From positions 1 to 32,053 of IMG/VR virus record IMGVR_UViG_3300044591_001208: a DNA stretch of 32,053 bases; one strand, written 5' to 3'. Below are positions 1 to 32,053 of this stretch, piece after piece. The notes beneath the pieces were generated by a model. The model was not told the origin of the DNA, did no database searches, and saw only the letters and a list, made by a program, of their open reading frames with translations. This stretch comes from a virus. Every line of letters starts with the position of its first letter. The first letter of the stretch is position 1. A program made the translations under genes and the position numbers.

Positions 1-150
1 ACCCTTCCGCAGCTTCACCGAGCGCACGCCGACGGTGAAGTCGCGGTCGATGTGGCCGTGCTCGACCAGCCACCGGGCGAACGGCCGCAGCTTCGTGAGC
101 TTCGACTTCGCAGTGTTCGGCTGTTCGACGTGCGGTGCGAGCCATGCCTC
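1..150. repeat. Terminal direct repeat, left copy (circular overlap)
   Basis: Bases 1-150 match 31904-32053 with one mismatch, A at 112 against G at 32015. The difference is synonymous in the integrase (ACT or ACC for Thr). The overlap shows the molecule closes as a circle or was circularly permuted. It is not a physical repeat flanked by different genes. Confidence 0.9.
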
Positions 151-360
151 GACGTCGCCGCGGTTCACGTCGCGCAATGCGGTGCCGTGGCAGTGGCGGG
201 CGAAGGTGCGAAGCGTCGCCCGGATCACTTCGCAGCTCGATGGTGCGAGCTCGCCGGTGGCCCGGCGCTCGCCGATGTAGGCGTCGATCAGTTTCCGCAC
301 AGCAACCCCCGTCGCGTCCTCGGATTGATCGACCGCTCGAAGCATCGGTTTAGGACTCAT
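1..360 (-). CDS. int: Tyrosine integrase, N-terminal part (residues 1-120)
   Basis: This is the start of the integrase gene that crosses the window junction; the rest is at 31361-32053. Reading leftward from the ATG at 358-360 it encodes residues 1-120: a basic, helical SAM-like core-binding domain (LIDAYIGERRATGE, TFARHCHG, KSKLTKLRPFARWLVEHG). The ATG overlaps the repressor stop codon in an ATGA arrangement, so translation is probably coupled to the repressor and int is probably read from the repressor promoter. A second in-frame ATG lies at 342-344. No integrase promoter is evident between the two genes. Integration at attP (381-420) would cut int away from the repressor promoter. Confidence 0.9.
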   Translation of the reverse strand, partial: MSPKPMLRAVDQSEDATGVAVRKLIDAYIGERRATGELAPSSCEVIRATLRTFARHCHGTALRDVNRGDVEAWLAPHVEQPNTAKSKLTKLRPFARWLVEHGHIDRDFTVGVRSVKLRKG

Positions 361-686
361 GCCGCGACCTGCACCGATGCGTAATCCGCAGGTTCTGGGT
401 TCGAGTCCCAGGGGGCGCACACCGAGACGACGCCGGCTCCTTCGGGGCCGGCGTCGTCGCCGTTTTGGTCGCCGAGCAGCCATGCCTCGGACACGCCGGT
501 GACCTGCGCCCAGGCAGTGATGGCGTAGCGGCGCGGTTGGATGGCGCCGGTCTCCCAGTTCGTGACGGTGTTTTTGTGGACGCCGAGCACCTCGGCCATC
601 TGGCGGGTGGTGAGCTTGGCGACGTCGCGCCGAGCCTTGGCTAGCCGGTCGCCCAGAGTCCACGTCGGGATGATGGTGGATGTCAT
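357..686 (-). CDS. rep: XRE-family immunity repressor with attP inside its 3' end
   Basis: This is a 109-aa DNA-binding repressor expected to hold the lytic promoters off. An HTH_3/XRE domain spans roughly residues 7-70 (LGDRLAKARR, TTRQMAEVLGVHKNTVTNWE, then PRRYAITAWAQVTGVSEAWLLGD). The ATG at 684-686 is chosen because the conserved domain starts soon after; ATG 704 and TTG 710 are in-frame alternatives. The last 20 or so residues are translated from the antisense of a tRNA 3' half (the attP core, 381-420), and the protein ends -SVQVAA, an ssrA-like tail. Integration would replace residues from about 102 onward. The stop codon overlaps the int ATG. This matches the repressors of integration-dependent immunity systems; proteolytic control is inferred. 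Confidence 0.9.
   Translation of the reverse strand: MTSTIIPTWTLGDRLAKARRDVAKLTTRQMAEVLGVHKNTVTNWETGAIQPRRYAITAWAQVTGVSEAWLLGDQNGDDAGPEGAGVVSVCAPWDSNPEPADYASVQVAA
381..420 (+). other. attP: attP core: tRNA 3' half
   Basis: The + strand folds as the 3' half of a tRNA. U36-A37-A38 lie at 382-384, the anticodon-stem strand TCCGC at 385-389 and the five-base variable loop at 390-394. The T-stem CTGGG (395-399) pairs with CCCAG (407-411) around the loop TTCGAGT, followed by the acceptor strand GGGGCGC (412-418) and discriminator A419. No 5' half is present, so this is an attachment site and not a tRNA gene. Position 36 is U, so the host tRNA reads an ANN codon. If identity extends further left the anticodon would be CGU (Thr); if it starts at 382, Lys is possible. 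Int lies immediately to the left, as expected for attP. Confidence 0.85.
426..466 (+). terminator. Terminator-like hairpin directly after the attP tRNA end
   Basis: A perfect 12-bp stem, GACGACGCCGGC (426-437) with GCCGGCGTCGTC (447-458), has a short loop containing CTTCGG and is followed by GCCGTTTT (459-466). It begins 6 bases after the tRNA acceptor end, on the tRNA sense strand, and lies antisense within the repressor gene. After integration the rebuilt host tRNA would be followed by this phage-supplied hairpin. The T-run is short, so termination strength is uncertain. Confidence 0.55.
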
Positions 687-699
687 GCCACGAGCATGC

Positions 700-817
700 G
701 CCATAACCAAAGCTTTGGCAACACCCGAGACTATGACAGTAGCAAAACGATTAGATATTCGTTGTGCTATGGCCTAATGATTGACCGGACGCTCGCCGCT
801 GTGCCAATCATTGGGCC
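700..817. promoter_or_regulatory. Divergent repressor/early promoter region with operators
   Basis: This AT-richer stretch separates the leftward repressor from the rightward early operon. It holds a perfect palindrome CCAAAGCTTTGG (707-718) near the repressor start and an inverted repeat TAGCAAAACGA (740-750) / TCGTTGTGCTA (759-769) matching at 10 of 11 positions. It also holds AATGATTG (776-783) against CAATCATT (805-812), the latter within the palindrome CCAATCATTGG (804-814). A rightward promoter fits -35 TTGACC (781-786) and -10 AATCAT (806-811) with a 19-base spacer, placing transcription start near the ATG at 818. The operators would then cover both boxes. No leftward promoter could be assigned with confidence. 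Confidence 0.6.
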
Positions 818-1006
818 ATGGCACAACCGCTCGACCTGATTCCGTCCCGGGAGGTCGCCCGCCGACTCGGCGTGGACGTCTCCACCGTCGCGAAGTGGGC
901 GCGCGACGGCAAGCTCCGGCCCGCCTACGAACACGACGGGCTGCGCGGCGTGCGCCTGTTCCACATCGCCGACGTCGAGCGCTTCGTGTCCGAGCGTGCG
1001 TCGTGA
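818..1006 (+). CDS. Excisionase/Cro-like MerR-type HTH protein
   Basis: This 62-aa protein is essentially one helix-turn-helix_17 domain: LIPSREVARRLGVDVSTVAKWARDG followed by a wing (GVRLFHIADVERFVSERAS). Such proteins act as phage excisionases or small Cro-like regulators. As the first rightward gene, divergent from the repressor, it occupies the Cro position, and no other Xis candidate is visible. No Shine-Dalgarno sequence precedes the ATG; the upstream palindrome and -10-like box suggest a leaderless mRNA. Xis versus Cro cannot be decided from the sequence. Confidence 0.75.
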   Translation: MAQPLDLIPSREVARRLGVDVSTVAKWARDGKLRPAYEHDGLRGVRLFHIADVERFVSERAS

Positions 1007-1251
1007 ACCCCGAGCTGTGGGCTAACGAAGACGCCGCAGCGCTGGTCGTCGCCCGCAAGGTCCTCGACGGCGACACCAGCGCCGTCGCCTACGGCCGCGG
1101 TGGCGCCTACCGGGTCGCTGCGGTCGCGGTCGAGCTCGACCGTCACCCGTCCGGCGTGCGGCGCGTCGCCCCGCCGGTCGTGTGCTCGTTCCACCAAGAG
1201 CAGTGGCTGCGCATCTGCTGCCTGCTCGGACAGCTGAGGAGCATGGCATGA
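1003..1251 (+). CDS. Small early protein of unknown function
   Basis: This 82-aa protein is not recognised. It starts with GTG overlapping the previous stop (GTGA) and ends by overlapping the next ATG. The N-terminal half is Ala/Val-rich; the C-terminal half contains two adjacent cysteines (ICCLLGQ) and a VCSFHQEQW segment. There is no clear signal peptide or membrane span. Its place as second gene of the early operon suggests a regulatory or host-interaction role, but this is only context. Confidence 0.6.
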   Translation: MNPELWANEDAAALVVARKVLDGDTSAVAYGRGGAYRVAAVAVELDRHPSGVRRVAPPVVCSFHQEQWLRICCLLGQLRSMA

Positions 1252-1460
1252 AGGACTACACGGTCCGCCGCAGCGGCGAAGACCTGTTCGTCACCCGCTA
1301 CGACCGGGACACAGACCAGTACGTCGACGTCGGTTCGTCCGACCCGCACGAGGTGCTGAACCCGTCCGGCGTCCCGATCGCCTACGGGATGTCGTGGCGC
1401 ACGGCCCGCAAGGTCGCCGATGCGTTGAACGCGGTGCGCGACAACGGGTGGCTGTCATGA
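1248..1460 (+). CDS. Small early protein of unknown function
   Basis: This 70-aa protein begins at the ATG that overlaps the upstream stop (ATGA). It is polar, with a predicted beta-rich N-terminus (MKDYTVRRSGEDLFVTRYD) and an amphipathic C-terminal helix (SWRTARKVADALNAVRDNG). It resembles small soluble actinophage proteins in style, but no family is recognised. It is translationally coupled on both sides. Confidence 0.6.
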   Translation: MKDYTVRRSGEDLFVTRYDRDTDQYVDVGSSDPHEVLNPSGVPIAYGMSWRTARKVADALNAVRDNGWLS

Positions 1461-1642
1461 CGCTGTCCGGCTTCCAGGCGTTGTGCGTGCTGGCTGTCAT
1501 GTGCGCGCTGTTCCTCCGGTTCGGTTGCGTGCGCGAGACCTCCCCGCACCGCAGGCACGGTTGCGGGTCGCAGGGCGAAGGCACCGGGGTTCCCGGCCCC
1601 GGTGCCTGCCGCCCCTGTCAGGACTGCGAGGACGTCCGATGA
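1457..1642 (+). CDS. Small cysteine-rich membrane protein
   Basis: This 61-aa protein has one hydrophobic segment near the N-terminus (residues about 5-22, FQALCVLAVMCALFLRFG), then a His/Gly/Cys-rich tail with a final CRPCQDCEDVR that could bind metal. The ATG overlaps the previous stop codon. Its function is unknown; the tail with CxxC-like spacing resembles a minimal zinc knuckle on a membrane anchor. Confidence 0.5.
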   Translation: MTLSGFQALCVLAVMCALFLRFGCVRETSPHRRHGCGSQGEGTGVPGPGACRPCQDCEDVR

Positions 1643-1863
1643 TCCCGTTCATCGCCGGGCTGTTCGCCGGCACGTTCGCCGGCGTCGCGCTCGTCGCGTT
1701 CGGCCGGGCCGGTCACCAGTGCGACTGCCAGGTCCCGACGCTCGGCCGCGGCACGTGGCTTGTGGTCATCGACGAGCACGGCGAGCTGGCGAAGTGCCAG
1801 CCGCACGTGTGCATCGACGAGGCGTTCAAGCGGCTCGGCAAGTCGATGGGCGACGAGTCGTGA
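1639..1863 (+). CDS. Small single-span membrane protein
   Basis: This 74-aa protein has an N-terminal hydrophobic, glycine-rich span (residues 2-22, IPFIAGLFAGTFAGVALVAF) followed by a soluble part with four cysteines (CDC and CQPHVC). It overlaps its neighbours by 4 bp on each side, so it belongs to the same translationally coupled early operon. No family is recognised. Together with the preceding gene it forms a pair of small membrane/cysteine proteins. Confidence 0.55.
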   Translation: MIPFIAGLFAGTFAGVALVAFGRAGHQCDCQVPTLGRGTWLVVIDEHGELAKCQPHVCIDEAFKRLGKSMGDES

Positions 1864-3041
1864 AGCTCGGTTCGCTGTGCACCGGCATCGGCGGACTCGA
1901 CCTCGCCGTCGAAGAGTTCTTCGGCGCCGAGCTGGCGTGGTGCGCCGAGATCGACGGCGCAGCGTCACGCGTGCTCGAGGCGCGATTCCCCGGTGCGCCC
2001 AACATCGGCAACTTCGTCGGCGCGGCTCCTGAGCCGGTCGACGTGCTGTGCGGCGGGTTCCCCTGCCAACCGGTATCCACGGCCGGCAGGCGCGCCGGCG
2101 TCGACGACGAACGGTGGCTGTTCGATGACATCTGCGACCTTGTTGGCCGAATGGAGCCACGACCCCGCTGGCTTGTGTTCGAGAACGTGCGTGGGCTGCT
2201 CTCTGCAAACGACGGGGACGCTATGGCCCGAGTCGTTCACGGACTGGCCCGACTCGGCTACGTGGGATCGTGGCGGACTGTTCGAGCTTCCGACGTCGGA
2301 GCACCGCACCGACGAGAACGGGTGTTCATCGTTGCGCACCTTGCCAACGCCCCGAGCTTCGGACGGTGGGAACGAGAACGGCCACGGACGAACGTGGTCG
2401 ACAACGGACTTCAACCTGCACTCGTGGGCTCGCCAACAGTTCGCGTTACTGCCGACGCCCTCTGCCTCGATGCCGAACGACGGAGAGCCGGCCGAGCAAT
2501 GGCTGGCCCGCTACGAGAAGCACGCGACGAAGACCGAGGGCGCGACGAGGGCAGGCATGCCTCTCGGCATAGCGGTGCAGCTTCTGCCAACGCCGACGAC
2601 ACAGGACGCGGCGAACTGTGCGGGACCGTCGCAGCTCGAACGCAACAGCTTGCCGCTGAACACGGTCGTGGCGCTCTTGCCGACGCCGACGGCGTGGCTG
2701 GGGCGCCGGGAATCGCACTCGACCGGCGACCCGGAACGGTGGACGAACCCGGAACGGTCGAACGAACTGTCGGACTGCGTCGCGTGGATTTCGGCACTTA
2801 CGCCGAAGCAGTCGCCCGATGGGCTGATCTCCTGGGTCGAGCCGCCCCTGCACCTGTCGACGACCGACGACGACTGAACCCGGCGTTCGTCGAGTGGATG
2901 ATGGGCTTCCCGGCCGGGTGGTGCACCGACATCCTCGACCGTCGCACCGACGCGTTGCGCTGCCTCGGCAACGCCGTCGTGCCGCAGCAGGCCATGCACG
3001 CACTGTCGCTGCTCGTGCGGGAGCCGTGTGGAGTCGGTTGA
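1860..3041 (+). CDS. DNA (cytosine-5) methyltransferase
   Basis: This 393-aa protein, starting at GTG in a 4-bp overlap, should transfer a methyl group from S-adenosylmethionine to cytosine C5, probably protecting phage DNA from restriction. Motif I is LCTGIGGLDLA (6-16), the catalytic motif IV is GGFPCQP with Cys69, motif VI is FENV (107-110) and motif VIII is PHRRERVF (149-156). The C-terminal motifs are NPAFVEWMMGFPAGW and LGNAVVP. The region of roughly residues 140-338 is odd: codon third positions favour the +1 frame there (see 2125-2877), and the sequence is Arg/Ala-rich with repeated ANAD/ADAD patches. This is where the target-recognition region should be. Confidence 0.88.
   Translation: MKLGSLCTGIGGLDLAVEEFFGAELAWCAEIDGAASRVLEARFPGAPNIGNFVGAAPEPVDVLCGGFPCQPVSTAGRRAGVDDERWLFDDICDLVGRMEPRPRWLVFENVRGLLSANDGDAMARVVHGLARLGYVGSWRTVRASDVGAPHRRERVFIVAHLANAPSFGRWERERPRTNVVDNGLQPALVGSPTVRVTADALCLDAERRRAGRAMAGPLREARDEDRGRDEGRHASRHSGAASANADDTGRGELCGTVAARTQQLAAEHGRGALADADGVAGAPGIALDRRPGTVDEPGTVERTVGLRRVDFGTYAEAVARWADLLGRAAPAPVDDRRRLNPAFVEWMMGFPAGWCTDILDRRTDALRCLGNAVVPQQAMHALSLLVREPCGVG
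2125..2877 (+). CDS. Possible overprinted ORF with four LPTP repeats inside the methyltransferase
   Basis: The +1 frame is open from 1993 to 2877; an ATG at 2125 gives 250 aa. Between about 2270 and 2870 this frame has strongly GC-ending codons, whereas the methyltransferase frame has many A/T-ending ones. The product carries four LPTP motifs (LPTPRAS, LPTPSAS, LPTPTTQ, LPTPTAW) and patches such as WPDSATWDRGGLFELP that, from memory and unchecked, recur in phage ORFs at C5-methyltransferase loci. It stops exactly where the methyltransferase frame regains normal codon bias. It could be an overlapping gene, or a decaying target-recognition segment read by frameshifting. Confidence 0.4.
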   Translation: MTSATLLAEWSHDPAGLCSRTCVGCSLQTTGTLWPESFTDWPDSATWDRGGLFELPTSEHRTDENGCSSLRTLPTPRASDGGNENGHGRTWSTTDFNLHSWARQQFALLPTPSASMPNDGEPAEQWLARYEKHATKTEGATRAGMPLGIAVQLLPTPTTQDAANCAGPSQLERNSLPLNTVVALLPTPTAWLGRRESHSTGDPERWTNPERSNELSDCVAWISALTPKQSPDGLISWVEPPLHLSTTDDD

Positions 3042-3315
3042 CCTCGAGCAGCTCGACCGTCCGCAACTGCTGGCGAGGTTCCGCACAGCGGACCCGGTGA
3101 CACGCCGGGCGATTCAGCGCCGGCTGCAACAACTCGACGAACAACCGGCGCCACCACCCGCGCGAAAGGCACCACCGATGCAGGAATCGCAGTTCAGGGA
3201 TTCCGTGCGTCGGTTGCTGCCTCCCACGACGCGTGCGTGGTGGTCGCTCGCACAGATCGCAGAGACCCTCGACCGGAGCACGGCCGAGTGGAACGAAACG
3301 AAGGGGAAGAAGTGA
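3028..3315 (+). CDS. Small helical protein of unknown function
   Basis: This 95-aa protein starts at a GTG that overlaps the methyltransferase end by 14 bases. The N-terminal 40 residues look like a charged helix pair (LEQLDRPQLLARFRTADPVTRRAIQRRLQQLDE), followed by a Pro/Ala linker. A C-terminal segment (RRLLPPTTRAWWSLAQIAETLDRSTAEW) resembles part of a winged-helix. It is directly followed by another winged-helix-like protein in a 4-bp overlap, so the two may act together. No family is recognised. Confidence 0.6.
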   Translation: MESVDLEQLDRPQLLARFRTADPVTRRAIQRRLQQLDEQPAPPPARKAPPMQESQFRDSVRRLLPPTTRAWWSLAQIAETLDRSTAEWNETKGKK

Positions 3316-3626
3316 ACGAACAGCTAACGCTCACCGCTGCGCCCCGCACCCGCCACGATGACCCGTCAACGAGCGTTGACGCGGCCGGGCGGGTCGCGAA
3401 GGGCAGCGACGAACTGGAACGCACCATCGCCGAGGTGGTGGCGTGGCACACACGCCCGGTGGTCGCGGAGGACATCGCACGGGCGATCCTTCGCAGAACC
3501 GACCGGTGGACCGCGCCGACGATCGTGTCCGCCGTGACCCGTGCCCGGAAGCGTGGGTTGATCGTCCCCGCCGGCACCGGCGTGACGTCGCGTGGCAGCA
3601 ACGCCACGGCCTACAAGGCGGCCTGA
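3312..3626 (+). CDS. Winged-helix DNA-binding protein
   Basis: This 104-aa protein starts at GTG 3312 in a GTGA overlap. After a polar N-terminus with a DPSTSVDAA patch seen in phage winged-helix proteins, residues about 40-100 look like a winged helix: ELERTIAEVVAWHTRPVVAEDIARAIL, RWTAPTIVSAVTRARKRGLIVPAG and a basic wing. A DNA-binding regulatory or replication-associated role is inferred from the fold only. Confidence 0.65.
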   Translation: MNEQLTLTAAPRTRHDDPSTSVDAAGRVAKGSDELERTIAEVVAWHTRPVVAEDIARAILRRTDRWTAPTIVSAVTRARKRGLIVPAGTGVTSRGSNATAYKAA

Positions 3627-3627
3627 C

Positions 3628-4104
3628 GTGGACCAGCTCCGACTCATCGCCGTCGGGCAGGAGCAGCTGACGTCGGACGACTACTACACGCCGAAAGACG
3701 TGTTTGACCGTCTGGCCATTGAGTTCGACATCGACGTGTGTGCCCCTCCGGGTGGCATCCCGTGGATACCAGCAAAGCGCTTCTTCACACAGGAAGACGA
3801 CGGGCTGTCGCAACCGTGGACCGGTCGGGTGTGGATGAACCCGCCGTACTCCAACCCGACGCCGTGGGTTCGCAAGTTCATCCGCCACGGCAACGGCATC
3901 GCACTGGTGCCGCACGCCAAGAGTCAATGGCACATCGAGCTATGGGCTGCTGCTGCTGCTGCTGCTGCTGTACCGCCTCGTTACAGCAACTTCATCGGAG
4001 GTTCGATATTCATGCCCGTTTGGTTCGCAGCGTTCGGCGACGAGTGCGTCGAAGCGCTGTCACGTATCGGTGTTGTGCGCGTCCTGCCTGGGGCTGCGTC
4101 ATGA
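3628..4104 (+). CDS. Phage Dam-type DNA N6-adenine methyltransferase
   Basis: This 158-aa protein, starting at GTG 3628, resembles the phage DNA N-6-adenine-methyltransferase family (PF05869). It has an early DDYYTPKDVFDRL segment, FDIDVCAPP, a FFTQEDDGL...W segment and the catalytic NPPYSNP motif. It would methylate adenine in phage DNA, complementing the cytosine methylase upstream, most likely against host restriction. Residues about 107-114 are eight alanines encoded by eight consecutive GCT codons (3946-3969), a microsatellite in the C-terminal half. It ends in a 4-bp overlap with the next gene. Confidence 0.85.
   Translation: MDQLRLIAVGQEQLTSDDYYTPKDVFDRLAIEFDIDVCAPPGGIPWIPAKRFFTQEDDGLSQPWTGRVWMNPPYSNPTPWVRKFIRHGNGIALVPHAKSQWHIELWAAAAAAAAVPPRYSNFIGGSIFMPVWFAAFGDECVEALSRIGVVRVLPGAAS
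3946..3969 (+). repeat. (GCT)8 trinucleotide repeat
   Basis: Eight GCT codons in a row encode Ala8 within the adenine methyltransferase. Slippage would change length by whole codons and keep the frame. GCT is otherwise an infrequent Ala codon here, where GCC and GCG dominate, so the tract stands out from its surroundings. Confidence 0.95.
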
Positions 4105-4295
4105 ACACCTGGCAGGAAGACGCACAAACGCTGCTCGACAACCTCACAGCCGCTCACACGGCCGCCGTGGAGTCGACGGACGACAAGGACCAGCGGGTGC
4201 ACCTGGAGCTGGCGCAGGACGCCGCCGCACGCCTCGCCTGGGTGCTTGAGCTGGCGTTGATGGACAGCACGATCTGGGCGGGTGAGTCGTGGTGA
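4101..4295 (+). CDS. Small acidic helical protein
   Basis: This 64-aa protein starts at an ATG overlapping the previous stop. It is largely alpha-helical and acidic (WQEDAQTLLDNLTAAHTAAVE, HLELAQDAAARLAWVLELALMD), with no cysteines and no membrane span. No family is recognised. It is coupled to the next gene through a GTGA overlap. Confidence 0.6.
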   Translation: MNTWQEDAQTLLDNLTAAHTAAVESTDDKDQRVHLELAQDAAARLAWVLELALMDSTIWAGESW

Positions 4296-4555
4296 GCGAA
4301 CTGTCCCGCATCAATTACGGCACGACCAGCACTTACCGGAAGGCGCATCGCATGAAGCGGTGCAAGGACTGCGGCGGGTTCGTCCGCTGGTGCGAGAAGC
4401 CGAACGGCTGGCACGTGAAGCTCGACTGGCATCCGTCGTCCACGGGCCGGTGGCGGGTCAACGACAAGGGGCTGGCCGAGGAGTTGCCGCCCGCCTACGC
4501 CGGCGGGCACGGCATGTACGACCGGCACGTCTGCCCGGAGGTGCCCCGTGGCTGA
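4292..4555 (+). CDS. Small zinc-ribbon-like protein
   Basis: This protein of about 87 aa could start at GTG 4292 (GTGA overlap) or GTG 4289. An internal CKDCGGFVRWCEKPNGWHVKLDWH segment has the CxxC, aromatic and His spacing of a degenerate zinc ribbon, and another His/Cys pair occurs near the end (DRHVC). Similar small zinc-ribbon proteins are common in actinophage early operons. The precise role is unknown. It overlaps the ERF gene by 8 bases. Confidence 0.6.
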   Translation: MSELSRINYGTTSTYRKAHRMKRCKDCGGFVRWCEKPNGWHVKLDWHPSSTGRWRVNDKGLAEELPPAYAGGHGMYDRHVCPEVPRG

Positions 4556-5186
4556 CGACTCGCTCGTGGCGGCGCTCGCACGGGCACAGGCCGCTTTCCC
4601 GAAGATCGGCAAGGCGCACGAGAACAGCCACTTCCGTAGCAAGTACGCCGACATTGCCGACGTGCTCGACGCTGTCCGCCCGGTGCTCGCCGCCGAGGGC
4701 ATCGCCGTGTCCCAACCGACCCGTGTCACCGAACACGGCGTCGAGCTCCTGACGGTGCTCATGAAAGGCACCGAGCGCATGGAGTCGAGCTTTCCCATGC
4801 CGGCGAACCTGAAGCCTCAGGACACCCTCGCATGGTCCACGTATCTGCGTCGCGGTCAGTTGTGCTCGATGCTCGGCATCCACCCGTCCGGCGAGGACGA
4901 CGACGGGAACACGGCGCAGGCCGCCCAGGCGCCGGCACGCAAGAAGATCCCGGCGAAGGTCACCGAGGACCGCACGCCCCGCAACACGGACGCACCGATG
5001 CCGGACGGCGAAGCGTTGTCGTTCGACCAGCTCGTGCAGATCAACGAGCACTGGAACACGTACACGGACGCGGACGTGCGCAAGGCCCGCAAACGGGAGT
5101 TCGCCGCACGGTTCGGCGACCCGAAGACAGCGACGGTCGACCAGTGGCCCGCCATCGAGGCGTTCATGGCGGAGGCTCCGTTTTGA
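4548..5186 (+). CDS. erf: ERF-family single-strand annealing recombinase
   Basis: This 212-aa protein shows the ERF signature: LARAQAAFPKIGKAHENSHF, RSKYADIADVLDAVRPVLAAEGIAV, then PMPANLKPQDTLAWSTYLRRGQLCSMLGI and DDDGNTA. ERF proteins form rings that anneal complementary single strands and help circularise or recombine phage DNA. The conserved domain covers residues 1-125; the tail is polar and Lys/Pro-rich, followed by a helical C-terminus. The start is GTG 4548. An HNH nuclease gene follows in a 4-bp overlap, so the pair may act together in recombination. No RecT or Redβ-type protein is present. Confidence 0.88.
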   Translation: MADDSLVAALARAQAAFPKIGKAHENSHFRSKYADIADVLDAVRPVLAAEGIAVSQPTRVTEHGVELLTVLMKGTERMESSFPMPANLKPQDTLAWSTYLRRGQLCSMLGIHPSGEDDDGNTAQAAQAPARKKIPAKVTEDRTPRNTDAPMPDGEALSFDQLVQINEHWNTYTDADVRKARKREFAARFGDPKTATVDQWPAIEAFMAEAPF

Positions 5187-5605
5187 GTCGCCAGGTGACC
5201 CCGATCCCGAAGAAGAAGACGCCGAAGCGCGGCCAGTCGGCCGCCAGCTTGAAGCGCAAGGCGACGACCCTGCACAGCATGGTGGTGCGGGCCCGTGCCG
5301 GCTACGCGTGCGAACGCTGCGGGACCGTCGACGGGCAGCTGCAGTGCGCGCACATCGTCTCCCGGCGTTACACGGCGACGCGCTGCGATCCGTTCAACGC
5401 CTGGTGCCTGTGCGCAGCGTGCCATCGCCGTCTGACCGAGCACCCCGACGAGCACGTCCAGTTCGCCTACGCCACCCGAGGCGAAGCCGGTTACGCGGCG
5501 CTGAGGGCGTGCGCGTACGCCGGGCGGGGCCAAGTGATGTCGGCGGCGTTCTGGCGGCAACAGGTCGACAGCCTGTCCGCCGAGCTGACGAGGTTGACCC
5601 GATGA
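5183..5605 (+). CDS. HNH-type nuclease / NinG-like recombination protein
   Basis: This 140-aa protein starts at TTG 5183, supported by GGAGG at 5171-5175 seven bases upstream; GTG 5195 is an alternative. A basic N-terminus (PKKKTPKRG) precedes the zinc/HNH core: YACERCG, then CAHIVSRRY, WCLCAACHRRLTEHP. The CxxC...CAH...CxxCH pattern fits the HNH fold, as in small phage recombination endonucleases. Lying directly after ERF suggests a role in recombination or DNA processing. Confidence 0.75.
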   Translation: MSRQVTPIPKKKTPKRGQSAASLKRKATTLHSMVVRARAGYACERCGTVDGQLQCAHIVSRRYTATRCDPFNAWCLCAACHRRLTEHPDEHVQFAYATRGEAGYAALRACAYAGRGQVMSAAFWRQQVDSLSAELTRLTR

Positions 5606-6207
5606 GGGAACACGGGACACGTTCCGCGTACAACCACGGCATCAACCCCGGCGAACGAGGTTGCCGGTGCGACGCCTGCTGCGAAGCGAACCGGGCGTAC
5701 GAACGGATGCGCTCCAAACGCGACATCCGTATCCGTAAAGGCCAAGCCGCACCCCGGTTCATCGACGCCGGCGAAGCACGCCGGCACCTGCTGTGGCTCC
5801 ACGACCAAGGCGTCGGTGCACGCACCGTCGCAAGCATCCTCGGCTGCAACGTCAAAACCGTCCAAGAGATCCGTGACGGCGTGACGCGCCGCACCCGCCC
5901 GAATCGTGCCGCTGCGATCCTCGCCGTAGGCACGCACCGCCGCCCCGAAGGGTCCCTTGTCGACGCAGCAGCGACATGGGAACGGATCGACGAGCTCGTC
6001 ACACGTGGCTGGACGCGCGGCGAACTGGCGGTGCTGCTCGGATCGACGTCGAAAACGCCGGCGTTGCAACTCGGCCGGGACAAGGTCACCGAAGGCAACG
6101 CCCGGAAGGTCCGTGACCTGTACGACCGGCTGATGGCCGACGTGGTCGCGCAACGCGAACAGGTCAGGGACCGGCAGCGGGCGCATCGGGCGAGGAGCGC
6201 AGCGTGA
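5602..6207 (+). CDS. HTH protein with N-terminal CRCxxC module
   Basis: This 201-aa protein starts at ATG 5602, overlapping the HNH stop. Residues 4-30 form a small cysteine module (HGTRSAYNHG, then GCRCDACCEANRAY; Cys21, 23, 26, 27), seen in many actinophage DNA-binding proteins. Residues about 55-95 form a first HTH (LWLHDQGVGARTVASILGCN, VKTVQEIRDG), and residues 125-175 look like a second HTH-type region (WERIDELVTRGWTRGELAVLLG). A sequence-specific regulator is likely. The same cysteine module is found at the C-terminus of the WhiB protein 0.7 kb downstream. Confidence 0.7.
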   Translation: MREHGTRSAYNHGINPGERGCRCDACCEANRAYERMRSKRDIRIRKGQAAPRFIDAGEARRHLLWLHDQGVGARTVASILGCNVKTVQEIRDGVTRRTRPNRAAAILAVGTHRRPEGSLVDAAATWERIDELVTRGWTRGELAVLLGSTSKTPALQLGRDKVTEGNARKVRDLYDRLMADVVAQREQVRDRQRAHRARSAA

Positions 6208-6344
6208 GGCTTCCCGCACCGTCCCCGGAGCTCCTCGAGCACGAAGCCCGCCAGCTGGAACTGCACGACGCCTACGCCGCCGCCGTGATGCGCAAGTGCG
6301 CGCAGGCGTGGCGCCAAGAACGAAAGGACCGCACCGATGGGTGA
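6204..6344 (+). CDS. Very small helical protein
   Basis: This 46-aa ORF starts at GTG 6204 (GTGA overlap) and overlaps the WhiB start by 8 bases, filling an otherwise empty slot in the operon. The sequence is one amphipathic helix (SPELLEHEARQLELHDAYAAAV, split over two parts, then MRKCAQAWRQERKDR). Spacing and frame continuity support it as a gene; its function is unknown. Confidence 0.5.
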   Translation: MRLPAPSPELLEHEARQLELHDAYAAAVMRKCAQAWRQERKDRTDG

Positions 6345-6873
6345 GCTGATGTCCGCCGGGGGCCGTGCCCGCAAGGGCGGCACCATGACCCTCGAGGAGT
6401 GGCGGCGCCAACCGGACTACACGCCGCCGGCGCCGTCACGAGGCACCCGCACCGCCGCCGAACCGGTCGAAACGCTGCCGGATTGGCGCGACCAGGCTCT
6501 GTGCCGCATCGACAAGAAGCCCACAAGCTACTTCTTCCCCGCCGAAGGCGACCAGTACGCACGCATCCGCATCCCGGCGTACTGCCGGCGCTGCGAAGTC
6601 GCCGAAGAGTGCGCCGTGTGGGCGATCGCCGAAGGCATTCCGTGGGGCTGGTTCGGTGGCCTGTCACCGCAGCAGCGCGCCAACCGTGCGCAACCCACGA
6701 TCATCAACACGTCCCGTCCGCCACGCCAGCACGGGTTCCAGCGCTACCGGTTCGGCCCGTGGGGCAAAGAACCTCGCAACGGTTGCCGTTGCGGCACGTG
6801 CACTGCCGCCGCCAAGGAGCGGTGGGCGGCAGAAACGGCACGGGGAGCGAAACGCACCGGGGCGACCCGATGA
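6337..6873 (+). CDS. whiB: WhiB-family transcription factor with C-terminal CRCxxC module
   Basis: This 178-aa protein has a WhiB domain at residues 48-110: Asp49-Trp50 and ALC with Cys56, then YCRRC (Cys83, Cys86) and EEC (Cys92), the four ligands of a [4Fe-4S] cluster. The turn reads GWFGGLSPQQR, with Phe where most family members have Trp (G[VI]WGG). Phage WhiB proteins modulate sigma-factor-dependent host transcription. A C-terminal extension (132-165) repeats the HG...Y...GCRCGTC pattern of the HTH protein at 5602. ATG 6337 has GAAAGGA just upstream; later in-frame Met5 and Met17 are less likely starts. Confidence 0.88.
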   Translation: MGELMSAGGRARKGGTMTLEEWRRQPDYTPPAPSRGTRTAAEPVETLPDWRDQALCRIDKKPTSYFFPAEGDQYARIRIPAYCRRCEVAEECAVWAIAEGIPWGWFGGLSPQQRANRAQPTIINTSRPPRQHGFQRYRFGPWGKEPRNGCRCGTCTAAAKERWAAETARGAKRTGATR

Positions 6874-7283
6874 CCCTGGAGCGGCGGGACGACGTTTACC
6901 CGCTGGCATCGTTCCCGGAGGAATACCGAGAAGCGATCGCCCGCGCTGTCGCCGCTCCAACCCCGCCAGAGAAATGGCTGCACCTGGGGCCGTTCTTGCC
7001 GGACGGAAGATGGACGGCGGCCATCCCGAGTCGCGCTTGGTACGAGTGGCACTGGGCGCGAGGCATTGACCCTGACGCCAAGCGTGAACGGCTTAATCCG
7101 TGGTTGCGAGTTCAGGTCATCGAACGTGACGGCTATGTCTGTGGGCTGTGCGGCGACGACGTCGACCCGGACGATGTCCACATTGACCACATCATGCCCT
7201 GGTCGCGCGGTGGCAAGCATGAGCTGTCGAACCTGCAAGTCGCACACTCGACGTGCAACCTGCGCAAAGGGAATCGCGTCTGA
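6870..7283 (+). CDS. HNH endonuclease
   Basis: This 137-aa protein has a complete C-terminal HNH motif: RDGYVCGLCG, VHIDHIMPWSRGG, LSNLQVAHSTCNLRKGNR. The first 60 residues are helical and of unknown function. It could be a homing-type or recombination nuclease. It overlaps WhiB by 4 bp and is followed directly (TGATG) by the replication-type protein. It is one of three HNH-type proteins in this genome, an unusually high number for 32 kb. Confidence 0.85.
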   Translation: MTLERRDDVYPLASFPEEYREAIARAVAAPTPPEKWLHLGPFLPDGRWTAAIPSRAWYEWHWARGIDPDAKRERLNPWLRVQVIERDGYVCGLCGDDVDPDDVHIDHIMPWSRGGKHELSNLQVAHSTCNLRKGNRV

Positions 7284-7819
7284 TGGCCCGGAACTACGCG
7301 CAGGTCCGGTGCAACATCTGGCACGACCCGGACTTCGCTGCGCTGTCCCCAGGCGCGCAACGCATGTACCTGCTGATCCTGTCGCAGCCGAAGCTGTCGA
7401 TCTGCGGCGTCGTCGACTACCTGCCCGAGCGCTGGGCAAGGCTTGGTCGCGGCATGACCGCCGGCGACGTCGAACACCTCGTCTGCGAGCTCGCAGCGGC
7501 CCGGTTCGTGCTCCTCGACCTCGACCACGCAGAAGTGGCGGTGCGGTCGTTCGTGAAACACGACGGGTTCGCCGGCCGCTGGCAGATGGTGTCTGCCATG
7601 TGGGCTGCGTGGGAAGCCGTGTCGTCACCGGCGCTGAAAGAAGCGCTGGTCAGGGAGATGCCCGACGAGGTGTGGTCGCACGACAAGGCAAAGGCACCGG
7701 CAATGGCAATGGCTATCCGATTGGCAATCGCTGACCCTATGCCAACACCTGCACCTACACCTGCACATGCACCTGGCGCTCCGATCGACTTCGGCACACT
7801 CAGGGCGGCGCTCCGATGA
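7283..7819 (+). CDS. Replication-initiation-type winged-helix protein (DnaD/replisome-organiser-like)
   Basis: This 178-aa protein begins MARNYAQVRCNIWHDPDFAALSP, the pattern of phage replisome-organiser N-termini (a winged helix with LSPGAQRMYLLILSQ, GVVDYLPERWARLG). An RFVLLDLDHAEVAVRSFVKHDG segment typical of this group follows. The C-terminus is low complexity, with alternating Pro/Thr/Ala (PTPAPTPAHAPG), probably a linker to a partner such as the host helicase. Start ATG 7283 has AAAGGGA upstream. It is the best replication-initiation candidate here; no phage polymerase, primase or helicase is visible, so replication must use host enzymes. Confidence 0.65.
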   Translation: MARNYAQVRCNIWHDPDFAALSPGAQRMYLLILSQPKLSICGVVDYLPERWARLGRGMTAGDVEHLVCELAAARFVLLDLDHAEVAVRSFVKHDGFAGRWQMVSAMWAAWEAVSSPALKEALVREMPDEVWSHDKAKAPAMAMAIRLAIADPMPTPAPTPAHAPGAPIDFGTLRAALR

Positions 7820-8007
7820 ACGCCTGGCGCGACGAAGCACGCACCGCCGCAGCACGCGACGCCATCGCCGCTGCACGCAACCGGCTCAGGGTCACCATCA
7901 CCAAACACCGGTTCGACCACACCGCCACCTGCGTGCGCTGCAAAGCGAAGCACACCACCACCATCCCCGAGGAGGCGACAGCGTGGGCCGAGACACACGA
8001 GTGCTGA
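7816..8007 (+). CDS. Small zinc-finger-like protein
   Basis: This 63-aa protein starts in an ATGA overlap. A basic N-terminal helix (WRDEARTAAARDAIAAARNR) precedes a FDHTATCVRCKAKHTTTIPEE segment and ends in THEC. The CxxC...H...HxxC spacing could bind zinc. The next gene has a comparable CDCGL...HTCKEKL layout, so the two look like diverged relatives. Confidence 0.55.
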   Translation: MNAWRDEARTAAARDAIAAARNRLRVTITKHRFDHTATCVRCKAKHTTTIPEEATAWAETHEC

Positions 8008-8144
8008 ACCGTGTCGCGATCGTGTGGAAGCGCACGCTGCTCGTCTACGAAGCGACCTGCGACTGCGGCCTCCAGGCGCTGCGCTTCAAGCTGTCCGAAG
8101 CCGAAACGTGGGCGCTTAGCCACACCTGCAAGGAGAAGCTGTGA
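7983..8144 (+). CDS. Small zinc-finger-like protein
   Basis: This 53-aa protein starts at GTG 7983, chosen because GGAGG lies at 7971-7975, seven bases upstream; GTG 8001 is an alternative. The sequence includes YEATCDCGLQALRFKLSEAE and ends SHTCKEKL, again a CxC...HxC layout like the preceding gene. It overlaps that gene by 25 bases. Function unknown. Confidence 0.55.
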   Translation: MGRDTRVLNRVAIVWKRTLLVYEATCDCGLQALRFKLSEAETWALSHTCKEKL

Positions 8145-8440
8145 CCACTCGTTTCGAACGCTGGGAGAACCGGCTGCACGACGCCTACTACGCGTCGCTC
8201 GACGAACCGGACGACGAACCGACCTTGACCGGCCCCGAAATGACCGCACTGGCGTTGTACACCGTCATCAGCATCGTCGACGAAGCCGAACCGGCCGTCG
8301 CGTCGTGGCTGAACACCGCAGACGCACAGTGGCTCGCCGACGAAATCGAAGACGTCGTGAACGACTTGCGCCGGCGGCTCGCCGCCCACGAGCACATGTT
8401 CCGTGTCCGGGCCACCGACATCGTGGAGCGGTTGACGTGA
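8141..8440 (+). CDS. Early protein of unknown function
   Basis: This 99-aa protein starts at GTG 8141 with AAGGAG upstream. It is acidic and helical (ERWENRLHDAYYASLDEPDDEP, split, then LALYTVISIVDEAEPAVASWL and a C-terminal VVNDLRRRLAAHEHMFRVRA). There are no cysteines or membrane spans, and no family is recognised. It is coupled to both neighbours by 4-bp overlaps. Confidence 0.6.
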   Translation: MTTRFERWENRLHDAYYASLDEPDDEPTLTGPEMTALALYTVISIVDEAEPAVASWLNTADAQWLADEIEDVVNDLRRRLAAHEHMFRVRATDIVERLT

Positions 8441-8583
8441 TCGACGACCTGACCGACGCCCGCTGCGCCCGCTGCGGCGACGACACGTGGCTCACCCGGC
8501 TCACCGTCGGCACCGTCGTCTGCGAGTTCTGCTGCGACCCGATCGAGCTCGCCGAGCTGTACCCCGAGGAGACGAAGCGATGA
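8437..8583 (+). CDS. Small zinc-ribbon protein
   Basis: This 48-aa protein starts at GTG 8437 in a GTGA overlap. It contains ARCARCGDDTWLTRL and VVCEFCCDP, two CxxC pairs spaced as a rubredoxin/zinc-ribbon knuckle (C10, C13, then C30, C33 approximately). It probably binds one zinc and acts as a small nucleic-acid or protein adaptor; the target is unknown. Confidence 0.6.
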   Translation: MIDDLTDARCARCGDDTWLTRLTVGTVVCEFCCDPIELAELYPEETKR

Positions 8584-8873
8584 CCGCCCCCCGCTACGTG
8601 GTGTGCGAGATCTATGAAGACGGGGCGTTCGTGCCAAGAAGCGCGGTGCTGCCCGACGCCGAGCAAATCCACCTGACCATCAAGAACGGCACCGTCACCG
8701 CCGTGCCGATGATCGAGATCGACACGCGACAGGCGTATGGCTGTACGCAATACGCCGACGGCTCGGTGAAGTACATCTATGGCGACCTTGTTCACCCGTC
8801 ATGCGACGGTTGCTGGGAACCTGCTGGTTATGAGGTGGCCCTGTGGGTCGACGCCACCGAGGAGAACCGGTGA
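8580..8873 (+). CDS. Early protein of unknown function
   Basis: This 97-aa protein starts at ATG 8580 in an ATGA overlap. It is beta-rich (RYVVCEIYEDGAFVPRSAVL, HLTIKNGTVTAVPMIEID) with a later VHPSCDGCWEPAGYE segment. A compact globular fold is likely, but no family is recognised. Confidence 0.55.
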   Translation: MTAPRYVVCEIYEDGAFVPRSAVLPDAEQIHLTIKNGTVTAVPMIEIDTRQAYGCTQYADGSVKYIYGDLVHPSCDGCWEPAGYEVALWVDATEENR

Positions 8874-9244
8874 CCGCACACAACCACCGCACCCACGTCC
8901 CTGGCTGCTACCGGTGCGAACTGAGCCGAGACGAGATCGAGGCAGCGCGCCGAGACGGCGACGGCGACAACGACTGCTGGTACTGCCTCGGCGAAGGCGA
9001 CTGCGAAGCGTGCACCGAGCGACGCGCCCTACAGGCCGAGGTCGAACGCCTCCGGGCCGAGAACGCCAAACTGCGCGCTGCGGCCACAGAGCTGAACGCC
9101 AGCGAGCTGCTGATCACCCTGCCGGCCGGCGACGGGTTCGCCAAAACAGAACGGTTTGTCGAAGCGGTCAAGGCCGCCATTGCTATCGAGCTCGACGCCA
9201 TCACCCGACGGCTTGACGGGCTTGACGAGGAGACGAACCGATGA
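8870..9244 (+). CDS. Cysteine-rich N-terminus plus coiled-coil protein
   Basis: This 124-aa protein starts at GTG 8870. The N-terminus has CYRCELSRDE and DCWYCLGEGDCEAC, a multi-cysteine (probably zinc) cluster. Residues 50-75 form a heptad-rich coiled coil (LQAEVERLRAENAKLRAAA), and a second helical segment follows. Dimerisation through the coil is likely. The function is unknown, though zinc-plus-coil layouts suit adaptor or transcription-modulating roles. Confidence 0.6.
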   Translation: MTAHNHRTHVPGCYRCELSRDEIEAARRDGDGDNDCWYCLGEGDCEACTERRALQAEVERLRAENAKLRAAATELNASELLITLPAGDGFAKTERFVEAVKAAIAIELDAITRRLDGLDEETNR

Positions 9245-9822
9245 CCATCACCACCCACCTGGCCGCCGGGCGCCTCGAGCAGCAGCTCGACCGTGCCCTC
9301 GCTGACCTGAACGCCGCCAGACGGCTCCTACGGGCCGCCGTTGCCCGCCTCGACGACGCCGAGCCCGGATACCCCGGAGGAGGCACCGGGGGCGGCAGCG
9401 GCGACGACAGCGGCCCTCTGCGCCAGCAGGTCATCCTGAGCGACGAAGCCCTGCGGGACCGTGCACGGCTCGAGCACCTGAGCGCCCAGGCCGAACAGCA
9501 CGCACGAGGACTGCTCGGGCTCTGCCAGACATGGGGCATCCGCCGGGTCGGCGACACCGACCGGGAACCCGACGAACTGTGGTGCCGCTCCTGCCTGCGA
9601 GCCGGGCACATGGCACCCAGGCGCACCAGCAACGGCACCACCCACGGCGAACGGTGCCGCTGGTGCGACGACACCCTCCGGGCCGTCAACGTCGTCCGGC
9701 GCGAATGGTCCAAACAACCGATGGCCGAACTGCCGCTCGTCGCCGTCCGCTGGCACGCCGAAGGCCGGCGCACCACCGCCAAAGACATCGAAGCGTGGGC
9801 ACGGGACAGGGCACGGCGGTGA
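9241..9822 (+). CDS. Last early-operon gene; zinc-binding helical protein
   Basis: This 193-aa protein starts at ATG 9241 in an ATGA overlap. The N-terminal helices (LEQQLDRALADLNAARRLLR) are followed by a Gly/Ser-rich linker (GGGTGGGSGDD) and a second domain with LWCRSCLRAGH...ERCRWCDD, a four-cysteine zinc knuckle, then a basic C-terminus (VRREWSKQ, WARDRARR). The domain style suggests nucleic-acid binding, but no family is recognised. It ends the run of overlapping early genes. Confidence 0.6.
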   Translation: MTITTHLAAGRLEQQLDRALADLNAARRLLRAAVARLDDAEPGYPGGGTGGGSGDDSGPLRQQVILSDEALRDRARLEHLSAQAEQHARGLLGLCQTWGIRRVGDTDREPDELWCRSCLRAGHMAPRRTSNGTTHGERCRWCDDTLRAVNVVRREWSKQPMAELPLVAVRWHAEGRRTTAKDIEAWARDRARR

Positions 9823-9826
9823 CGTG

Positions 9827-9867
9827 TTGACACCGGCACTTGCGGCTGGTACGCGACGTGCTACGGT
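9827..9867 (+). promoter_or_regulatory. Candidate late/structural promoter
   Basis: This gap between the early operon and the packaging genes contains a perfect -35 hexamer TTGACA (9827-9832). A better-spaced pair is TTGCGG (9840-9845) with TGC-TACGGT (-10 at 9862-9867, 16-base spacer, extended TG). Either would drive the HNH and terminase genes. Assignment is by eye only. Confidence 0.35.
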
Positions 9868-9908
9868 ACGCGTTGGCTATCCCGTTCGACGTGCGCCCGG
9901 CGTGCACC

Positions 9909-10175
9909 ATGGGTAGTAGCGCCGGCAGACGCAGCGCCGCCTACGTCCGAGCCCGCCGTGAATTCCAATCCGGCAAATATAAATGCTGGATTGCGTCGGG
10001 CCCGTGGTGCACCGGAGTCGGGACCACGGTCGACCACGACCCACCCCTGTCCGCATTCCCGGCGCCCGAATTGTGGCGCGGCGCATTTCGCCCGGCGTGC
10101 AAACAATGCCAGGACCGGCAAGGCGCCGACATCCGCAACGGCCGCACGCCGCCCGCAAATGCGTGGCAATGGTAA
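9909..10175 (+). CDS. HNH endonuclease adjacent to terminase
   Basis: This 88-aa protein starts at ATG 9909; an upstream TTG at 9840 is unlikely because the candidate promoter overlaps it. HNH features are KCWIASGPWCTG, TTVDHDPPLSAF and FRPACKQCQDRQGA. Small HNH proteins next to terminase, as in HK97, stimulate terminase cutting at cos, which suggests cos-type packaging here. Codons such as AAT, ATT and AAA are much more common than in the early genes, continuing into TerL. No good Shine-Dalgarno is visible. Confidence 0.75.
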   Translation: MGSSAGRRSAAYVRARREFQSGKYKCWIASGPWCTGVGTTVDHDPPLSAFPAPELWRGAFRPACKQCQDRQGADIRNGRTPPANAWQW

Positions 10176-10315
10176 TGCGGCCCGCATTCCACATTGCAAA
10201 TGCGTTTTTTGGGAATGCAAAAATGCGAGAAGAGCCCGCTCTTTTCCATATATATTCGGAATGGAAATGCAATTCCCGACAATTGCATTTCCGTGGAATG
10301 CAATTCGGGGGGCGC
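10176..10315 (+). promoter_or_regulatory. AT-rich palindromic island between HNH and TerS (cos/TerS-binding candidate)
   Basis: This 140-bp non-coding stretch is unusually AT-rich and packed with AATGC/GCATT pentamers. It contains a perfect 12-bp inverted repeat, GGAAATGCAATT (10263-10274) and AATTGCATTTCC (10281-10292), with a 6-base spacer. A second small hairpin, AAGAGC (10230-10235) with GCTCTT (10238-10243) followed by TT, lies upstream, and TTTCCAT (10243-10249) mirrors ATGGAAA (10261-10267). Its place directly before TerS fits a packaging start or TerS recognition site, though a terminator or TerS regulator is possible. Confidence 0.45.
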
Positions 10316-10621
10316 ATGAAGAAGGGCGCCCTTTCCGTTGCGGCGACAAAGGGGCGCCTCGACGGGCTGCGCGCCCTGCGCGACGTGCTCACGGCGCAGA
10401 TCGAGGACCAGGCGACGCCGCCAGCTGCGGTCGCTGCGCTCGCCGGCCGCCTGACGACCGTCCTCGACCAGATCGAGGCGCTCGAGCGGGAGCAGCCGCA
10501 GAAGTCGAGGGTCGATGAGCTCGCGAACCGCCGCAAGACTCGGCGTGCAGGCGCCACGGGTGCTGCTGACGCCCCCGGGGATCGTGTCGACCGCCGGGCA
10601 GGAGGCCGCCGAGCTCGCTGA
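10316..10621 (+). CDS. terS: Terminase small subunit
   Basis: This 101-aa protein starts at ATG 10316. The core (GRLDGLRALRDVLTAQIED, AAVAALAGRLTTVLDQIEAL) is a helical hairpin like the oligomerisation helices of actinophage small terminases; the basic tail (ANRRKTRRAG and beyond) could bind DNA. It should recognise the packaging site and hand it to TerL. It overlaps the TerL frame by 107 bases, longer than the 4-8 base overlaps elsewhere, so its true end or the TerL start may differ slightly. Identification rests on position and helix pattern. Confidence 0.6.
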   Translation: MKKGALSVAATKGRLDGLRALRDVLTAQIEDQATPPAAVAALAGRLTTVLDQIEALEREQPQKSRVDELANRRKTRRAGATGAADAPGDRVDRRAGGRRAR

Positions 10622-11930
10622 GCAGTGCGGCCTGGTGCTCGACCCGTGGCAACGCCACATCGTCGACGTCGCCCTCGGCGAACGGGCCGACAATTCGCTC
10701 GCCGCGCAAACCGTGAAGATCATCTGTTCGAGGCAGAACGGCAAGAATGTCGGCCTCGAAGTTGTGCAATTGCACGACATTGTGTTGGCCGGGGTGTGGT
10801 GGATTCACACTGCGCACCACGGCGTGACGATGCGCGAGTCGTTCAGCCGACTCTTCGGGCTCGTTGAGTCGTGCCGCGAGGTCCGCGACCGGATGACGCT
10901 CAAGTACGCGTCGCCGATGTCGGGCTATGAGATGCAATTCAAGGGCGGCGGGCGAATTCGCTTCATCGCCCGGACCAACAATTCCGGCCGCGGCCTTTCT
11001 GGCGACAAGCTGGCGATCGACGAAGACCAGGACGCCAACGACGCCGCCCTCGGTGCATTGTTGCCGACAATCTCAGCGAATTCCGATTCGGGCAATTCGC
11101 AGGCCTGGTATATCGGCTCGGCTCCGGGCCCTACGTCATTCGTCTCGCATCGGATGCGCCGCCGTGGCCGCAACCCGGCGCCGGGCGACAACCGGTTCGC
11201 CTACTTCGAGTTTTCGGCCGACCCGGCCGCCGACCTCGACGACCGCGACGCCTGGGCGCAAGCGAACCCGCGGCTCGGCCGGGGCATGACCGAGGAGTTC
11301 ATCGAGTCGGAGCGCCAATCGATGTCCGACGAGATGTTCGCCCGGGAGCGGCTGTCGATCTCGCCCGAGCACACCGAGAACAGCGAGCGGGTCTTCGGGC
11401 CCGGTGCGTGGGAGGCGGTGTGCGCGCACGACGTCGCGCAGCCGGCTGCGGGCCTCGTGTTCGCTGTCGACACGAACCCGGAGCGCACCCGCACCGCGAT
11501 CGCGGTGGCGGGTGGCGGCGGCACGTGCGGCCTGGTCGATGAGCGCGACGGCACCGGGTGGGCGTTCGACGAGCTCGTGCGGGTCGCGCGCCAGCACGAC
11601 GCCGCGGTGGCTGTGGCAGCGAAGGGCCCGGCGGCGTCGTTCATCCTTCCGCTCGAGCAGGCAGGCGTGCGGGTGATGCCTGTCGCCGCAGGCGACGTCC
11701 CGATCGCGTGCTCGTGGTTCTTCGATCAGGTGACGGCGCGCAGCATCCTCGTGAAGCGCCACCCGGTGCTCGATGCCGCCGTGACGAACGCTCAGCGCCG
11801 CGGCGCCGGCGAGGCGTGGGTGTGGGACCGACGCAGCGGCGACGTGTGCTCGCTCGTCGCGGTGACCCTCGCCGCGTGGAAGGCGTCCACTGCGGCACCG
11901 CTGGTGGACATGGCAGGGCAGGTGTGGTGA
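10515..11930 (+). CDS. terL: Terminase large subunit
   Basis: This 471-aa packaging ATPase-nuclease starts at ATG 10515. Residues 14-47 (PRVLLTPPG, LDPWQRHIVDVAL) are typical of phage TerL N-termini. Walker A is SRQNGKN (72-78) and Walker B is LAIDEDQD with Asp169/Glu170. A nuclease domain with FAVDTNPERTRTAIAVA and later acidic residues follows. It cuts concatemers and pumps DNA through the portal. Up to about 11110 the codons use many AAT/ATT/CAA; after that, third positions return to G/C, so a recombination junction may lie inside the gene. Confidence 0.9.
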   Translation: MSSRTAARLGVQAPRVLLTPPGIVSTAGQEAAELAEQCGLVLDPWQRHIVDVALGERADNSLAAQTVKIICSRQNGKNVGLEVVQLHDIVLAGVWWIHTAHHGVTMRESFSRLFGLVESCREVRDRMTLKYASPMSGYEMQFKGGGRIRFIARTNNSGRGLSGDKLAIDEDQDANDAALGALLPTISANSDSGNSQAWYIGSAPGPTSFVSHRMRRRGRNPAPGDNRFAYFEFSADPAADLDDRDAWAQANPRLGRGMTEEFIESERQSMSDEMFARERLSISPEHTENSERVFGPGAWEAVCAHDVAQPAAGLVFAVDTNPERTRTAIAVAGGGGTCGLVDERDGTGWAFDELVRVARQHDAAVAVAAKGPAASFILPLEQAGVRVMPVAAGDVPIACSWFFDQVTARSILVKRHPVLDAAVTNAQRRGAGEAWVWDRRSGDVCSLVAVTLAAWKASTAAPLVDMAGQVW

Positions 11931-12070
11931 TGGATCTGTTCACAACGCTGCTCGAGCTCGTGGGCCTGGTCGTGGTCTCGGTCGGTTTCGCGTTGATCTG
12001 GGCGCCTCTCGGGGTGATCTCGGCCGGTGTCGCGCTGGTTCTGGTCGGCTATCTGGTGGGCCGCTCGTGA
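11930..12070 (+). CDS. Small two-span membrane protein
   Basis: This 46-aa, almost entirely hydrophobic protein starts at an ATG sharing a base with the TerL stop (TGATG). Two spans are likely (LLELVGLVVVSVGFALIW and APLGVISAGVALVLVGYLV). Small membrane proteins between terminase and portal recur in actinophages. The role is unknown; it is not placed like a holin. Confidence 0.65.
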   Translation: MDLFTTLLELVGLVVVSVGFALIWAPLGVISAGVALVLVGYLVGRS

Positions 12071-13251
12071 GCATGTGGGCGCGCGAGCGTCGCTCTGCGA
12101 ACCTGAAGTCGCTGTCCGAGATCCTCGTCGGCGCCGGCCGCATGCCGCGCAGCCGCTCGGGGCGCGCGATCAACGACGAGACCGCGCTGAAGATCGCCGC
12201 GTTCACGGCGTGCGTGAACCTGCTGTCGCGCAACATCGCCACCTTGCCGGTGCACGCGTTCCGCAAGCAGGCCGGTGGGCGTTCCGAGGTCGATCCGCAG
12301 CCGGCACTGGTGGCGTCGCCGTCGTCGCTGGTGTCGCGCACGACGTGGCTCGAGCAGATCATGCGGTCGCTGCTGATGCGCGGCAACGCGTACGGGTTCG
12401 CGACGCAGCTCGACCCGCTGGGCTGGCCGACGAAGATCGAGATCCTGCACCCCGACTCGGTGTGGGTCGAACAGGACGACCAGCTGTCCCCGGCCCGGTA
12501 CTTCCGTCGTGCGGGCGGCGTGCGCGTCGAGCTCGACCCGGCACGGGTGATGCACGTGTCGGCGTTCAACATGCCGGGCTCGGTCGTCGGCCTGTCGCCG
12601 ATCGCCTACATGGCGTCGACGCTCGGGCTGGCGCAGGACGCCGTCGACTACGGCTCTGAGGTGCTCGGCGGTGGCGGTCATCCGACGAGCGTGCTGTCGT
12701 CTGACACGCCGCTCACCGATGACCAGGCGACGCGTGCGAAGCAGCGGTTCCGTGACGCGACGAACGGCGACCGGCTCGCGGTGCTCGGCGGCGGCTGGAA
12801 GTACCAGGCGGTGCAGATCGCACCGAAGGACGCGCAGATGCTCGAGTCGCGGCAGTTCTCCGCGGTGGAGATCTGCCAGTTCATGGGGGTGCCCGCGACG
12901 AAGATCGGCGCGGCGATGTCCGGTACGTCGGTGACGTACGGGAACCGGGAGCAGAACCAGCAGGAGTACGTCGCCGATTCGCTGCTGTGGTGGGTCACGA
13001 ACGTCGAGGAGGCGTGGTCGGCGCAGCTGCCACGCGGCCAGTACGTGCGGCTCAACATGGACGTCCTGTTGCGCCCGGACGCGAACGCCCGGTCGCAGAT
13101 CATCGACCGGCAGCTTCGCAACGGCACCCTCAACGCTGACGAGGCGAGGGCGCTCGACGACCGGCCGCCGCTCCCGAACGACCAGGGGCAGCTGTTCATC
13201 TGGCCGCCCGTGGCGGCCGCTCCGACGCAAGGAACCCCCGCCAATGCGTGA
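12067..13251 (+). CDS. HK97-family portal protein
   Basis: This 394-aa protein starts at GTG 12067. Features of the family are AFTACVNLLSRNIATLPVHAF, LLMRGNAYGFATQLDPLGWP, VMHVSAFNMPGSVVGLSPI and QFMGVPATKIGAAMSG...EQNQQEYV. The portal dodecamer forms the DNA entry vertex and docks TerL and the connector. It lies between the terminase and the protease in normal HK97-like order and overlaps the protease by 8 bases. Confidence 0.92.
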   Translation: MSMWARERRSANLKSLSEILVGAGRMPRSRSGRAINDETALKIAAFTACVNLLSRNIATLPVHAFRKQAGGRSEVDPQPALVASPSSLVSRTTWLEQIMRSLLMRGNAYGFATQLDPLGWPTKIEILHPDSVWVEQDDQLSPARYFRRAGGVRVELDPARVMHVSAFNMPGSVVGLSPIAYMASTLGLAQDAVDYGSEVLGGGGHPTSVLSSDTPLTDDQATRAKQRFRDATNGDRLAVLGGGWKYQAVQIAPKDAQMLESRQFSAVEICQFMGVPATKIGAAMSGTSVTYGNREQNQQEYVADSLLWWVTNVEEAWSAQLPRGQYVRLNMDVLLRPDANARSQIIDRQLRNGTLNADEARALDDRPPLPNDQGQLFIWPPVAAAPTQGTPANA

Positions 13252-13921
13252 TCTTCGCAACCTCCCGCCGCAGGTCCTCGACCGCATCCGTGACGCGTTC
13301 GGCGCCGACGTGCTCGACGAACGCCACCGCGGGTTCGACATCGACTACCGGGGCCGCACCCTCGAGCACCGGGCGCACCTGGGCGTGGAGCTCCGCGCCG
13401 CAGAGGACGCCGACCCGGTCCTCACCGGCTACGCCACCGTCTACGACCACGCCTACCCGATCTTCGGCGGCCCGGAGCGTGGCGGGTTCAACGAGACGAT
13501 CGTGCGCGGCGCCGCCGACAAGTCGGTCGCCGAACAGGACGACGTCTTCTTGTTCTTCGACCACGCCGGTCTGCCGCTGGCGCGCACTAGCTCGAAGACG
13601 CTCGCCCTCGAGTCAGACAAGATCGGCCTGTTCAACGAGGGCCGCATCGACCGCCGTTCGGCGTACTCGATGGAGATCGTGCACCGCGTCGAACGCGGCG
13701 ACCTCGACGCCATGAGCTTCGCGTTCCAGGCGACCCGCCAGGAGTGGAACGCCGACTACACCGAGCGGTTCATCACCGAGGTGCGCCTGTTCGACACCTC
13801 GGTGGTGTCGTTCCCGGCGAACCCGGCGACGGTCGTGCAGGCCAAGCGCGACGCCGCCCCTGCGCCGGTGCGCGCCGGGATGCCGCTCGGGCTCGCACGC
13901 GCGATCGCCTCATCCCTCTGA
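13244..13921 (+). CDS. HK97-family prohead maturation protease
   Basis: This 225-aa serine protease (U35/S78-like) starts at ATG 13244. Catalytic candidates are His107 (FFDHAGLPLART) and Ser158 (LDAMSFAF), with downstream FDTSVVSFPANP typical of the family. It would cut the scaffold (delta) domain from the capsid protein during head maturation. There is an N-terminal extension of about 45 residues before the conserved core. Confidence 0.92.
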   Translation: MRDLRNLPPQVLDRIRDAFGADVLDERHRGFDIDYRGRTLEHRAHLGVELRAAEDADPVLTGYATVYDHAYPIFGGPERGGFNETIVRGAADKSVAEQDDVFLFFDHAGLPLARTSSKTLALESDKIGLFNEGRIDRRSAYSMEIVHRVERGDLDAMSFAFQATRQEWNADYTERFITEVRLFDTSVVSFPANPATVVQAKRDAAPAPVRAGMPLGLARAIASSL

Positions 13922-14053
13922 CCACCGGCTGACGCCGGGCGCACGCCGCACGCCACGCCGGACCCGCCGTCGCGGGCACCACCTGGCGGGCACCTGCCGC
14001 CCACCTCGCCGACCAGCAACAACCACACCAATCGTCCCAGGAGGACACCCCCT
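13922..14053 (+). promoter_or_regulatory. Capsid gene leader with strong ribosome-binding site
   Basis: This 132-bp gap between protease and capsid is C-rich and short on G near its end, probably unstructured. It ends in AGGAGG (14039-14044), nine bases before the GTG at 14054, a near-perfect ribosome-binding site suited to the most abundant virion protein. No clear promoter boxes were found. Confidence 0.5.
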
Positions 14054-15436
14054 GTGAAGCTGATCGACAAGATCCGAACCGACATCCGCGCCGCGCTCGA
14101 CGAGCGCGCCGCAGCCGACGCCGAGGTGAAGGCGATCGTCGCCGGCGCCGAGGCCCGCGGCGAGGACCTCACCGCCGAGGAGGCGGACCGGTTCACCGTC
14201 GCCCGTGCGAAGGTCGCCGACATCGACGTGCGCGTCGCCGGGCTCAACGAGCGCCTCGACGTGCTGAAGGCCGACGAGGAGGCCCGTGCCGCGGCCGAGC
14301 GTGTCGCCGCCGAGGTCGGCCGCTTCGAGCCGCAGCTGCGCGGCGGTCGCGCCGAGCGCACCTACCGTCCCGACGCCGACCCGCGTGGCCGCCAGTTCCT
14401 GCGCGACGTCGCCGCCGGCGCCATGTTCGGCGACTGGGAAGCGCAGCAGCGCCTCGCCCGCCACATGACCGAGGAGCGTGTCGAGCGCGGCGCCTCGTTC
14501 GAGTCCCGCGCCGCCGGTACCGGTGCGTTCGCCGGTCTCGTCGTCCCGCAGTACCTCGTCGACCTCGTCGCCCCCGCCGCAGCGGCCGGCCGCCCGTTCG
14601 CCAACATCTGCACCCGGCGCGACCTGCCGCCGACCGGCATGTCGGTCAACATCAGTCGGGTCACCACCGCCACCTCGGCGGCGGCGCAGACCGAGAACAA
14701 CGCGGCGTCCGAGACGAACATCGACGACACGCTGCTGACCGAGAACATCTTCACCGTCGCCGGCCAGCAGACCCTGTCCCGTCAGGCGATCGAGCGCGGC
14801 ACCGGCACCGAGGACGTCACCCTCGAGGACCTCGTGCGCCGCTACCACACCGCGCTCGACTCGAAGCTGCTCAACGACGCCACGACCGGCCTCACGAACG
14901 TCGCGCAGGCCGTCACCTACACCGATGGCACCCCGACCGCCGCTGAGCTGTACCCGAAGGTGTTGCAGGCCCAGTCGCAGCTCGAGGCCGTGATGCTCGA
15001 CCAGGGCGTCGGCGAACTGTACGCCGTCATGCACTCGCGCCGCTGGGCGTGGATGCAGTCGCAGGTCGGCTCCACCTACCCGTTCATCGGTCAGCCCGGC
15101 TACGCCCCGTCGCAGGGCGGCGCCAACCTGGCGACCGGCTACGGCTCCGGTGTGCGCGGCATCCTCCCGAACGGCATCCGGGTCATCGTCGACAACAACA
15201 TCGCGACGAACCTCGGCGCCGGCACGAACGAGGACGAGATCTACATCGTCAACGCCTCCGAGCTCCACCTGTGGGAGGACCCGTCGGCCCCGATGTACAT
15301 CCGAGCCGAGCAGACCGCCGCAGCGTCCCTCGGCGTGCTGATGGTCGTCTACGGGTACGCCGCGTACTCGTTCCGCCGCTACACGAACGGCCACCAGAAG
15401 ATCTCGGGCACCGGCCTGGTCACCCCGACCTTCTGA
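14054..15436 (+). CDS. HK97-family major capsid protein
   Basis: This 460-aa protein starts at GTG 14054 with AGGAGG upstream. Residues 1-90 are a charged coiled coil, the delta/scaffold domain to be cleaved. The HK97 fold follows: AGTGAFAGLVVPQYLVDLVAP, RPFANICTRRDLPPTGMSVN, NIFTVAGQQTLSRQAIERG, and a C-terminal FRRYTNGHQKISG segment. It builds the icosahedral shell. It is set off by the strong leader before it and the hairpin after it, fitting higher expression than its neighbours. Confidence 0.93.
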   Translation: MKLIDKIRTDIRAALDERAAADAEVKAIVAGAEARGEDLTAEEADRFTVARAKVADIDVRVAGLNERLDVLKADEEARAAAERVAAEVGRFEPQLRGGRAERTYRPDADPRGRQFLRDVAAGAMFGDWEAQQRLARHMTEERVERGASFESRAAGTGAFAGLVVPQYLVDLVAPAAAAGRPFANICTRRDLPPTGMSVNISRVTTATSAAAQTENNAASETNIDDTLLTENIFTVAGQQTLSRQAIERGTGTEDVTLEDLVRRYHTALDSKLLNDATTGLTNVAQAVTYTDGTPTAAELYPKVLQAQSQLEAVMLDQGVGELYAVMHSRRWAWMQSQVGSTYPFIGQPGYAPSQGGANLATGYGSGVRGILPNGIRVIVDNNIATNLGAGTNEDEIYIVNASELHLWEDPSAPMYIRAEQTAAASLGVLMVVYGYAAYSFRRYTNGHQKISGTGLVTPTF

Positions 15437-15440
15437 CCCT

Positions 15441-15480
15441 GACGGCCCGCACCCGGAGCGGGTGCGGGCCGTCTCGGTTC
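15441..15480 (+). terminator. Hairpin after capsid gene (partial terminator)
   Basis: A perfect 14-bp stem, GACGGCCCGCACCC (15441-15454) with GGGTGCGGGCCGTC (15460-15473), has a 5-base loop and is followed by TCGGTTC. It starts five bases after the capsid stop codon. The weak T-run suggests partial termination or 3'-end protection of capsid mRNA. Confidence 0.7.
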
Positions 15481-15499
15481 CCCCATCGAGAGGACCCCC

Positions 15500-15661
15500 A
15501 TGACGATCGAAGCTCTGCTCATCGAACGCGAGGGCTACGTGCGGCGCGGGCTCGCGCACCGGGTCGCGCAGGTCGACGCCGAGCTCGCCCGTTACGGCGT
15601 CAAGGTCGACGCCGAGCCGCCGGTGGAACGTCGCGCCGGTCGCCGCAAGACCGAGAGCTGA
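15500..15661 (+). CDS. Small protein between capsid and connector
   Basis: This 53-aa basic, helical protein starts at ATG 15500 (MTIEALLIEREGYVRRGLAH, then VAQVDAELARYG and an Arg-rich tail). GAGAGG lies upstream. The position and look match small unnamed genes often seen between capsid and head-tail connector in actinophages. It ends in a TGATG overlap with the connector gene. Function unknown. Confidence 0.65.
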   Translation: MTIEALLIEREGYVRRGLAHRVAQVDAELARYGVKVDAEPPVERRAGRRKTES

Positions 15662-16275
15662 TGGGCGACTACACGACGTTCCCGCAAGTCGACGCCCGAC
15701 GCGGGAACCGCCTGGACCCGGCGAAGGCCGAGTTCATCGAAGCGAAGATCACCGTCGCGTCGCGCGCCATCGACCAGTGGTGCGGCCAGTCGTTCACCCC
15801 GGAGCTGTCCGCAACGGCGCGCACGTTCCGGCCGAGCGACCCCGAGGTGTGCCGCACCGATCCATTCTGGACAACGGTCGGCCTGGTTGTCGCCGTCGAC
15901 TCGGGCGACGACGGCACCTACGCGACCACGATCACGAACTACGCGCTCGAGCGGTTCGGCGGCGACATGGCCGACGTACTCGAGGCCCCCTACGACACGA
16001 TCGAGACGCCCAACTACACGCTCCCGGTGCGCAGCCGCCGCGCCCGTTCGGTGCGCGTCACCGCCAAGTGGGGGTGGGCTGCGGTGCCGGCTGCGGTGTC
16101 GGAGGCGTGCGAGATCCTCACCGACGAGCTCTACGCCCGCAAGGACGCCCCGTTCGGCATCACGGCGAACACCACCGACTTCGCCGGGCTGCGCATCGGC
16201 CGTGACGTCATGGCCCAGGTCGCATCGCTGCTCACCCCGTTCCGCCGCATCGAGCGCGTCATGGGTCTCGCGTGA
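15661..16275 (+). CDS. Head-tail connector (adaptor) protein
   Basis: This 204-aa protein starts at ATG 15661. The N-terminal helix (DPAKAEFIEAKITVASRAIDQWCGQSF) and C-terminal helices (VSEACEILTDELYARKDAP, VASLLTPFRRI) surround a beta-rich middle, the layout of HK97 gp6/SPP1 gp15-type adaptors that sit under the portal. It lies directly after the head genes and before the tail genes. The family assignment is by fold pattern and position. Confidence 0.7.
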   Translation: MGDYTTFPQVDARRGNRLDPAKAEFIEAKITVASRAIDQWCGQSFTPELSATARTFRPSDPEVCRTDPFWTTVGLVVAVDSGDDGTYATTITNYALERFGGDMADVLEAPYDTIETPNYTLPVRSRRARSVRVTAKWGWAAVPAAVSEACEILTDELYARKDAPFGITANTTDFAGLRIGRDVMAQVASLLTPFRRIERVMGLA

Positions 16276-16733
16276 GCCTGTCGATCAACGACGCGCTCGA
16301 CGCGCTCGCCGCGATCGTCGAAGCCGAGTGCGGGGTGCGGTGCACGACCCTCGTCGACCGCCCCGAGCTCCCGTCCGCGATGGTGTACCCCGACGACCCG
16401 ATCGCCGGGGACACCTACTTCCGCACGATGCGCGGCGGCGTGTTCGACCTCCCAGCGATCGTGCATCTCGTCGACTCGTCGGTGGAGCTCGACGGCCAGC
16501 AACGCTGGCTATGCGACCTGCTGTCGCCGTGGACTGACAACAGCATCCCGGCGGCGATCCTGCGGAACCCGACGCTCGGCACCGCCCCGAACGAGAACAC
16601 CGGCAACGCCCTGGCGTCGCTGTCGGCGTCGGTGACCGGCGTCGACCAGATCGGCCTGTCGCTCCTGCCCGACGGCACACGGGTGTTGCAGGCCCGGGTG
16701 AAGGTGCTCATCAAGATGACCCGAGGTAGCTGA
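16272..16733 (+). CDS. Head-tail or tail-terminator protein (putative)
   Basis: This 153-aa protein starts at GTG 16272 (GTGA overlap). The N-terminal helix (LSINDALDALAAIVEAECGVRC) is followed by beta strands and a C-terminal strand RVLQARVKVLIKMTR, resembling tail terminator or completion proteins, which have an alpha/beta fold of this size. It precedes the tail-tube genes. The exact role (stopper or terminator) is not decided by the sequence. Confidence 0.55.
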   Translation: MSLSINDALDALAAIVEAECGVRCTTLVDRPELPSAMVYPDDPIAGDTYFRTMRGGVFDLPAIVHLVDSSVELDGQQRWLCDLLSPWTDNSIPAAILRNPTLGTAPNENTGNALASLSASVTGVDQIGLSLLPDGTRVLQARVKVLIKMTRGS

Positions 16734-17467
16734 TGCCCGCCTATGTCGACACCGGCTCGAAGGTGTGGCTCGGGTCGCTCGACCTGACCGCGCTGTGCTC
16801 GGGCTACCAGTTCGGTGACTTGAAGGCCGCCCGGGTCGCGTTCAACAACTACGCCGCCGGCGGCTTCGAGGAGAACAAGCCGGGGCTGCTGTCGGGCGAC
16901 TGGTCGGCCGAGGTGTTCCAAGACCTCGATGTCGACAAGCTCGACGATCGGCTGCGCCTCAGCTTCGCGACGTTCCAGGCGCCGTTCACCGTGTTGCCGA
17001 ACGACTCGAACCCGCAGCCCGGCGACCTGGCGTGGTTCGCCCGCGCGAACCTGCTGACCCGTGATCTCGGTGGCCGTGTCGGCGACGCCGCCACCGCACC
17101 GATGTCGGGCGTGTATGACTCGCCGTTCACCCGTGGGCTGCTGCTCGCACAGCCGACCTCACGCACCGCGTCGGGCAACGGCACCGCCGTCGCGCTCACC
17201 GGCCCGACCGCCGCACAGCGCCTGTTCGTCGCCGTGCACGTCTTCGAGCTCACCGGCCTGACCGGCCTCACGATCAAGGTCCAGTCCGACGACGCGTCCG
17301 GCATGTCGACCCCGACGGACCGCTACACGTCGTCGTCGTTCACGGCGCCCGGCTCGGCCTGGTCGGCGGTCGCCGGCGGCTGGTCGACCGAGACGCACCT
17401 GCGCGCGACGTGGACCGTCACCGGTACCGGATCGTTCACCGCCGCCGTGGCCGCGGCCGTTCTCTGA
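16733..17467 (+). CDS. Major tail (tube) protein-like, copy 1, with C-terminal extension
   Basis: This 244-aa protein starts at an ATG sharing a base with the upstream stop. The segment VAFNNYAAGGFEENKPGLLS, then GDWSAEVFQDLDVDKLDDRL, aligns with IDFSNFADKGFMSSKPGMIS of the next gene, so the two are paralogues. The C-terminal half is beta-rich and Ser/Thr-rich (SSSFTAPGSAWSAVAGGWST), perhaps an added surface domain. It probably forms or decorates the tail tube. Which of the two is the main tube protein is uncertain. Confidence 0.6.
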   Translation: MPAYVDTGSKVWLGSLDLTALCSGYQFGDLKAARVAFNNYAAGGFEENKPGLLSGDWSAEVFQDLDVDKLDDRLRLSFATFQAPFTVLPNDSNPQPGDLAWFARANLLTRDLGGRVGDAATAPMSGVYDSPFTRGLLLAQPTSRTASGNGTAVALTGPTAAQRLFVAVHVFELTGLTGLTIKVQSDDASGMSTPTDRYTSSSFTAPGSAWSAVAGGWSTETHLRATWTVTGTGSFTAAVAAAVL

Positions 17468-17482
17468 CCCCAGGAGATCCCT

Positions 17483-17962
17483 ATGGCTTCCTTCGTCCTC
17501 ACCGAGGCCGTCGTCCAGTCCGCCACGGCGTGGACGGGCACGGCGCCCGGCCCTGCAAACCCGACGATCTCGGGGACGCTCAGCAGCCCGACCGACTGGA
17601 CCCCGTGGCTGGAAGAGGTCAAGTTCGGGCCGAAGTGCGCGAACATCGACTTCAGCAACTTCGCCGACAAGGGCTTCATGTCGTCGAAGCCCGGCATGAT
17701 CTCGGCCGACTTCTCGATCGTGTTGCAGCAGGACGTCGCCGCCGCTGCGGTCGACTCGGTGTTCGGCCCCGGCCTGCTCGCCAAGACCCTCTACTACTTC
17801 GACGTCAAGGCGACGTCCGCGACGCGCGGCACGTCGAACCCGTCGTGGGTCGTGGCCGCCTACATCGAGAACTACCCGGCGTTCGGCGGGGCGGTCGGCT
17901 CGAAGGCGACCGTCGAAGTCGGGTTCATGCTCGCCGGGAAGTTCGCCCGCCTGACGGCCTGA
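17483..17962 (+). CDS. Major tail (tube) protein-like, copy 2
   Basis: This 159-aa beta-rich protein starts at ATG 17483 with CAGGAG upstream. The core IDFSNFADKGFMSSKPGMIS followed by ADFSIVLQQD resembles copy 1, while the length, the DVAAAAVDSVF segment and GGAVGSKATVEVGFMLAGKFA are typical of compact phage tail-tube proteins. It has its own ribosome-binding site, in contrast to most coupled neighbours, which fits high expression. It is the more likely main tube subunit. Confidence 0.65.
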   Translation: MASFVLTEAVVQSATAWTGTAPGPANPTISGTLSSPTDWTPWLEEVKFGPKCANIDFSNFADKGFMSSKPGMISADFSIVLQQDVAAAAVDSVFGPGLLAKTLYYFDVKATSATRGTSNPSWVVAAYIENYPAFGGAVGSKATVEVGFMLAGKFARLTA

Positions 17963-17963
17963 C

Positions 17964-18401
17964 ATGCCCGCCACCGGCATCGAGATCGACGGGCACGTTC
18001 AGCTGAGCCGTGCGCTGAAGAAGCTCGAGCCAGAACTGGCGGCCACGCTGAAGGAAGAGCTGAAGGCCGTGGCCGAGCTCGTCGCCACCGACGCCCGCCA
18101 GCGTGTCCCGGAGAAGAGCGGCCGGGCGAGGGGATCGATCCGCGCCGGGGCGGACAACAAGGGCCCGTACGTGGCCGGCGGCAAAAAGGCCGTCCCGTAC
18201 TACGGCTGGCTCGACTTCGGCTCGCGCAAGCCAGTGAAAGGGCACCCGCGCAGTTACGGCCCCTGGTTCAAGTCCGGGCCGGGACCGGCGCGCGGGCGGT
18301 TCATCTACGCCGCCGTCGACGCCAACGAGGACGAGATCTACGAGGCCGCTGTGGCGGCGTTCATGAAGGCCCGCGACGCCGCGGGGTTGGGGGAAAGCTG
18401 A
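17964..18401 (+). CDS. HK97 gp10-like tail completion protein
   Basis: This 145-aa protein starts at ATG 17964. It has the gp10 pattern: EIDGHVQLSRALKKLEPELA, VATDARQRVPEKSGRARGSI, YYGWLDFGSRKP, FIYAAVDANEDEIYEAAVAA. Such proteins join or terminate the tail at the neck. It normally precedes the tube genes; here it follows both tube-like genes, an uncommon order. It ends in TGATG overlap with the assembly chaperone. Confidence 0.75.
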   Translation: MPATGIEIDGHVQLSRALKKLEPELAATLKEELKAVAELVATDARQRVPEKSGRARGSIRAGADNKGPYVAGGKKAVPYYGWLDFGSRKPVKGHPRSYGPWFKSGPGPARGRFIYAAVDANEDEIYEAAVAAFMKARDAAGLGES

Positions 18402-18745
18402 TGCTGTTCAAGCTGACGTTCGACGTCGTCCACGTCGACGGCACCCGCATGACGGTGACGACGAGGCCGGCGACCGAGGTGGCGTTCGAGCGCCGCTTCG
18501 GCCGCACACTCGCGTCGCTGTTCACCACGGCACCGTTCGACAAGGTCCAGGGCGACGACGTCGACGTCGCCGCGTTCGCCTCGTGGTTCGGCGAGTCGTT
18601 CCGCTCCGAGTGGACGTACTTCCTCGCCCACCACGCGTCGCGCAGCTCGCTCGACTTCGACGCCTGGCTCGACACGGTCGACGCGATCGAGTGGCGGTTC
18701 GCCGAGTCCGCGGACCCTACCCGTCCGGTTCCGTCGGCGAGCTGA
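18401..18745 (+). CDS. Tail assembly chaperone, short form (G-like)
   Basis: This 114-aa protein starts at ATG 18401. Between tube genes and tape measure, it sits where lambda G-type chaperones are always found. The sequence (RPATEVAFERRFGRTLASLF, FASWFGESFRSEWTYFLAHH, FDAWLDTVDAIEW) matches tape-measure chaperones of siphoviruses. It ends ADPTRPVPSAS. The -1 frame stays open past this stop, allowing a longer GT form. Confidence 0.78.
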   Translation: MLFKLTFDVVHVDGTRMTVTTRPATEVAFERRFGRTLASLFTTAPFDKVQGDDVDVAAFASWFGESFRSEWTYFLAHHASRSSLDFDAWLDTVDAIEWRFAESADPTRPVPSAS

Positions 18746-18876
18746 TCTGCGCGCTCGCCCTGCGGACCGGGATCTCGCCGCGTGAGCTCGCCGAGTGCGA
18801 CCACGCCGACCTGCTGACCATGCTCAACCTCGCGATCGCCGAGAACGACGAAGTGAAAGCAGCGGCCCGTGGCTGA
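18401..18876 (+). CDS. Tail assembly chaperone, long form by -1 frameshift (GT-like)
   Basis: The -1 frame continues from the overlap to 18876 and encodes ELICALALRTGISPRELAEC, then DHADLLTMLNLAIAENDEV, a soluble helical T domain. A slip at GAC-CCT-ACC (18713-18721), with CCT re-read so that TAC follows, gives a fusion of about 158 aa reading ESADP-YPSGS. The site is not a classical XXXYYYZ heptamer, so the exact slip position is an inference. The tape measure gene starts 8 bases before this stop. Confidence 0.7.
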
Positions 18877-20518
18877 CACCTCCGTCAAGGTCTCGTTCGT
18901 CGGTGACGCCGAGAACCTGAAGAAGGCCGCAGCCGGCGCCGGCACCGCCGTCGAGGAAGCGGCCGACAAGGTCAAGAAGTCGTCGAAGGAGATGGGCGGC
19001 GGCTTCGAAGGCCTCCGTGACGGCGCCGACGACACCGAGCGTCGCGTCGTCGGTTTCCGCGACGCGCTGACCGGCACCGGCGACGTCATGAAAGGTCTTC
19101 GCGACGGTGACATGGTCACCCTCGCCACCGGTTTCGCCGACCTCGCGTCGTCGGTAGCGAACCTCGGCGCCGACCTGCTCGAGTGGGGCAAGAAAGCGCT
19201 GGAGGCCGGGAAGAACGTCGTCGCTGCGCACGGCGCGTCCGTGGTGGCGAAGGGCAAAGACATCGCCGCATCGGTCGCGCACCGGGTTACGACGGTGGCG
19301 TCGACGATCGCGACGCACGCCCAGACGGCCGCACAGTGGGCGCTGAACGCCGCCATGAACGCGAACCCGGTGATGCTCGTCGTCGCAGCGATCGCGGCGC
19401 TCGTCGCGATCGTCGTCATCGCCTACAAGAACAGCGAGACGTTCCGCGACATCGTCGACGCGATCGGCCGCACACTGCGAGACGTGTTCATCGGCGCGAT
19501 CGACGCGGCACGCGAAGTCCTCGGCCGGTTCGCCGACATCATCAGCGACGTCATCGGCTGGTTCCGCGCCCTGCCCGGCCGGGTCGTCGAAGCGATCGGC
19601 GACCTCGCCCGCACGATCTGGAACGCGGTCGTCTCGGGCCTGGAATGGGTGCGTGACACGGCGCTACCCGGGATCATCGACGCGTGGCTCGACCTGTATG
19701 TGCGGCTCCCGCTGCGCATCATCGAAGGCATTGGCAACCTCGGCCGCAAGATCTGGGACGCCATCTCCAGCGGCCTCGGGTGGATGCGCGACCAGCTCGG
19801 CGACATCGTCAACGCGATCGTCGACTACGGCCAGAAGCTCCCCGGCCGGTTCATCGACGGGCTCGGCAACATCGGCGAAGCAGTGTGGGGCGCGATCCGG
19901 GCCGGCTGGGAAGCGTTGCGCGACCACGTCGGCCGACCAGTGCGCGAAGCCGTTGAGGACGTCGTCGACGGCTTTCGCCGCCTGCCAGGTCGCGTGCTCG
20001 AGTTCGTGCAGAAGATGGTCGAAGCCGGCGCAGCGATCGGCAAAGGCCTCCTCGACGGTGTCGGCGACGCGTTCAAGGCCGTCGGCGACCTCGCCCGCGG
20101 CATCGGCGACGGCATCCTCGAAGCGTTCAAGCAGGGATGGAACGCGGTCGCCAACGAGATCAACAGCTTCCTGCCCAACGACGTCGGCTTCGACACGCCC
20201 TTCGGCCGCGTCGGTGTCGACCTGCCCGACAACCCGGTGCCGCGCTTCCACACCGGCGGCATGGTCCCCGGGTCGGGTGAGGTCCTCGCACTGCTCAAGG
20301 GCGGTGAGGCCGTGTTCACCCCCGACCAGCTCCGCGCGCTCGGCAATGTGATCGGCACGACCGCCGCAGCACCCGTTGCTCCGTCGGTGTCTATTCAAGG
20401 CGGTGTGCACGTGCACGTCGATGGCCGCTTCTCCGGTTCGGCAGGTGAACTCGGCGCAGTCGTCACCGGCCAGCTGAGCCGTCAGCTCGCCGTCATGTTG
20501 CGTGGGGCGGTGGCCTGA
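18869..20518 (+). CDS. Tape measure protein
   Basis: This 549-aa protein starts at GTG 18869. The N-terminus is Ala/Lys-rich and coiled (ENLKKAAAGAGTAVEEAADK), a membrane span lies at about residues 168-186 (VMLVVAAIAALVAIVVIAY), and residues 230-400 hold repeated helical units punctuated by LPGR and W residues. It sets tail length and may insert into the host membrane. At about 1.5 Å per residue the tail would be roughly 80 nm, short for a siphovirus. Confidence 0.9.
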   Translation: MADTSVKVSFVGDAENLKKAAAGAGTAVEEAADKVKKSSKEMGGGFEGLRDGADDTERRVVGFRDALTGTGDVMKGLRDGDMVTLATGFADLASSVANLGADLLEWGKKALEAGKNVVAAHGASVVAKGKDIAASVAHRVTTVASTIATHAQTAAQWALNAAMNANPVMLVVAAIAALVAIVVIAYKNSETFRDIVDAIGRTLRDVFIGAIDAAREVLGRFADIISDVIGWFRALPGRVVEAIGDLARTIWNAVVSGLEWVRDTALPGIIDAWLDLYVRLPLRIIEGIGNLGRKIWDAISSGLGWMRDQLGDIVNAIVDYGQKLPGRFIDGLGNIGEAVWGAIRAGWEALRDHVGRPVREAVEDVVDGFRRLPGRVLEFVQKMVEAGAAIGKGLLDGVGDAFKAVGDLARGIGDGILEAFKQGWNAVANEINSFLPNDVGFDTPFGRVGVDLPDNPVPRFHTGGMVPGSGEVLALLKGGEAVFTPDQLRALGNVIGTTAAAPVAPSVSIQGGVHVHVDGRFSGSAGELGAVVTGQLSRQLAVMLRGAVA

Positions 20519-22857
20519 TGGGGTTCAACCCGAACGCCACCGGGACGCTTGGTTTGGAGTGGGCGCCGACCGTCGAGTCGGCGACACCGCTGACGACAAC
20601 TACCGACTGTGTGGCGTGGAAGGTCGCGTCCACCGCGACCGAGACGATCTCCACGATCTACTTGCCGCACACGTGGTCCGGGCCGTCGAGCGGCTACGGC
20701 AAGCTCGTCGTCGACGTCTACAACCTGGCCGACACCGGCGCCGGGAGCTCGCCGACGCAGACCCGCTACGCCCCGAACGCGACGGCGAGCAACACCAACA
20801 TGTTCGCCCCGTACCCGTGGGCGTCGGTGACGACGACGGCGCACACCTACGTCGACGACGGCGCCACCTACGACGACAGCAACTATCTGGCGTTCGCGAA
20901 CACGTCGCGCGCACGGTTCGAGTTCGGCACCGCCGGCCACACCGGTGCCGTCCAGTCGGTCAGCTTCGAGATCCGCGCCATGGGCTACTCGGGCACCACG
21001 CCCCGGGCGAACGTCGACCTCTACTACAACGGGTCGCGCGTCTCGACCCTGGCGACGCTCGCGCCGCCGGCCGACAGCGACGACGTCGGCCCCAACTTCC
21101 CGAAGTGGCGCACCTACACGGTCGGCCCGTTCGTCACGAATCCGCGCACCGGTGTGGCGTGGACCGCCGCGGACATCACCAGCTTCGACGCGTCGGGCAC
21201 CGGCCATGCGTTGCAGATCGAGCTCACCTCCGGGCTCGTCGGCGTGTCGTGGGTGTCGATGATCGTCTCGGCCGGCACCGACAAGCGCGTCGCCACGGGC
21301 AGCACGGCGACGCAGACGTCGCTCCCGTCGGGCGTGCAGACCAACCTGCCCGTCACCCTCGCCGCGAACTGGGCCAAGGCCAGCGGCACCACCTATCTGC
21401 TCGTCGCGCGCCGCGCCGATGACCCGACCGGCGTCGCGCAGGCGCTCGTGCCGCAACCGCTGTACCTCGCCACCGACCCGTGCCCGCACGGCCAGGGCGT
21501 CCGCTACACGACCACCATCGACTCGTCCGGGTTCGTGTCGGCGAACGGCGACGCCGACACGTCGCGGACCGTGCCGTTCTGGCTCGGCACCTCCGGCGGC
21601 GCACAGTCGGCCGACAGCCAGCCCTACTGGGACATCGACGTGCGCGCCGTGTCCACCGGCAACACCGCCCGCCAGCTGTTCTCCGGGGCGGCGGCGGTCG
21701 CCTACAAGAAGCTCCGGTTCCTCGTCGCCACCTCGGCCTCGGCGGCACCGACGGCGGCGCTGACGGTGAAGATCAAGAAGCAGTCCGACAACACCCAGGT
21801 TGGCGGCACCGGCACGCTCGCCGTCGCCGACCTCGCCGACACCGAGAAGGCCACCGCCCTCGGCACGTTCGGGGCGTACAACCTGTACCGGGTCGGCATC
21901 GACCTGGCGTCCTCGGCGACCCTGGCGGCGGCGACCGGCTACTACTTCGAGTTCGACACCACCAGCACGAACCCGTGGCAGGTCGTCTACCTCGACTCGA
22001 CCGCCGGCCACGCGCTCACCGGGAACATCACCTACGGCGGGTCGACCGATGTCGCCTACTGGTCGGCGGCGAACCAGGCGGCGCGCGACTTCACAGTGAC
22101 GATCTCGACCGCGCCGTCGGCGCCGAGCTCCATCACCGTCACGAACACGACGACGACGATCAACGGCGCGACGCTCGACTACGCCGCCGTCTCGTGGGTC
22201 AACGGCGGGACGCTCGGTGCGTCGTTCCTGCGCTGGGACGTCGACCGCAGCGACGACGGCGGCACGACGTGGCTGCGGGTCGCGACGATCTCCACCGAGG
22301 CGACCGTCAGCTTCTCCGACTATCACGGCAAGCGAGGCACGGCGGCGAAGTACCGGGTCCGCCAGGTGCGCGCCGACGGGTCGTCGTCTGACTGGACTAC
22401 CCAGTCCGGCACCGTCACCCCGGTCGCTGCGTCGGGCGCCTGGGCGCTGTTCACATCGAACGCGTCGCCGTCCTCAACGGTCGGCTACACCCCGGATGGC
22501 ACCACCTGGTCGGCGTCGTTCCTGTCGGCCGCCGAGGTTGTGTTCGTCCCGCTGCACGACCGCGACTACCAGGCGTCGTTCCGGCCGCTCGAGGAGCGTG
22601 GCGCACGCTGGGAGTGGACGTTGCAGGTCCACACGTCGCAGGCCACCCCGTCGGGCGGGCACGGCCTCCGAGTGTTCGACGCGCTGCGCGCCATGTCGAA
22701 GGTGTCCGGGTCCATCTGCCTGCACACCGCCGACGGCGAACGGTACTTCGGGACGTTGCAGGTCACCGACGGGCGCCGCGACTTCAACACCGGCGCCTAC
22801 TACGCCACGGTGGCGTTCACGCAGACCGCCGCAGGCGAGGCGACGGTCGCGCTGTGA
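20518..22857 (+). CDS. Large minor tail protein
   Basis: This 779-aa protein starts at an ATG sharing a base with the tape measure stop. It is beta-rich and Thr/Ser-rich throughout, with carbohydrate-binding-like modules in the first 300 residues, a middle repeat-like region (LRFLVATSASAAPTAALTVK) and a fibronectin-like segment (SSITVTNTTTTINGATLDY to YRVRQVRADGSSSDW). A compact C-terminal domain begins with SGAWALFTSNASPS. Being first after the tape measure, it is probably the distal tail or tip protein with receptor-facing domains. The specific role is inferred. Confidence 0.75.
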   Translation: MGFNPNATGTLGLEWAPTVESATPLTTTTDCVAWKVASTATETISTIYLPHTWSGPSSGYGKLVVDVYNLADTGAGSSPTQTRYAPNATASNTNMFAPYPWASVTTTAHTYVDDGATYDDSNYLAFANTSRARFEFGTAGHTGAVQSVSFEIRAMGYSGTTPRANVDLYYNGSRVSTLATLAPPADSDDVGPNFPKWRTYTVGPFVTNPRTGVAWTAADITSFDASGTGHALQIELTSGLVGVSWVSMIVSAGTDKRVATGSTATQTSLPSGVQTNLPVTLAANWAKASGTTYLLVARRADDPTGVAQALVPQPLYLATDPCPHGQGVRYTTTIDSSGFVSANGDADTSRTVPFWLGTSGGAQSADSQPYWDIDVRAVSTGNTARQLFSGAAAVAYKKLRFLVATSASAAPTAALTVKIKKQSDNTQVGGTGTLAVADLADTEKATALGTFGAYNLYRVGIDLASSATLAAATGYYFEFDTTSTNPWQVVYLDSTAGHALTGNITYGGSTDVAYWSAANQAARDFTVTISTAPSAPSSITVTNTTTTINGATLDYAAVSWVNGGTLGASFLRWDVDRSDDGGTTWLRVATISTEATVSFSDYHGKRGTAAKYRVRQVRADGSSSDWTTQSGTVTPVAASGAWALFTSNASPSSTVGYTPDGTTWSASFLSAAEVVFVPLHDRDYQASFRPLEERGARWEWTLQVHTSQATPSGGHGLRVFDALRAMSKVSGSICLHTADGERYFGTLQVTDGRRDFNTGAYYATVAFTQTAAGEATVAL

Positions 22858-23903
22858 GCAACGCGCTCTTGGACCTCGACGTGACGAGCCGTGCCGAGAA
22901 GGTCCGGTTCGACGTCGTCGACCCGGCGGGCCGGGCGATCGGTGAGCTGCACCCGCAGCGGCCGTGCTCGATCGCGAACGACGCGACCGGGCAGATCAAG
23001 CGCAAGCTCACCGGGTTCGTCGTGACCGCCGACGAGTACGGCGACGTCAACCCGCTCGCCGACCGGGTCAAGCCGGTGTGGGTCCTCGACGACGGCACCG
23101 AGTGGCCGCTGGGCACGTTCCTGTTTGCCGAAGCGTCCACGGCGACGTGGTCCTACGGCGACGTCCTCACCGCCACGCTCGTCGACCAAGGGCTGATCCT
23201 CGCCCAGGAGATCGACCAGACCGTCGGGTTCGCCGCCGGCACCAGCGCAGCGCAGGCCATCGCCGACGTGTTCTCGCTCGCCGGGTTCCACACCGTCGCC
23301 GTGAGCGCCGGGTCGTTCACCCTCGGCTCCCCGGTCGCGTGGCCGGCCGGGAAGTCCGGCACCACCTACGCGAAGATCATCGACGACCTGTGCTCGAAGG
23401 CGGGCTGTCACCCGGCGTGGTTCGACAACCAGGGCACTCCGACGGTCCGCCAGATCGTCGACGTCGAAACGGCCACCGCCGGCTACGACTTCCGCACCCG
23501 CACCACCGCAGGCAGCATCACCACGTCGAACGACTTGTTGATCGCCCCGAACCGCTACCTGGCGATCGACACGTCGGCGACGACCGGCGACGTGTCCGCC
23601 GTGTTCGACGTGCCCGACACCGCACCGCACTCGTACGCGAACCGCGGGTTTCGGATCACGCAGGTGGTGGAGGCGCCCGGCGTCGGTGACGTCAACCAGG
23701 CGTACGCCGCCGCACAGGCCGCCTACACCAACTCGCCCGTCGCGTACGCGCAGGCGACGTGGTCGTCACCCGCAGACCCTCGCCTCGACACGTTCGACGT
23801 GGTCCGCTTGTGGGATGACCAGAACTGGTTGTCGGTCGGCTGGTCGTTGGTCCTCGCGCCGGGCGGGCCGATGCAACACAAGGCGACACGCGTATGGCGC
23901 TGA
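22854..23903 (+). CDS. Minor tail / baseplate hub protein
   Basis: This 349-aa protein starts at GTG 22854 (GTGA overlap). It opens with VRFDVVDPAGRAIGELHPQR and has a middle part (SAAQAIADVFSLAGFHTVAV, YAKIIDDLCSKAGCHPAWFD, then TSNDLLIAPNRYLAI) typical of siphophage tail proteins downstream of the distal tail protein, probably the hub. The C-terminus (DTFDVVRLWDDQNWLSVGWS) is also typical. No peptidoglycan hydrolase motif is visible. Confidence 0.75.
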   Translation: MSNALLDLDVTSRAEKVRFDVVDPAGRAIGELHPQRPCSIANDATGQIKRKLTGFVVTADEYGDVNPLADRVKPVWVLDDGTEWPLGTFLFAEASTATWSYGDVLTATLVDQGLILAQEIDQTVGFAAGTSAAQAIADVFSLAGFHTVAVSAGSFTLGSPVAWPAGKSGTTYAKIIDDLCSKAGCHPAWFDNQGTPTVRQIVDVETATAGYDFRTRTTAGSITTSNDLLIAPNRYLAIDTSATTGDVSAVFDVPDTAPHSYANRGFRITQVVEAPGVGDVNQAYAAAQAAYTNSPVAYAQATWSSPADPRLDTFDVVRLWDDQNWLSVGWSLVLAPGGPMQHKATRVWR

Positions 23904-24835
23904 CCGAAGCCGAGCTCGCCGAGCTCGTCGCACAGCTCGCCCCGACGCTCCTCGAAGTCGCGAAGGCGTCGGTCGCCGAGTCGGTCGCTGCGGTGCCGAC
24001 GACCAGCTACCGGCCCGGTGTCGTCACCGGCGTGTCGGTCGCCGACCGCACCGCCTCGGTGCTCCTCGACGGCGACACCACGGCGACGACGGTGCAGATC
24101 CTCGACCAAGCCCCGTGGACGAACGCCCGGGTCATGGTCAAGTTCGTGCCACCTAGCGCGGTGTTCCTCGACGGGATCATCAGCGCCAGCCCGCTGCCCG
24201 CCGGGACGCTCGCCCCGTACGCCGGGCCGATCACCGTGCACGCCGACGCGGCAAGCGCGACGCCGACGAGCTCGCAGCCGCCCGCCGGGTGGCTGTGGTG
24301 CGCCGGCCAAGCGGTGTCTCGCGCGACGTACGCCGCCCTCTTCGCCGCCATCGGCACCGCCTACGGGTCCGGCGACGGGTCGACGACGTTCAACGTCCCC
24401 GACCTGCGCGGCCGTCTGCCGATCGGCCTCGACAACATGGGCGGCACCGACGCCGGCCGCATCGGCCTGTCGAACACGCTCGGCACGACGGGCGGGTCGA
24501 ACACGCTGTCGACGTCGCAGCTCCCGTCGCACAACCACGACGCCGGGACGCTCGGCACCTCGTCGGCCGGGTCGCACACCCACACCGATTCGGGCCACAC
24601 GCACGGCAGCCCGGACGGCGCCTCGTTCGTCACCGCGTCGGGCGGTGCGGTGATCCCGGCCACCGGCATCTACAACGCGAACAACAGCGCCGGGGCGAAC
24701 ACGGCGACCGGCTACGCGAACTTGCAGTCGAACGGCGCACACACGCACCCGGTGACCGGGTCGACGGGCAGCGCCGGCTCGGGCGCCGAGGTGTTGCCGC
24801 CAGTGATCGCCGTCCACTGGATCATCAAGGCCTAG
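23894..24835 (+). CDS. Tail-collar-domain receptor-binding protein
   Basis: This 313-aa protein starts at ATG 23894. The N-terminal helix and OB-like segment (YRPGVVTGVSVADRTASVLL) attach it to the tail. A complete Phage Tail Collar domain follows at about residues 115-185: PPAGWLWCAGQAVSRATYAA, LFAAIGTAYGSGDGSTTFNV, PDLRGRLPIGLDNMGG. A glycine/serine/histidine-rich tip region (SHNHDAG, GSHTHTDSGHTHGS) and the ending PPVIAVHWIIKA are typical of short tail fibres, where histidines can coordinate iron. A host-receptor contact role is likely. Confidence 0.88.
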   Translation: MALTEAELAELVAQLAPTLLEVAKASVAESVAAVPTTSYRPGVVTGVSVADRTASVLLDGDTTATTVQILDQAPWTNARVMVKFVPPSAVFLDGIISASPLPAGTLAPYAGPITVHADAASATPTSSQPPAGWLWCAGQAVSRATYAALFAAIGTAYGSGDGSTTFNVPDLRGRLPIGLDNMGGTDAGRIGLSNTLGTTGGSNTLSTSQLPSHNHDAGTLGTSSAGSHTHTDSGHTHGSPDGASFVTASGGAVIPATGIYNANNSAGANTATGYANLQSNGAHTHPVTGSTGSAGSGAEVLPPVIAVHWIIKA

Positions 24836-24844
24836 GGGGAACCG

Positions 24845-25387
24845 ATGAGCCTCGCCGAGTACCGGGTGCACGACGGCGTCGACGTCAGCCTCGTCGACCC
24901 GTTCGCCGACCGTCTCCTACGCCTGCTCACGCTGTTCGGTGGGCGGGCGCTGATCATTTCCGGGCGGCGTTCCTACGCCGAACAGCAGGCGTTGTACGAG
25001 GCGTACCTGGCCGGCGGGCCGATCGCCGCCCGGCCCGGCACGTCGCTGCACGAACGCGGCGCCGCCGCAGACCTGCGCATCGTCGACAGCTCGGTGACCT
25101 GGCGCGAGGTCCACCTCGCCGCCGGCACCTACGGGCTGTGCTTTCCGATCCCGTCCGAGGACTGGCATGTGCAAGCGGACCCCACGTGGGTCGAACCGGA
25201 GGACCACGACATGACCCCCCAGGAGATGGCGCACCTGCTCGGGTGCACCCTCGACGGTTTCGGCCGTGCCGTCGTCCCCGTCGGCGACAAGGTGTACCCG
25301 CTCGCGAACGTCGTCGCGTTCATCCTCGACGAGGTGCAGCGCGACGACCTGCTCGTGCAGCGCATCAAGGACAAGCTCGACTCGTGA
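24845..25387 (+). CDS. Endolysin, M15-family L-alanyl-D-glutamate/D-Ala peptidase
   Basis: This 180-aa protein starts at ATG 24845 with GGGGGA upstream. The M15/VanY core spans residues 20-115: SGRRSYAEQQALYE, the metal ligands His69 and Asp76 in SLHERGAAADLRI, and Glu105-Asp106-Trp107-His108, the catalytic acid and third ligand. It cleaves peptidoglycan stem peptides for lysis. The C-terminal 60 residues (MTPQEMAHLLGCTLDGFG to VQRIKDKL) are probably a wall-binding or oligomerisation domain. Two holin-like genes follow. Confidence 0.88.
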   Translation: MSLAEYRVHDGVDVSLVDPFADRLLRLLTLFGGRALIISGRRSYAEQQALYEAYLAGGPIAARPGTSLHERGAAADLRIVDSSVTWREVHLAAGTYGLCFPIPSEDWHVQADPTWVEPEDHDMTPQEMAHLLGCTLDGFGRAVVPVGDKVYPLANVVAFILDEVQRDDLLVQRIKDKLDS

Positions 25388-25626
25388 CCCCCGAGGCGTG
25401 GACCGCTGTCGGCGTCATCGTCACGGCCCTGTCCGGTGTGCTCGTGGCGTTGATCCGCACGCACCGCACCGTCGATGCGGCACGGAAAGAGAACACCGAG
25501 CAGCACGGTGCGTCCTACGGGCTGTTGCAGTCCATGGACAGCCGGCTGCATCACATCGACCTCAAGCTCGACAGCCACGGCGAACGCCTCGCGGTCGTCG
25601 AGCAGCACCTGAAGGAGCAGCAGTGA
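25384..25626 (+). CDS. Single-span membrane protein with coiled coil (holin-associated)
   Basis: This 80-aa protein starts at GTG 25384 in a GTGA overlap. One membrane span lies at residues 5-24 (AWTAVGVIVTALSGVLVALI), followed by a charged coiled coil (MDSRLHHIDLKLDSHGERLA). DUF2746-like proteins of this shape accompany actinophage holins. It is probably a holin partner, antiholin or membrane anchor for lysis. Confidence 0.7.
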   Translation: MTPEAWTAVGVIVTALSGVLVALIRTHRTVDAARKENTEQHGASYGLLQSMDSRLHHIDLKLDSHGERLAVVEQHLKEQQ

Positions 25627-25805
25627 TCGCATCCGAAGTCGTGCGCGCCCGGGTCTACCGGGTGTTGCTCGCGTTGCAGCCGCTCGTCGTCGCCTACGGG
25701 CTCGCCAGCAGCGAACAAGCCGCCATGTGGGCCGCCGTCATCACTGCCGTGCTTGGCACGGGCCTGGCGACCGCCAACACGAGCACGAAGCCGCAGGAGG
25801 GCTGA
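25623..25805 (+). CDS. Putative holin (r1t-like)
   Basis: This 60-aa protein starts at GTG 25623. Two hydrophobic segments (RVLLALQPLVVAYGLAS and QAAMWAAVITAVLGTGLATA) are separated by a short polar turn; a basic N-terminus and the pattern YGLASSEQAAMW resemble the phage r1t holin family. It would open the membrane and trigger lysis. It lies directly after the endolysin and the coiled-coil membrane protein. Confidence 0.72.
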   Translation: MIASEVVRARVYRVLLALQPLVVAYGLASSEQAAMWAAVITAVLGTGLATANTSTKPQEG

Positions 25806-25808
25806 CCA

Positions 25809-26279
25809 GTGGGGAACATCGCGTACAACATCTTCAAGGGCAACCTGCTCAACGACTACTTTGCCACCGACATCGCGTCGGGCGCGACGTTCAAGATGGC
25901 GTTGCTCGAGGGGTCGACCGCACCGGACCCCGATCACACGACGGTTGCTGCGGTGCTCGCCGCTGCGGCCGAGCTGACCGGAGCCACGGGCTACACCGGC
26001 GGGCCGGGCGGCTCGGGCCGCAAGACCGTGACGCTGACCGTGACGGTCGACAACGCGAACAACCGGGCCGACGCCACCACCGGCACTGGGTCGTGGACGG
26101 GGACGAACACCGGCACGGTGCGGCAGGTGTTGATCTACCGGCACGTGTCCGGCTCCGACGACAGCCTCAACATCCCGGTGATGTGCATCGACACGACGAC
26201 CGGCCTGCCGCTCACCCTGGCAACTAGCCCGGCGACGACGGACATCACGGTCAACGCGCAGACCGTCCGGGTGGCGTGA
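25809..26279 (+). CDS. Putative virion structural protein
   Basis: This 156-aa protein starts at GTG 25809. The opening NIAYNIFKGNLLNDYFATDI and the FKMALLEGSTAPDPDH segment match a group of phage proteins seen among virion genes. The rest is Thr/Gly-rich beta. It begins a block of likely accessory virion proteins placed after lysis. Function unknown. Confidence 0.6.
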   Translation: MGNIAYNIFKGNLLNDYFATDIASGATFKMALLEGSTAPDPDHTTVAAVLAAAAELTGATGYTGGPGGSGRKTVTLTVTVDNANNRADATTGTGSWTGTNTGTVRQVLIYRHVSGSDDSLNIPVMCIDTTTGLPLTLATSPATTDITVNAQTVRVA

Positions 26280-26280
26280 C

Positions 26281-26667
26281 GTGGCGACCACACCAGCGTT
26301 CGCATCAACCCCGCGCACTGGTTCCGCGCAGGTGTCCACGGCCAACACCAACCGCGACGGCACCGGCACCATCGTCGATGTCCTGACGGGCGTCGCGGCG
26401 GGCACCAAGGTCAACGAGATCGTCGTGCAGGCGACGAGCTCGACCACCGCAGGGTTCGTGCGCCTCTACTACTACGACGGTACGAACACGCGGCTCTACC
26501 GCGAGGTGGCAGTGACTGCGGCGACGCCATCCGGCACGGTCGCCGCGTTCCGCACGTCGCTGACGTTCGACAACCTCGTCTTGGCCGGGTCAACGCACAA
26601 GCTGCAGGCCAGCACGCACAACGCTGAAAGCTTCAATATTCAGGCCTTTGCCGGTGATTTGACGTGA
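26281..26667 (+). CDS. Putative structural beta-rich protein
   Basis: This 128-aa protein starts at GTG 26281 (one base after the previous stop). A beta-sandwich pattern is likely (GTIVDVLTGVAAGTKVNEIV, FVRLYYYDGTNTRLYREVAV, LAGSTHKLQASTHNAESFNI). Similar small proteins appear in virion gene blocks of marine and freshwater phages. Surface decoration or tail-fibre attachment is plausible but unproven. Confidence 0.6.
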   Translation: MATTPAFASTPRTGSAQVSTANTNRDGTGTIVDVLTGVAAGTKVNEIVVQATSSTTAGFVRLYYYDGTNTRLYREVAVTAATPSGTVAAFRTSLTFDNLVLAGSTHKLQASTHNAESFNIQAFAGDLT

Positions 26668-27311
26668 GCTTCTACGACGGCGAACTGCGCGGCACGCCGA
26701 ACAAGACGGACGCTGTGCCGTGGGCGCCGAAGTTCACCGACATCGCGACGTGGCGCGCACCGGTAGCCAACGAGAACACCATTTCTAACGCTGCGTCGGG
26801 CACGCTGTATCTGTCAGCGTTCCCGCTGTACCGTCCCGTCCTAATCGATGGGCTTGCCTGGTGGCTGCGCACCGCCCCCACGTCGGGGAACTCGGACGTT
26901 TTCGTCGCGCTGTACGACAGCGCCGACGGCTACTTCCCCGGCAATCTTGTCGCGAAGGCCGACTTCCTGGGCATCACCAGCGCAACGGGAACCGGGATCA
27001 AAGCGGCCTTGGTCGACGCGTTCACGATCAAGCCCGGGGTGTACTACTGGGGTCTCCTGCAAGTCTCTGACGCCTCAGCGACGCTCGGCGTACACAACGT
27101 CATCGCGGCAGTTGCCAGGCAGAACTGGTGGTTCGTGTCGCCGTCCTACGGCACCGGTTCCTCGCCGTCGAGCAACAGCGGCAACGACGGCACTGCGTTC
27201 CAGCAGACGTCTCTCTCGGTGCTGCCGTCATGGTTCAACGGCGTCGCGAGGGGCGACGCCAACGCCCCGGGCGGTTCGTTCTGGCTTTCGATGAGGGCGA
27301 GGAACCCGTGA
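26664..27311 (+). CDS. Putative tail-fibre / jelly-roll protein
   Basis: This 215-aa protein starts at GTG 26664 in a GTGA overlap. It is rich in aromatic residues and beta strands (LYRPVLIDGLAWWLRTAPTS, SDVFVALYDSADGYFPGNLV, PGVYYWGLLQVSD) in the style of carbohydrate-binding jelly-roll domains. It could contact host surface sugars. Codons include more T/A-ending ones than in the tail genes upstream. Confidence 0.55.
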   Translation: MSFYDGELRGTPNKTDAVPWAPKFTDIATWRAPVANENTISNAASGTLYLSAFPLYRPVLIDGLAWWLRTAPTSGNSDVFVALYDSADGYFPGNLVAKADFLGITSATGTGIKAALVDAFTIKPGVYYWGLLQVSDASATLGVHNVIAAVARQNWWFVSPSYGTGSSPSSNSGNDGTAFQQTSLSVLPSWFNGVARGDANAPGGSFWLSMRARNP

Positions 27312-27556
27312 ACGTCAACGACGTGTTCATCGGTGGCCGCCGCGTCGAGTCGTGGAACGGCAACACCGGCACGTTCACCCGCTGGGACGGCGCCGGGCGC
27401 GTCATCGAGTCGCGACCGCTGACCGCCGAGGAGCTCGCCGCGCTCACCCCGGCGCCCGATCCGCGCGCCGAGCTTCTCGACCGGATCGGCCAGGCGACGA
27501 TGCTCGACGAGATCCGCGAGATCGTCGCCGACGCGATCAGCGGGGGGACGCTCTGA
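27308..27556 (+). CDS. Small protein, possible fibre-associated
   Basis: This 82-aa protein starts at GTG 27308. A short beta part (VFIGGRRVESWNGNTGTFTR) is followed by a helical tail (DPRAELLDRIGQATMLDEIR). No family is recognised. It lies between fibre-like genes and shares a base with the next ATG. Confidence 0.55.
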   Translation: MNVNDVFIGGRRVESWNGNTGTFTRWDGAGRVIESRPLTAEELAALTPAPDPRAELLDRIGQATMLDEIREIVADAISGGTL

Positions 27557-27783
27557 TGCCGACCCGTGACACCCGCAAGGCCCGCCTCGCCGCTGATGTC
27601 GCCGAGCTCCGCCAGATCGCCGCGCAGACCCGCGCCGACCTGCGCGCCCTCCCGGCCGCAGCGCAACGCACCCCGGCGCAGCGCACCTCCGCGCGACGCC
27701 TGCGCCAAGACCTCGTCATCGCCCGCATCGTGCTCAACGCGTTGGCGACGCCCGACGACGCCGACCTCGACGACGCCACCTAA
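27556..27783 (+). CDS. Small basic helical protein
   Basis: This 75-aa protein starts at ATG 27556. It is Arg/Ala-rich and helical (LAADVAELRQIAAQTRADLR, RRLRQDLVIARIVLNALATP), ending in an acidic tail (DDADLDDAT). It probably forms a helical hairpin or coil. Function unknown; it may be a virion or chaperone protein judging from its neighbours. Confidence 0.5.
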   Translation: MPTRDTRKARLAADVAELRQIAAQTRADLRALPAAAQRTPAQRTSARRLRQDLVIARIVLNALATPDDADLDDAT

Positions 27784-27791
27784 GGGGCCGC

Positions 27792-28238
27792 ATGGCTGAC
27801 AACGTTGCAATCACTGCGGGCTCGGGGACGAGCATCGCGACCGACGACATCGGCGGCGCGCACTACCAGCGCGTCAAACCGGCTTTCGGTGTCGACGGCT
27901 CGGCGGTCGACGTGTCGACCACGAACCCGCTCCCGGTCGCCGCGTACGGCGAGCTCGTCGAAGCGATCGAGGCGCTGCGCATGGCCGTGCAAGCGCTCCT
28001 GCGCTCCGGCGTCGGCCTGTCGACGATGGACCCGGCCACCGGCCGTCTTCGCGTCGAAGTAGCGCAGGCGACCGCCGCCAACTTGAACACCACGGCCACG
28101 ATCGCGTCGGGCACCGTCACCACCGTGTCGACCGTGACGAATCAGACCCAGATGGGCGGCCTGCCCGCTGTCGACCAGATCCCTGCGTTGATGGCGATCG
28201 CTGCGTCGTCCGCCCGCCGCAACATCTCCGTCTCCTGA
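27792..28238 (+). CDS. Putative virion protein (fibre-proximal)
   Basis: This 148-aa protein starts at ATG 27792. It opens with NVAITAGSGTSIATDDIGGA and VKPAFGVDGSAVDVSTTNPL, a pattern I know from phage structural gene clusters. It also has a coiled helix (GELVEAIEALRMAVQALLRS) and a Thr/Val-rich shaft-like part (TATIASGTVTTVSTVTNQTQ). It is probably a trimeric connector or fibre component. Confidence 0.6.
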   Translation: MADNVAITAGSGTSIATDDIGGAHYQRVKPAFGVDGSAVDVSTTNPLPVAAYGELVEAIEALRMAVQALLRSGVGLSTMDPATGRLRVEVAQATAANLNTTATIASGTVTTVSTVTNQTQMGGLPAVDQIPALMAIAASSARRNISVS

Positions 28239-28247
28239 GAGGACCCG

Positions 28248-29687
28248 ATGACGACCACGAACGGGAACCGCAAGATCCTCGATCTGAAGCGCTGGGAGGT
28301 GGCAGCGCCGGCGCCGACGGCGACCGCCGCGGCCCGCTTCGTCGTGTCCTCGCGCCACTACCGCCAGCAGCAGCTCTACATCGAGTCCGCCACCGCGGCG
28401 TGGATGTATCTGCCGGAAGAGGATGGGTGGACGGCGATCGCTTCACCGGCGTTGGCGGGTACGTTCGCCGCCGGTGCGTGCGGGACCGCCACTGCGATCG
28501 GCCCTTCCGGGACGGCGACGGCCGGCACTACGACGACGCTGACGACGAACCTGACGCTGGCGCGCGACCTCAGGGGATACAAGATCCACTTGACGGGTGG
28601 GCCGGGGGCAGGTGACGTTCGCACGATTGCGTCGAACACCATCGGCACGAACAGCGTCATCACGGTCACCTCGGCGTTCTCGTCGACCCCGACGACGTCG
28701 ACCACCTACCGGCTCCTCACCCCCCGCTGGTACGTGTTGAACGCCGTCACCGCGAGCGGCACCACGACCGCCAACCTGTTCAAGTTCTACTGCTTCGCCT
28801 TGAACACTTGGACCTCGGCTGAGACCGGCGCGACCGATGGTGTCGCCCCGGCGGCCGTGATCGGCACCGACAGCCGGCTCGTGCACACGCCGTCGTTCTC
28901 CGACGACGACTTCGTGAGCTTCGCGACCGGCACGGCGACCTCGGCGACGGGCACGACCCTGGTCAACTCGGCCAAGACGTGGACCACGAACCAGTGGACG
29001 AACTATCAGGTTCGGATCACGGGCGGCACTGGCGCCGGGCAGGTCCGGACGATCAGTAGCAACACCGGCACCACGCTCACGGTGCCGACCTGGACGACCA
29101 CGCCCGACAACACGAGCACCTACAGCATCGAAGGCTGCGACGACTTCATCTACTACATGGGCTCGAACGCCGTCACCCTGTACCGCTACAGCATCTCGGG
29201 CGGCACCTGGACCACGCTGAGCCCGACCGTCGCACGCGGCGCAGCACCCGGCATCGGCATGTCCGGGCACTGGGTGTGGGGGTGCACGAAGACCGACTGG
29301 ACCGACGAGTCGAACATCCAGAACGGCCGCTACATCTACTCGTTCCGAGGCGCCGGCGGCGCGCTGCTCGACCGCTACGACATCGCCCTCAACACGTGGT
29401 CCGCGGTCAGCTACGCCCCGGCCGTGGAGACGTTCACGACCGGCACCAAGTGGGTCTACAGCGGCGACTACATCTACGGCCAGAAAGACGCCACGAGCCG
29501 GTGGGTGCGCTACAGCGTCCCCGAGGCGAACATGGACGGCTGGGGCCAGTTCTTTTACACGCAGGGCGCCGCCGTGCTCGGCGACACGGCGTTCGACGTC
29601 ACATACCACGACGGCGCCGTCGACATCACGTTCATCCACATGCTGCTGAACACCTCCACGACCCACATCCGGCAGATGGTGATCTGA
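28248..29687 (+). CDS. Putative tail fibre / Kelch-like structural protein
   Basis: This 479-aa protein starts at ATG 28248 with GAGAGG upstream. It contains two copies of a domain of about 70 residues: GTATAGTTTTLTTNLTLARD with GPGAGDVRTIASN near residue 90, and GTATSATGTTLVNSAKTWTT with GTGAGQVRTISSN near residue 230. Between and after them are Trp/Tyr-rich blades (YIYSFRGAGGALLDRYDIAL, NTWSAVSYAPA) like beta-propeller/Kelch repeats. Related proteins occur in virions of environmental phages. It is probably a receptor-binding or decoration protein. Confidence 0.65.
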   Translation: MTTTNGNRKILDLKRWEVAAPAPTATAAARFVVSSRHYRQQQLYIESATAAWMYLPEEDGWTAIASPALAGTFAAGACGTATAIGPSGTATAGTTTTLTTNLTLARDLRGYKIHLTGGPGAGDVRTIASNTIGTNSVITVTSAFSSTPTTSTTYRLLTPRWYVLNAVTASGTTTANLFKFYCFALNTWTSAETGATDGVAPAAVIGTDSRLVHTPSFSDDDFVSFATGTATSATGTTLVNSAKTWTTNQWTNYQVRITGGTGAGQVRTISSNTGTTLTVPTWTTTPDNTSTYSIEGCDDFIYYMGSNAVTLYRYSISGGTWTTLSPTVARGAAPGIGMSGHWVWGCTKTDWTDESNIQNGRYIYSFRGAGGALLDRYDIALNTWSAVSYAPAVETFTTGTKWVYSGDYIYGQKDATSRWVRYSVPEANMDGWGQFFYTQGAAVLGDTAFDVTYHDGAVDITFIHMLLNTSTTHIRQMVI

Positions 29688-29688
29688 C

Positions 29689-29850
29689 ATGCACATCGCA
29701 GACCTCATCGCCCTCGCACGCACCCGGTTGATTTACCTCTCGGCGTTGCGCGCCGACGCCGAACGCATCGGCGACACCGGGCGCGTCGAACAGATCGACG
29801 CCGAAGCCGCCGACACCCAGGCCACGCTCACCACCCTCGAAGCGCTGTAA
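29689..29850 (+). CDS. Small helical protein following fibre gene
   Basis: This 53-aa protein starts at ATG 29689. It is entirely helical (HIADLIALARTRLIYLSALR, GRVEQIDAEAADTQATLTTL). Small proteins of this type often follow fibre genes in actinophages and may be fibre assembly factors or part of the fibre. It stops with TAA, uncommon here. Confidence 0.6.
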   Translation: MHIADLIALARTRLIYLSALRADAERIGDTGRVEQIDAEAADTQATLTTLEAL

Positions 29851-29853
29851 GCC

Positions 29854-30690
29854 ATGTCGCTGCTGCTGCTCCTCGGTGGTGGCGGTGCACCGCCACCGAG
29901 CGGCTCGCAGGTCACAGTCCGCTCAGACCTCATCCGGCTCGGCGACGGTCTGCTGTGGCTGCCCGGCTCGGGCGTCGCGCACGACATCGGCGACGCCGTC
30001 GACGGCGACCTCGTCTACTACGCCGCCACCGCCGGCGGGTCGACGTCGGCGACGATCGGCTCGGCGACCGTCACGCTCACCGCGTCGGTCGTGGCGGGCA
30101 CGGTCGACGGCACCACGTCGGGCACGTCGACGATCGGCTCGGCGACCGTCACGGCGACCTCGTCCGTCGTCGCTGGGTCCGTGGTCGGTGTCACCTCGGC
30201 GACGATCAGCTCGGCGACGGTCAGCGCGACCGCGTCGGTCGTCGCCGGCACCGTCGACGGCGTCACCGGTGGCACGGCCACCATCGCCTCGGCGACCGTC
30301 ACGGCGACGGCCTCGGTCGTCGCCGGGTCGATCACCGGTGTCACCGCAGCCGCCATCTCGAGCGCCACCGTCACGGCGACGAGCTCCGTCGTCGCCGGGT
30401 CGGTCACCGCGGTCACCGCCGCCACGATCAGCTCGGCGACGGTCACCGCGACCGCCTCGGTGGTCGCCGGGTCGGTCACCGGCCGCACCGCCGCCACCAT
30501 CTCGGGCGCGACGGTCACCGCCACCGTGTCGGTGGTTGCCGGGTCCGTCGTCGGCACTGGTTCAGCACCCGGAATGGCGACGCTGAAGCTGGTGTCGGTT
30601 CGCCGACGCCACGTCGCATTCACCAGCACCACACGCCACCAGATGGTCAGCGCCCACACGCGTCGCCAGCTCGTCAGGAGTGCCCGATGA
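29854..30690 (+). CDS. Repeat protein with seven 21-25 aa Thr/Val/Ala repeats
   Basis: This 278-aa protein starts at ATG 29854 and opens MSLLLLLGGGGAPPP, a start seen in phage fibre-type proteins. Residues about 65-235 are seven tandem units of the form ATISSATVTATASVVAGSV with small variations, suggesting a beta-solenoid or fibrous shaft. The C-terminus is short and basic (VRRRHVAF, QMVSAHTRRQLVRSAR). It could be a fibre stalk. The repeats make copy-number change by recombination likely. Confidence 0.6.
   Translation: MSLLLLLGGGGAPPPSGSQVTVRSDLIRLGDGLLWLPGSGVAHDIGDAVDGDLVYYAATAGGSTSATIGSATVTLTASVVAGTVDGTTSGTSTIGSATVTATSSVVAGSVVGVTSATISSATVSATASVVAGTVDGVTGGTATIASATVTATASVVAGSITGVTAAAISSATVTATSSVVAGSVTAVTAATISSATVTATASVVAGSVTGRTAATISGATVTATVSVVAGSVVGTGSAPGMATLKLVSVRRRHVAFTSTTRHQMVSAHTRRQLVRSAR
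30046..30552 (+). repeat. Seven coding tandem repeats (63-75 bp units)
   Basis: The DNA repeats a core like TCGGCGACCGTCACGGCGAC about every 63-75 bases, seven times. Each unit encodes one Thr/Val/Ala-rich peptide repeat. The units differ at many third codon positions, so the array is not very recent. It is coding and lacks the spacer pattern of CRISPR. Confidence 0.85.
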
Positions 30691-31010
30691 TCGCCACGCA
30701 CATCATCCACGACGACGGATGCGAGTCACTCGACATCGTCGTACGCGTCACGCCTGACCCGACCGGCGGCTCTGCGTCGTTCGCCTTGTCGACCAAGGGT
30801 GTGAACACGCCGGGGGCGTGGTCAGCCGGTGTGCTCGGTTCGTGGGACAGCACGACCAAGCACCTTGCCGTTCTCACGCCGACGATCGGCGCAAGCGCAC
30901 TCGGCGCCACGCTTCCAGTCACCGCCGGCAACACGTACTGGCTGTGGTACAGGATCGTTGTCGGCACTGAAACGTTCGTCGACGTCGCCGCGATCATCGT
31001 CTGCCCATGA
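30687..31010 (+). CDS. Last virion-block protein of unknown function
   Basis: This 107-aa protein starts at ATG 30687 with AGGAG (30676-30680) upstream. It is beta-rich (SLDIVVRVTPDPTGGSASFA, HLAVLTPTIGASALGATLPV, NTYWLWYRIVVGTETFVDVA), like an immunoglobulin-type or carbohydrate-binding domain. It is the final rightward gene before the terminator. Function unknown. Confidence 0.6.
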   Translation: MIATHIIHDDGCESLDIVVRVTPDPTGGSASFALSTKGVNTPGAWSAGVLGSWDSTTKHLAVLTPTIGASALGATLPVTAGNTYWLWYRIVVGTETFVDVAAIIVCP

Positions 31011-31037
31011 TCTGACCGCCTCCCCTCCGGTCAGCCA

Positions 31038-31074
31038 GAAGCCCCCGCCCGGTTCCCCCACGGGCGGGGGCTTC
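31038..31074. terminator. Strong hairpin terminator between structural and lysogeny modules
   Basis: A perfect 14-bp stem, GAAGCCCCCGCCCG (31038-31051) with CGGGCGGGGGCTTC (31061-31074), has a 9-base loop. It lies between the convergent virion block (+) and lipoprotein gene (-). With G/C-rich arms closed by TTC on one side and GAA on the other it can act in both directions. Confidence 0.85.
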
Positions 31075-31085
31075 ACCGCGTCCGG

Positions 31086-31337
31086 TCACATCTTGCAGGA
31101 CGTGAACTGCGGGTCGAACGTCGACTTGTCGCCCTGAGCGATGTCTGTGCCGTCCTTCTTCTCGCGAACCCAGGCTCCATCATCGTTCGTGACGACCAGT
31201 CGCGTGCCGTCCTTGCACTCGTAGTAGATGCTCGGAGCGAACGTCACCGGGCTCTTCTTGGCGCCGTCGTCACCGCATCCGGCGACGGCGAGCATTGCAG
31301 CGATTGTCAGGATTCCCCATCGGTTCATGCGGCGCAT
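31086..31337 (-). CDS. Small lipoprotein (possible superinfection-exclusion factor)
   Basis: This 83-aa protein has a lipoprotein signal peptide: basic MRRMNRW, hydrophobic GILTIAAMLAVAGC with lipobox AVAGC, then a soluble domain of about 60 residues (SIYYECKDGTRLVVTNDDGA, ending TSCKM). ATG 31337 is given; ATG 31328 has AGGATG at good spacing and may be the true start. It lies 23 bp downstream of int on the same strand, ending before the terminator. Surface lipoproteins in the lysogeny module often block superinfecting phage, but this role is inferred from position. Confidence 0.7.
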   Translation of the reverse strand: MRRMNRWGILTIAAMLAVAGCGDDGAKKSPVTFAPSIYYECKDGTRLVVTNDDGAWVREKKDGTDIAQGDKSTFDPQFTSCKM

Positions 31338-31360
31338 CCTGGCACGGTTGAGCGACGGCT

Positions 31361-32053
31361 TCACGCGGCCCGCGGCCGCACCGCGTTGATGGCGGAGCGC
31401 AGCCCGGTCGGACGGCGGCGCCCGTAGATGTCGATCGTGGTGGCGATCGACGCGTGTCCGAGCGCGTCCTGCACGAGGCGCCAGTCGGCGCCGGCGTCGA
31501 GCAGCTCCTGGGCGAAGGTGTGCCGCAGGGCGTGCGCCGACTCGGACACCCCCGCCGCGCGCATCCACCCCGACACCAGCTTCGACACGAAGTGGGCGGA
31601 CAGCGGCGCGTCACCGTGCTGGGAGCGCACCAGCGGCCCCGTGGTGCGCCCGGCGGCGACCCGGTGGGCGACCGTGGCGACGTCGTCGTGCAACGGCACG
31701 CAGCGGGTCACGCGGCCCCGTCCGCCCTTGCCGCGCACGTGCAGCTCGAGCCGGTCCCAGTCGACATCGCCGAGGCGGATCGCGGCGACCTCGCCGCAGC
31801 GCAGCCCCATGCCGACCATCAACAGCACCATGAGCACGGCGCGGTCGTCCGGGCACACGCCGAGCACCGCGCCGACGCGCGACATGGCGACGCAGCGCAC
31901 CGGACCCTTCCGCAGCTTCACCGAGCGCACGCCGACGGTGAAGTCGCGGTCGATGTGGCCGTGCTCGACCAGCCACCGGGCGAACGGCCGCAGCTTCGTG
32001 AGCTTCGACTTCGCGGTGTTCGGCTGTTCGACGTGCGGTGCGAGCCATGCCTC
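31361..32053 (-). CDS. int: Tyrosine integrase, catalytic part (residues 71-300)
   Basis: This is the continuation of the gene that starts at 360; the complete protein is 300 aa, typical of phage tyrosine recombinases. All catalytic positions are visible: Arg155 (GLRCGE), Lys179 (GKGGRG), His244 and Arg247 (HALRH), His270 (LGHAS) and the nucleophile Tyr280 (DIYGR). It should catalyse attP x attB recombination at a host tRNA gene and, with an excisionase, the reverse reaction. The C-terminus is -RPRAA; a terminal Ala-Ala is a known ClpXP recognition feature, and integrases of integration-dependent phages such as BPs are similarly unstable. A lipoprotein gene follows 23 bp downstream on the same strand. 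Confidence 0.92.
   Translation of the reverse strand, partial: EAWLAPHVEQPNTAKSKLTKLRPFARWLVEHGHIDRDFTVGVRSVKLRKGPVRCVAMSRVGAVLGVCPDDRAVLMVLLMVGMGLRCGEVAAIRLGDVDWDRLELHVRGKGGRGRVTRCVPLHDDVATVAHRVAAGRTTGPLVRSQHGDAPLSAHFVSKLVSGWMRAAGVSESAHALRHTFAQELLDAGADWRLVQDALGHASIATTIDIYGRRRPTGLRSAINAVRPRAA
31904..32053. repeat. Terminal direct repeat, right copy (circular overlap)
   Basis: This is the right copy of the 150-bp overlap with bases 1-150. Joining the copies restores one uninterrupted integrase frame: 693 bases from 31361 to 32053 plus 210 bases from 151 to 360 gives 301 codons. Confidence 0.9.

Follow-up and report, generated by a model that had tools for sequence, protein, structure and literature searches.

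A candidate integration-dependent immunity cassette, with attP inside the repressor gene, in a phage with probable Acidimicrobiia hosts

Results

Genes and control region of a circular phage contig

The stretch of DNA analyzed here (the window; 32,053 bp) is a circular phage contig of approximately 31,903 bp whose ends overlap by 150 bp, with positions 31904 to 32053 repeating positions 1 to 150 apart from a single mismatch (149/150 identical). Terminase, portal, major head, and tape measure genes were among the structural genes recognized by Pfam and PHROG profile matches, and judged by these genes the virus is a long-tailed phage. No full tRNA was found in the window by ARAGORN, and positions 1 to 11000 showed no megablast similarity to any phage record. 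A 14.5-kb contig from a second metagenome is 99.97% identical to the same phage and does not include the region around attP. Elsewhere in the window, the early region carries a C-5 cytosine methyltransferase gene (1860 to 3041; PF00145), the gap before the terminase gene holds an AT-richer hairpin with a 13-bp stem and a partial repeat, GGAATGCAATTC (10261 to 10294), and a hairpin with a 15-bp stem lies directly past the stop of the major head protein gene (15440 to 15474). Toward the end of the virion genes, an open reading frame (29854 to 30690) contains degenerate tandem repeats of about 72/144 bp of the TVTATASVVAGSVTGVTAATISSA type (30021 to 30555).

The repressor gene, rep, occupies positions 357 to 686 on the minus strand and in its viral form encodes 109 amino acids, with an N-terminal XRE-type helix-turn-helix (HTH) at residues 11 to 70 (Pfam HTH_31, E = 1e-9). 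Its PHROG match is phrog_2328, transcriptional repressor (E = 1e-23), and its start codon, the ATG at 686, is backed by alignment with relatives. The frame reads through positions 420 to 357 and ends -CAPWDSNPEPADYASVQVAA, followed by the TGA at 359 to 357. The integrase gene, int, lies downstream on the same strand, and its ATG (360 to 358) overlaps the rep stop as ATGA. A preliminary description of this DNA had proposed an XRE repressor that ends in -SVQVAA and overlaps the int start codon; the frame from 686 to 357, the HTH_31 match, and the ATGA overlap bear this out. The 300-residue int product, a tyrosine recombinase that ends -RPRAA, is encoded from 360 to 1 and then, across the circular join, from 31903 to 31361. 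Its catalytic domain spans 143 to 282, and no arm-type binding domain was found with Pfam. Most of the best phage matches of int were integrases from phages like Redi and Xeno (cluster N-type; 33 to 35% identity), and int used as bait in the viral contig collection gave no matches.

A putative control region (687 to 817) separates rep from a divergent, plus-strand gene (818 to 1006) for a 62-residue HTH_17/MerR-like protein. This gene is Cro/excise-like, and relatives share its divergent orientation to rep; it matches phrog_66, "excisionase and transcriptional regulator," and the same gene in Phayonce is so annotated. Close to the rep start lies a perfect 12-bp palindrome, CCAAAGCTTTGG (707 to 718), and a 24-bp imperfect inverted repeat (761 to 784/804 to 827) extends into the start of the divergent gene. 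An Rfam search of the region returned chance matches only, one of which revealed the 761 to 827 inverted repeat. The palindromic cores of both repeats are unique in the genome, and the two are candidate operators.

The attP core and its match to tRNA-Lys genes

The attP core (382 to 419, plus strand; TAATCCGCAGGTTCTGGGTTCGAGTCCCAGGGGGCGCA) is the exact 3′ half of a host tRNA-Lys(CTT), from the end of the anticodon loop to the discriminator base, and lies antisense to rep residues ∼90 to 102. A perfect antisense tRNA 3′ half within rep had been described at 381 to 420; the match is indeed exact and inside rep, with boundaries at 382 and 419. The core occurs once in the phage, where it adjoins int, and it had no match in the viral contig collection. 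In a species-level genome collection, the 38-mer was found exactly at 30 loci, all in metagenome-assembled genomes (MAGs) titled Acidimicrobiaceae, Acidimicrobiales, Candidatus Microthrix, or unresolved actinobacteria. Of 24 loci scanned with ARAGORN, 23 gave a tRNA-Lys(CTT) at the core, and L021 alone gave no tRNA. At that locus (L021:5278-5315) a second exact tRNA-Lys core stands without a tRNA in a MAG that also has an intact tRNA-Lys (L029), and this core is probably the end of another integrated element.

A tRNA-Lys-type 39-mer was present in just 4 of 335 class genomes sampled, and the core is therefore selective; an exact 38-mer match cannot be due to chance. Identity with the hosts begins at position 382, as the anticodon loop reads GCG|TAA in the phage versus CTCT|TAA in the hosts. 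Because the phage anticodon loop differs, the tRNA type is not evident from attP alone. Together, the tRNA identity and the relatives support Acidimicrobiia (Acidimicrobiales) as the probable host group, and the earlier expectation of a non-mycobacterial host agrees with the match of the core to tRNA-Lys in Acidimicrobiia genomes.

Predicted effect of integration on the repressor

The phage repressor side was joined in silico to the host side at each of the 30 loci, and the chimeras were translated. All 30 stop at residue 102, where GAT-TAC-GCA of the phage becomes GAT-TAA: the Tyr102 codon TAC (381 to 383, minus strand) is turned into a TAA stop by the host base that directly follows the core. 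The predicted prophage repressor has 101 residues and ends -NPEPAD, having lost the viral-only tail of 8 residues, YASVQVAA (360 to 383, minus strand). A prophage repressor of 101 residues that lacks the tag, as suggested beforehand, is thus what the joined sequences predict at 30/30 loci.

The end of the tail, -VAA, resembles an ssrA tag. Both rep (-SVQVAA) and int (-RPRAA) end in -AA, as does just one of ∼38 other checkable predicted genes, and the tmRNA tags that could be read in Acidimicrobiia genomes end in LALAA or LVLAA (8/8). Judged from its last residues, -SVQVAA would be a degron.

Two prophage ends fused during assembly might have produced the ATGA-linked frame across the core, given that the contig is metagenomic and has one mismatch in its 150-bp end overlap. 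We consider this scarcely credible: the rep-core-int join (357 to 420) lies inside the contig, away from the overlap, and the frame continues without a stop across the join to the expected tag. The nearly identical 14.5-kb piece from the second metagenome also argues against it, though it covers another region.

Repressor relatives and a related lysogen

A tblastn search with rep matched 246 phage records. The top matches were Gordonia and Mycobacterium phage proteins annotated as immunity repressors (38 to 45% identity over 92 to 96% of the query). In an alignment of eleven repressors, a conserved HTH half is followed by the antisense-tRNA peptide and then by unrelated tails, which end mostly in -AA (-VAA, -SAA, -LAA, -HAA, or -DAA). 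As judged from these alignments, rep is homologous to the repressors of known integration-dependent immunity systems. The preliminary description had called the repressor unrelated-looking, which does not hold in view of the phrog_2328 match, the identity to Gordonia and Mycobacterium phage repressors, and a junction peptide in common with McGonagall and SallySpecial.

Among metagenomic relatives, phage G407 (L095/L135), whose major capsid protein is 57% identical, arranges rep and int as here, with a different tRNA antisense near the rep end and the tail -GLRLAA. The repressor of viral contig L004 ends WDSNPEPSDSEVAA, and an overlapping integrase frame follows. Two further candidates, L002 and L003, were rejected as repressor relatives, as they match only the antisense tRNA peptide, which is ordinary tRNA sequence.

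Neither the 29 genomes carrying the tRNA-Lys core nor 395 class genomes yielded a lysogen of this exact phage. Because no repressor-type frame runs into tRNA-Lys at any of the 30 host loci, these are not lysogens at the tRNA-Lys site. The phrog_2328 profile, tried as a probe in 14 host genomes, matched generic XRE proteins and also gave matches in 13/14 controls; owing to this lack of specificity, the repressor alignment was used for the class search. It gave one strong match in the 395 genomes (G124 C1:873,696-873,941; E = 8e-25), and the best int match of the class search was on the same contig (835,068-835,895). They lie at opposite ends of a 39-kb prophage (C1:834,936-873,966; L164, L165, L058, L159), with relatives of the terminase and portal genes between them. 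A short core, AGCGTG, is common to both prophage ends. The lysogen repressor ends ...GGSPTA through a host-supplied GCG-TGA, whereas the rejoined viral repressor ends -WNDDRPGQVLAFRRLAA, its frame reading ...GGSPTAWNDDRPGQVLAFRRLAA (ending -RRLAA). When the host flanks are rejoined, they form a single intact frame of dtd (D-aminoacyl-tRNA deacylase); Pfam independently places the two halves of the split gene, one at each prophage end, at profile positions 1 to 83 and 78 to 144, and there is no second copy in the genome. Excision would thus restore the sole dtd of this genome. Read from its two ends, the G124 prophage is a case in nature of the predicted repressor truncation, in the same bacterial class. 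The dtd site was considered as a new principle, a non-tRNA attB, and dropped, since integration-dependent prophages at non-tRNA sites have already been reported (PMC8092301); it is a new site only. A further repressor (L171; G424 C168), from a genome in the order to which G124 belongs, has the tail -SLKPAA and is followed directly by an integrase, and its linker contains a repeated YxGPERRS motif.

The position of attP within rep, for which a search of relatives had been suggested, recurs in the homologous phages and in the G124 prophage. This bears on the possibility that the tRNA half is a leftover or decoy in an ordinary repressor gene, with the real attP elsewhere and immunity independent of integration, as in lambda. 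Although attL and attR of this phage are in silico predictions, the core is single in the phage and adjoins int, homologous systems have it in the same position, and the natural G124 lysogen recombined within rep, which makes such a decoy very improbable. Nor does the locus have the lambda-type arrangement, in which attP lies outside the repressor gene and the repressor is unchanged by integration.

A different alternative keeps attP in rep and a shorter prophage form and denies that the tail is a degron: the two forms would be equally stable, and any difference between them would lie in oligomerization or promoter activation. The layout requires no tag, as attP lies in rep without any ssrA-like tag in some M. 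abscessus systems (PMC8092301). Here, however, rep ends in -VAA, most relatives end in -AA despite unrelated preceding tails, and the G124 reconstruction ends in -LAA; int ends in -RAA against the single other -AA end among the checkable genes, and the host tags end in -LAA. On this evidence, we regard a tail that is not a degron as unlikely.

A terminator-like hairpin beside attP

A terminator-like hairpin of putative function (426 to 458, plus strand) begins 6 nt past the tRNA 3′ end on the tRNA-sense strand. It consists of GACGACGCCGGCTCC-TTC-GGGGCCGGCGTCGTC, with 14 Watson-Crick pairs, one G-T pair, and a loop of 3, and is followed by GCCGTTTT; its antisense strand encodes the repressor linker (DDAGPEGAG region). 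Stems of 9 to 15 pairs occur 5 to 10 nt past the tRNA end in SallySpecial, McGonagall, Emperor, Coeur, Rahul, Phayonce, Purky, Malithi, Cracklewink, and L135. Their sequences differ, and a short T tract comes after most of them. A similar fold is present in Jambalaya, and in Brujita, L004, BigNuz, and Rabbs the hairpin is weak or absent. Folding z-scores range from −2.7 to −5.8 in those hairpin-bearing phages that were scored, whereas the sequence downstream of the hosts' own tRNA-Lys genes has a median of −0.5. In a synonymous-codon test, the hairpin had a mean z of −2.0 across 18 phages, compared with −0.6 to −1.3 for control stretches of the same genes, under a biased null. Because of this bias, the case for the hairpin rests mainly on position and stem length. 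A genome-wide hairpin scan without G-T pairs missed the hairpin at 426 to 458, and in a simple terminator scan, terminator-like sites were no more numerous than in shuffles. No description of a hairpin beside attP was found in a literature search that did not take in the founding paper (Broussard 2013).

The region beside attP may be coded in three ways: as the repressor linker, as the tRNA-Lys 3′ end on the opposite strand, and as a phage-supplied terminator for the rebuilt tRNA that would spare rep antisense transcription in the lysogen. We give this reading slightly less than even odds; if true, the recurrence of the hairpin in most integration-dependent phages examined would make it an overlooked standard part of these switches. 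It also offers a simple, testable idea of how the repressor and the restored tRNA can share the two strands.

Discussion

The defining features of integration-dependent immunity systems have been described (PMC9934374, PMC9262239), and we estimate a probability of about 0.88 that the locus is such a cassette, with proteolysis, stability, repression, termination, and immunity all predicted from the sequence. In such systems rep and a downstream int form one operon, the tyrosine integrase has no arm-binding domain, and attB usually, though not always, is in a host tRNA gene. In the infecting genome, rep would be read through attP and gain the tail YASVQVAA, whose -VAA end would be recognized by the host protease for ssrA tags (ClpXP-type), so that the viral repressor would not accumulate; the integrase, ending in -RAA, is probably short-lived too. 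Recombination of attP with the host tRNA-Lys(CTT) gene by the integrase would cut rep at the core, and the first host base would change TAC to TAA and yield a stable repressor of 101 residues, which would shut the lytic promoter and confer immunity. The phage part of attP would rebuild the tRNA 3′ end, and the phage-borne hairpin would probably terminate tRNA transcription before it enters rep in the antisense direction. The switch logic put forward in the preliminary description, with attP in rep, is sustained at the level of sequence by the host-supplied stop, the -AA ends of rep and int, the host tags ending -ALAA or -VLAA, and the truncated repressor of the related lysogen.

A close parallel is with Gordonia phages of cluster CW (McGonagall, Jeanie, SallySpecial, and Emperor), which have a homologous repressor (42 to 43% identity). 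The attB of Jeanie and McGonagall lies in tRNA-Lys, and CW phages share a 37-bp attP matching tRNA-Lys (PMC5559632). The junction peptide DSNPEPAD, located before the phage-specific tail, is identical in the window repressor, McGonagall, SallySpecial, and Emperor, and the McGonagall repressor ends ...CAIRDSNPEPADRLLSLVAA. CW tails end in -VAA or -SAA, and the hairpin is located 5 to 7 nt past the tRNA end, as in the window. The CW phages differ in their 15- to 17-kb genomes, their Gordonia hosts, and a gap between int and rep in place of the ATGA overlap.

Similarly, the mycobacteriophages BPs, Brujita, Redi of cluster N, and Phayonce and Purky of cluster P share attP in rep, a host stop at the junction, and a shorter, stable prophage repressor and, as in the window, have -AA on Rep and Int and an excise-like divergent gene. 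In BPs (PMC9262239), as in the window, the stop is completed at its third position by the first base of host DNA; a stop made by that base is also described for several M. abscessus prophages (PMC8092301). The mycobacteriophages use other tRNA genes (Arg in BPs) and other hosts, and BPs loses 33 residues compared to 8 here. A recombination directionality factor is said to be missing from the classic systems, whereas the divergent gene of the window is excise-like (phrog_66). Outside mycobacteria, Bb423phi2 and 689b-1 of Bifidobacterium have a like layout and lose an 18-residue tail with an ssrA-like end on integration (PMC6109161), but they use tRNA-Met, infect a different class, and have small genomes. 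M. abscessus prophages such as MabN, MabO, and MabH, with attP in rep, a junction stop, and a non-tRNA attB, are precedents for the dtd prophage of G124 (PMC8092301), although they are without ssrA-like tags and the G124 reconstruction ends in -LAA.

What is new here is the host class, the dtd site, and the hairpin directly past the tRNA end; the switch itself is already known. From Mycobacterium, Gordonia, and Bifidobacterium it would now extend to phages of Acidimicrobiia, a class with many uncultivated members that is distant from the known hosts. The G124 prophage shows the junction in nature, at a protein-coding attB. The repressor family and the tRNA-Lys solution in common with Gordonia cluster CW support an old, widespread actinobacterial switch rather than a mycobacterial oddity.
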